NCBI RefSeq assembly: GCF_020382885.2
Contig: NC_058496.1
Location: 4,890,501-4,954,500, forward strand
Reading direction: 5' to 3'
DNA from: Scatophagus argus
Taxonomy: Eukaryota; Chordata; Actinopteri; Scatophagidae
Length of the DNA: 64,000 nt
The notes beneath the pieces were generated by a model. The model was not told where the DNA came from and did no database searches. It saw only the letters and a program-made list of their open reading frames with translations. Positions 1 through 64,000 of the stretch are shown piece after piece. Numbering within the stretch: the first letter of the stretch is position 1; every line of letters begins with the position of its first letter. Position numbers and translations under genes: made by a program.

Positions 1-247
1 CCTCCTCTGTGCCCATATTTACTGGCTGACATACAGTAAGTGGTCCAGGCATAAAGTGGACTTCCTCCAAAGGTTCATTCACCTCAGTCCATTTTAGGCA
101 TCTCCACCCTGCCCTCTAATGAACTCTGTTCGCACTACACTGTAAGCACCCTGCTCACACATAATCAGCCCACATCCCCATCTATTGGTACATTTGTGAA
201 GTGCAAAAGTTAAGACTCAAACACAACAGCTTTTTTTATAAAAAGTG
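1..247. other. Intergenic DNA left of wdr54
   Basis: I see no convincing coding exon or repeat here. It lies beyond the presumed wdr54 poly(A) site. Confidence 0.5.
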
Positions 248-253
248 TTTATT
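248..253 (-). terminator. Poly(A) signal, wdr54
   Basis: AATAAA on the minus strand, about 315 bp past the wdr54 stop codon. A second AATAAA lies about 60 bp nearer the gene, so alternative sites are possible. Confidence 0.5.
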
Positions 254-566
254 GGTACAGTTAATATGTCAGAAAAAATAAAAACATTATGTCATACAGA
301 ATAATAGAATATTTTATTACTTCTTCAAGTTACACATTCACATACATATAAACATTTGTACCTAAAATATTTATAGAAACTTTAACATATTACTTTCCCC
401 ATTATTTTGTTATATACTAATGTCCTTTGTCAATACAGAGGCAGGAATGCCAAGAAAAAAATGCTTCATGTTAAATACACTTTTCATTCTATGGGACTTC
501 GTATCTTTCCAGAGACAATAAGCCAAATTCACAGCCATTACACTAAGTCTCAATGAAAGCAAAGTC

Positions 567-3349
567 CTACGACTGCGTGTAGCGGATGATCTCGCTCAGG
601 TCATAGCCCGTCACTGCAAAGGCATAACCATCCCCGTCACAGAACTTGGCGCCACAGATTTGGGTGTCCGTCACACACTCATTGTGCAAATGGGCAACCT
701 GAGAGGAAATGAGGAAAACTCACAACCAGGGTTTCATTACAAGTAAGAGAGAAATAACCTGATATAAGTTAAACACATGGGAAACTACCATAAACTGTGT
801 TATTCTGATCTAAGACCAGTTACCTCCACACTGTTGGTCTCCGGGGTCATTGTCAAGTGCCACACCCTGACTAGAGAGTCCTCAGCAGCAGACAGAAGCT
901 AAAGCACGGAAGAAAAAAAAAATCACTCAAAAAAAATCAGTGGAATGACACAGTATAAATAATCTTATCTGTTAATAATTTTAATTACACAATTACCATC
1001 TTTGACTAAAAAAATAGAAATCCTGTCTTATTTTAAGCTGTATTTGTCATTTCAAATGATGAATTCCAACAACTGAACTGTCAGTGTAAACAAAAACAAC
1101 TTTGTTATCTGTTTAGTTTATACAACTCACCAGCCCAGAAAAAGGAGCAATATCCAGAGAGTATATCCAGCGAGCGTGAGCGTTGACCTCAGCATGCAGA
1201 ATTCCCGTCACTGCTTCGTAGAGACGAATCTGGCCTGTGCCGTAACCTGCCACCACTGTACCTTTCCACAGCTTGACAGATGAGCAGCTCATACTGAGAG
1301 CAGTGGGGAAGATGGATGATCATTGCCATCATGAAACAAAGGGAAAAGATAATGGATATTAGAACCGAGGGAGGAGGGGAAATTAAGACAGTGGAAAAGA
1401 TCATAATGTAGATAAATATATGAATGAATGAAGAAGCAGAAATAGAAAGAGGGGTGTTAAGGTTGGAGGAGAGGGGTTTAAGGTTAGGTGAGATCGCACT
1501 GTGTCACAGTTGGCTGTCATTGCAACATTTTTACATTTTACACCAAAGGCACAAAACTACAATGCGATTTACTTCTTACTCAAAGCCAGAGATCTTGTTG
1601 AGCAGCTGAAATTCCTCCCCAGCCTTCCACACACAAAGGCTGCCCCCATCATCTGCACTGACCAGATCAGCTATGCACTCCTGAGGGGAGGGAGACAACA
1701 ACAGAGCAGAAGGGATTACGCAAATCATAAAACGGTTGCAGTTCCTAGAAGTATTGTGTAAAGCAGTGGCTTATGTAGGTAGTCTGTCATTCATGGCAAA
1801 ATATCAACAAAGGTTCAGACAGACAGACTACAGACAATGCATACACTGAACGAACACACACACACGCCGCACCTGGCTGCCTGAGCACTCTGAGGCCATG
1901 TCAGTGATTGACTCCTTATGCTCCTCCAGGACCTCAGACAGGGTGATATTACTGCCTTTACTGGGAACATCAAATACTAGAATTGCACCAGATGAAACAC
2001 CTAGAGAGAAAGAGAGAAAGGGACGGTACACGGAAGAGTTATGCCATCTATTTTGAATTTACCTATAAATAACATCACTCAGTACTTACCCACACATATG
2101 AAATTGTCCCACACCGCCGATATCCCTCGAGCAAACACGGCCTGAGCTGGGACACAAATAAGTCCTGTGAGTGCACCAGGCTTGGTACGAAGCTCTGGAG
2201 TCTCTCAAACACAACATACATAAATGAACATGTGTACAAAAGTGAGGGTGAGAAAAACCAGAAGTTCAAAGCTTTTATACAAACAATTGAGACAGGACAG
2301 CATTTGATGGTTTAAATGTATGTTTACCTGTTGGTGTTTCTGGAGTGTCCAGTGCATGCCAGTACACCATGATGGAGCCATCAGACTCATACATCTAAAA
2401 CAATGGATTTAATGTAAGTAAAAGGTTGCACAAACGCATTCACTGATACTTTTGTTTAGCTTTACATTAAAAAAAATATACTCAACACACTTCAGTCTGG
2501 ACCCCTGTGCCAATTATAAGATCACATTCACTTTCAATTTAGAAGAAGCAGGAGTGGCAGCCTCCTCCAAATGCAGTGAATGCAAATGACTGAGAACAAA
2601 CTCACCTGGATGCCTTTCTGAGAGGTCACCACCAGCAGATCACGAGAGGGCAGAACACAAAATGCAGCCTGTTACAAAAAAACAGAAGTCTTCTTCATTT
2701 TTATGATACAGCCAAAGGAAAAGACTAGCAAAAACAAAGTTTAAATTCACACTTTTATATTTGCCAAGAACCCATTCAGTAATACAGGGGACAGATTTAT
2801 TTTATAGATTTTAGCTTTATTTATAAATGGGGCTGTAATTCCTATGCTGTTCCTCTGATTAATACACACACCTTCACGTTATTAAGAGTCATTATAGTTC
2901 TCATTGTTTCATGTCAAAGTCAGTACACAGTACACAAAAATGGTCCCTTGGCCTAACACAACGCGTCTGCACACAGGCCGTGCGTACAGAAGGAACATGA
3001 AGTGGAACTTTTCTGGAGACCAGTGAAAGTTCCCCAGGGACCACAGTCATATCTTGTTCCACCTGCTTTCACCTGCCTGAGGACGTTAAGGACACACTGC
3101 GAAACGCTGCACTGTGGCCCTGACCTGCATGATGAGCGATGTGCTTGTGGCGACATTGGGCTCCTTCGACTGCAGCTGCCGGTGGGAATAGTCGAGACCG
3201 TCCCAGGAGGCACTGACCATGTTGACCACGTTAGCATGGACCACCGTGAAGTATGTGAGGCGCCGCGGGGCGATGCGCAGCACGCCGAGGTTGTTGTACA
3301 GCGCCGATGCGCTGTTTTTGATCTGGATGCTCTTTTCTTTGTGATACAT
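567..3349 (-). CDS. wdr54: WD repeat-containing protein 54
   Basis: Nine coding exons on the minus strand: 3125-3349, 2606-2668, 2328-2394, 2090-2146, 1873-2000, 1580-1680, 1131-1293, 824-898 and 567-698. Every junction is GT-AG, phases agree, and the sum is 1011 bp (336 aa; human WDR54 is about 334 aa). The protein starts MYHKEKSIQIKNSA and ends LSEIIRYTQS. It follows the human protein closely, for example CVLPSRDLLVVTSQKGIQ, GAILVFDVPSKGSNITLSE, GQIRLYEAVTGILHAE and AEDSLVRVWHLT. The ends of the blades carry WD-like motifs (CVWKAG, VRVWHL). WD-repeat proteins form a beta-propeller used as a protein-binding platform; the cellular role of WDR54 is poorly known. It shares a promoter region with the C2orf81 orthologue to its right. 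Identity is confident; exon edges are by eye. Confidence 0.95.
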
Positions 3350-4548
3350 CGCGCAGTCCTCCCTTAACAGCGCACTTTATTAAATGGCAGTGGATAGTCT
3401 GATGTCAGTCAAAGAGAACAAAAGAAAGGTTAACACAATTAGAGTCTGGTTAGGTTAAATTAGCAGTTTCGTTAAAACGCATACTGTTATTTTGGTAACA
3501 AATGATAACCTTAAGTACTTAACATTAGCAGCAAGCTAACTATTAGCGAGAACGCAACTGCAATAACGCAGTGCAAAAAAGAGGACACCATTACTTTTGT
3601 GTGACAAACTGCAGACACTTTCACGCTTTAGATCATATAACAGTTGGTTTGACCTCTATCGGTGCTGTCGTAATCGATCATTACATTTAAAGTTGACGGG
3701 AACGAGGCATTTTCACCGCTCTTGTTAGCAACAGGATTACCTCCGCGTCCTCCGCAGCCATAGAGACCACGCCACCTCTACGTATTACGTCATCGTTGCG
3801 TGCTCAGTTGCTGGGAAACGGTAGACTAAATGGAACAGTAAGACATACAAAGACGAGGGTAAAGGTAAGATTTTAAACATTTGAGATTCTCATGTTATGA
3901 GAATCATTATGGGTTAACCGTAGCGGCCGAATGCTGATCTGTGTAGCCATTTTAATTCAGTATAATTATCTTAAATGAAATGGTAGGCATATGATTGTTC
4001 TTTGGTTTCTAAACAACATGGTGAAGTAAGTAAAGACGAACTCCACACTAAATAATTTCCTTACACACAGTCTCATAGATTCTCGTTGTTTTGTGATGTA
4101 AATACACGTGGTGTTTCCAACAAATCACATACTGTGTAAAAACTGTTCTTTTCAAAATTAATATGTGTGTGACACTGACTGACTGTAGCAGGAGTTTGTG
4201 TCACTCACACAGAAAAATCTTTATTTACCATGTATTTACTGTTTAAAGTCTTTAAAGTCTGCAAGAACTAAATGCAAACCAAACATGATTATTTTCATGT
4301 AAAAATAAAGTTCCCATGGACAAATGAAAGTGTTATGTCCGATCATAACCACCAGAGTGTGCTAATGTTTACTATATGACCTCTTCACAGTAACATGCTT
4401 ACTGATGGGAACTTATTTTTTTATATATTGCCCAGTGAATATATCAAATACTTCATCGTTTTAAAGACCCTTGTTTTTTTATTTTATTATTCTTATTGTT
4501 TTTCAATCATTTTGTGTTTCATATGTCACACCAGTCTCCGAGCCAAAG
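3350..4548. promoter_or_regulatory. Divergent promoter region, wdr54 / C2orf81 orthologue
   Basis: The two genes point away from each other across 1.2 kb. Around 3785-3820 there is a CRE-like TTACGTCA (3785-3792) followed by GTTGCTGGGAAAC (3807-3819), an imperfect RFX X-box. No TATA box is evident. A probable non-coding first exon of the right-hand gene ends at 3864 (AAAG|GTAAGA donor) and would join at the acceptor near 4533. This leader contains a three-codon upstream ORF (ATG at 3830, stop at 3841). The rest of the interval is AT-rich intron with nothing else recognisable. Confidence 0.5.
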
Positions 4549-6485
4549 ATGCCCCGCTCTGCATCCAAGAACCAAGCTGACAAGCGTAGGTCTAAGTCAT
4601 CTATCCAGGTGACCGCTCCTCTGGTGCAGGACCTGGAAGTTAACAATATTATCCATGGTCACATAACTCAGGCCCAGTGGACAGATATGTTGATTAAGGA
4701 GGATGCAGATGAGACCGTGGGGGAGATCATGGAGGAACTGCTGAGCAAAGTCATGGAAGGCTGCTTGAAGGTGTACATTGAAAGACAGGTAATACTTAAA
4801 AGGCATATGTGCATTTTATAATGACTTCACTTCAATGTGAACATCATCTGACTGGCTCAGACTTTTAGAAGGACCAGTAAAATTAAAATTATCACTATAT
4901 AAACAAAAGTATTGGGATGCGGCTGTTTTTCAAGGGTTGGGCTCGGCCCCTTATTTCCAGTGAAGGGAAATCTTAATGCTTCAGCATACCAAGACATTTT
5001 TGACAATGCTATGCTTCCAACTGTGTGGCAACAGTTTGTTGAGGCCCTGACCTCAATCCCATCCAACACCTTTGGGATGAACTGGAACGGAGATTGTGAG
5101 CCAGACCTTTTGATCCAACATCAGTGTCTGACCTCACAAATGCTCTACTGCATAACTGGGCAAAAACAAACCTTCCCAGGAGAGTCGAAACCATTACAGC
5201 TGCTAAGCTGTCTATATATTTAGAATACAATGTTATTGAAGCCCCTGTTGGTCTAATGGTCAGGTATCCCAATACTTCTGTTTACATAGTGTATCTTGCT
5301 TTTATTCATTTTAACCACACAAATATAATAAATATAATACCCATAATGTTTCCCGGCTTTGCCCTCAAGATAGCACCTTTTTCTGCATCCTGGGCCGAGA
5401 GTTACTTCACACAGATTCTTGAGCAGCAAATTGTGTGTCTAGATGAAGGGGAAGGACCAGAGGAAGCATCTAAAACAGAAGACACAGAGCCTATGCCAGC
5501 AACTTCAGATGCTTGGGCTCAAGGATGTGTGCCTGTTGTAAATGTTGTCCCTAAACCTCAACCCGCCTCACAGCAGGTACTCTTGATATGTGTCTTCTGC
5601 AAATCTCCTCCGTAAACTTAAAGCAAGTGGTTATGTGTACCCATGTCTACAGTATATATATATCTCTGTATTTGTTTCTGACAGGAAATTGACATTGGCC
5701 GGATCCCAGCACAAACAGAGCCAACAGTCAACCAGCAATGTAATGCTGTGGAACAAACAAACAGATCTCCAAAGCAATCTGAAAAGGAAACAAGTCCCTG
5801 GAGGCCTGTCCTGGACAAGCGCTATAAAATACCCAGTCCTCGACTCTCACCACAAGTTGATCAAAAGAGAAAACAACAGATTATTTTACCTCCCAAGCCT
5901 GTTCCAGGCAAATTGCTGCCACCCATGTCCCATTCAGCAGAAAAAAAGAATGTGAAGATAGTGAATAAACGTGAGACACATTCTGTTTGTAACAGTACAG
6001 CTGGACCATCATTTCACAAAAAGGACTACCGCCATATACCAAGGCTTGATCCCTCCCGCCTGCCCCGACACAGCGTCTTGCCGCAATATGAGATTTTAGA
6101 TAACAACCACTCAAAATCCAACACCAAGAAACTAAGTGGATTATCCAAACTAGAGCAAAGATATAAAAAGCAGCAAACTGAGTGGACAGTAACCTCCTTG
6201 AAGCCACTAACCAACTCCACAGACCAGCCACAGATGTCTCCTTCTAGACATACAAAGCAAGGAATATCATATTCTGGGCCTCTGAGACTGGACACAATGG
6301 AGTTGGCCAAGGGTGTTTCGCTCCTGGATCCCCAGACAGCTGACAATAACTCTTTCAAATTTAACTCTCCTGTTTGGTCTACCAAGCTGAGGACGATACA
6401 AAGTGAAACAGCTGTGCCACTGTATTCAGTTGAACAGGTTACCGCCGGTCCACCACCTCAAGTCACCCCGTTGATTGATAAATAA
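4549..6485 (+). CDS. c2orf81: C2orf81 orthologue (DUF4639-family protein)
   Basis: Three coding exons: 4549-4788, 5370-5576 and 5685-6485, all phase 0, giving 415 aa. The N-terminal 150 residues match human C2orf81: an [20 protein letters not shown] segment, then [20 protein letters not shown], then a TDSWAQGS-like [13 protein letters not shown] motif. The remaining two thirds is basic, proline- and serine-rich and probably disordered. Pfam calls this family DUF4639; its biochemical function is unknown and mammalian expression is reported mainly in testis or ciliated tissue. The start is the first ATG after a likely acceptor; a 5' non-coding exon near 3825-3864 is inferred. Intron 1 has been invaded by a Tc1/mariner remnant (about 4893-5292). 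In the human genome C2orf81 is also next to WDR54. Confidence 0.88.
4892..5292 (+). mobile_element. Internally deleted Tc1/mariner-type element, copy A
   Basis: The ends are inverted repeats of about 26 bp with a few mismatches (CACTATATAAACAAAAGTAT... at the left, ...ATACTTCTGTTTACATAGTG at the right) next to TA dinucleotides. The interior retains scraps of a transposase reading frame (DLNPI-type region near 5050) but most of it is deleted. It closely resembles the element at 25.6-26.2 kb. It sits in the first coding intron of the C2orf81 orthologue. Confidence 0.8.
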
Positions 6486-6713
6486 ATGTTTGTATCTGTA
6501 TTTAGAGGAGAATGAGCTTTATATGTCAGCTACAAGATGAGCTGTGAGGATACTGGACATGTAAAAAACATGACTCAATTCATTTTTGTGTTTTTTTTTT
6601 GCTATTCTATATTGGCAATACAACAGTGAGATCCACTGTACATGTTATAAAAATAGTGCCTGAACTGTGAATACAATGTATGCATTGCCATTGCTTTGAT
6701 ATTAGTTTATAAT

Positions 6714-6719
6714 AATAAA
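6714..6719 (+). terminator. Poly(A) signal, C2orf81 orthologue
   Basis: AATAAA about 230 bp after the stop codon, in an AT-rich 3' UTR. Confidence 0.55.
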
Positions 6720-6997
6720 TACAACGGTCTTGCAATAAGTCTTACCTTCATGAAGGTTTTAACGTACGGTTCTTATTGGTTACGTTACACTGAGGTGTTC
6801 CTATTATTTTGGCCAGCCAATGAATAGCAACGGGGGTAAACTGTTTTCATTTTAGCTAAGTGTACCTAAAAGCAACTGTCAGCCAAACTATATGCCACAT
6901 ATGTGTAGTGATATGAATGAAAAATGGCAATAAAAGAAGAATATCTACAGCCCGGACTGAATGTATCAAAGTGCAACGCCCCTGTGCCTCTAGAGCA

Positions 6998-7100
6998 CCA
7001 ATCACAGTCACCATACGAGAGACTGCTCGTGCAACCTATCTTGCTGAAGCCGGCGAGCAGCGGACCAATCACCTTTGATTCTCTCCGCTTCTACCCCAAT
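6998..7100 (+). promoter_or_regulatory. CCAAT-box cluster upstream of nol6
   Basis: Three CCAAT boxes (6998-7002, 7064-7068, 7096-7100) in 100 bp, about 130-235 bp upstream of the nol6 start codon, without a TATA box. This is typical of a TATA-less housekeeping promoter. The transcription start is probably between 7110 and 7200. Confidence 0.55.
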
Positions 7101-7231
7101 CAGAGAAATATTTTGCATGGTAGCAAGTTTAGCTAACCCATTGCACATGTGAGAGCGCTATGAAGGTAAAGCAGTAATTCTCAAAGTGTTGAAAATATCT
7201 AATCTGTTAAATCATCAAAAGCAGACCCGAC

Positions 7232-10200
7232 ATGAAGAAGAAACAGGCAGTTGCGGAGGATCCAGGAGAGGTAAGACGAGCGACATTTTTCGTAATTTTA
7301 GCTGCTTAATACGCGAGACATGTTTGCTCCGTGGTTCACGGGTGCTGCTTGCGTGCTTTTCCCACAATTTTGAATAGTACGTTACATCGGTATGACTTGA
7401 TTAATGTGCTGTGTCTAACCGAATTGCAAAAGTTAAATTCAAGTAGCGTCAGCTTTTATCAGCATGATAAGTCTGAGTCCTTACAAGTAATAGAATTCAG
7501 ATTAAACGTTTAACATGGCCGTTGTTATTTCACAGATGATTTTCTCAGATCCCGTTGATAAGACGGAGGAAGATGAGGGTCCCGTTAAAGCCAAAAGGAG
7601 CAAACCTGAGGAGGCTGGAGCGGATGAGGTGGTCTATCGCCCGGTGAAGCTGTCACGAAGTGATCTGTACAGACCTCCTTCAGCAGAGGAGCTGAACCAG
7701 CTGAAGGAGGCGGAAAGCCTGTTTCACTGCAGCCTGCTCAAAATGCAGGTGAGACCTCTGATTTTCTGACATGATCGCATTTAAACAGTAACGACACAAG
7801 CTTTCACACACCCCTCGTAAATGTCTGTAATCTGTCACCAATAACAGATGGAAGAGCTGCTGAAAGAGGTCGCCCTGAGTGAGCGCAGGAAACAGCAAAT
7901 AGACTTCTTCATTCAGACTGTCACCAAGCTGCTCCAGACTGTGCCAGAGTCACCAGAGGTTGAGGTAAGTCTTAGCCTAACTGTAAGAAAACCTTCACGG
8001 TTGGGCATAGAGGCTCAGCTCCATTCATCTCACAGAAACCTGTAACTACATCTTTCACTCAATCTCTGAATTCAGGTAAGTGACCTGTCATGGCTGTCTG
8101 GCGCAGTTAAGGTGCCTTTCCTCCTGGTGCCCAAAACAACAAAGGGCAAGTTCCATATGGCACCTCCTGCTTTGGTCGATCTGATTGGCAGCTACCCGCT
8201 GGGCACATGCACCAAACCACGCATCATGGTGGACCTGGCTGTTACAATCCCACCTGTAAGTCACCCTTGCTTTTTTCCTCAGTATGTTGTCCCAAGCCAT
8301 TAGGAGCGTCGTGCAGCTGTCAGTGTAACATCTCAATACACACATCAGCTTATAAAAGAATTCTTTCTGCTCATCTCTCTGTTATTAGGATGTCCTCCAC
8401 CCGAAGGATGTCATGAACCAGAGGTATCCAAGGAAAAGGGCTCTCTACCTGGCAGGTCTGGCCCAGCATCTCATGTCCTGCTCTGACATTGGGACTGTGC
8501 GTTTTTCTTGTCTCCATGGGAATCGTCTCCGCCCCGTTCTGCTGCTGACCCCTCCAGGTATTTAAATTGTAATTTCCTGCATGTTCTGCAAAATACTAAC
8601 AATCTGCAAGAGCACTGAATTTATTTATCACAGACTTTTGTGGGGTTATGATTGTGAGACAGAAAGGTTGAGGATTTTTTTCCCATTTTTCAGGTAAAGA
8701 CTCTTGCAGCTTCACTGTTCGTGTTCATGCCTGTCTGCCGCCTGGATTCTTCAAGCCCAGTCGTTTCCACCCCCAGAAGAATAATATTCGGACACAGTGG
8801 TACACTGGACTGCAGAACTCCCTGTCTGGTAAGAGTAATCATAACAGACAGTTCTTGAAATAGTCTTCATCACAATTAGCTTGTAACCTTCAGTCTCTTT
8901 TTCTCAGACAATGAGCATTCAACTGAAAAATCACTTTAATCAAGACCAATTTTTTTCCTTTCTTTTTCTTGTTACAGAGAGCAGCGAACCTCCCACTCCA
9001 CACTACAATAGCTCTGTTCTGGGAGATTTACTTCCCAGGGCTCACTTCCAGTTTCTTTCTGCCGTCAGCTCCCAGTGCCCAGCGTTTGCTGACGGGGTGG
9101 CTTTACTCAAAGTCTGGCTTCGTCAAAGAGAGCTCGACCAGGTAGGAGGCTTGCAATTACTCTTTATTATTAGTAGTATTTATTCGTCAGTCTTGTGACA
9201 GTGTTCATTTCACTAACGTCTGTATTGCTCTCTCAATGTCCTATAGGGTACTGGTTGTTTCAGTGGATTCCTGACTTCAATGCTGTTGGCTTATCTTCTG
9301 AGCACTCACAGAATCAGTAACACCATGACAGCCTATCATCTGCTTCGAAACAGCTTGAACTTCCTGGGTAATGAAATGTAAAATCTACTAAACCACATTT
9401 TAGTAGTTTAATGAATGATATGGTACATAGTGTAACAATATGGGAAATGTGCTTAAAGTTGTTTTGAATATCTTGCAACCTACCGTACTCACCTCTCGTC
9501 CTAAAATTGTAGCATCCACAGACCTCACAGTGAATGGAATCAGCTTGGCCAAAGATCCTGACTCTACAGCTGTGAGTGGTCTAGTTCCAGTTTAAAACAG
9601 TAAATCCATCTCTGTAGAGTATTCACATCTTGGTTGATCTCCAAAATTAACCATTATTGTTTCTCTGCAGCCATCTCTGGCCGACTTCCACAATGCTTTC
9701 CAGGTTGTGTTTGTCGACCCTTCAGGACACCTCAACATGTGCGCTGACATGACTGCTTGTACCTACAAACAGGTAAATACTGTAAAAACAAACGGGAGTT
9801 CCAACAGTATCAGTTTTTCCATGGTGAGATTAAGCAACAGTTTTTGACCATTTTAAAACCGGTTCTCAGCTGCAGCACGAGGCGTCTGTGTCGATGCAGT
9901 TCTGGGACAACCCGACGGTGGATGGGTTCCACAGCCTCCTCATGACACCCAAACCCATGATAAGGACAAGCGACCACATATTCCAGTATGGCTCCGATTA
10001 TCAGCTAATGCAACCAAAACCAGTTGCACAGTTCTTATTACTGTGTAGCACATCAGCAGCTTAATTTTACACCCCCTCTGAAAACACATATCAGTTTTCA
10101 TTGTTGATGGCAGATCCCAGCTAGTTTCCATTAATGTTTCCTTCTCAAACACGTCGTTATCGTCAGGGCCCTTAATGTCACTTAATATCCTTACCCATCT

Positions 10201-13200
10201 GTCAGCTCTTCTGATTTGTGCTTTTCATCTCCCACCCACAAACACAGGTTATGTGAGCTGGTGAAACTTCAGTCCAGCTGTAAGAAACTGAATCTGCTCA
10301 GTGAGCTGATGGACCACAGTGGGAATTATGTCCACACTGTTCTTCCTTACATTCTGTCTCTGCTTCAGCGAGGACTGGGCCAAAGGATCCACCTTCTCAC
10401 TCACTCCCTCTCTCCTGACCCAGAGGTGGGAAAGGTTCACATTCAGTTAATTTCATAATTAGCCTCAGCTACTGTCAACAAAGTTATTAATAGTATTGCT
10501 ATATCAGTATATGTTTTCAACTCACTGGTTTCAAAGTGTTTCACAAAGGAATGAGTCAAGAACACTGAATTTGCTAAACTTGCATCATTTCTTTTTTTTT
10601 TTTAGTGGTCTGTAGAGAGTGAAGCTCCAAAACACAAAGCCCAACCTCCTCTCTCCTTTGGTTTGCTCTTGAGGCCGGAGCTGGCGACGTCTGTCCTTGA
10701 ACGAGGCCCACCTGCAGACAGCCCCAAGGTAGCCTCACCTGCCTCTCTTTTCTGTGTGTAGAGTGTTTTCTTTCCTTTTTTCTCCACTGGGGTTCAAGGG
10801 TCATTTCACTTAATGAGTACTTCATATCGCATTTATGAACACAACAGATTGTCATTTGCTATATGGTTAATATTTGGTCACATAATGGTGCAAAACAGTT
10901 TGTTTCATAGACATGTTCCTTGATCATTTATGTGTTAGCATGCTCGTGCAAGGATTCATTATTAACAACACGGTGGTCTCCTGCCAGGCTGCCGAGTTTC
11001 GTCAGCTGTGGGGTTCCCGCTCAGAGCTGCGTCGCTTCCAGGATGGTGCCATCACTGAGGCTGTGCTGTGGGACGGAGAGAGCATGTGCCAAAAACAGCT
11101 GGTCCCCAGACAGATCATCACACACTTGCTTCAACTGTACGTGTTTTATCTTGACATAGCATACAGACAGACATCACAGTAATACTGATAATGTAGTGAT
11201 TAGTATAGTCAGTCAGTTTTAGCCGTACTGATAATACAAATATTCAGTGTGGTATCAGAAAGGAACAAACCGCTGATAGTTATTTTCCCCCCTCTCATAG
11301 TTTTTTTCTTGAATTCTAGACTAATGTAAGAAGTCTGCTGAAAATACACGAAATGTAATGCCTGTCTTATGGAACACAGGCATTATGACACACTTTTAGC
11401 AGCCTCCACGTGACACTTGCCCAATGTGTTTTGTTGAATGAAAGGATTTGTGCCCACCAGGTGTTTACTCAGACACTGCTGACATAATTTTACAGCTGGC
11501 TTACTGCCTGCTGCTTTCAGCCGGGAGTGTCAGCCCTCAAGTCAAGAGAGGCAATGAGACAAATGATTGTTTTTATGGGTACAGTGAAGTATTTGACTGC
11601 AGCTCAGCTCACAGCATCTGCAGAAGGGGAAAACTTTTGTTCACAGAAAAAGACTGTAGCATTTATTAGTAGCAGCATATACAACATATCAGACTTCAGT
11701 GGCATCTCGGTGTATACCTAGCCTGACCTACACTGACCTAGAGTAACCTGTTCTCTAGTGCACATTTCGCATCATCTAATACGTGTTATGTATTTCTGTT
11801 TACAAAGATCATCATGTCAACATGCTCTGAGCTCAGTCGCGTTCGCATTGTGGCAAATGTTTGTCCAGCTTCTGACAACAAAGACGGCAGTGACACCCCA
11901 GGCACACATAAAAAGTGTCTCGCCAGAGTGGCCAGTTTGGGGAATCTTGGTCCGTTTACCTTCCACCAATCTAAAGGGTTTATGTCCAACGAGGGAGCGA
12001 TGTCTCTCAAGTAGTAGTCTACCTGAGCTTCAGAGTCCGTGGCATACGAGGAACTGTAGTTGTCTCCCAGGAGCAACATCATGGTGTTTTTGGTGTCACT
12101 TCTCATTTGTGAGGGCAGAGCCACTTGGCTAATATCAGGTGTGATCAGGGTCTCCTGCTGTTCATCCTTTGGGCCCACAGTAGCAGTTATCGCATCTAAT
12201 TTTGAAACCAGTTCGTGCAGTTTAACTTTTGCAGCTAGTCTCCCCGTTGGTGTCAGGAAGCTGAGATGCTTGTGACGCGGGTCCAGCATCGAGGCAATAA
12301 GAGCTGGTTTGGAGGCGAGGTCGTTTGAGTCAACCTGCAAACAGTAATATAAAACGTTGATAAAGAAATGTAATAATATGCAGATTGTTTAACAGCATCA
12401 ACCCTAATCATCACTGCCAAATGCAGTATACTCCAGTCAAAGCAAAATGGTTTACACCTACCTCCATGTGAATTCTGAGTGACTTCTGAACTTTCAGCTT
12501 GAACTCAGAGACCTGTTCAACATCATTCTCTTTGGGCACAAGATGGGTCTGAATGAGGCTGAACGTGATTGGGTAGATGTTTGAAATGGACACTTCTGTT
12601 TCAGCAGATATGACTGTTGTTGCCCATTTCAGCGTCGCCAGCACAGGTGTGAAATTCTCAATTATTTGCCAGCAGTCATCTTCAATTTCAAGTGTCTGGG
12701 CTTCCTGCCTGTTGGTGATTGTGCGATCAGAAAGGACGGCTTTAATTGCCCACCGTTGCTCAAGTAGCCGCTCAAACATATCGCAGATCGTGTCCCATCT
12801 GGCTTTGCTCGACTGGATAAGCTTGTGCTGTGGCAGGCACATCTGAACTTGCTTCTGCTCCAGGGCCTCGCTTGCCAGCATGCTGTGATTGAAGTGCTTG
12901 ACTAGTTTCCCTGCGGCAGCAATGATGCGGACCAGATCCTCACTCAGCCCATCAGTGACAGCGAGCTGCAGCGTGGTGGCGAAGCAGGTGGCGTAGTCCC
13001 AGGTGACGTGGGTGCGCGCATGAGCTGGCGGAATGTTGTGTGTGTTGTTATGAACACACGCCGTCACTTTCCCAGCAATGCCCCAGGCCTGAACAGTGTT
13101 AAGAAGCCTCTCTGTGATAGTGGCTGTGGTTAGGTGGCTGTCTGTTGATAGCTTGTGTGTCTGTAGCACAGCCGACCTCCCCTGCCAGTCCTCTGTTATG

Positions 13201-16200
13201 AATGAACAGAAAACTGTCATGTACCTCTGATATGGGAGGGCTGTCCAGAAATCAGCAGTGAGAGCCACTTTCTCCACTTTACCGAGCTGCCCCACAAGCT
13301 CCTCCGTCTTCTCGTGGAAATGGCTCTCAATTAGACGTGTAATATCTCCAGCAGATGGCATTTTATAATTGTGCACAGTGTATGCAAGGAGCTCGCGAAA
13401 ACCTTCCCCACTGACCATGCTGATGGGAAGCATGTCCTTCTCTATCATTCTGGAGATAAGCTCAGTGACCTCTGCATGCGTCGCCAGTGACACGCCGTCA
13501 TTCGGCATGGTGTCCGGGTGTTTGTTTTTAATGTGGTACATCATGCTGGTGGTGCTGCTCCTGTACTTCAGCTTCGTGTCGCACATCGTGCAGTGAACCT
13601 CGTCGTCCACTTTGACGAAAATGTCCCAAACAGAGCTCCGCTTCAGGCGCTTCCTCTCTCCGTAGTCACGCTCAGCGGGGGTGCTAACGTTGCTAATGCT
13701 CATGTTGGGAGACATGATAGCAACCTGCATGATGTCCGAATTCGCGGTGTCCTCCTCGATGCACTGGACGGTACAAATCACCGGTTTCTCGTCTTCGTCT
13801 AGCGGCGTCGTTGACTGATGGTGCCGGCTCATGTGGTTGATCATGGAGCTGGTGGCTCCGCCGCAGTACTTCAGCGTAGCGTGACATTTCGTGCAGCGGA
13901 CGAAGCTCCCCACCTGCTCAAAGCAGTCCCAAACAGAGCTCCGTCTCCTCCCCGTGCGCTTCATGTTTTGTGCAGCTGGCTAATGACGGACCCGAAAATC
14001 TTTTTTTGACGCTAGCAAGCTAGCTAAGGTTAGCGCCGACTGTTAACGCAACATGGGCATTTGGGGGCAATAAAAGGCCAGTTTGTGACCTATTTCACTT
14101 CGGTATATGCACTAAGAGAATATGACAGAGGGCTACATGTAGGTACAATTTCGCTGTATTTAAAAAGAAAATAATGTTTATTATCCACCAGGCATGCAGA
14201 TGTTCCCGAATCCTGCGTGCGATACGTGGGGGCGATGGTGGATGACGTCATCAAAACGGGAAGTGAGGTAACGGCCAAGTTTAAAACGAAATCTGTGAGA
14301 TTAATTTAATGTGCTGTGTGTTTAATATTCTTTGAACTTTTTTGTTTTTTTGTTGAGTAAATTGTTTCTGTTTTATTAAGGTCGTGTAATTAAGGGTGTG
14401 ATGAATCTATATTTTGTCCTTTACTACCATAATTGTTATATTATTGCTTGTTGTTTGATAAAAAGTTGTTTAGACCTGCGGTTTTGTCACTACATAAATA
14501 TTCTATGTATTAATATGTACAGGGTCAGCCAAAATAATGTATACACGCATCAGGAAAAAAATAAACATGCATTATTATTTTGGCTGACTCTGTATATAGA
14601 GCATCTGTTTGACATGCTTTATGTTCTTCAGGTACCAAGCACTGGTGAGGAGGAGAGTTTACTGGTGGTTCAGTCCTATGATGACCTGAGTAGAAAACTG
14701 TGGAGGCTGGAAGGTCTGCCTCTCTCCATTACAGCAGTGCAAGGATCCCACCCTGCACTCAGATACACACAGGTGAAACCTCTTAGTCCTAATAGGGACC
14801 TGCTGTCATTAACGCAATGGCAAGCAGTAGTAACGTGAAAGTATTTCTGCTTAACCACCACAATGCAACTCATTTTGTTAGGTTATTTACAGGTATTGTT
14901 AATTATAAACTGAATTTGGCTGTATGATTGTTCTGACATTTCAGCTGTGTCTTGCAGGTCTTTCCCCCTGTGCCAGTGAAGCTGGACTATTCCTTCTTTG
15001 ACCGAGAAAAGACGTCCAGATCGTTGGTGCCAAAGGAAGGCAAACCCTGTCCTGCTTATATCACACCTATCACAGGTTAGTGTTTCATCCACCAGCAACA
15101 AAGTGAGAAGTTCTGCAACTCTGCCATGGAAAATGTTTTATGAATTTGTGAAATAATTGAATTACAGCTCATGTATTCCAAGCAGGAAAATGACAGCCTC
15201 TTAACCACAGACATTTAGCTGTGCAGCCTCTGATGACGATCTGGTAACCTGGTTCTTGCAGTGATCTGTCACATGGAGGGGAGTGGAAAGTGGCCTCACG
15301 ACCGCCTCGCCATCCGCCATATCCGAACTGCCTTCCATATCCGCTTGGGAGAGTTACTCAAGAAACACCATAACTATACATGCAGGCCCTGCCCCACACA
15401 TCTCGATGTGTGGAAGGTATGTTTTTGAGTTTATGTATGTTACCCACACATCTATGTTAAAGATAAAACATTTTTTTTAGAATCTAATTATTATTTTGTG
15501 GTACGTCCAGACAAGTTTTGGCAACATTTATTAAAAAAAAATCCCAGTTCACAGTGTTTTGGTAATCTATGTAGTGTTGTTTCCCTCCCTTTGTGTATCC
15601 AGGATGGCTTCGTGTTTCGCATCCAGGTGGCGTACCATCGGGAGCCTCAGGTGCTGAGAGAGAGCATGAACCCCGAGGGGCTGCTGATTGTGAGGGACAA
15701 CGAGGAGGCTCAGTCTCTGGAGATGGCCACCATTCACAAGCCTCTACTCACTAGCACATTGCATGGGTAAAATTCAAACCGTAACACAAAGTAGTACCTG
15801 TGTGAGGGCCTTACAGTTGGTGGGTTCCTATTGGTTCCTCTCTTTTTTAACTCTGAACAGTTTTTTTTAGTTTTTTAACTTCTGTCCTACTTTCAACTTG
15901 TTTTGTTTTTTGTTATTTTGCTTGCCTTCCACGCACCATTCCTCATTTTTATTTTTATTTTTTACTTCATCTTGCTTATAGGCTCCAGCAGCAGCACCCA
16001 TGTTTCGGGACAGTGTGTCGCCTGGCCAAACGCTGGCTGGGCGCTCAGCTCTTCAGTGATGACATTACAGAGGACACAGCAGACCTGCTGGTGGCGTCGC
16101 TTTTCCTGCAGCCTGCACCCTTTACTCCTCCAGGGTAACTACTGCCTCCCACTTTTTCTTTTATTTAGTCTGTCCACCTCCTCAGTCTTATTTTTTTTAA

Positions 16201-19200
16201 AACTTCCCTTTGTTCGTTCAGTAGGTCATGTGAATGAATTTCTTCGTCTTTCCCAGTTCTCCTCAGGTGGGCTTCCTTCGTTTCCTTCATCTGCTCTCCT
16301 CCTTTGACTGGAGGAACAACCCGCTGGTAGTAAACCTCAACAACCAGCTCACAGGCAAGCGCTCTCACACACATGCACACACACACACACACACACACAC
16401 ACCCCTTTTCCTGCTGTGTCACACAAACAAATTCCCTCTGACCTCTTTTTATACACGCACTCAACATGCTTTAACATCCTGCTCATGTGCATCGCTGCCT
16501 CAACGCCAAACTGAATTGTTGTTCTCCTCTTTGTCACGTGTAGCTGTGGACTACACAGAGATCAAGAATGATTTCATGGCCTCCAGGGAGTCTCTGCCTG
16601 TCATGTTTATAGCAACACCTAAAGACAAAAAACAATCTATGTGGACCAAGAGAGCACCTAGTGTACAGGTCAGTAGACACACAAATACGAGTAGACAACC
16701 CACACAACAACACATTTAATAGATTAGCACTCAATACTGAATTTAAAAATGATAAAATATTACAATTGGTCAGTAGAAAGAAAAAATAAAATAAAAAAAG
16801 GAATGTTTGAGAACTGCACCATCAAAAAGATGGACAGAAACATAGTAAAAATTACTATCTCCTTTGTCAGATTTGTAACAAACAGAGAGAATCACAAACA
16901 ACGATGTAGAAAAGAGTTGCATGTTCTCGGTGGAGAGCAGTCACATAGTTTCCCAATTCTGGAGCCTCTCCTTAGCGCACACTGGTCTCCTGGATCACAC
17001 TGAAAAGAGGTGAAACCAAAGTAAGACAGTGGTTACATATTTACTCTTTGTAAGTGAGCAGTAAATGTCTCTGAACAGGTTGACTAGAGTGATTCTTAGA
17101 AACTGAGATAATTCCGGATGGGTTACATACCACAGGCAGATAGCCGTGCTTTTTTCTTAGAACTGGAAATTCATTGTTCTGAAGTCTTTCCAAAACTTCA
17201 TGTAAGTCATTGATCTGAAAATGCACAATTCTCCTGTATTAGTTGACTGAACATTAAAATAAAATCCCAATATCAAAAAAAATAAACAGCATTCTGAAGA
17301 ATTTCCATCTGTCATGAATGTTTACATCAGTAATTATGTCAACAACTTTCCAAACATCCTTGAAAGCACCATCAGGGGTAGCTCACCAGTTGCTTTTCAT
17401 TGCCGTCTTCTGTCGTAGTGAAATAAGGAAAGTATTTAGTTTTGTATTCCTCTGTCTGGACGTGACCATAGCTGTAAAAGAGTCCAGTGGTACACAGTAG
17501 TGTACAGAAAAGGTACACACACCAACTTCTCATGGTGTGTAGCTGACCCAGATAAGCTTCCTGTGCTTGCCCACCTCACTCCCCCAACAACACGAGCCTC
17601 TCCCAGCATCCTGCTTTATATGGTGGCCGAGAGCAGGAACTTTGTGCCCTGTGACGTCCCGACAGAGACGTCATCGTGGGCTTCTTTCATGTTCAAGTGG
17701 TCAGCACTCTTTTACATTGAACCTGGTCTTGTAGCTGGAGTTGCACATATGAGTTAATTGTTGAATTCTTTTGCTCACATTCACCGACTTCAGGAAGTGA
17801 AAGGGAGTTACAAAACAAACAGCTGTCGCGAGTGAATGTTCCTGGTTGAGTGTGTTTTCAGTTGTCTCAGTGCCTCTGAATGGCCACAAGGGGGCAGCCC
17901 ATGATGAAGTCAGTCAGCTAACAAAATGAACATTTGAGTTAAAATAAACATTCTTTAAACCCGCAGTGGGGAAATTTGCAAACTGTTCAAGGTGCTTTCC
18001 ATTGCCAAAGTTCCTACGCCACCCAGATGCAGTACTCTGGGTAGGCTTGACAGGCCTGGGCATCGACATGCTCGACTTCCACATAATGATACCAGTCTTC
18101 CTTTGTCAGTGAGACTTGTTGGAAAATGTGTAAGGAAGGCAGAGAGCCAAAAGTTATTTTGAACCATTTGACGTTCATAAATTTTCCACAGACATGTTAA
18201 TTAACCTTGTAAGTACCATGAGTTTTAACTGGAACACCAAAGAAAGCTCGAGTTTGTTGGAATTACAAGATATTTGATTAATGAACATTGATTATCATCT
18301 GGATCATTGGTCTGATAGTGGTCAAAAAACATGACTGTTGTACTGGAAGGAAAGCGAATTCTTAATTTGTCCTGAACGCTGAAATGAGTTTGAGGAGAAT
18401 TTGTTTTCAGTAGGAAGAAACTCACTTTAACTATTTAAGTGCATTAAACAGAAAGGTGACAAAAGAGTTGGCACATAGTGGTACACCTGGGATCATTACA
18501 GTACATGTACATGTGTGGGGCAAGAAAAAAGTTCTCTCACCATTATGAAATAATCACGCTTTCTAGCTGTTATGTAATTTAATGCCATTGAAAGGGATGC
18601 CGTGTGTGGGGTTGACAGGACCTTCAGTTACTTCAAGCCATAATTCCTGACATAATCCTTCATACTGTGTGTCTCGATCCAGCTGTGTGTCTTCGTGACC
18701 CCTTGAACTCGTGCAAACGAACATCAGGGTGTGCTTTAATCAGATGGGCTGCAACAAACGTTTTAGGCGGCTCCTAGTAACGCTCTTTAAACAATTGCTG
18801 GATATCACTCTATATAATGTGATTCGTGTTCTTGTCTGCACTTGCTGCTCACATTTATGTGCTCCTGGAAATTGCTTATCCTTTAGTGTTAAAAAGGAAA
18901 GTGCACTCAATAGAGCATAAATCATCACCTGTAGTCTGGTGGGAGGAGGGTGACATATCAGAGGTAACAGATGAACAGCTGTCACGAGAAATGCACAGTT
19001 TCAAATGAATTCTTTTCGTATGCAATAGTATGTTTTCTGATATAAATGTACACAAAGTTATAAGCATTTTCGCATAGTGTAGTCTCAGTTTTGCATAAAA
19101 TGTAATTATATTGTAACTTGATATGGGAACAATAAATGGGAAAATAAACCCAATACATTTTCAGTTTAAAAGTTACTTATTTAGAACATTTTACCATCAA

Positions 19201-22200
19201 AAGACTTCAATCTTTAAACTGAGTTATAACAACAACAGGGATTTATTTCTCGTATCATGCTTACATTTAGTGGATAGCAACATGCCGGCTATGGAATTAG
19301 CCTGCAGATGCTTTGGTTCATGATGAGACGAAACTTTTCTTTGGTTGCCAGTTTTTGAGCCGCGACAAGGTTTTGCCTGCAGCAGTTTTTAGTTCTGCCG
19401 ACTGCTGAAAGAGTCTTGCTATGTTGTAATGCATATCGTAAAATGACAAATACAGTGACGGTATGAAACGGCAGTACATAAAATAGATTGTCCAAAAATT
19501 GTGAGTCAGTTCAATCATGAGAAGTTCTTGAGCACTCAGTCATAAATGTGCACCAAAAATATTTTATTCCCCGTACTACGTGAGATCATCTGTGGATGGA
19601 CTTGCATGCACATGACCGAAAGCTTGGTGCCTGGAGGAGATAATTAATAGCCTTACAACAGAAACCGTATATTGTATGCTATGTCAGATTATGTCAATTG
19701 GAAACATGTTTTGATTGTGTTTTCAGATGCTGCAGCGTGCCGTCATGCTGGCTGCAGAGAGTCTTAAGGTATTGGAGCAGCAGCTGATGGATGGTGGCCA
19801 GATACAAGATGTGAGGGTGAGTAAATAAAAAAAATGTTTGAAAGCTCTCATTTACTCTCCCCTCCAATGTCTGGACCCCTGTCTGAATGAATTATGATTT
19901 TAAAATGTAAGCCATGTGACGCACTCCTCTGTGTTTGTGCAGGTGGTCATGCGCCCGCCTCTGGATGCTTACGATGTGTTGATTCACCTGAACCCCAAGC
20001 AGGTTCCCCTGCTCAGCCAGGCAGTAGACCCCCCCGCTGTCACCTTCAGCAGGGGCATCATGACAGGCAGCGTGGCCCAGTCTGGAGGGGCCCTGCCTGT
20101 CATCGACTACAGCCCCGTGTCGCTCTACCTGGCAGAACTCAGAGTAAGTCTTGCCTGTTAGGGTTGTCGAAAGGAAGGTGTGGCGTTAATAGCGTCTTGT
20201 TGACACAGGACGAAAGGAAAGCCGTGAGGCAGGATTTACCCATTCACGCAAGTCTCAGCTTAAGCCGTTGAGGCCAGTGGCATATTCTTTGTGATATCCA
20301 GCTGCTTCCTGGAAATAAAAATTCATACTGGAGAATATAAACACTTAGTGAAACATAGGCTGTACCCGCATTGTTCACAAAGCAACAACAGGCCCAGTTT
20401 GAACTTTAGTAATGTAGATTTCTTAGAAACAATGATGATGAATTCTCAGAACTCCTCTCCTTCAGGAGTTAACCGTGTATTGCACATGTTTTTCACCTTC
20501 TCCGCACACTCTCCTGCACATAACTCATACGTTACGGGGTGTTTTATCAGACAGGGTTTTGCCTTGTTATTATTACTTGTTATTATTTCGCTGTTCTTTC
20601 TCATAGTTTCCCAATAACATGATGAAACCTGGATTGCGTTATGCAGCCAATACGTGTCTGTTGTGCGTTGTATGAGCAAGTCTACACCTCTAGTCTTTAA
20701 TTATGGATCAAAGCTGATTAGAAGACTAAGCTGATCAAACAAGTTGTGGAGAAAGCAAAGGTTCCCTGATGTGTAGTTTTGCTTTGAAATGTAATTAAAT
20801 ATTACATTTTAGCATGAAATTTAACAGGTTTTAATGGGCAATACGGAGGATTCTGTCCTGAACCTGCCTAATCCCATATATTTTCAGGATGCTTTTGGAG
20901 ACCTGGCACTCTTCTTCTGTGATCCCTATGGTGGAACAGTGATTGCAGTTTTATGGAAGCCAAAGGCCTTCACTCCAGTTCCCTTTAAGGTAGGCCGTAA
21001 GTCTCTTATGTTCTCTGTTCAAAACCATCAGTACAGAAGGAAAGTCTCCTGGGCTCTGATTCAGAAAGCAGGTTTAGTGAAAACTTTGTTGTTAACCTTG
21101 AGATAAGGGATGTTTCATTCCAAAAGGAGAGAAGAAACTTCAACTCTGGGGCAGTTATTGCAGTAACGTACTCTGTGAGCGTAAACCTGCTCGATGGTCT
21201 GCTAACTCCAAAACTGTCTCGCTGACTCCTCTCCTCCTGCTGAGCTTGAAGGGGCTGTGTGGCACACCAGTCTGAATAGCACTGTTACATTATCCTTTAT
21301 AGCTGTGTGACTGTGGGGACGTTAAGGCAGCTGTCAGGGTGTTAACCAGTGCATCTGTACTGAAACATTTACAGTGCGTTACTGTAGCAATCGCTGCTTA
21401 AATAAAACAATCTGTATGAAACTTTCAAGACACAAGATACTGATCAGTGAACATTCTTCTATCGGCTTGTGACTGGCCGCACTGATTCAACATTCCTTTT
21501 GTAGGTAGTATATCATGTTGAAGATTATGTGAATACTTCAGAGAGGGGATGGTTGTGGTACAGCTGAAAAGATTTCAGGATTCTTCTAGTCTTTAGATTT
21601 ACTTGTTGTTGATTTTTAAATGTAAAACAGATGTCTAAAAATTTATAGTCAGTCTGAAACCAGACACTTTTTCAACTGCAAATGGGCAGAATCAGACTTT
21701 ACAATCATAGGTTCATAAATAATCTCAGCTGTTTTGATCCATATTTTCATCTTCAGGTGTTGCCACCTGCGTTTTGTCCCTGTCAGGTTTCAGCTGAGTA
21801 TGTAACGTACAATAGGCTTCCAGCACTTAATCGTCCATTATGGAAATTCAAGTCAGTGAAGTGATGATTGAGTTGGCTATGCTGAATTAAAATGTAATGG
21901 TGTTAACTTACTGAGTCCTTTCTCTGCTCCTGCGTTTTAAGCTAAATGTCAGGGTCTGCACTGGCATGCATTCATGCTTCTCACTCCACTGGATGGCTTT
22001 TTTGATGATCGATGGCTTGAACATACTCAGACTTGACAGAACTATTTCTGATCAGCTGTTCTGGATCTGAAAGGTTTTCCATCTCAAGTTCAGGTTTAAC
22101 CTCAGAGTCTGGTAAACCTGCTTTCTGAAACCTGCCCCCGCACTGTTTGCTGTGTTCTATCATGCGTCTGCTTCACCTCCACCCTCCTCACTTCACTCAC

Positions 22201-22412
22201 GTGTCAACATCCACCGCTCTAACCTGATGTGACCTGACTTCTTCTTTCATTACACATCACAGACGTCGCAGGCGTCTGCACGGAGCGTGGCGGTGACTGG
22301 GGATGAAGCTAATACCTTTCCCAATGTCGAAGCAATACTGGAAGACTTCCAGGTGATGGGAATGGGCTTGGTCAAATCAGTGGAAGCCAGGACTGAAAAA
22401 TGGTCACTTTAG
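7232..22412 (+). CDS. nol6: Nucleolar protein 6 (NOL6/Nrap, yeast Utp22 homologue)
   Basis: NOL6 is part of the SSU processome (UTP-C module with Rrp7) that makes 18S rRNA in the nucleolus. It has a catalytically inert nucleotidyltransferase/PAP-OAS1-like Nrap architecture. I traced 26 coding exons: 7232-7270, 7536-7748, 7848-7964, 8076-8255, 8389-8557, 8694-8828, 8978-9141, 9247-9367, 9513-9571, 9671-9772, 9870-9985, 10248-10425, 10606-10728, 10988-11136, 14192-14267, 14632-14772, 14958-15075, 15262-15416, 15603-15766, 15982-16134, 16257-16354, 16544-16668, 19727-19816, 19943-20143, 20888-20989, 22263-22412. All phases agree and the product is 1145 aa (human about 1146). Diagnostic stretches include DGVALLKVWLRQRELD, LWGSRSELRRFQDGAI, KDGFVFRIQVAYHREPQ, FDWRNNPLVVNLNNQLT and FPNVEAILEDFQ. 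Intron 21 uses a GC donor. Introns 14 (3.1 kb) and 22 (3.1 kb) each contain an antisense gene. Confidence 0.97.
11786..13964 (-). CDS. BED-finger protein derived from a hAT transposase (ZBED-like), nested in nol6 intron 14
   Basis: Two exons on the minus strand, 12462-13964 and 11786-12334, joined by a clean GT-AG intron in phase 0, give 683 aa with no internal stop. Residues about 8-50 and 108-155 are two BED zinc fingers (SSVWDCFEQVGSFVRCTKCH with C-x2-C and an H-x4-H-type end; SSVWDIFVKVDDEVHCTMCD likewise). The RNase H-like core follows (TADFWTALPYQRYMTV, LQLAVTDGLSEDLVRIIAAA). The C-terminal hAT dimerisation domain is DPLDWWK-like (NPLDWWKVNGPRFPKLATLA ... RLSSEHVDMMIFVN). Compared with active ZBED/hAT proteins as I remember them, the second catalytic Asp region reads CVHNNTHN instead of CVHDNASN, the C-x2-H before LQLA has lost its histidine, and the S-E-R-x-F-S region is rearranged. 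I infer a domesticated DNA-binding protein; a recent but inactive transposon is the alternative. Confidence 0.82.
14520..14592. mobile_element. 73-bp palindromic mariner-like MITE
   Basis: A very short element in nol6 intron 15. The left end CAGGGTCAGCCAAAATAAT is mirrored at the right (ATTATTTTGGCTGACTCTG), with TA dinucleotides directly outside both ends (14518-14519 and 14593-14594). This fits a Tc1/mariner-superfamily MITE with a TA target duplication. Confidence 0.75.
16364..16403 (+). repeat. (CA)n microsatellite in nol6 intron 21
   Basis: Alternating CA run starting about 10 bp after the non-canonical GC donor of this intron. Confidence 0.9.
16715..16720 (-). terminator. Possible poly(A) signal of the nested CART gene
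   Basis: ATTAAA on the minus strand, about 170 bp after the CART stop codon. No better AATAAA was seen nearby, so this is tentative. Confidence 0.35.
16892..17533 (-). CDS. cart: CART-type neuropeptide precursor nested antisense in nol6 intron 22
   Basis: Three exons on the minus strand (17387-17533, 17131-17214, 16892-16999), all phase 0 with GT-AG introns, encode 112 aa. Residues 1 to about 20 (MRSWCVYLFCTLLCTTGLFY) form a hydrophobic signal peptide. The middle exon (LHEVLERLQNNEFPVLRKKHG) matches the CART propeptide helix and ends at a KK processing site. The last exon gives the six-cysteine knot: CDPGDQC, RIGKLCDC, RTCNSF, HRCL. Human mature CART reads CDAGEQC ... RIGKLCDC ... TSCNSFLLKCL, so the family is unmistakable. 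CART peptides are secreted regulators of appetite and stress. Teleosts have several paralogues and I cannot say which this is. The upstream human-type KR site is absent. A TATA box and CRE-like sites lie just upstream, inside the same nol6 intron. Confidence 0.93.
17615..17674 (-). promoter_or_regulatory. Promoter of the nested CART gene: TATA box and two CRE-like sites
   Basis: On the minus strand a TATAAA lies at 17620-17615, about 85 bp upstream of the ATG. Just upstream are two CRE-like motifs: TGACGTC on the plus strand at 17652-17658 and its inverse at 17667-17673 (minus-strand TGACGTC). Mammalian CART promoters are known to be CRE/CREB-driven, so this layout fits. Transcription probably starts near 17585-17590. 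Confidence 0.65.
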
Positions 22413-22632
22413 TCAACACACGTGTCCACACACCACATTCACCAAATGTATCAGACTGTAGCATCTGACATTTTCACCAGAAAACCTACATTAATACCTT
22501 TGTTGTTTGTGTCTCTCTGATTTTTAAACAGAACAATAGAAATGTGAATTGTCTCGATAACCATATTTGTTTTAATTATGTTTCTGTTAAAGATCAACCA
22601 CATGTTTGTTTTGGTGAAGCGGTATCATGTCT

Positions 22633-22638
22633 AATAAA
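22633..22638 (+). terminator. Poly(A) signal, nol6
   Basis: AATAAA about 220 bp after the nol6 stop codon. Confidence 0.65.
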
Positions 22639-23035
22639 GGCATATCTATTCTTTTGAGCCATATTTCATTCTTTTGCCCGACTACTTACCAGTCCGAAAA
22701 AGGGGAATGGGGAAAAAAAATACTGAAAAATAAATGAGAGTTCTGCAAAACTAGAATAATGTTGCCTTGATGCCAGCCCCAAAGAACAGAGCGCTCACGA
22801 GTCTATAGACTGATGAAACATCTGGGTCTGAAGAGGGTTTTTTTTTGTTGGGGGGGGTAATGTCTATTTTACATGAAGCCTTGTTTAGCTGGTAGTCCAC
22901 CACACCAGCTCTTTGGTCTTCCTGATATGGAACTGCAGGTGACGTGTTGCACCACGCACACAATTGTAAAAAGTGGATTCTTCTTAGTGATGATTACAAA
23001 CACATTACAAATTAGTGTAACAATTGCATGTGATT

Positions 23036-23145
23036 GTCTGGCAACCAGTCCAGGGTGAACCCCACCTCTCACCTGTTGTCAGATGGGATAGGCTCCAGCC
23101 CCACAACAATGCATAAAATGGATGGGTGGATGAATGGATGGATAA
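23036..23145 (+). mobile_element. 3' tail of a fish LINE (family uncertain) with simple-repeat end
   Basis: The stretch has the characteristic fish wording 'CCAGTCCAGGGTGAACCCC ... GGGATAGGCTCCAGCCCC', ending in an imperfect (GGAT)n run. I recognise this as the 3' end of abundant RTE/Rex-type LINEs, or SINEs sharing that tail. Only the last ~100 bp is present, as expected for 5' truncation. Confidence 0.65.
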
Positions 23146-25585
23146 AATCTGCCGGCTGGTGCAAAACAGAGTACAGAGTCCTACACCCTACTCTAGAACT
23201 GCCACACACCTGATTACCAAGAACCCAAGGTGCTTGGAATTTCTTTTAGAATTTATGTTCTCCAGTCTAGACTTGTTTCTGTTTATTAAACTCACATACA
23301 ATGCGGATATGCACTTGCATAACATCATCAATTAACAGGTAATGCAACAAGCTTTCTCTGGTTTTTCGCGGTATGCAAATACTGCAGAAAGAAAACAGTT
23401 TCATATACACTTCTAAAAGTGAGTAATTTTAATTGAAATACAGTTTAACTGTGTGTTATACTGAAAGTAGTACTTTTCCTGGCTGGTGGTTTGCGGCTGC
23501 TTGTTGCGTGACAAACTCCTTCTCACTCTGTAAGGTTCGTCTAAGATTTCAGTTGAACAGCTTCCACCTGTTAATGAAAGGACAATAAAATCTGAGATGC
23601 ACGTGAAGGTTGTGATTACTGCACACATAAAATGTAGTTGAAGGGGGATGCAGTACTTTACATTATGCTCTGAACACAATGGTGTAATCTGCTAGTAGAA
23701 ACGTATGTTTTTTTAAGTTTGGACAAATCAAAATGCAAGATATTAATGCTGTCTAGAGTAAATATTTTAACACATGGTTTGTTTCTATACATTTTAAATT
23801 CACAGATTACTAAAAATAACCAATGGTCACTGTTAGACGATGATGAATTGCTCAACACGGCTATAAAAAATCTCTTGACAAGCTGACGTATTCAGTTGTG
23901 CCACAGGATGTGTACGTGTTTGTGTGTCTGCTAATGACAGATAAATGTTTTGTTTTTTTTTAAATTACTTCCCAGCATAACTATAGAGAACATGGAAATG
24001 TACTAGACAGGGAGGTCTCTATGGTATGGTATGTGTGTATGACATTGCACATTCAACCCACCCCCTCCATATGAGTCACTCAGCAGTTCACATTTATTTT
24101 GTCAGGAACTTGATATTGGGTAGGAGATAACGCTTGACCTCAGAAAACATCAGGCCTACGCTGCAATCAGTGTGTATTAGTCAGTGATGTCAAGACATGA
24201 AGCGATTGCAGATCTCTTTTTCACACTACTTCCCTCTGCAACACAACACATGCAGTCATTACATGTGGCTCATTGTTCTATTCGAAATCATTTGAACTAT
24301 TGGACGGCCGTGGCTTAAAAGAGGCTGAAAGATAAGGACTGCTGCTACCTGACCAGAGGTTTGAAAGAGGTTTGGTGGGTGAAGTGCTGCTGTCTGGTCT
24401 GAGCCAGCGTGCAAGCCTGTGCTGACAGATATCAGTCTTTCTTTGCCTGCTCCATCCCCCAGCACCTGATGAAACTGCCACACTGGCACTCCCACTGGAG
24501 GAACATCTGGAAGACACATGGTACCCTTGGGCATCAATCACCAACATTAAAAACAGTCATCAGTGCCGTTTCCTCATGATTGTGAAAATGTATCAAGCAA
24601 CAGGGCTTAATTGTCAGGACTTGTCATTGCAGAAAAATAGAAGTTCATGTGGGTTCAACGTTTTTCCCTTCATGTCTGCGGCTGCCACCAATCTTTTCCC
24701 TTTCCCATCTGTTTCATGAACGTGGTTTAAATCCATGTGTCCCAAAAATGCAGCTCCTCTGGCTTTCTAGATGAGATTCTGGTAGCCCAAAGAAATTAAA
24801 CTGAATCAGAATAACAAAAACAAAGTACGAAAACATGCAAACACAAGTTTCAATCTATCTTTCCAGTAGATGGCAGCTCCAGTTGGGTTAAAATTCTGCT
24901 ACAGCAGCAGCTGTCAAATGAGAATTATGATTTTGGAGCAGCCTACCAAGATTTGGAATGAATAAGCACCACAAGATAAGGGGATGGGAATCCAATATAA
25001 CTGAAAAAATAATGCTTCTATATTATGCCTCACAAAGGATATTTACTAGCTTATCCAGGCATCTGCAGGGTAGAAAGCAGGGAAGTGACCTGACAATACC
25101 TTGCACTCACACTCATACCTGTGGGAAATGAGAGATACGTAGAGATCATACCTGCCCCCCGTTGCTCGATATTGAATAAAACCCAACACAACATGGCACA
25201 TAGTTTTCACCATCTATCATATTCACATAACTTGTGTCAGCACAAATTCCAATAAACATCCTTTATGTAAAAAAACAGCACTCCCATATTAGTCTGTCTC
25301 TCCCATAAGCATGGAGTTGCGCAACATTCACGATGCATGCAGGTTCTACGGCGGTGCAGCGACTGACGTGACTCAGACTGCCTTGAGGCGATTCAGTGAC
25401 GAAAGTCACGTATGTATCATTTGATGAGATATCATTTAGCCCTTGTTCTCACTGAGATACGTTCTGCATGCCAGTAAAGTGGAAGATTTTCACAATAGGG
25501 ATGTTTTTAATCTGATTCAGCAACTTTTACAGGTAACAATGACATACTTCAAAAATATGCAAAACCTGTTCAGGTTTGCAGCAAG

Positions 25586-26156
25586 TACGCTGTATTGACA
25601 AAAGTGTTGGGACAAACCTCTTTACTATGCAATTCAGGTGTGGCATGGGGCCGTTTTCAGAGGTTAGGCTCGGTCCCTTACTTCCAGCGAAGAAAAATTT
25701 TAATGCTTCAGCATACCAAGACATTATGGACAATGCTATGCTTCCAACTTTGTGGCCAACAGTTTGTTGAAGGCCCTTTTCTATTCCAGCATGACTGTGC
25801 CCCAGTGCACAAAGCAAAGCTCCATAAAGACATGGTTAGATGAGTTTGGTGTGGAAGAACTTGACTGGCCCACACAGAGTCCTGACCTCAACCCCATCCA
25901 ACGCCTTTGGGATGAACTGGAACTGAGATTGTGAGCCAGACCTTATGGTCCAACATCAGTGTGTGACCTCACAAATGCTCTGCTGCATGAATGGACACAA
26001 ATTTCCACAGAAACACTCCAAAATCTTATGGAAAGCCTTCTCAGAAGAGTGGAAGCTGTTATGGCTGCAAAGCTGTCTGTGTATTTAAAATGGAATGTCA
26101 TGTGTCCCTGTTGGTTTAACGGTCATGTATCCCAATACTTTTATTCATGTAGTGTA
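25586..26156 (+). mobile_element. Tc1/mariner-type element, copy B, degraded
   Basis: Homologous to copy A at 4.9-5.3 kb but retains more of the transposase. The plus strand encodes a CAPVHKAK stretch and DWPTQSPDLNPIQRLWDELE, the hallmark C-terminal DDE block of Tc1/mariner enzymes. The position usually occupied by the catalytic Glu (NPIE) is Gln here. Ends read GACAAAAGTGTTGGGA and TCCCAATACTTTTATTCATG, an imperfect inverted pair. The N-terminal DNA-binding half is missing, so it cannot be autonomous. Confidence 0.82.
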
Positions 26157-27395
26157 ATCTATACAGACGAGTACAAAATCTTTTTGTAGTTTCAACTCGA
26201 GGTGATCCTAGTTGATAATGTACCCTGCTGTCACAACAACACGGGCATATAGCCCAAACAGAACAAAAGAAGTCCAAACAGAATAAAGAAATGGTACACT
26301 GATGTCCTCTGATAGAGGCATGGCTGTGGGCTTTTAAAACTGAAAATGTTCTCACACCTCTATTGAAACCAGACAAAGCAGGTATAATATGTGGTGATGA
26401 AGTTTCAGACGGAGGACAAAAGAACAGGTCAGGGAACGTGAGGTGAGGGACAGAAAGGGAAAAGAGAGAGATGTGTGTGAACAGGTGGGAATGAACCAGT
26501 AAGGACTGCAAACAGGTGTACATTACAGTTACGTGTATGTGTCTTTCATGAGGAGCAAAATGTCTTCACAAGGATATGGAGCATCTGAACTGGACGGGGG
26601 GGTGTTTAACATATGGTTGTTAGGTTTATGTATACAGGGTGTTGCAGTACAGATGCTTCTCCTTTTTATCTGAGGTATGTTGTTCCATATGCGATTCATT
26701 TGCACAACGTAAGAAAATGTGCGGACTGCAATATCATAAAAAAGGAGAAAGAATTCAGAAATGGAAAATGGCCTCTGCTGATGTTAAGGAACCAATTTTC
26801 TAACAGGTAAACAACACGCATTTGGTTTAAGGTTACGGTCAGGTCAGGCAACACTGAAAGCCACACTGTAAATCTGTGAGCGCAGCTCTAAATTGAATAT
26901 AGTCAAGATCAAAAAGATAAAATACAGATGTTATCGCACATTACAAAGTTCTCTAAACTTGGTTCTGAGGGGGAAAGGAGGCGTTTTTGAGAATCGCTTC
27001 ACTGCTTTTGTGTTCCAGTAGCTCATTCCCAAATCACACAAGTAAGGACCAAGAATAAGGCTGACATATTTCTAAATTCAAACTTGTAGATACAAATCTG
27101 AACAAAAGCGATAAGTGGATTATATTCAGATAAGCTGTAGTTATGAGTGTGTTGAAGAGGCTAAAGGGTCAGGTTCCAGATATGTAGTAAATGAGGTCAG
27201 TGGAGGGGGCTCACAGGTACAGCAGAGTGAAGCGTGTACACATGTTTATGTGTGTGAGAGAAAGTCAGGGAGAGAGGACCAGTGAGGACAGGAACGACGA
27301 GTGTGAATCACACTGTGACGAGCAGGGAGGCGTGGTGCAGAGGGTGGGTCAGAGCTCAGGCTTGGCACCAGCCCAGTACAAGCCCATCTTGACTC

Positions 27396-27401
27396 TATAA
27401 G
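27396..27401 (+). promoter_or_regulatory. TATA box of aqp3
   Basis: TATAAG, about 100 bp upstream of the aqp3 ATG, in a locally GC-richer stretch. Spacing is suitable for transcription from about 27425-27430. Confidence 0.55.
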
Positions 27402-27498
27402 AGGAGCCCGGTCCTCCCAGCTACACAAGCATTCAGGAGACCCTATCAACCCACTGCGCCTGTCTTCTCACAGTCTCAGCAGCCTCCAGAAAGAAATC

Positions 27499-30400
27499 AT
27501 GGGCAGACAGAAGGTGTATTTGGAAAAAATGTCTCGGTTCTTCCAGATCCGTAACCTCCTGCTTCGACAGGCCCTGGCTGAATGTCTCGGCACCCTCATC
27601 CTTGTGGTAAGTGTTTGTGTGTAAGTGTGTGTATGCATGGAACTTTCATTGCATTATCATACAGAAATAGAAGTTTAAAACCAAAAAAAAAAGAAAAAAA
27701 AACCTGCCAAACTTTAAATGAAAAATCCTTGAAATGTACTGTATTTTGATTACAGTTGAACTCTGCCCCTCTTGGAGTGTTTTCCTTTCTCTAAGTACCC
27801 TCACTATGCAATTGTCGTATTTTGCTTTTGATGTTGCAACATGATCAATTAATCTCTAATTGTGTTCATATCATTTTTGTATTGCTATGTTTGAGTGATG
27901 AACGATTGCAACAGAAACTGCACGTAATTTATAAGCAGTACACTGACTTCAAAGAGAGCAAAATGACACTCTTTGTATTAGACAGCGAGTACTCAAGTGT
28001 GTACATGTAAGGTCACTCACACTGGCAAACTGAGTACAGAGCAAACAGGTAAGTAACAGCCTGCGTATGCACTGTGGACAGGAGTGTATTTACAATTACC
28101 CAATAACATTTTGCTTTGAGCTGGGATCCAGGATCCTGGAGCCATAAACCTTTTGACATCCTTTAATCACTTAACAATAGGTCAGGTGTGTGTGTGTGTG
28201 TGTGTGCAAGAGAGAAAGAGAGAGAGCGAGAGTGAGTGAGTGAGTGAGAGAGAGAGAGAGAGACAGAGAGAGAGACGGCGGGAACAAGAACATGTTGATG
28301 TCAATGCTGAATAGTAACTCAGTATCACAGGAATTAAACCACATAATGCACTTTCAAACATCTTAAGTTAGCCACCTTTATGACAGGTTGATAGAAACAT
28401 AGAAAAGAAATCTGACTGCATAGCATGAAGAGAGACTTCTTGTTAATCCCTCAGTGGGTAACAAATCTGGTTGTTAAGATACAGAAGCTTTACATTTTAT
28501 TCTGATATATTATTCGACTTCAGCAGAATGTCGAGAGATGTTTCAGCTTGTGGAGCTCTTTGGCGCCAGTAGTTTTTTTTTTATTGAATTTCCCTCAGGA
28601 TCAGTAAAGTATCTATCTATCTATTTCACATGTGCCTTGACGACTGATGGGGTGGACAGGTGTGGTGCATTCACACAATAGGTGACACATGTCCATGGCA
28701 GCACTGGGAGGGTTAGTGGCACAACAATAATTAGCGCGTTGCAGACATAGCTGACAATTTTACTTCCTTATTAAAGATTACAGAGGTCTGCTACTGTTTT
28801 TGTTTGCTGTATTTTGTTTCTATAAGCGGGTCGATACACATTCCCTACTGGTGACAAATTCAACAAAGCAAACTGCTTTACTACTGTGGCCTGACTTGGA
28901 GAGACTGGTAATGTGTAAGAGGGTGTGTGTGGGCATGTACACCTCTTTGTATCTATTGATTTTGACGTTTGATGTGATTAGCTCCTGGCAACTCACTAGG
29001 CTCAACAGGATCTTGGTGAATTCAGTTCATGCTGTAGACATCTACAGAAAGGGATGTACTTGAAGAGCACCTATGGACAGATATTGTCATCGGTCATCCC
29101 ACCGTAACTGTTTTGTTAACCCTTCATTGCACTTTCAAAATGTGACCTGGAGATTAGCCGTGGGGGGTGCTGTGTGTGTGTGTGTGTGTGTGTGTGTGTC
29201 TTCATCCTAAGTTGAAAAGACCACAGAAGTAGTACTTTAAAGACTGGTTCCAGGCCAGCGGATTATTCGCTTCCAATTCCTAAACAATTGCCAAATGTGC
29301 ATTACAGTAGGCAGACTGCTGTGTGTATGTGTGTGTGTGAGAGAGAGAGTGTGTGTTTTATACTTTTTTTTATATGAGCCTCCCGACTGTGTTAAAAGCT
29401 GCATGGATGCATGACCAGCTGAATCAGCCAACATTCAGTTGGCTGAGGAAGTGGTGGAGCATGGTTAACTAACTACAACATTATGACAGCAACATAACAA
29501 GGTGCTGCTGTTCTTCAACAACAGAGCACACACACACACACACACACACACAGTCACTGGTGAATATGAGCACTGCATAGTCAGGAATAACACAGAATTC
29601 AGTGTGGGATTTAAATGAAACCTTTCTGGTGGAATGTGATCTAAGTAAAGAATTTGGCACTTGCAAGTTTAATGGCCCATCATTTGTAACCTGATACCTC
29701 TGACATTAAGGAAAAACACTGTGAAGTGAAAAGTCTTGGGTTTTTGAATGTTTTATCATCACATCACATGAGACCATTATAGCAAGGAAGGCAGAAAAAA
29801 CAACAATGCCCAATTCTGTCCTGGCACTGATATATGTAGTATTTTTCCAGTAAAAGCTCAGTGGTAGAAAAGAGTTTAGACTGCCCAGTGATGATGAATT
29901 ATGTCTTTGTATCCCAGTGTGGCTCCCTCAAGCTGACCTCAACATCTGAGTCCTGTGGTCTGACTGAAAAGCATCCTCATCAGGAGGCTGAAAGAGCAGT
30001 GGCCTAAGCATGGACCACACTTATTTCTGTTTTCCCAACAGATACAAAAAGGACACGGGGATGTGCAAACACATAATCACACAGTATGCAGAAGTAGCAG
30101 TTACAGCACCTGCTTGGCAGGATTGCTGTTACATCTAAAGGCAACAAAAATCTTCTTTTGACAGGATCAGTTATGTTTCAAAGTGGAAACGGTCTTATTT
30201 ATTAACAGCTGGGGGCAGCAGGTACCACCCTGCTCCAGTCAAGGTCACCACAGTGACCTTTGTGTACGTATGGTATACTGTACTCCTGTGTGCCATCAGG
30301 AGCACAATAGAGCTCATTTAATTCTGAGAAGAGCTCATTTAATGGGTCTTTTGTTTTTCTGGTTTCACTGATAATGATCACATTGCCTCATTCCACCCTT

Positions 30401-31989
30401 TGGCTTGACCTGGATAGGCTGACAAAGCTCTAAATGTACAGCATTCATGTTTTTTTATGCAACAGGGGGATATTGAATATGGTTGCTGTGTGGGACACAA
30501 AACTTTTTACTGGAATATTGTAAAGCCCTGATGTGCTGAGTGCAATCTCAGGACCTCTTCAGGTGAAAAATATGCATTTTTAGTCTTTTCTTAAAACACA
30601 TGGAGCAAGCAACTTCAACAGTACACATTGCTGTTATGTCACTGGGATCCAGTATTAACTTGTTTAGTTACTCTGTCTCCAGATGTTTGGCTGTGGTGCT
30701 GTGGCACAGCTGGTGCTGAGCGGTGGCTCCCATGGCATGTTTCTGACTGTCAACTTTGCCTTTGGCTTCGCTGCCACATTGGGTATCCTGGTGTGTGGCC
30801 AGGTATCAGGTAAACAAAGTCTTTTGTTGAAAACTACATTGACCAGTTAGATTTCTTGTTTGGATTTATTAAAGTTTCCAAGGCAAATTCCTGTCTGAAT
30901 CTGCATTTAGAGCTTTTTGTAATTAGGTAATGTTGTTTGATATGTGCTGATATAGTGTCTCTATCTGCAGGTGGCCATCTGAACCCTGCAGTGACCTTTG
31001 CCTTGTGCCTGCTTGGAAGAGAACGCTGGAGAAAGTTCCCCATGTATTTCCTCTTTCAGACAATTGGTGCTTTTTTTGGTGCTGCTTTCATTTTCGGCAT
31101 GTACTATGGTAAGAAATGCAAAGTGAAATTGTAGAAATGATGTTGTTACAAGCATTAGGTTTCATCTCAAGTTGAACTGCTTCATTTACATAACCAATCC
31201 GAATAAAAAATCTTCTATGCTATTTTTGTCTTTAGATGCCCTGTGGGACCATCCTGGATGTTTCAATGTGACTGGGCCTGACGCCACAGCTGGCATCTTT
31301 GCTACCTATCCTGGAAAACATCTCACCATTGTCAATGGCTTCTTTGATCAGGCATGTGGAAGCAGATACCATACACAAAATTTTAATTTTACAAATATGG
31401 TGCTACAGCTCAGACATCCAACAATTTCCTCTTATGTGTACCTCTCTCCAACACAGATAATTGGCACTGCAGCGCTCATAGTGTGTATTCTGGCTATTGT
31501 GGATCCATACAACAACCCCATCCCCCAAGGGCTGGAGGCCTTCACTGTGGGATTTGTGGTTCTGGTCATCGGATTGTCTATGGGCTTTAACTCTGGCTAT
31601 GCCGTCAACCCTGCCAGAGACCTTGGTCCACGTCTTTTCACTGCTTTGGCTGGGTGGGGCAGTGAAGTTTTCACGTAAGTGCAAAGATTTTAAGCATTTT
31701 CCTCATTATTTGACTGAGTGAACTTTCTTGAAAGCAAAATGAAAACAAATTCTGTAATAATAAACCTCTTTCTTGTCACTCCTGCAGGGCTAGAGATGGA
31801 TGGTTCCTGGTGCCCATTTTTGCCCCATTCCTGGGCGCCATCATTGGTGTGATGATCTACCAAGTGATGGTTGGCTTCCACGTGGAGGGAGAAGCACGTG
31901 ACCAGAAGGCCAGAGAGGAGGAGAATGTCCGTCTCACCAATGTCACCGCCAACGACAATCCCAAAGAAGCTACCAAAGACATGCACTAA
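27499..31989 (+). CDS. aqp3: Aquaporin-3 (aquaglyceroporin)
   Basis: Six exons (27499-27606, 30683-30809, 30971-31108, 31236-31351, 31457-31674, 31788-31989) encode 302 aa (human AQP3 is 292 aa). It is a plasma-membrane channel for water, glycerol and small solutes. It has the six-helix, two-half aquaporin fold. The first NPA motif is in [16 protein letters not shown] and the second in [15 protein letters not shown]; the Asp after the second NPA marks glycerol-conducting members. MGRQK at the start, [16 protein letters not shown] in helix 1 and NGFFDQ in loop C match AQP3. Intron 4 (31352-31456) appears to use a GC donor (CAG|GCATGT), is 105 bp long and has no in-frame stop. The ATG sits in a good context (AAATCATGG). 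nol6 is its upstream neighbour, as on human 9p13. The C-terminal tail (after about residue 265) is acidic and variable. Confidence 0.97.
28183..28275 (+). repeat. Compound (TG)n / (GA)n microsatellite in aqp3 intron 1
   Basis: A TG run followed by a longer, interrupted GA/GTGA run. Confidence 0.9.
28581..28624 (+). mobile_element. Rex1-like LINE 3' end with (TCTA)n tail
   Basis: The wording 'AATTTCCCTCAGGATCAGTA' followed by AAAGTATCTATCTATC is the usual fish LINE (Rex1/CR1-type) terminal sequence with a tetranucleotide tail. Only the end is present. Confidence 0.6.
29169..29199 (+). repeat. (TG)n microsatellite in aqp3 intron 1
   Basis: Uninterrupted TG run. Confidence 0.9.
29523..29552 (+). 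repeat. (CA)n microsatellite in aqp3 intron 1
   Basis: Uninterrupted CA run. Confidence 0.9.
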
Positions 31990-32964
31990 GTGTGTTATGA
32001 GACTTTCAGCTACACGCTTTCACAATCTGTAAATACTAAGACACACACAAGCATTTTTTTCCAGCCACGACTGGTTTTCCATTTTGACAGCTGTTGGGGT
32101 TTCTCTGATGAAAGCTGTGTTTCTGAAAACGGGCCCCTCTCTGGCCTCTCTTTCAATATTATGTCTTTGTATTATACTGTAGAGGAACAGTTGTATATAA
32201 ATGTAGAGGGGAGAAACACAAGGAAAGAAACACAGAATTACATTAATTCTTTTAACAAACATGATGAACATCATAGTGTCTATTACTCTCCAGTTTGAAC
32301 AGTATTGTATACTTCATACCAATATAGTTTTATATACAGTTTTACAGTGGCTATGTTAGACAGGTGTACATATTTCCTAAGGCATTTCTTTTAACTTTGT
32401 CAGTCCATATAGCTGTTTTACTGTTAATATTTAAATTCAGGGAAACTGTCAGGAAATTGGGAAAGTAAAATTTCAAACTACAGCCTAAAAGTTGAAACTA
32501 AAAGCCCAAATATAAAGGGAATGTCTGTTTGAGGAGAATCAACTCTGTTTTTCAAAGCTGACAGACGGCAGTGAAGCTTCATCCTTCCCACAACATTCTT
32601 CACTTTTGCCACTGCTAGTGCAAAGCAGCTATATTAAAGCCTTTGTCTTTTTATGCACACTCTATTTGCCCTGTTAAAGTCCCAACCAGCAAATCTTAAG
32701 CAACCTGACAATTATTGTGATATTTCACTAGCAAACTTGGTCATTTATCTTTTGTATGAACTAATTTTTTTATGAGAGGCTGCTTGAGCCTTCAAGGTGC
32801 CTCCCTGAAAATATCAGATATGTGTTAACAAATGGCAATTGTCCACTTGTATGTACAGCACCATGTTAACCTATAAAACTGCCTTGACTGCCTTGTTGTG
32901 TTGCATTTTGCCTGTTGATGTGTTTGTATGTATGTTGAGGGGAAATGCTTTTGTACTGATATAC

Positions 32965-32970
32965 AATAAA
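32965..32970 (+). terminator. Poly(A) signal, aqp3
   Basis: AATAAA about 975 bp after the stop codon, implying a long 3' UTR. Confidence 0.65.
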
Positions 32971-35900
32971 GTTCTGTTTTTTTATCATAACATGAGTGTG
33001 GATCATATTACTCTCCTGTTCCTGTTCATTCTTGTTTGTCACAAATGCTTCTCATCTGAGGTGAATGTAATCAGATCACACCAGAGCACAATGGAACCGG
33101 ATATTTTAGTTACACCTCTCTGTAAACAAGTGTTCAGAACAGTTTGCGGTGTGTGTGGTGGGACAATATCGTGTCAGATGAGGTAGGGCTAGCAAGGTGT
33201 GTGCTAATTTTCTTCAGAGTGAAGCAATCATTTTGATTACAATTAGTCTTCAAATTCATTTCTTTTTTTAAGAGAAAAATGGATCAAAACACTAAAAATC
33301 AAAAATACTAAAGCATCTGTTGTGTGGTTTTGTTCAAGTCAAAAATGTACCAGCAGTGTCCAAACAGGAAACAAGTGATCTCTTCATTCACTCAGCTCGT
33401 GCTCTTTAATAATGTTTTTAAGTTCTCAAATGGAAACCTGCTCCATCATTATGCAGTGCACAGCAGTATTTTACAGTGCTATTTCAAGCTAGATTTTATT
33501 TTCAAGCATACCTCGGTATCCACAGACCAGAACTGGGCCACTGTCCTTCAGTGCATCAATCAAATCAGGCCTGGTCCTCCATGCCAGGAGTTCCTTTCAG
33601 TGGGAACTGCAGCCTATTGCCATTTGAAACACAACATGGAGGCATGGAAATGTACTTGATCTTTATCCAGATTAATACACCCACTCAGTCTTTGATTTTT
33701 GGACAGAGAATATCATGAGTAACACACAAAGAGAAAATCTCGGGCAGAGTTTGTATTCTGGGAGGCCAATATGAATCAGCAGTTTGGAACAATTATTTCC
33801 AACAGGTCTTAGCAGGTCACCTTGCATGTGTGGCTGAGATTACAGACTGTAGTCCATGCAAAACGTTCACACAACATTGTTGTCAAAACAGACAAGTTTA
33901 TACAACCTTTAAAAACAATTCTTGACCAAGGGAAAACAGCAATAATAATATGAAAAAAGGTCCACACACTGTGGCTACTGGCACGTGGAAGCACCAATGA
34001 ATTCCACTTCATTCACAGTTGCTCTAAACTCAAAGCAACTGTTAGCTGGAGAGTCTGATATTTTTCCTTTAGAAGTTAGTTTGGACCAAAAACTGAGCTT
34101 GAAGAAAGTAAATATTGGGACTTAAATTTGCCAGGTGGCCAAAACGTGACTCCAAATGGCTGCCAGTGATGTTGTTGTTCTGCTGTTTGCTGAAACATTT
34201 GTAAAAATCAACTTCTAAAGGTGATATTATGTTGTGTTTATAGTTTGTTTCTTTTGCCCCCAAGTGGATAAAAAAATTATAACTTTATTACAGGTTTTCG
34301 GTTCACTTAATAATTTCACAAATTAATTGAAGTCCAGCTTAAGTCATATTTAGAAAATCTTGTAGTCAAAATGTCAACGTGTTTCTAAATATTCTTAATA
34401 ATTTTGTTTTAATAAAAGAAAAACAAGGGTACAGAGAAATATCTGAAATGCTTCCTTTCACCTCAGCTGGCTGGAGGGGCATGGCGTCCCTGTCTGTGTT
34501 TGATTGACAGCAGGCTGCCAGAGTGCCAGCTGAGAAGAGGACAGGCAGTGTGTTGGTAACAGTAAGAACGAGGATCACTACGGCATCTAAGCAGGCCAAA
34601 GTAACATTTGATTGCCCCTGGAAGCTTGTCAGCAGTAAAATAAGGTATACACAATCTGCAGTCAACGGACTAAGACATGCAAAACCGCCAGTACGATCCT
34701 TTAGACAGTTGACCCACGCAGCACTCACATACCTTATGGCAGAGGACATGTGTTTTCTATCTTAAGCAGTCTTGTAAGAGTATGCTGCCCAAGGCTCTGA
34801 TGGAATTCCAGAGTTTGATCAGGTTTAATGTATTTTGCCCTTTACATTCTGGGAACATTTCTTGGAAATTTGTAGGATTCACTTTGATTCAAATGTAGCA
34901 CCCAGTCTTTAAACAAATCACATTAATCAAATCTTATTTAACAGCATAAAAGGGAATTGATCATTGGCATGTGGGAATTTTGCTTATTTCTGCTACATTT
35001 AGGTGGAGAAGTGTCTGAAAATATCATATCCAATGACGCCAAAAAAATTGCCAAACAAAAGCCAACCAGTTGTAACTGGCCACAGAAAAACACAAAAGAC
35101 TGCATGTTTCAACAGATCCTTAGCTTTACGGGAAAAACAAAGAAATGAAAGTTTACATTAATCACAGAGGGAACACACATAAGCTTCTGACATTACATCT
35201 TGAAGCAGAAACATAGGCCTACCTATATCCTGCAAAAAGCTCGGGGTGGAAAAAAAAAAGACCCCTTCTGGCCAAACAGAATGCTTTCATGCTAAAACTG
35301 TATTATACCCTCAATATAGCGTCTCACATGCCAAGTATATTTCTTTTCATTGGGTCTGGGAGTGAGTATACCTGTAAAATCTCCATTATATCCCCTAAGC
35401 TGGGTTGTTCATGCCAGTCTCATCAAAGCATTTGCACCTGGCTGGATGTCAGTATTGTATAACGCACTTTCACAGGAAAAAACAAGCCAGTGGATATTCG
35501 GGAAACACCAGCTTTCTTCACCTTTATGTCAGAAAGAAAGAAAGATTTTGTAGAAGAGGTGTGTTGCCCTGCTAAGTTCAAACAACTTTCACCCTATATT
35601 TTACAGCGCAATAAAATGTATCTCACACAGTTGTATGGAGCGTCTGGTTCAGACACAGACACCAATGGTCTGTTTTGTTATTCACAGTATAAAACACCTG
35701 AGGCGAGAGTTAGTACCATGTGCAGGCCATGTGTGACAACAGCAGTATTTGCTGTGAAGATACAGTGAATCCAAACAAGCGAAAGCTACATCAATAAGTT
35801 CAGTGCGCCATATTTGACAGACTTGACGATTCCTGTTCTCTTTGTAATAATTCTTGGAAAATTCCACAGCGCAGCACTAACAGACCAACTTACATGGACC

Positions 35901-38900
35901 AGCTTTGTCTTAGTAGAAGATGGCAAGCAAGCCTGTAAAATGTAGCTGCAGAATTGGGTGTCTCGAAATGTTGAATTCATTGCAAAGTTCCAAAAAGAGC
36001 TTTTTTAAAGCTATGTCCCATCCTCAGCATGGAGAAGAAGTGCAGCAACCAACATCTACTGTGCTAAGTGTGTGTAAGACTCTCTAGGCAATTAAGTGTT
36101 CCTGATAACAGCCCGTTCAATATATCAAGTGAAAACACGTATCTGCCAGAAATCTGAGGAGATCAGAATCTGTCTTGCACCAATCTATGATTGTGATGAA
36201 GGCAGGTCTAACAAAAACAACAAACACATGCTCACAAGATGTTAGCATGTTTCTTCCTGGAGTTTGGAACTAAATTGAAGAGTGGCCATTGTGCATGGCT
36301 GAGAAGGAAATGGAGGATGTTCATAAATCTGGGGTCCTTAGAACACATCTGTTTACTGTTGTCTTTCCCCTTTCATCCAGGTCTCATGCTAAAATGACAA
36401 AATACTTATCTGAAAGGCCCCGTGAGGGTCAAGGCAGTCTCAAGAATTCTGCCTCATCTGGTAATATAACTGTGGAGCTTGGGGATGAGCAGGATGCAAC
36501 TGTGGTTTCTTGTACAGCATTCAGACTCTCTGAGAAATTACTGTTTTCCCATACTGGCGAATGTGGTCTTTTCTCAGGTCCCACAACAAAACAGGAGAGC
36601 AGAGATATTTTAGGAGGACAAGGAGAAAGCAGCTTATCCACAGCAAACATGTGCTTCCTCTTTTCCTCTCATCGTAAGGTTTCAAAATGATTGGCAAGAC
36701 CTGCTCTAAATTATTTGTTTCATGTTTCATTTTTTTTGTCTCCATAAGAAATTCAGGCAATGGACAACAGAGTTCTTCGCAGATCACTTCATCGAGGCTA
36801 ATAAAACAGGAAAATCATAAAAACAGCTTTGTAAGATTGTTTGCAAATGAAACCGTGAAACCAGATATGTGATCTGCCAGGTATTGAGTGTGCTGAGTCA
36901 GTCCTCTCTCACACACCTCTTATTCATACAGATGTCACCCCCACCCTCTTACGCCTCACCTACGAGAAGACACGTCTGTGCACATACGAAGAAGCCTGTC
37001 AGTATTTGGACAGTGACATATTTTCTACTGTTTTGGCTCAGTGCTCCACCAATACTGGATTTCAAACAACACCATGACAACGCAGTCAAAATGCTGACTT
37101 AAAGGGTGTGTGGCGATGTTCCCATGTTCCATATTGAAGGAGTAATAATGTAGTGCGAGAGGACAATGATAGGGTGACAGTTCCTACACTATTCACACAA
37201 TGTATATGTAAATACTTTCAAATTACAGTAAAAGTTAAATAGATGATAGTATTGTCTTAGTGACATGACTCACACACAGGTCAAAGGCTAATTAAATATA
37301 AATACTGAACAATTATTGTGGAAGCTAAATGATTCCTGTAACAAAAAAAAAAAGAAGGAAAGAAAGAAATGAAACAAAATAACCTGCCTTCTTCTGTCCA
37401 GACATGTGGATGTGTTTTGGATTGGTGTGGGATGCCATGCCATTTTCAGGTTGCACTAAACCCTCTCATTAGTATAAACACTAACGGCAGAGGAGACAGG
37501 GTGTCAGCTCTCAGTATGGTGTCGCATTCTCTGGAATAAAAACATCCATTAAAAGCACATCAACAGAGGCAGAAGTACTGGTTGCAAATGCACTTTTGAC
37601 AAAGTTTTACATATAAGAGTATGTCTTTTCCTTCTGGCAGCATTTTGTACAAACACAGACCTGATAATTGGTGCTGAAATGGGGGAGAGATCAAATGAAC
37701 CTGCCCAACAACAACCAAGCCTCTCTCAGAAAACAGTAAAACAGCCTCTCGTTTGCTGTTGTAAACAGACTCCTCCTGTTGGGAAGTTTCCATGCCACAA
37801 GGAAATGCCATGTTGTCTGGAAGCCTCGTCATCACTTTCATCATCAACTTCATGTATCTGGGATTACTGCAGCTTTGCAAAGTGTCTTAAGTAATTGCGA
37901 TAAATGACGCTTTTGTCAGTAATCATTTTCTTAATATTAAAGTATGGAAAAGCACCTGCTGTAAACACTGAAGAACATAAGCTTTACATAATGCATCGGA
38001 TCACCAATCATAAATACAGGACAAGTCAACTGTACATAGCTCATTTTATTAGCTACTTCAAGGCTTTAAAAAAAATCTTATATTTAGTTAAAAAAACTAA
38101 TACATTAATTGGGTGTCTATCAGGTTGCCACATAAACATGCAAAAACTCAAAGACAAAACACTCTGCACTTGAGCTTTCAGCCACATCAAACAATCTTCA
38201 CAGTGAACCTTTAAGGGAGAGAAGTCCCAAAAGTGCTCAGAATAATGGTTAAGTTCAAACATCTCCTGTTCCATGACAGCTGAGTTAACTTCATCTGCTC
38301 ATAACCACTGTGTGGTACAAGTGAAAGCCCCGGAAAAAGCCACTAAAGAGACCTTGAGAGGAGGTGTTTTTTTCAACTGATGTTTCCAAGGTTGAGAAAG
38401 TGTCGAGCTCAAGTCAATGTTGTAAGCACATTCTATTGACAATTTAAATTAATGAACAATGAAGTCATGTCAGTATCAAACCTAAGTACATTACAAAATG
38501 AACGGCAGTGAAATATACTGTCAGACTATTAATACTAGGTAAGAATTTTCCCCTGAAACATCTTAACTACTCTATGTAGTTAGGATATGGAGTACAGGCT
38601 AAATAATGCTGAACTGTGTTATGTGAAGAGTGCTGCTACAAAAGTAATTACATTTTCCTAAAATAGTCTACTAAGGAAGTGAGTCTCGGGGGCCAAGACA
38701 CGTTTTTGATATTGTATAACGCACAGTGTTAAACAACTGACAAATTAACTAAGTCTAAAATTGCCCATAGGCATTTTAATTTCTTCAAAATTAAGCAAAA
38801 ATGTAAAGAGACACCTGAGCTGAGTTTACAGCAGCAGCATCACAATGTCTGCTTTAAGAAGTTTAAGCTCAGGCCTAGACAAACAAAGGTTAGTTTCCTA

Positions 38901-39240
38901 AGTGTTTATCCAACTTAAGACCTCCTGGTTGCTTTGTTGAGCCTACCTGGAGCCCATGGTGCTTATAGTAAGTCTGCAAACAATGTGTGGATGCTCAAAC
39001 ATTAGTTTGACAGTACTTTCATCCAAGTTACCACTCCAACCTCTCATACTAGAGCTCACGACTCACATTTTGGAAAACAACTCGCACTCAATTACACACT
39101 AACTTGTTACCATCAACAGCTTGCTTAGTATCATTTTGATATAAAAGTCTGTAAAAAAACCTTTTTGTTTTTCTCATCTTTTCTCTTCACAACAGAATCC
39201 AGACTTCAGACAAATTGAGAGGATTATATGCCTAATTAGA
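32971..39240. other. Intergenic region right of aqp3
   Basis: About 6.3 kb in which I find no gene. Reading frames up to about 133 codons (for example around 36.29-36.69 kb) show no recognised domain, signal peptide or plausible partner exons. The base composition is AT-rich. It may hold regulatory elements for aqp3, but I see none that I can name. Confidence 0.55.
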
Positions 39241-39243
39241 TGT

Positions 39244-39276
39244 CTTAGTTTCTTGTGCCTGGCACAAGAAACTAAG
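39244..39276. repeat. Perfect 16-bp-arm palindrome in the 3' flank of the lectin-like gene
   Basis: Left arm CTTAGTTTCTTGTGCC (39244-39259), a one-base spacer (T), and the exact complement in the right arm (39261-39276). It starts about 50 bp past the stop codon of the minus-strand gene, so it would form a strong hairpin in that 3' UTR. Confidence 0.85.
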
Positions 39277-39327
39277 CATGCCTGCACAAACACACCCACA
39301 TCTGAATCTACATGAATGGGACAACCT

Positions 39328-42300
39328 TCAGGCCTCGTACAGAGGAGTAACTGTGCCATCCTTCCACTCAATCAGGATTTCTCCTCGCTGTAAAGTGGGG
39401 GAGGAGTGTGGGAGACGCATGGCATGCTCTGTCAGCGGGGCTCTTTCACTGTGCACCGGAGACCCAGGAATGTTCACCTCTGGCCTTGGTGTGTATGACT
39501 TCAGAACACACACCACCTTCTTCCTCCTGGCACAGCAAGACAGAAAAAGCCAGAAAGTGGATGGATGTCCAACTTTTTTGATTTTAACAAGACCTTTTTG
39601 AAATTTCTTGCCAAATATTTCTTCCAGCTTCTGCCTTAAAGTAGGAAAATCTGAGGTATTGCGATGCACTGCTGGCTCTTCATCCAACTATGCTCTTTTC
39701 TGAATAAACCAATTTTTCTAATCTTAATAGATTTTTATCAGTTATGGTGCCAGACCAGCCCAAGGTGCTCTCCTAACATGACTTACATCTGACCAAAAGA
39801 TAAAACTCAAATTTATCCAATTTACAAAGACACAAAACAGAAAAATGAAACAAAAAAAATGTCTGCTATACAGTAGCTATTGGCAGACCAACAGTAATTG
39901 CTTGTATACTTTTATCTCTTTCTTCTTTATTCATGTCTTCTATTTTTACTTTTTTTATTGCTGCTGGTCTTTGACAGCTTCCAAAACTTCCAGTTTCCTT
40001 GTATAACTACAATGACAATAAAGTCTGATCTATCTATCTAGCTATCATATGGATGATTAATTGATAATCAAAATAAAAATACAACAATAATTCTATAATA
40101 AATGAACACTTGTGTGTATGTGTGTGTTTAGGAACTGACCTATTGGAGTAAACATTGAGGATAAGGATCACAGTCCCCAGGACCAAAGCCAAAGAGCTTA
40201 GTACCAGCATGGTTATCTTCCAGCCCATTCCTATGCACATATATTTACAGACCAAACAAAACATTAATCATTTTACATAACCCACATATTACACAAGCTA
40301 TATTTATCTTCCTTTCCAAGCTATGATTCTTGCTCATGTACTTGTCAAATATAAGCCTATTGAACTCCTTTACAAACACTACAACACATCTAGCATGAAC
40401 TTCACTCTATTTCTCATTCATTTAACTCCACCTAGTGGTGGAAAAGTAAGTACATTAAAAGTGAATCAGATAACTTGTTTTTCATGCTTCTGTACCAGCT
40501 TGCATACAATACTGTGGAATTAAACACTTCCACAGATTACAATTTAGCAAACTTACCATAGTCCATACTGAAGAAAATCATGGTGGGATCTGCAGGGGAT
40601 TTGGTGCTCATGGACAAAAGAGTCTGATCAATTGCAAGATATGATTCTGTGACCTCATTTTCCATTACACCTCCAACTGGAAGTGAAGAAAAAAAGAGAC
40701 AAGTGAACTAGAAGCAATTATCAAAACTATGTTTTCTGTGTAGTTATTTCGACTTGTTAATTTGTATTGGCTATTTTGTATTGTGTATGTTGTGTGTGTT
40801 TATTAACGGTTTTAGTTTGTTTACCATAATAGTCTAGCAGTAATGTCTTTAAGTCTATATCTTAATTTTCTTTATGTGGCCATTGCACAAACAAGGAGCA
40901 AATAAACAAATATCCCTAATTTTGAATATTTTGAATACAAATGGATACAACGGTCTCTACAGTTGTGTGTATCCGTCTTAAGTAAGAAAGTAAATCAGCT
41001 GATGCCGGGTCAGCCTGATGTAGAGACAACATGAATCAGCATTACCATGACACACAGCAAAGCCATTTCATGGAGTGGTTGGCCAACCTCCAAAATGAGG
41101 AAAATTCTGATTGGTCAAAAGTGCAATCAACTAAATGAAATCCTCAGCCTAAAAGCGGACATGTAATCTAATCTGCAGGCCACAGCAGAACAGATCATGC
41201 AGCTGATGTTGGATATAGCACGGGAAATATTTTTATTTTTAATTTGATTTTGATTTTCTGACAACATAGCTTGCCAGAGTTATGCTTTCTAGCATCAATG
41301 CTCAGATGACAGCACGTCCATACGATTTACTCTGTTACTGTTTAGTAACTAAGGGTGGTTTAAGCTTGCAAAGTCACTGGCTAGCATAAAAGAAATTTGT
41401 GATACTTTTATTACAATTATACCCTGTAGGAAGACAAAAATCAATAAACTACTACTAGAGAGATACTTTAAGGTCCTACATGGTTTAGCTTGTCTGTGTA
41501 TATCAGAGATGGGGCTTGTAAAGATCCCAGGTTCCAATGAATTCCCCAGATGGTGGAGGGTTTGGTGTTGGTTATTTCTGTTGTCTTTCCCATTGCACAA
41601 TGTCTGGTTGTCAAGTGCCCGCCACCTGCTGCCCTGTTAGTAAAGAAAGTGGACCCAAAGAACACCCAGCTAGCATTAGACATTGTATAGAATTAATCAT
41701 ATTAGAATTAAAAAATATGACAATTTCCTCCCTAGTTTTTTTTACAATCAGATCCTTTGTCTCATAGGATCTTCTGCTCCTTCTCCAAAATATTCATACC
41801 TGCTTATGTTCCCTTGAAAGGAAGACTAAAGTGGATTCTTGTGTGGCGCTAAGGTGCAGCCCCCTCCGTAACAAAGTGAGGTGTCCTTTCTTGGAACAGG
41901 ACCATGTCTGGCTGCTTGCCTCTTTGCCCATATCCACTGCTGCCTCTCCGGGACCAGTCACATCACTATCAGCCTGAAAGACACAGGGCTTCAGATGGAC
42001 ACCTTCATACTGCTCTCCTGATGCAGTCAGACACTCCCCAGTGTGTTGGCTTGCGAGAGCCTGGCTCTCTGGGAGCCAGCGCCATTCCTGTGCGGCCGAA
42101 AAGGGGGTGCAATCAGCCAGTGACACCCTACTGTCCTGAACCTGAAGACATTTACCCAGCAGCTTGTTCTGAATCTTTAAGCCAGACACCTCTGTGTGGG
42201 GGACACAAAAAAATTTTCGGTCATTATTGGAAACCTCTCAGTCAAGCTGCTGTTGCTATATGTGAAGGATTTTAAATTTTATTACTCAACAACAAATTTA

Positions 42301-43113
42301 TGCTTGTCAAGAGAGTGTAACCTCATTTACAATGCAACGTTTGCATGTTATTATATTATGCAAAATACATTTTGGAGCCTGACATAACATCACTGGGGTC
42401 AAATATTGTAAGTTTACAGTGTTGTTGTTCCAGCTGTCTAATACTGGTCAAGCCAAATTCCACTAAAAAGACGACAATTTAATCTTAATTTGCTCCTGGG
42501 CAAAAGTGTCATAAAATATTACTTGAAACGTTTTTAAAAGTTCGTGTCTTGTGATACCTAGCTCTAATCGGCACACAACTGAAACAGCAAAGCTCAATTT
42601 CTCTTTACTTCAAGACAATTCAAACTTTTTTTTTTACTCTGCGGGTTTAAGTAGTTAGCGTTAAACCCACGTTGAGCTAGCTTAAATGTCAATAGCTAGC
42701 TAAATTATTCTAGTGAAAGCTGCAAGAGGAGACATGAACACGTAAAGTTTGTAACATACTGTGCTTAGAACTACCCAAACTCCAAGTTATTACTAAAGTG
42801 TTTCAGTTAACCTTAACAATTCATGTCACTAACTTAACCAACGTCAGCGTACTTCTGCTAAAGTTACCCAAGATGTGACGAAGAGTGCAAAACTAGCGTT
42901 AATTTACAGCTTACGTTAACGTTATATCAAATAAGTAGTCGTTCTCGTTGTGTTCTTTGTGTTTAGCCATCCGAGAACCAATCGGCCAGCTGCCTTAAAG
43001 GTTACAGTTATGTTTGCAAAGAGACTCAGCAAAGTGCAACATATTTTCCTATTTGTCCTACCTTTGAAAACGAGGAGAGCAAACAAACAGACGCACCGCA
43101 GGCTTCCTCCCAT
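39328..43113 (-). CDS. Single-pass membrane protein with a ricin-type beta-trefoil ectodomain (uncharacterised)
   Basis: Six exons on the minus strand (43062-43113, 41800-42191, 41480-41633, 40557-40676, 40140-40230, 39328-39526) join in consistent phase to 335 aa. Residues 1-17 (MGGSLRCVCLFALLVFK) are a signal peptide; an in-frame upstream ATG at 43134 would add seven residues. Residues about 18-180 look like a ricin B-type beta-trefoil: LLGKCLQVQDSRVSLADC, EWRWLPESQ, LTASGEQYEGVHLKPC, SQTWSCSKKGHL and then SRWRALDNQTLCNG, with the repeated C/W pattern of R-type lectins. DNQT is an N-glycosylation sequon. Residues about 234-258 (ITMLVLSSLALVLGTVILIL) span the membrane, followed by a basic stop (RRKK) and a ~65-residue cytosolic tail ending ILIEWKDGTVTPLYEA. 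The topology is type I. I cannot name a mammalian orthologue; ligand and role are unknown. Confidence 0.8.
39985..40048 (+). mobile_element. LINE-like 3' tail with (TCTA)n end
   Basis: The text 'ACAATGACAATAAAGTCTGA' followed by TCTATCTATCTAGCTATC resembles the 3' end of fish LINEs of the Rex1/L2 type. It lies in the last intron of the lectin-like gene. Confidence 0.45.
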
Positions 43114-43134
43114 GGCGATGGCGATTGAAGGCAC

Positions 43135-44195
43135 AGATAGTTCAGGCTCTCACCGTGACAATACAGTCCGAGTGTTTTCAGCAGCAAGAGCAAGTGCAAG
43201 TGGGCGGGAACAAAACTCCATGCAGCCTTCCTCTACGCATCCATCACTTGCACAAATGGTTGGTGGAACATCCATGCATTCCTCCTCGTAACTGCTCAGG
43301 CCTCCAAGTGCGCGCTTACGGTCAAGGCATCAAACCAAAACACTTTTAAGAGGGACTTTGGTTGTTTTGAATGGTTTCACTATTGCCCGTTGCTGTTTCT
43401 TCTCTACATCTCTAACCTCAGTACGCGGTCATTATTCCCTTTTATATAACAAATTCAATCCTCGTGGGCTGTTGTTTATGATGTGTTCAATTTTTCATTG
43501 TTTTGCATATTCTGTTACTGTCTTATTACTGTGGCACATGTGGTTTTTCCTACAACTATATATATATCTACAAGATCCATATATATATACAAGATATATA
43601 TTTATATATATATACAAGATACATTCTTTGTTTATCACTATGGCAGGCAAGAAAATGTGTTTACAACCAGTGCGCTGCAACTCCGTGGACTACCAATTAG
43701 ATTTAAAGAGTGTAAATCTGGAGAGAGGAGAAAACAGTGTTCCCAGATGAATAGGTTTGCCCACTCGTTACTGTGAGGAATGGGACAGCTTTTGGGGCCT
43801 GCATGGTCACATGATGTTTTTCTCTAGAATGATGCACCACAAAGTATGTGAAAAATTTGGATCAAAATAAACAGATATAAATTACATTCTTCAGCAAAAT
43901 GTATTTTTCAATTTCAATAAATTAAATACTTCACAGACAACAAAAAGCCAAAATAAAAACCTTCAGTCCTCTATATTTGTTTAAAAAAGTATATTGCATT
44001 CCTATCAGTGAATAAATATCTGTATTAAAAGTAAGCTTGTGTTAAACTTAGTCTAACAATTGCGGCAGCAGGAAATTAATTAATTTCTTCCAAGTGAAGA
44101 ATGAAAAGCAGAGATCTGTACCATCTGTACCAAAAGTAAAGAATCAAATGAAGACCTTTGAAAATGCCTCAAATTCTCTAATCATCTGCCATATT
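43135..44195. other. Intergenic region between the lectin-like gene and the alpha-arrestin array
   Basis: The left part is the promoter and 5' UTR region of the minus-strand lectin-like gene; no TATA box is obvious. An AT-rich (TA)n-like patch spans about 43555-43622. The right part is the presumed 3' UTR of alpha-arrestin copy 1. No further gene is seen. Confidence 0.5.
43555..43622 (+). repeat. Imperfect (TA)n / TATACAAGA repeat
   Basis: Alternating TA runs separated by the word ACAAGAT, repeated about three times. Confidence 0.75.
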
Positions 44196-47100
44196 TCAAA
44201 ATTTATGTTGTGACACTGTATTAACGTGAGTAAGGGGGAAAGGGGAAGAGCAGGTTGGAGGTTCTCCCTGTTGAAACCCAGGTGGTGCAGTGGGGGCTTG
44301 ATGTTGCACTGAGGGTGGTGGAAAAGCTGCATCCGAAAAACCAGATGGAGCAACCTGTTGTGGCCACTGACTGTCAAAGCCACATGTTGCGTTCGCATGC
44401 TGAGTGGGATCTGGTGCTGGGTATCCATAAGCACTTGGACCTGCGGGTACTGGATAAGGTCCACCAGGGTAGGCAGGTGGAGGGAAGTCGCTGTAACTCG
44501 GGGCCCCAAGAGCTGAGTAAGGCCCTGCTGCCTCACCAGGCTGACGGAGAGCAAAGCGAGAAGGAACAATGACCAATGGGAAGCGCAGCTCTGGGTCAAT
44601 GGCAAAACTGATGTCCAGATACACCTGGAAAACAGAAATATACTAATAAGTCAACTCCGTTTCCATCAGAAATGATTTGAATCAAACTGCCATTTATGAA
44701 AATATTAATTCAGTTGATTGTGCTCTCTAAGAGTACAATATATTCAGCTGTTGTGCTCTTTGTTGTGCTATATTTACAATAGTTGCTGAAGCACATTTGT
44801 AACAAAAAAAAAAAGAATAGGATTTTCTGTGATTACTTAACTGCCAACATTTGCGAAAAATCAATTAATTAATTTCTGAGTTAATTCTCACATAGTCAGA
44901 CCTCTACTCTGGCTGCACCAACTGTCATTCTCATATAAAAAAAGAACCCTATGGCTTGTTTGTATTTCTTCAAACCAAACTCAATAGTCTTGGGCAGCAC
45001 TAAGCTCAGGATGTAGTGAGAGTACAACCTGCAGAATAGTGTAAGGCGGAATTCGTTCTACGCATAAAACTGAACACAATCCCTGCAAAAGAAAAGGCAA
45101 CTGCCAGCTGCCAACTGCGGCATAACTGCGTTAGGATGAAGGTAACTTGCCATTTTCAACATGTAGTTTGCTGGCTCAGAGAATGTTGTTGTTTTCTGTG
45201 GCAAAGGGGATTTTAAAAAGGTTAACATGCAGACAGTGGAAGGGAGGATAGGGAGACATGTATTTGCATGTCAAATACAGACATTCAGAAAAGACCCCAG
45301 GCACTTTGGACAGTTCCACCAGTTTGGTGGACCTCTGCAACACAGATGATACCACAGGCCTTAGAGCTTTTTAGAGCACCTGAAATAGGTAGCCGTTAGC
45401 AGGCTCATACCAACAGTCTCCATCCATTATTTACTACATACCTTGAGACAATAGTGAACTGAGATGATTTCGCAATTCTGCATGGTGTAGATGGTATTGA
45501 CAGGAATCTTCATTTCGCAGGAGACAGTTTCCTCTGAGTTTTTGAGCATCTCTCCAACCATTTTGCACAGAGTTTTGACACTGGTTTTAGTGGCACCACT
45601 GGCACGGTACTCTACATTCTGCTGTAAGCTGAACTTGGGCCTCATTTTTTTGGAGGAGGAGTTGCAGATTTTGACGACAATAGATAAAGTGTCACCTGTC
45701 AAAAACAAATCATTATATCTGAATATGCACTATTTACATACTGCAATATTGCTAATAACAATAAAGTACATACATACAGTGCCTATGAAAAGTATATACC
45801 CACTTGGATATTTTCCAAATGGGTATATGGTCAATATAATTTGGCTTTTTTTTAAACAAAGATTTACAAAAAAAAACCCCCAAAACATATATACGTAAAC
45901 ATATAATGTCAAAAATGTAAACAGAGTTTTACATAGTAATGTCAATTAATTAAAAATATATCACATCAAATCAATGACTGCATAAATATTCACCCACTTT
46001 AAAGTGACTGACCTGATTCAGTAGAGGTCCAGCCAACTGGTTCTAGTAGTTTTACAGTTAGTGAAATAGAGATCACCTGAGTGCAGTGAATGTGTTTCAA
46101 AAGATTGTAGTATAAAGATACTGTGTCTGGAAGGTCCGGTCACTGGTTAATCACTATTGCTGGCTACAATTACACCATGAAGACAAAACAATGCTACAAT
46201 CAACTCCAAGAAAACCTTATTGAAAACTATAAGTCGGGGATGGATAAAAAATGTCCAAGTCACTGAATATCACCTGGAGTTCAGTTAAATCCAGCATTAA
46301 GAAAAGGAAGGAGCTAGAGTAGTGAGGGAGGCCACCAATCGCTTATTTTACATAATATATTTTCAATTAATTGACATTAGTTTATACAAATAAGTTTACG
46401 CTTTGAGTTTTTTAAATTTTGGCCAAATTATATTGACAATGATTCCAATTATAAAAACAATAAAAGGTGAAAACATCCAATGGGGTGAATACTTTTTATA
46501 AGCACTATATATATAGAAACACATTTGTCAAGTCACAATGATCACATTTACATTTACACCTGAAAAACTTCTATCTCACTTAGTAAAGAAACCATGTACA
46601 AAGCTGTAAACATTTGATATCATGTGACAATACAATGTATTGTATGTCCTGCATGAACAGTTGATTGTGTTCCTTGTAAATGACTTTACCTGGAGAGCAA
46701 ACCGTTCTGTCAATGGTAGCAGACATTTGGACCTGTTCTTTGGAAAATACCCCAACCTTTTTATCCACTGAACTAGAGTGGGGACACTAGAACAAATCAG
46801 ATGGGTAGATAGATAGATAGATAGATAGATGGATAGATAGACAGATAGAAACAATCATCCAGTAGCCCATTACAGCAGTGTAGGTTAGTCAAAAAGTAAG
46901 CAAACAAACAAACAAACAAGACCTAACTGTTAGTAGAAAAAACAGACTAAACATATACTAAATAAACTAACTTATGCTACATAAAGTACAGTAGAATGCA
47001 AAGAAAGCAGGTTGACCAGATTGACTGTGTGTATAAAACAAGAGACTAAAAGCTACACTGTAAACAGATGTAAACGGATTGCTACCCAGAAATGAGTCAT

Positions 47101-49176
47101 AAAGTACAGGTTAATTGCGCAAAACATATAATAAAACATAAAATCATACAAACAAAATAATTTAATTGCAACTCAGTGTCTCATATGGCAGAAATCAAAA
47201 GTCCAGGAGGAAATCCAGTCACCTTGTTGTTAGTCTTTGGATTAAGCCTGGCTTGTTTAGGTCCTCTCTAACTAGGTTTAAGATGGGGTTGAGCCATAGC
47301 AGATGTTCTCTAATGAACCCTACAATCGAATCATCTCACTTCACTCCAAACTCCGTTCCTTTCAGCAGAACACACTCCATTTCCTGTTAAGTCAAACAAC
47401 TAACATGTGGTTTAGATAGATAGATAGTTACTTTATTGATCCCAAGGGAAATTCAAGATTCTCTTCTTACTCTTCCTACATATGATGTATATTATCGTAT
47501 AAAGTTTCAGATTACTGCAACTCCTGCTACCTTCCTCATTATATTTGAAGACATTGTTGATATGCTAGTATTTTCTGCATGAAAAAGATGTTCAGACACA
47601 TTCTGTATGAACTGTTTTCACACTGCTCTCTTTATTGTTGCCTTTCTCTCATCACCACCTATGCTATTCTTTCAATTTAGGCAACTTTCTCTTTAGTCAC
47701 ATGACTTCTTAAATTCCCTCTCAGCATCCAAAAGCCAATTAGAGTACACTACAGTTCCCTCAGAAAATGTGTCCTCTTTGTGAGATTTTCATGAACTACA
47801 GGCGTCCGATCAACAAATCAGCCGGCTACTCATAACATAGTGTATGCCCTGCCCAAGCATGATGACAAATGAAATCTCAGATATTGCCTCATGGCAAGAA
47901 GTGAAAAAGTCTATCACACAAAAGCAAACTACTCTGTACAATGCGTTAACCTAAGGCTATTTCACTGCTAAGTTTGCCAATGCTTGTTCAAAAAGTTCAT
48001 TTGAAAAGCGGAAATAGTGAATCAAATGCATGTACAATCGTAATGTCCCTCTTACCTTTACTTGGCCATGTTGTGATAAAGACTTTGACACAAAATTGAG
48101 CTCTTTGTGTACTGCAGAAGGCCACCGCCAGTTCCTGGACACCTTTGCTTCAAGCATGTAGATGATTTTTCCATGTGACCCGTTGAAGGACGACGGCATG
48201 TTCCTGAAAGACAGAACCAGCCCATAAATCCATTTCGTAGTGAAAGCAAGCCATGACATACTACTTATGCCAGATACTTAATATAATTCAAACCTACCCA
48301 TGTGGGATTTTAAGGCTGAAGTTAAAACAATGGGCTCCTTGGGGAAGTACAGTGCCTGAAGAAGAAGTGAGAGTCATCAATACTTCCACTAGAGAAGGCG
48401 AAAGATTATTGGCAGCACTTTTATTTACTGAGCTGCATTATGTATTGTATTATAAAATTGTGAGATTCTTACGCCGAAGCGTCCATGGCGTAGGCCACGC
48501 CAAACATTTCACCAAGCACGTACGTGTGTGTGTGTGTGTGTGTGTGTGTGCACATGCGCCACAAAGTCCGAAAAGTCTTTTTTATTTTCCTACGCTGCCT
48601 CGCAGGCCAAAAACGCGGAGACAGTGAGAAGGGGTGTGCTCACCTTGTCACAAATGCATACAAATAGATAACATTAATCTGAGCATACGTAATGACCGTT
48701 GTCAACGCAGCCAGGAAGAAAAAAATTGATAAATTTGTATTCAATCATTAATTTATTAGTTGTCGTGTAGGTCTGTGTGAAGAAATAATCGAATTTGTCA
48801 GCCATACTTTGCAAGCAAACAATGCACCTTCCCGTTGCTGCAGGCTCATCCATCTTATCAAATTAACGCCCATAATTTTAAAATAGCAACAAAAATAAAA
48901 AGGTGCAGCATTTTTTGACCTACCTTTGGGACCTCCTGCCACTAAGTATTCCTTGACTTTGAAGTATCTCTTGTGCGCACTGTAAGATCTGTCATCATCT
49001 CCACTCCCTTCCGTCCAACTGACTCGCGCGTCCCCCTTGAGTTTCACGAAAAGGCTCACTTTCTTTTCTTTTGTCAAAGTGAAAGTAACTGTGCCCAGAA
49101 CAATATCTCCCTCAGAAAAGGTGTTCTCCGTGTGGAGAGCTTCATAAATCACATTTAAATCCTTTATCGGAGACAT
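44196..49176 (-). CDS. Alpha-arrestin, ARRDC3-like, copy 1
   Basis: Six exons on the minus strand (48924-49176, 48298-48355, 48056-48203, 46690-46786, 45442-45695, 44196-44624) encode 412 aa. Residues about 5-153 are the arrestin N domain (MSPIKDLNVIYEAL, VKLKGDARVSWTE, YSAHKRYFKVKEYL, LPQGAHCFNFSLKIP, MPSSFNGSHGKIIYMLEAKV). Residues about 154-290 are the arrestin C domain (SVDKKVGVFSKEQVQMSATI, GDTLSIVVKICNSSSKKMRP). The tail (about 300-412) is rich in P, Y, G and A. Alpha-arrestins of the ARRDC/TXNIP family are adaptors that link membrane receptors and transporters to NEDD4-type ubiquitin ligases through PPxY motifs. Here one PPAY (in FPPPAYPGG) is present, while the distal site reads PPTC. 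It is first of four tandem copies. Intron 4 carries a Tc1-like fossil and intron 3 an extra promoter-like segment. Confidence 0.92.
45777..46507. mobile_element. Non-autonomous Tc1/mariner-like element in alpha-arrestin copy 1, intron 4
   Basis: Left end CAGTGCCTATGAAAAGTATA and right end ATACTTTTTATAAGCACTA are an imperfect inverted pair, each next to TA. The wording is that of common fish Tc1-like elements ('CAGTGCCTATRAAAAGTAT...CACCC'). The interior shows only decayed traces (a TGAAGACAAAACAATGC-like stretch where the transposase usually starts). The equivalent intron of copy 2 lacks it, so it inserted after the duplication. Confidence 0.7.
46807..46852 (+). repeat. (TAGA)n microsatellite
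   Basis: Tetranucleotide run with a few substitutions, just upstream of exon 4 of alpha-arrestin copy 1. Confidence 0.9.
47412..47457 (-). mobile_element. Rex1-like LINE 3' end with (TAGA)n tail
   Basis: On the minus strand this reads TTTCCCTTGGGATCAATAAA followed by GTAACTATCTATC, the usual end of a fish Rex1/CR1-type LINE. Only the terminal piece is present, in intron 3 of alpha-arrestin copy 1. Confidence 0.6.
47757..47996 (-). promoter_or_regulatory. Intronic copy of the alpha-arrestin upstream region
   Basis: This segment of copy-1 intron 3 resembles the 5' flanks of copies 1 and 2. Shared words include GATGACAAATGAAATCT (with 54.93 kb), TATTGCCTCATGGCAA (with 49.31 kb) and an AAGGCTATTTCACT.. 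/CCAAGTTT-like end (with 55.08 kb). The equivalent intron of copy 2 lacks it. No first exon follows, so it may be a relic or an internal promoter. Confidence 0.55.
48522..48550 (+). repeat. (TG)n microsatellite
   Basis: TG run in intron 1 of alpha-arrestin copy 1. Confidence 0.9.
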
Positions 49177-49996
49177 TTTACGTACAACAGCCAAACGCGC
49201 TGTGGTTTTCGCACTCGTGACCAATAAATGAATAAATCAGCTGAATACTCACAGCACAGTTTACGCCGCGCCCAGGAATGTTGGCAAGTCAAATCTCCAG
49301 TATTGCCTCATGGCAAACAGTTAAAACTTAAGCAATCTGCTTCTAACAAGCTGTCCGCGTTTATATAAGCACATAGGAACTGTATTGTGTTCAGTGTGTC
49401 AACCAAAGGCTATGGTTTTTTTTCGTTTTGGTTCTTACAAAGGTTGGTTTTTATTAAGACAAAAAATGAAGAATAATGTAATTTTGATGGTTTAGATGTC
49501 TTACATAACCACACACAAGTCAGAGGTGTTAAAATAATGGACTTACAACCATCACTTTTTAAATTATTATTATTATTATTGTACAGGCACTTACAGTTGT
49601 TGTGCACTAGTAGGAGCAATTTAGTTATTGGCAAAAGAGTCAGTGATTCTGTCAGTGATTCAGTCATTAAAGCAAAAATCAGTGTATGCTTTATACACAT
49701 AAAAATCGGGGCACCACCCTGTCACCAGGGACCAATAGCCAAATTAATAAATAGGAAATAACAGTCTCTTAAAATTGTGAAGGATGAATCCGAGCACTGA
49801 CTGTCATGAATCCAGCTGTTATTACAAGTACATTCACAACAACCACAGACAACGACAGGTTAAACTATAACAGGATTTATTAAACAGCAACAACCATCCA
49901 GAGATAAGTATCGCTTTGCAATAAACACTAATCCAAGTTTTATCAACACACATTAACTATTAACTAAGATAACACAGGTACAGCAGCAGGAGTATA

Positions 49997-50030
49997 TCTA
50001 TACATGGGTGTCCATATACCCATGTATAGA
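49997..50030. repeat. Hairpin with 13-bp perfect arms
   Basis: TCTATACATGGGT (49997-50009), an 8-nt loop, then the exact complement ACCCATGTATAGA (50018-50030). Confidence 0.8.
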
Positions 50031-50044
50031 TCCATATATACAGG

Positions 50045-50066
50045 AGTGTGTGTGTGTGTGTGTGCG

Positions 50067-50097
<31 letters not shown>

Positions 50098-50098
50098 T
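50045..50098 (+). repeat. Compound (TG)n (GA)n microsatellite
   Basis: TG run followed directly by a GA run. Confidence 0.9.
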
Positions 50099-51318
50099 GG
50101 CGATGGAGACCAAGACGGCAGAGGGATGACGCGGGGGGCGTGTCCCTCGAAGCCAAGATAGAAGGTCGTTGCGTGAGTGATGTCAGCAAGACCAAGATGG
50201 CAGCAGAGTGGCACACAAGACGTGCAGCTCAGAGCCAAGATGGCGATTGCCCACATAATGTGGCTGATGTGGCAAAAAAAAAAAACTAAAAAGGCAAAGA
50301 TCCTCGAGCATCACGTGTCTCGCCAGGAGAGTCGTGATCGCGTGCTCGGACTCATGCCCATGTAAAAATGTGAGAGAGAGGTAAAGATAGAAGAGGAACT
50401 TAAAGAATTAAGAACCCAGTAAAGATCACCACTTCAGTTCTTTTGAGTCTCACACTATCACCACACAATAGTAGAGTCAGTAAACCGGAGTTTATCTGCT
50501 CAGATATTGGTCTTTTACCCGGTGATGCGCGAGCTCACAGAACTGATTGATTTGGATGATCGGTAACAAAAATCAAATGAGTGCGCCACTTACAGTGCGG
50601 CCCTGGTACAGCGATGGTGGGGGGTTGAGAATATCTCCTTTGCATGCAATATCAGTGGTACATCTGTCCAGTCTGGAACAAAGAATCACACCTCTGTTGC
50701 TTCTCCTGAGTCCTCCGCCTATTTTGTCCCCTGGTAAAAGGGTTTTTAGGCAGGATGCTTTTCCCCCTCATTTGAATCAAGGGTCTAAGGACAGAGGGTG
50801 TGCTGATTGTAAAACCCCTTGTGATTTACGATCAGGCAATATAAATAAAACTGACCTGACAATATTCAGTTGTTTTTTTTTTTGATAACTTATTGTTTTT
50901 GATTATCAACATTTTTAAAGTTAATAATAATAAGTATGTAGTATCTTGTAAAGTAATAATCCCATTAAATTATTTAATTAGGCCAGGAAAAAAGCAATGA
51001 CTGACTTGTTCAGAAGCTAACTCCATAGCACAAGGCACACCCTCAGTGGTAAGCAGAAAGTTATTTATTTCTGTATTAAATATTTACGTTTTATGTATGT
51101 ATTTATTTATTAGAAAGCTAAGACAGCTTATAGATCATCTCGAAATGGCCACTCGTACAAATCTCCCAAATAGAGATATGGAGCAGTCAGTCTAGTCAGG
51201 CAGTGTATGTTTATGTGTTTTGAGATGGCAGCTTCGGAGGAACACATGAAAGAAGGAGGTGGAATTTAAAAACATTAACAGTATAGTATAGTCCAAATGC
51301 CCTCATCTTCTGCCCTGC

Positions 51319-54300
51319 TTATTTGTGTTTTTTGCTACCATAAGTGCCATGAGAAGCAGGGAAAAGGGATGAATAGGTTGGAGGTTCTCCCTGTTGAAAC
51401 GCAGTTGAAGCAGTAGGGGTTTGACGTTGCACTGAGGGTGGTGGAAAAGCTGCAGCCAAAAATGCAGATGGAGCAACCTGTTGTGGCAACTGATTGTTGT
51501 AGCCACTTGCTGCATTCGCACGCTGAGTGGGATCTGGTGCTGGGTATCCATAAGCACTTGGACCTGCAGGTACTGGATAAGGTCCACCAGGGAAGGCAGG
51601 TGGAAGGGAGTCGCTGTAACTCGGGGCCCCAACAGCCCCAGCTGGGTAAGGCCCTGCTGCCTCACCAGGCTGATGGGTAGCAACATTAGAAGGAACAATA
51701 ACCAGTGGGAAGCGCAGCTCTGGGTCATGTTTTAAACTGATGTCCAGATACACCTGGAAAACAGAAATATATTAAGAGGTTAACTCATGATTTGAATTAA
51801 ACTGTGATTTATGAAAATAGCTGTTGTGCTGTTTGTTGTGTTATATTCATATTGATTGTTGAAGCACATTATTTAAGACAAGAATTGGATGTTTTACAAT
51901 TACTTTACTTCGTTCGTATTTCTTCAAACCAACCTCAATAGTCTTGGGCAGCACCAAGCTCAGGATGTAGTGACTGTACAACCTACAGAATAGTGTAGGG
52001 AGGAACTTGTTTTACATATGGGCAGACGTCTGTGTTTGTACCATTAGTGACTGGGTTAGGATCAAGGTAACCTGTCATTTTCAACATGTAGTTTGGAAAG
52101 CTAGCTTGGAAATTGTTGTTATTGTTTCCTATAGTGGCAGGGATTTTAAAAATGTACATGCATAGAAGACCTAAAGCTGGGGCAACTGGACTCCCAGGTA
52201 TTAAGGCTTGCAATGCCCAACCATTTAATCAGAACTGAAGAAGCCTTTTGGATGAGAGGTGAAATATCTTCACTTTTAAACTGAAGTCCAGTTGCCCCAA
52301 CTTAAGCTCTTCTATGCAAGATGACCGGACAACTGAGAATCTACACAGACTTGACATGCACATAGTGGAAGGGAGGACATGTATTTGCATATCAAATACA
52401 CACATTTAGAAACCAGCTTGGTGGACCTCTGCAACACAGATGGAACCACAGGCCTTAGAGTTTTTTAGAGCACCTGAAATCAGCAGTGACTAGCAGGTTC
52501 ATACCAACAGTCTATATCTACTGAGTTAATGTAACATCACTATTATTTATTACATACCTTGAGGTAATGGTCAACTGAGATGATTTTACAACTGTGCATA
52601 GTGTGGATGACTTTGACAGGAATGTCCATTATGCAGGAGATGGTTTCCTCTGAGTTAAATTTGAGCGTTTCTCCCACTTTTGTGCGCAGAGTTGTATCAG
52701 TGATGTTAGTGGATCCTTCTGTACTGTACTTTATTTCTTGCTGTAAGCTGAACTTGGGCCTCATTTGTTTGGAGGACAAGTTGCAGATTTTGACGACAAT
52801 AGATAAAGTATCACCTGTCAAAAACAAATTATAATATCTGAATATGCCCTGTTTACACACAGTAAAATTGCTAATAAAACATATACATGCTGTATATACA
52901 TATATCTGACAATGCTCACATTTACACCGGAAAAATCTTCATGTGACTTAGTAACAAAACTATGTGCAAAGCTGTAGACATTTGATATCATCTCACAATA
53001 CGCTGTATTTTATGGGCACTTGGTTATGTTCTATGTCAATGACTGACCTGGAGAGCAAACCTTCCTGTCAATGGTAGCAGACATTTTGACCTTTCCTTTG
53101 GAGAAAACTGCAACCTCCTTACCCTTTGAAGCACAGCGGCGACACTAGAACAAATCACACATCAAACATTATTTTGGGGTTGAAATGGGGTTTAGATGGG
53201 GTTGAGCCATAGCAGATGCTCTCTCATGAGCCTTGTAAACAGATCAGCGCCCTTCAATTCAAACTCCATTCCTTTCAGCAGAACATATTCCTGTTTGGTC
53301 AGACAACCGGTATGTGGTTTCTCTTGTTCTACATATGACATATATCGTCATACAAAGTCTAAGATTACTGTAACTCCTGCAGCCCGCCTCTTCCTCATTA
53401 TATTTAAGTATAGTACATTGTTGATATTGGTGTTTTCTCCATGACAAACATGTTCAGATACATTCTACATAAATTGTCTTCACACTTCTCTCTTTGTTGC
53501 CTTTCATTCAGCTCCATCTATTCTATTCTTTCAATTTTAGCCAACTGTCTCTTCAGTTTAGCCTTAAATTCCTTCCTTCCTGCAAGTTAGAGTATACTGC
53601 AAAAGGTCTTTTGGAAAGTGGAAATAGTACATCGATTTCATAATTGTAATGTCCCATATACCTTTACTTGGCCATGGTGTGATAAAAACTTTGAAACAAA
53701 TTTGAGCTCTCTTTGTACTGCAGAAGGCCACCGCCAGTTCCTGGACACCTTTGCTTCAAGCACATAAATGATGTTTCCATATAACCCGTAGAAGGATGAC
53801 GGTAAGTCCCTGAAAGACAGAGCCAGCCCATAAATCCATTTCTTAATGAAAGCCAACAATCACACACTGCTTATGCCAGATGATACAATAAGATACAACA
53901 GATGGGATAGGATACAATACAATATGCTGTAATTCACACCTACCCCTGTGGAATTTTAACCCTGAAGTTAAAACAATGGGCTCCTGGGGCAAGTACAACA
54001 CCTGAAGAAGAACAAGTAAAGGTCGTTGATTCTTCCTAGAGAATCTAAAAAACCAATGCAGCACCTTTATTTATTGAGCTTCATGAATGTATTATGATAT
54101 TATGAGATTCATGTGGTACTTTATATGCGTAAATCATCAGCCTTTGTGTGTGCAGTAGGTTTACTTCACTTGTTGCGAGATACAGTATATAAGAAAAACA
54201 GTACTCATTATGTAAGCCTAAAGTATACATATAAGCAGATAAAATTCATTTGGGATGCATTTTATTGGCATTTTACGCATATTTGGGGACTGCCATCAAC

Positions 54301-54815
54301 ACAGGAATTATCTTTAATAGTGAGCATCTTTCTGGATAAATAATCAACTTTGACTATGTATAACCATACTTTGCAAATAATGTTCAAAATCTTAGGCACC
54401 ATTTTTAAAGCTATGGGTGTCGCGTCGCTGCATATCATTTACATGATACACTACAATATAAATGTGTCAGAAACAGGCTCATCCATCCATCAAACTAAAG
54501 CCCATAATTTTGAAATAACTCAAGAAAAATCAAAGGATCCAAACATATTTTTGTCCTACCTTTGGGACTTCGTGCCACTAAGTGTTCCTTGACTTTGAGG
54601 ACTCTCTTGTGCTCACTGAAACAACTCGTGCCCTCGTCATGTTCCTCCGTCCAGGAGACGCGCGCGTCCCCCTTGACTTTAGCGACTATACTCGTCACCT
54701 TCGTTTCTTTTAACAGAGTGAACGTGACTGCGCCTGCAACAGTGTCTCCCTCAGAAAAGACGTACTCTCCGTTTAGAGCTTCGTAAATTACACTTAAATC
54801 CTTTATCGGAGACAT
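51319..54815 (-). CDS. Alpha-arrestin, ARRDC3-like, copy 2
   Basis: Six minus-strand exons (54560-54815, 53944-54001, 53662-53809, 53048-53144, 52558-52814, 51319-51753) encode 416 aa. Internal exon sizes of 58, 148 and 97 bp are identical to the other copies. The N domain starts MSPIKDLSVIYEALNGEY and includes VKGDARVSWTE and VLEAKVSRNWRWPSA. The C domain includes VFSKGKVKMSATIDRKVC and GDTLSIVVKICNLSSK. The proline-rich tail keeps a distal PPxY (GEPPTYSSLFPASH), while the proximal site has become PPAF. It is the closest relative of copy 1: introns and 5' flanks align over long stretches. Exon 4 differs most (CRRCASKGKEVAVF in place of CPHSSSVDKKVGVF), adding a cysteine. Intron 5 has a 190-bp inverted-repeat insertion absent from copy 1. 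Function as an adaptor for ubiquitin ligases is inferred from the family. Confidence 0.92.
52163..52353. mobile_element. 191-bp inverted-repeat insertion in alpha-arrestin copy 2, intron 5
   Basis: A 7-bp direct repeat ACATGCA flanks it (52156-52162 and 52354-52360). The equivalent intron of copy 1 reads straight through, which shows the empty site. Inside, AGAAGACCTAAAGCTGGGGC near the left end is mirrored by GCCCCAACTTAAGCTCTTCT. It includes the common fish repeat wording GAAGAAGCCTTTTGGATGAG. I cannot assign the superfamily. Confidence 0.65.
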
Positions 54816-56208
54816 TTTACGTGCATCAGCCAAACGCGCTGTGGTTTTCGCACTTGTGACTATACGCAGCAGGCGTTGGATGCCTAAATCTGCAGGCTGC
54901 TCACAACGGAGAGTACGCCCCGTCCAGGAATGATGACAAATGAAATCTACACTCTTTCCTTCAGGCAAGCAGTTAAAACATCTAGCAACTAACAGGCTAC
55001 CCACGTTTAACTAGCTTAAAGTCTAAGACATATTTTTAAGCGCATAAGAACTGTACTCTGTTCAATGTGTCAGCCAAAGGCTATTGCACTACCAAGTTTC
55101 CCAGCACTTGTTTGAAATACTTAATGGATCAGCACCTCCCATATTTGTCATTCAGAAAAATGTAGGAGAAATATATGTTTAATGAAACAAAAACTGAGGA
55201 ATAAATTAATTTTTAGAAACCATGCACAAATCACTATTTTTTTGTAAAGCTATCAATATGTGGGAGAAAGAACACTCTATTGATATATCAACTTTTTCAA
55301 AAAATCTAATAATTTTTTTTTCCAGTGGACATAAACAAATTTGACAAAGACCCTTAAGATTTGATACACACCACATTGCCAATATATTTGCAACTGGTCA
55401 ACATATCAACCTGGACCATTTATCTCTCTAGCTCCACTACAGCCCTGATAGAGTGATGGCTGGTTTGATAGCATCTTCTTATGTCGTTTGCATGCAACAT
55501 CAATTGTATATCTGTCCCTCCTGGGAGAAAGAACTGTGCTTCTTTTGCTCCTCCTTTATTTATTTCCTCATTTGAATCAAGGGACTAGGAACAGAGGGTG
55601 TGCTGACTGTAAAACCCCTTGTGACTTGTGATTGGGCCATACAAATAAAACTGACTTGACTTTATACAGTGGCTTTTTTGGTGACTTATTTATTGGGTAT
55701 TAACATTTTCAATATACAATCCACACAACATTGATTCTTCAACAGAACATACGAGGTTGGGGAAAATGTAATGCATGCCCTGTTATTAATCAGTCAGTTT
55801 GTGTAATGCTTCAGTGCCGCCAATATCTCCTGTTTGTTATTGCTAATAGAGCTTGTGGAACACAGTGAACTGGCCACTCATACAAGTTTACCAGGTGGAC
55901 CTACAGAGCAGTCAGTCTAGTCAGGCAGTGTATGTTTATGTGTTTTGGAGGAAGTTGTGAGAGGAGGAGGTGGAACTTTTTTGGGTTGATGCTCAAAATC
56001 TCACTGGTTTCTCCAATGCTACCAACTCCAGCTTTGAGCTTGATGTAGGATAAGACCCGCTTGAAATAAAGAGCATAAAATAATTTGTTGCACATTGCTA
56101 TGAATGAATAACCAGTATTAAAAGAAAAGAACCAAGTGAAAAAACAAAATTATAGTAGAGTGTAAAAGCTCTCATCTTCTTCCCAGGATATTTGTGTTTT
56201 TTGGAAAC
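54816..56208. other. Intergenic region between alpha-arrestin copies 2 and 3
   Basis: The left 300 bp is the 5' flank of copy 2, related to that of copy 1. The stretch from about 55.47 to 55.67 kb aligns with 50.64-50.85 kb (both end in an AATAAAACTGACTTGAC-like word), and 55.90-55.95 kb aligns with 51.18-51.23 kb. These look like remnants of the duplicated segment or of a repeat carried with it. No gene is seen. Confidence 0.55.
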
Positions 56209-59200
56209 TCAGCATTTTTTATCTGACTCTGTGTCGTGAGAAGCAGGAAAAAGGGACGAATAGGTTGGAAGTTCTCCCTGTTGAAATGCAGGTGGTGCAG
56301 TGGGGGCTTGATGTTGCATTGAGGGTGGTGGAAAAGCTGCAGCTGAAAAACCAAATGGAGCAACCTGTTGTGGCCACTGACTGTTATAGCCACTTGCTGC
56401 GTTCGCATACTGAGTGGGATCTGGTGCTGGGTATCCATAAGCACTTGGACCTGCAGGTACTGGATAAGGTCCACCAGGGAAGGCAGGGGGAGGGAAGTCG
56501 CTGTAACTCGGAGCCCCAACAGCCCCAGCTGGGTAAGGCCCTGCTGCCTCACCAGGCTGACGGAGAACAAAGCTAGAAGGAACAATGAGCAGAGGAAGCC
56601 TCACCTCTGGGTCAATTTTAAAACTGATGTCCAGATACACCTGGAAAAAGAAATATATTAAGAAGTGAACCCTATAAGAAATGATTTGATTAAGGTGATT
56701 GTGCATTTATTTCTAATCACTGAAGTGTGCAAATTAAGACAAGAATTGTCTGTGATACAATTAATTAACTATGAATATTTGCAAACAAAATTAGTTAATT
56801 AATCATCTAATGTCATTAATAACTGCATTATCACATACCTTGAGGTAATACTCAACTGAGATGATATCACAGTTATGCAGACTGAAGATGGCATCGACAG
56901 GAATCTTCAGTTGGCAGGAGGCAGTTTGCTCTGAGTGGCTTTTTATTGTGTCTCCAGCCATTTTGCACATACGTAGGCCACTGGATGTAGTGGAGGCATG
57001 GGCACGGTACACGATCTTCTGCTCTAAGCTGAATTTGGGCGTCATTTCTTTGGAGGAAGAGTTGCAGATTTTGGCAACAATAGATAAAGTGTCACCTGTG
57101 TAGAGCAAATCATAGTTTTTTCAGGATGGATAATAATGTAACCACTCATAATAAAAAATAGACATTAAACGTGCTGTATGTAAGTAAATAAAGCATACAG
57201 AATACTTAAAGAAAACTTTCTGTCTTGCATTGAGACTTGGTTGTGTTGCTTGTAAGCTGGAGTAACTTTACCTGGAGAGCAAACCTTCCTGTCAACGGTA
57301 ACAGACATGTGGACCTGTCCTTTGGAGAAAACCCCAACTTCTTTATCCACTGAACCAGTTTGAGGACACTAGACCAAATCATACAAACAAACAACATTTC
57401 ACATCAGCTCACTGGCTTATATGGCTGAAATCAAACTGCAGGAGAAAATACTGTTGTCCTGCTTTTAATCTTTGGTACGCTTGATTGGTCCCAGATTTTT
57501 AAATTACTTTGAGTTTGCTGTCCGGTGATCCAGATTTACTTATATTTCTAATGAAGTCAGTGATGTCAGAGCTTTCCTTCACCAAGCTACTGTTATTATA
57601 TCAGCCTTTAAAAATCTACTATCTATCTCCCATTACTTAGCATATTACACGTCATATTGAGCAAGTTCTCAGGTTACTGTAGCTCAGTGCTTCTCAATTA
57701 TTTTCTGTTGCGCCCCCCCCCCCAGCAAGTAGAAAACAATTCGCGCCCCCCCCCCCGCGACTATAAATAATAGTAATAATAATATGTAATAATATTTAAT
57801 AATATGTAATAATAGGATGCTAACAATTCTCGCTGGTTTACTGAAGTAGCATTCACAAAGCGGGATGATTGTTGGCAATATTCGGCACGTTTTGGCTGAA
57901 AAATCTCCAGCGGCTTATCAGCATGATTGGGATGTAATGTCTTCAAGTGGGGCCTTAATTTATTTGGCTTCATGCTGTCCGCTGCCAACATTTTTAGACA
58001 GTAAACACACCGGTCTGTCGTCTCCCACTGTAGTCACAGTGAAGCCAAGCGCTACATATGCTTCGTCATATTTCCTCGTCTTAGCTTTCGGGTGAGTTAC
58101 TTTTGTCTCATTATCTTCGTCTCTCTCCGCCTTTCTTCTCATCCCTGTTAAAAAATTCTTCATGTTGTCTCTTAAGGGTTCGCTTACTGCACTTCATATC
58201 GCCTGCTCGGTGCAAAAAAACCGCTACACCATAGAGCTAATACTCCCTGCGCACACTCTGACAATGAGAGCGCCACTGCCAACTACTGTAGTGGATGTGC
58301 AATTACACTTTATTCTAGTACGGCAAAAAAAGCATGTTCCCCAGGGTCACACGCGCCCCCCCTGGCATCGCACCGCGCCCCCCTGGGGGGGCGCGCCCCA
58401 CTATTTGAGAAGCACTGCTGTAGCTACTCCTGCTGCCTGTGTCCTCATTATCAAGAATTTATGTCAGCGTTTTCCCTATGTCCAAATTCAAGTTGAGAAA
58501 CATTTTGTATAAAACTGCTGTCACACTCGATGCTTTAATGTTGCCGTTCTTTCAACCTATTCTGTTTCATTCATTTAACTTCTTATCTTAAATATTTTCC
58601 TTTGCAGCAGCCAGAAGCTCGCTGAAGTGCTGCAGTGCTTCATGTGGAAAAGGGAAATAGTGCATCAAATTCATGCATGATTGTAATGTACCACGTACCA
58701 TTAGTTGGCCATGGTGTGTTAGAGACTTTGACACAAACTTTAGCTCTGTTTGTTCAAAAGAAGATAGCTTCCAGCTCCTGGACAATTTGGCCTCAAGTGT
58801 GTAGACAATCTTTCCATGTAAACCCTTGAAGGATGACGGCATATCCCTGTAAGAAAGAGCTGCTCCATTAATGCAGTTCTTTGTGAAAGCACACAATGGA
58901 TCACTACTTATGCCAGATGTTGCAATTCAGACCTACCCCTCTGGAATTTTAAGCTTGAAGTTAAAAGAGTGGGCTCCTTGGGGAAGCACAGTGCCTGAAG
59001 AGGAGGTGAGAGTCATTAGCACACCTTTATTTACTATCCTGTATTGTGTGCACGGTGAATTGAGAGTCATGCGCTTGTGGGAGGTTTACGTGTAATTCAG
59101 CAGTTATATGTGCAGCAGTGTTGGGAGAAGCACAAAGATCTTTTACTAATACTACAGTGTGGAAATACACTAGTACAAGTGAAAGTCCAGCCCATTTCCT

Positions 59201-59455
59201 CAGTTTACCTTCTTCTGCTAAGTATTCCTTGGCTTTGAAGTAGCTGGTGTGCGCACTGTGAGATCTCTTCCTTTCTCCAGTCCCCTCCGACCAGTGGACG
59301 CGCGCTTCCCCCTTGACTTTCACCTTAAGTTTCTTCAGTTTGGTCTCTTCTGTTAAAGTGAAGGTGACTGCGCCCACAACAACATCTCCCGCAGTGAACG
59401 TGTGCTCATTGTTGAGAGCTTCATAAATCACTCTGAAGTTCTTTATCGGAGACAT
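56209..59455 (-). CDS. Alpha-arrestin, ARRDC3-like, copy 3
   Basis: Six minus-strand exons (59209-59455, 58937-58994, 58699-58846, 57272-57368, 56839-57095, 56209-56640) encode 412 aa; an in-frame upstream ATG at 59488 would add 11 residues. I chose 59455 because MSPIK is shared by copies 1-3. N-domain landmarks are MSPIKNFRVIYEALNNEH, VKVKGEARVHWSEGTGE, LPQGAHSFNFKLKIPEG and DMPSSFKGLHGKIVYTLEAK. C-domain landmarks are SVDKEVGVFSKGQVHMSVTV and GDTLSIVAKICNSSSKEMTP. The tail is P/G/Y-rich like its neighbours, but neither PPxY site is intact (PPAF and LPTY), so binding to NEDD4-type WW domains is expected to be weak or absent. Intron 3 contains a 733-bp hAT element. Sequence divergence places it outside the copy 1/copy 2 pair. 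Confidence 0.92.
57685..58417 (-). mobile_element. Non-autonomous hAT element with 8-bp target duplication
   Basis: Inverted ends CAGTGCTTCTCAA (left) and TTGAGAAGCACTG (right) are flanked by the perfect 8-bp direct repeat CTGTAGCT (57677-57684 and 58418-58425), which is diagnostic of hAT. C/G-rich arms follow each end. The minus strand retains the start of a transposase: KTRKYDEAYVALGFTV, then SMKPNKLRPHLKTLHPNHAD, as in the ZBED5/SCAND3 (Charlie) group. The catalytic part is missing, so it is an internal-deletion derivative. It lies in intron 3 of alpha-arrestin copy 3. Confidence 0.92.
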
Positions 59456-60472
59456 TTTAGCTGGACGACGCGCTCCGTGTTTTCCCACTTGCGACTACGA
59501 CTACCTCACCTGTCGTCAGGTAGTCGATGACAGTGTCCGGCTCCGCCCAAAGAGCAGGAAAAAAAAGCATAAGCCTGTTTCCAAGCGTACTGTCACAGGT
59601 CAGCAGTTGCAACATTACAACAAGCACTTAAGTAACCCTCGTATCATAACAGCGAAATCCATGGCAGCAGTGTAGGCTTACGCAATGAAAGGTGAGGCTG
59701 TAACGAATATCACGAATTGAATACGCTTTCGTATGCATAATGTGTTAAATATTAGGCTATTTAACGGATATAAGTGAAATTCTAATTATTCATTTATGAA
59801 GTGAAAGGAAAGAAACAGGTGTATCTTTGATGGAAAGAAATATGAGATGCGATACTGTTCCACCTGGTTGCCTAGAAATGTAAACAGTCAGCAGAATCAG
59901 GTGTTCTTATTCCCACTGAAAGATTCACTCAGTCATTTTACCTTACAGTTCTTTATTTAAATTAACACTTCAGAAAAACACTGGCCATCTGAGAATATAA
60001 GAAATCCAGTATGCAAAGTACCGTGTAATGAACAAGACAGAAGTCTCATTAAACTCAACAGACCTGAAAACAGAAAAAAATGTCAGAACATACATATATA
60101 TAATACAAAGTTTTTCTTGACCCATGATAAACTTTACTTCTACTCACTGTCAAACAGAAGAAAGAGGTAGAAAGAGTAAATATAAACAATTATGCTGAAG
60201 AAATGATCAGCCTAGGACACCTGAGTTGAACAAGGCACGTAAAATACACAGTGTATCCTGATGGCCGAGGTATAAATATTTATGTTATTGGCAGGACAAA
60301 GGCAGATAGCAACCTGAACTACATAGGAAGCAACTACCACCATGCACAAGGCCTATTTCATTTCTGGCTGTTTACATGCAAAGAGTAAATATGGCACATA
60401 ATGGCTTTTTCATTTCCAATTTAATGTTAACTAATTTTACAACACTAATAAAGAGTCAAAGGTAAGATTCCA
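59456..60472. other. Intergenic region between alpha-arrestin copies 3 and 4
   Basis: The left part is the 5' flank of copy 3, which does not obviously align with those of copies 1 and 2. The right part, from about 59.95 kb, is the presumed 3' UTR of copy 4. No additional gene is seen. Confidence 0.55.
59952..59957 (-). terminator. Possible poly(A) signal, alpha-arrestin copy 4
   Basis: AATAAA on the minus strand about 515 bp past the stop codon of copy 4. Confidence 0.45.
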
Positions 60473-63400
60473 TTATTTTGCACCAGATGTTTCAGGAGCA
60501 GAAGAGGGAAAAAGGAGTGAATATGCTGGAGGAGGTTCATCCGACTGAGACAGGAAGTCTGTTGTCATCTCTGGTGCAGATGGCAGCGTGAGGTATGTAG
60601 AGGTGGCTGCGGATGTGCTAGATGGTAGAGAAAAAGGGGCAGAAAGGGGTGGAGGAAATATGGGGGCAGTAGGTGGAGGGTGAAGCACAGAAGACGAAGA
60701 CGTAAATGGGTCTCCATATGGAGAAGCCTGCTGTGGCCCTGGGTACTGGGGTGGTGGTGCTGAATAACTTTGGGCTCCTGGATGTTGATAAGAATTGGGA
60801 CCCACAGCCACCACAGGAGGAGTGAAGCTGTTGTGGCCCCCAATTGCTCTCGCTGGATAGGGACCCATAGCAACTGAAGGGGGAGGGAAGTCACTGGTAC
60901 TTGGTCCCCCAATAGCTCCTGCTGGATAGGGACCCATAGCCACTGAAGGGGGAGGGAAGTCACTGGTACCTGGTCCCCCAATAGCTCCTGCTGGATAGGG
61001 ACCCATAGCCACTGAAGGGGGAGGGAAGTCACTGGTACCTGGTCCCCCAATAGCTCCTGCTGGATAGGGACCCATAGCCACCCCATGGCCAGAAACTAAG
61101 TCAGGGGGGATGATAAGCACGGGAAACAGGATCTTTGGATCGAAAGCAAAGCTGATGTCCAAGTACACCTGAGAAAAAATATGACAGTTTCATAAGCACA
61201 TGATGCTTTACTTTTGAAATAAAATAGCAGAGCATCCGAGAGTCACAACATATTTGGAATATCTTAATCAAACTTTATGGGTCACAAGTTTTATAAAATC
61301 AGTTCAGAAATAACTGTCAATAAATGCTCTACCACTAAGATACACTGTTGGACTGTTAAATACCTTTAAATGGTATTCCACTGAGATAATTTCACAATTC
61401 TGGATAGTCAGAACCAGATCACGAGGAATCTTCATGACACACTTAACCGTCTTCTCTGTCTGGGGTTTGATGCACTTGTCAGCCACTTTGTTGACAACAC
61501 TTTCCTCATGTTTTGTATTGCCTTGGGCACGGAAGACCACATCCCGAATTAAACTAAATTTGGGTGTCATCTCACTGGAAGAGGAATTGTTGATTTTTGC
61601 ATCAATCACCACAGAATCACCTATTAGGAGAAAAGCATTAAATTGAGAATTGATTTTCACTAATTCTAATTAAAGTACCACATATGACAATTTAATTTTA
61701 CACAAACTACACAGTATATACAATTATAAAATGCTAAACCCCACCCAAGTATTACTCTGTGCATGTCATTTGAAAATATCACTGTATTTGATCAAATCTG
61801 GGTTTATGGTATAAAAGACACTGAAATTAAATAGAACCATTACTGTTAGTTACACATCACAGGAGAACAACCTCCTGTGATGTGCACATTCAGTTTCTTT
61901 CTTGTCCAGAAAAGTAATAAGCCAGATAAGACAATTCATAGGCTATAACATTGGTAGCATTATTTCATCCATGACTCGATCCTATCATGTTTGAAAAATT
62001 GTACTACCTGGGGCATAAGCTCTCCTGTCAACGATGACATTCATGTGTGCATTTCCTTTTGAGAAAACCCCCATCTCTTTGTTTGTTGAACCAGTCTGGC
62101 ATGACTAAAATACAATAAACAGGAATAATATTTACTTTTTAAACAATGCCATTGTTAAGACAATACAGTGCATGAGTTAGATATTACAATTATAGGGTAG
62201 GGCAAGATACCCTGCTTCCCAGGACCAGGAGCGAGTGTCCTTGCACCACCTTTTGAATATTACTGTATGTACCATGCAGTATATCATTGTCAATCCAGTT
62301 TTCACTGGAACTACTTTCTACAGAACAAATGGTTTCCATGAAAGGTGTCCACAGTGAGGTTTGAAATTCTGATATGCCTTTATCACAGCAGACATTTTGA
62401 TCCTGTCATCCATCCTGTCATCCTCATCCATCCATCATAGCTGGAATTGTCGCAATACACTTCTTAGTTACATCCCTACACCATCCACATTCTGTCCATT
62501 CTTTTTCTCCTTTGGTTTTTAGAGGCAGTTTGCATCCGAAATACTGCATTACTGCCTACTACAGGATTGAAAATGATACTAAATATCCTATCGACTTTAA
62601 AAAATACAAAAACAATAGAAACAAACAAAATAAAAGAGAAAAGTTCTCCCCTCATCCCATTCCCCAATAAACTATAAACTATAATAAAAGCAGTCCTTCT
62701 CAATCTAGGCTCTGGGAAGACCTGAAAGCCTCTGTCAACAATGAATCACATGCCCAGAAATGCCATGAACTTAGTCTTGTCCTTCAGAAAACAATAGATA
62801 TCATGCTTTCTACCAAAGTTTGTTCTTACTTCTTGAATCTTTTCTTTCTCTGCTAATCCTCACAACTTAGCCTTCTCTTAGACCGGATCCTCACAACTTC
62901 TTTCACTGTGGTCAGTCTGTTTGGCACAGCTCATGATTACCACACTGATTACACTTTCCACAGTTTAGTCTGCTGCACATCTCATCTCCACATTTACCAC
63001 ATATCCCCCAAATCATACATCCAAATTTCCAACAGTGTCTTTAGAACAAAAGGTCTTACTGGACAACAGATTTGATCTTAAAATTACTCTGTCAGGCATG
63101 AAATCTGAGCCAGTATGAAACATAATTTCTAGTAAATTTTGGTGGTAAAGTGGATTTCTCTTTCATTTGCAAACTCATCCACCTTCACTCTTCCTTTCTT
63201 GTTTGCAACCCTTATTCTGTCCACCAGGTGCCCTCTGACTCTCCTTCCAGTCCCAGTCACCTGACTTTTCCTGGCAACCTGCTTTGTTGGTTTTTGCTTT
63301 TGTATGAGGTTTCCATTGGCTGAATGTGACCCCTGAGACTTCATTTGCCTGTTTTGGACTGCCTCTGACTTTGACTCTTACTTACTTTAAATTCCTGCGA

Positions 63401-64000
63401 GCCTTTAACATTATTTTGTAAAGTAAATCATTGCTACAAACCAGCCTTGCACCTGCTGTAATCTGCATTTGTGTCCAACCACTGTGGCTTTACTCTTATC
63501 AGCCATAACATGAACCTGGAACTGCAAACTGCAAACCTCTAAATGGAATGCAGTTGTGATTATCAATTATAACTCTTAGGCTCTACTATGCAATGTTAAA
63601 ACGTCTGCTGTGAAAATGGCTTATCACTAAGTTGCAGTGGTGAGGTAGGTTTCAGAGCTAGATGTCTCAAAACCTCTGAAAACAGAGGCAAAACTATGTG
63701 CGTGACTACATTCAACAAAAGATAAATCAGAATGTGGTTTGGGTGAACTGTGTAATATGTACATTTTTCACTTTCTATAGTTTGTTTCTCTTCTTTGCCA
63801 TGAAAAGTGCTGCATCCAAGAAAAGAGCTACTATAACACTATAACATGACATTATAACCCCCCCCATACAACAATACAGTGGAATAAGTGGATATTGCCC
63901 CTGTGAAGTGACACATTGTGTAACTGTGCTTCAAACATTGTACACACCATCAGAGTCTGAGGGTTCGCAATGGACTTGGAGACAAAATTTAACTCCTTTT
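60473..64000 (-). CDS. Alpha-arrestin, ARRDC3-like, copy 4 (5' part beyond the window)
   Basis: Four minus-strand exons are visible: 63948 to beyond 64000 (end of exon 3: KELNFVSKSIANPQTLM), 62008-62104, 61364-61620 and 60473-61168. Exon phases and the 97- and 257-bp sizes equal those of the other copies. The C domain reads CQTGSTNKEMGVFSKGNAHM and GDSVVIDAKINNSSSSEMTP. The last exon is much longer (231 codons against about 143). Most of the extra length is a tandem repeat of 23 residues (unit begins VAMGPYPAGAIGG) followed by a P/S/T-rich linker. A PPxY motif remains near the end (EPPPAYSLLFPSS). This is the most diverged member of the array. N-terminal exons 1-2 and most of exon 3 lie to the right of the window. 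Confidence 0.9.
60840..61085 (-). repeat. 69-bp coding minisatellite in alpha-arrestin copy 4
   Basis: Three nearly identical 69-bp units plus a diverged fourth, in frame, each encoding VAMGPYPAGAIGG followed by PGTSDFPPPS or a close variant. The copies are so similar that recent expansion by unequal exchange or slippage is likely. Confidence 0.9.
61853..61884. repeat. Hairpin with 13-bp perfect arms in alpha-arrestin copy 4, intron 4
   Basis: CACATCACAGGAG (61853-61865), a 6-nt loop, then the exact complement CTCCTGTGATGTG (61872-61884). Confidence 0.8.

Follow-up and report, generated by a model that had tools for sequence, protein, structure and literature searches.

A complete CART neuropeptide gene nested antisense within an intron of nol6 in Scatophagus argus

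In vertebrate genomes, 5–14% of genes overlap, and most of these overlaps are not conserved among lineages (PMC2151771). The 567 nested pairs of opposite orientation described in Caenorhabditis elegans have a mean co-expression below that of neighboring genes, and a nested gene there can induce its host (PMC12274878). Among described systems, two are close to the locus reported here: the lrrtm genes, which are nested in alpha-catenin introns and whose position is explained by translocation (PMC3933685), and ceh-10, which lies within polq-1 of C. elegans (PMC12274878). In a 64,000-nucleotide stretch of the S. argus genome (C4:4890501-4954500, hereafter the window), a complete, intact-looking CART gene lies on the opposite strand within intron 22 of nol6. 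This arrangement resembles the LRRTM/alpha-catenin pairs, in which a neuronal gene came to occupy the opposite strand of a host intron by an early translocation; however, those pairs occur in most jawed vertebrates and were duplicated together with their hosts, whereas cart-nol6 is one locus in one genome (PMC3933685). It also differs from them in that its host serves ribosome biogenesis and its nested gene has three exons. With ceh-10 in polq-1 it shares an opposite-strand gene of neuronal role within a maintenance-type host, but induction of the host by the nested gene was demonstrated by experiment in the nematode (PMC12274878) and would be hypothetical for cart-nol6.

The CART gene itself is ordinary and nested genes are already known; it is the address of cart within nol6 that is unusual. 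Human CARTPT, which adjoins MAP1B, belongs to the same peptide family, has the same gene structure and is not inside NOL6. Its location on chromosome 5 is given in Table 1 of PMC4436185. Teleost CART1 (also cart4) shares with the nested gene its three coding exons, six cysteines, an identity of ~61% to the human mature peptide and, in tilapia, fugu and tetraodon, a length of 112 residues (PMC4436185, Table 1; PMC13364575). The sequence-only reading of this DNA knew of no description of a CART gene inside nol6, and no paper naming the two together as neighbors was found in the open-access article text searched. The main texts of PMC4436185 and PMC13364575 do not mention nol6, “CART” is absent as a whole word from PMC7408487, and the nol6 passage of PMC5332411 concerns interferon.

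Structure of the nested gene and its host

Spliced translation of the window yields a 112-residue CART precursor from three minus-strand exons (Table 1). All junctions are GT-AG, with donors GTGAGC (exon 1) and GTATGT and acceptors reading TTTTCAG, and the exon lengths are all multiples of three, in phase 0. The exact coordinates of three phase-0 exons proposed in the sequence-only reading were reproduced, and the six-cysteine knot and KK processing site that it described are both present. The dibasic site reads RKK and is followed by a mature peptide of exactly 41 residues, with the knot cysteines at residues 78, 84, 96, 98, 104, and 111 of the precursor. Exon 3 begins at the first of these cysteines, as required by the CART gene rule that the third coding exon starts at the first knot cysteine (PMC13364575). 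The N-terminus is hydrophobic, with a peak at approximately residues 4–15 (hydropathy only). A KR site, which gives the long CART form in mammals and some fish carts and is not a feature of the whole family (PMC13364575), is absent from the pro-region.

Failure of the three exons to match CART in a profile search had been named beforehand as one of two refuting outcomes. The Pfam CART profile aligned with residues 45–112 at 115.2 bits (E 1.5e-33), against a curated cut-off of 27 bits. The product also matched 1hy9, a solved structure of the human peptide, with an E value of 7.6e-14. The last 41 residues are identical to human CART at 25 of 41 positions (61%). When exon 3 is compared with those of the five paralogs in the same genome, 22–25 of the 35 third codon positions differ, compared with 8–12 first and 9–13 second positions. 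Differences at third positions are thus about twice as frequent, which demonstrates long, though not necessarily recent, constraint.

The host gene on the plus strand is complete, with 26 coding exons counted, and its 1136-residue model aligns with human NOL6 (7mq8_NH) over residues 27–1135 at 1379 bits. Exons were placed by tblastn with a human NOL6 sequence as query, because a custom codon-and-splice predictor missed several. Three nol6 exons were searched for in the genome (570.7 Mb in 48 contigs) and each occurs once; one nol6 exon searched against bacterial and archaeal contigs gave no relative, as expected. The window contains no N. The coding exons and promoter-like elements of cart lie wholly inside one intron of this intact, opposite-strand gene, bearing out the earlier claim of antisense nesting in a 3.1-kb intron 22. 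The next recognized gene downstream of nol6 is aqp3, designated aqp3a by position. Genes of aqp3a type lie downstream of nol6 in cichlids (PMC7408487), and arrdc3, aqp3 and nol6 share one BAC in sole (PMC6236887), so the neighborhood of the host is normal for such fish.

Table 1. Positions in the window of the nested cart gene, its candidate signals, the host gene and the downstream neighbor
Feature	Position	Strand	Remarks
nol6 coding exons 1 to 26	7232..22413	+	tblastn and hand count; exon 1 guessed from a gene model, with no homology behind it; a few inner borders judged visually
nol6 intron 22 (host of cart)	16669..19726	+	3058 bp, phase 0; exon 22 ends at 16668
nol6 exon 23	19727..19816	+	first exon after the host intron; phase 0
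cart exon 1, coding part	17387..17533	-	49 codons, 147 nt; putative signal peptide and N-terminal pro-region
cart exon 2	17131..17214	-	28 codons, 84 nt; LHEVLERLQ region and KK processing site
cart exon 3	16892..16999	-	35 codons and TGA, 108 nt; six-cysteine mature CART core
TATAAA	17615..17620	-	starts 87 bp before cart ATG; consensus match only
Two CRE-like sites, TGACGTC class	17667..17673 and 17652..17658	-	start 140 and 125 bp before cart ATG; consensus match only
ATTAAA, candidate poly(A) signal	16715..16720	-	171 nt past cart stop; consensus match only
aqp3 (aqp3a by position)	27499..31983	+	next recognized gene downstream of nol6

An Rfam search of window positions 6000–24000 returned nothing at gathering scores. 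Among repeats of at least 20 nt in the host intron there is no inverted pair, and the five two-copy direct families, at 72–76%, are likely due to chance. A source copy of the intron was sought by comparing window positions 17540–19700 with the genome, and none could be accepted: the 15 further matches, at approximately 19279–19371 and 19453–19596, are all short, 72–87% identical and attributable to dispersed repeats.

Identity of the nested gene among six CART genes

A Pfam CART scan of the genome gave nine exon matches belonging to six genes, of which that in the window is the only one located in nol6. The gene termed cart4 (C1) has the C-terminal motif KCI and cart5 (C17) has RCY, the motifs of CART4 and CART5, respectively (PMC4436185). 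No exon 2 of cart4 was identified. Exon 3 is alike in 32 of 35 residues between the genes taken as cart3a (C1) and cart3b (C7), both of which carry a KR site; for the gene on C15, exclusion and its MAP1 neighbor led to the assignment as CART2. The core of this cart2 reads LCSC, while those of the other five genes read LCDC or MCDC.

With the other five genes assigned, elimination, together with product length and chromosome, identifies the nested gene as probable CART1. There are good grounds for placing it in the human CARTPT group as fish CART1, the “cart4” of the 2026 nomenclature, in which the chicken gene of the CARTPT clade is listed as “cart4 (formerly cart1)” (PMC13364575). The earlier reading spoke of a teleost cart paralog; the gene is probably not a spare copy but fish CART1 itself. 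Identity to human over the 35 residues of exon 3 does not favor the nested gene as the CARTPT ortholog: it is 30 for cart3a, 29 for cart2, and 28 for cart3b, compared with 23 for the nested gene and 22 each for cart4 and cart5. For its mature part, the 61% identity to human CART fits the 61–66% given for four fish CART1 against the chicken protein (PMC4436185). Fish CART1 is reported to be less like tetrapod CART1 in sequence, and none was identified in zebrafish (PMC4436185).

Origin of the nesting

Apart from the window, the genome has four CART loci, and MAP1 genes adjoin two of them. Exon matches begin 38 kb after cart3a on C1 and 1.6 kb after cart2 on C15, whereas cart3b lies 3.7 Mb from the MAP1 gene of C7, and C17, which carries cart5, has no MAP1 match. 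The tight CART-MAP1 neighborhood of cart2, measured to the first MAP1 exon match, is at C15:9150568-9155084. MAP1 was located with PF23415; PF00414 gave no matches and was silent on controls too. The genome scan gave 20 MAP1 exon matches, four on each of five contigs, and none of these is on C4. From comparisons with MAP1A and MAP1B query sequences, the genes on C1 and C7 are map1a-like, that on C20 is map1b-like (74.6% to MAP1B, 64.7% to MAP1A), and that on C6 is 57% identical to MAP1B and 59% to MAP1A.

MAP1 genes flank members of other CART branches, so this adjacency probably predates the split of the CART paralogs, and it looks ancestral for the family. Since no MAP1 match is found on C4, the nesting is then probably derived. 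Two further genes, mrps27 and mccc2, both 5q13 neighbors of human CARTPT, are on C4 at 7.6 and 9.8 Mb from cart and 2.1 Mb apart. Local synteny is not kept, and the shared contig suggests that cart1 and its former neighbors have probably remained together on an ancestral chromosome.

C20 carries another aqp3 gene and is for that reason the probable duplicate of this part of C4. The map1b-like gene lies at C20:3323262-3330167, 1.4 Mb from the second aqp3. In the 90 kb around that aqp3, neither nol6 (best E 3.0) nor cart (best E 0.44) was found. A comparison of the open reading frames of 104 kb of C4 (the window and 20 kb on each side) with the same 90 kb gave 23 matches, 21 of them in aqp3, which serves as a positive control but is an intact gene, so that decayed exons could be missed. 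The other two matches, at window positions 23008–23210, look like a repeat and were discarded. The kinship of C4 and C20 thus rests on aqp3 and map1b, there being no other clear gene match in the compared stretches. A map1b-like gene on C20, with cart1 and nol6 on C4, gives the appearance of reciprocal loss of genes following the teleost duplication.

A plain inversion break is excluded as an explanation by the intact flanking nol6 exons, and retroposition is unlikely given that both cart introns are kept, which points to a move at the DNA level. The simplest account is a small DNA insertion or transposition, in which a short segment carrying the whole three-exon cart would have left its ancestral MAP1 neighborhood for the nol6 intron. 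The relocation would have taken place among the ancestors of this fish within its own lineage, either preceding or following the teleost genome duplication, its date and direction being read from a single genome. It is likely, on balance, that an intact fish cart, probably CART1, was relocated in this way and that the two genes are largely independent. The earlier reading held that the gene “became, or always was, nested”; the former is favored, and the latter is improbable in view of the apparently ancestral CART-MAP1 neighborhood.

Two other histories have to be weighed against relocation. The nesting may instead be old, dating to the bony-fish or jawed-vertebrate ancestor, with tetrapods having moved CARTPT out to MAP1B. 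A single deletion of the nested pair would leave C20 as it is observed, free of nol6 and cart around aqp3, and cart, nol6, mrps27 and mccc2 do share one contig, yet MAP1 stands beside CART genes of other branches, an adjacency probably older than the paralog split, which makes an ancient nesting unlikely. We are equally disinclined to regard the nested gene as a separate, dispersed CART duplicate in a species that lost its true CARTPT ortholog. Such a duplicate would be consistent with the weak match of exon 3 to human (23 of 35 identical) and with the lack of local synteny; against it, the other five of the six genes are assigned, length and identity match those published for fish CART1, and the contig is shared with mrps27 and mccc2. 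The preferred relocation out of an ancestral neighborhood would explain, in a way that can be checked, why the history of fish CART1 is unclear.

Activity of the nested gene and other features of the window

The TATA box and CRE-like motifs noted in the sequence-only reading are both present upstream of cart, although TGACGTC by itself is not enriched in the window (four matches on both strands, 2.81 expected; at least four in 29 of 100 shuffles). The arrangement of CRE, spacer and TATA, a pattern defined after seeing the site, occurs once in the window against 0.01 expected and was found in one of 100 shuffles. In the 400 bp upstream of the ATG of the other five CART genes, TGACGTC is found in cart3b only (two sites) and TATAAA in cart2 (-110) and cart5 (-323); cart3a and cart4 have neither. 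From these motifs, the nested gene is probably driven by a TATA/CRE promoter of its own. The ATTAAA listed in Table 1, the likeliest poly(A) signal of cart, is placed 46 bp from the splice donor of nol6 exon 22.

According to the model proposed here, cart would be transcribed in neurons from its own promoter and spliced, and its precursor would be secreted and cut after KK to give a 41-residue peptide with three disulfides; nol6 and cart would probably run largely independently. The “cart4” of tilapia was cloned from brain cDNA and that of seabream has also been cloned, both being measured in brain (PMC13364575), which bears on the nested gene only if they are orthologous. This same expression, subject to the same proviso, speaks against a silent relic in the course of becoming a pseudogene, as do the intact reading frame, six cysteines, KK site, consensus splice sites and TATA box; exon 3 is more diverged from human than in cart2 and cart3, as decay might produce, and even so a relic is extremely unlikely. 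Coupling of cart expression to nol6 transcription through antisense interference, raised in the earlier reading, is only a possibility. Mutual regulation by collision, antisense RNA or shared enhancers would be compatible with any origin and could find a basis in the short distance from the candidate poly(A) signal to the exon 22 donor and in the C. elegans nested gene that induces a shortened form of the host encoded on the other strand (PMC12274878). However, cart has promoter-like elements of its own, the other CART genes of the genome were not found in nol6, and nested pairs are on average less co-expressed than neighbors (PMC12274878), so that a functional nesting is unlikely.

It is interesting to speculate whether the relocation is percomorph-wide, with neuronal cart transcription pausing or altering nol6 through splicing at the exon 22 donor, a satiety peptide thereby tied to ribosome production, and nol6 a favored landing site that took in a second antisense gene of ZBED type; as a whole, such a scheme is very unlikely. 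The cart-nol6 locus nevertheless forms a natural pair for testing the effect of an opposite-strand nested neuropeptide gene on a housekeeping host. The shared locus also matters for the editing of nol6 or cart in fish and for nol6 quantification from unstranded RNA-seq.

The ZBED-type gene, apparently derived from ZBED/hAT sequences, occupies window positions 11786–13964 on the minus strand, within nol6 intron 14 (~11141–14192). It comprises a 517-residue open reading frame with BED fingers and a second frame with an hAT dimerization domain, separated by an apparent GT-AG intron (12461–12335). The first 272 residues have one full-identity match in the genome, the next best being 42% over 125 residues. 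No clear terminal inverted repeats were found, and the only long-range inverted pair that the intron contains, 15 nt long at 87%, has one of its arms within the reading frame; the gene looks domesticated rather than mobile. Together with cart, it would mean that nol6 may host two antisense protein genes in S. argus. A perfect CRE palindrome, TGACGTCA, is situated at 14243–14250 in nol6 exon 15, approximately 280 bp upstream of the ZBED-like ATG.

Elsewhere in the window, two closely similar plus-strand open reading frame stretches without a Pfam match lie some 12 kb apart (44234–44566 and 56238–56567), and minus-strand sequence at 51510–51677 looks related to them, possibly as tandem gene or repeat copies. 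An open reading frame at 60530–61171 on the minus strand, likewise without a Pfam match, has a Pro/Gly-rich unit of 20-odd residues directly repeated in three to four copies. At 41908–42192, also on the minus strand, is an exon encoding a ricin-type beta-trefoil lectin domain, perhaps of a GalNAc-transferase.
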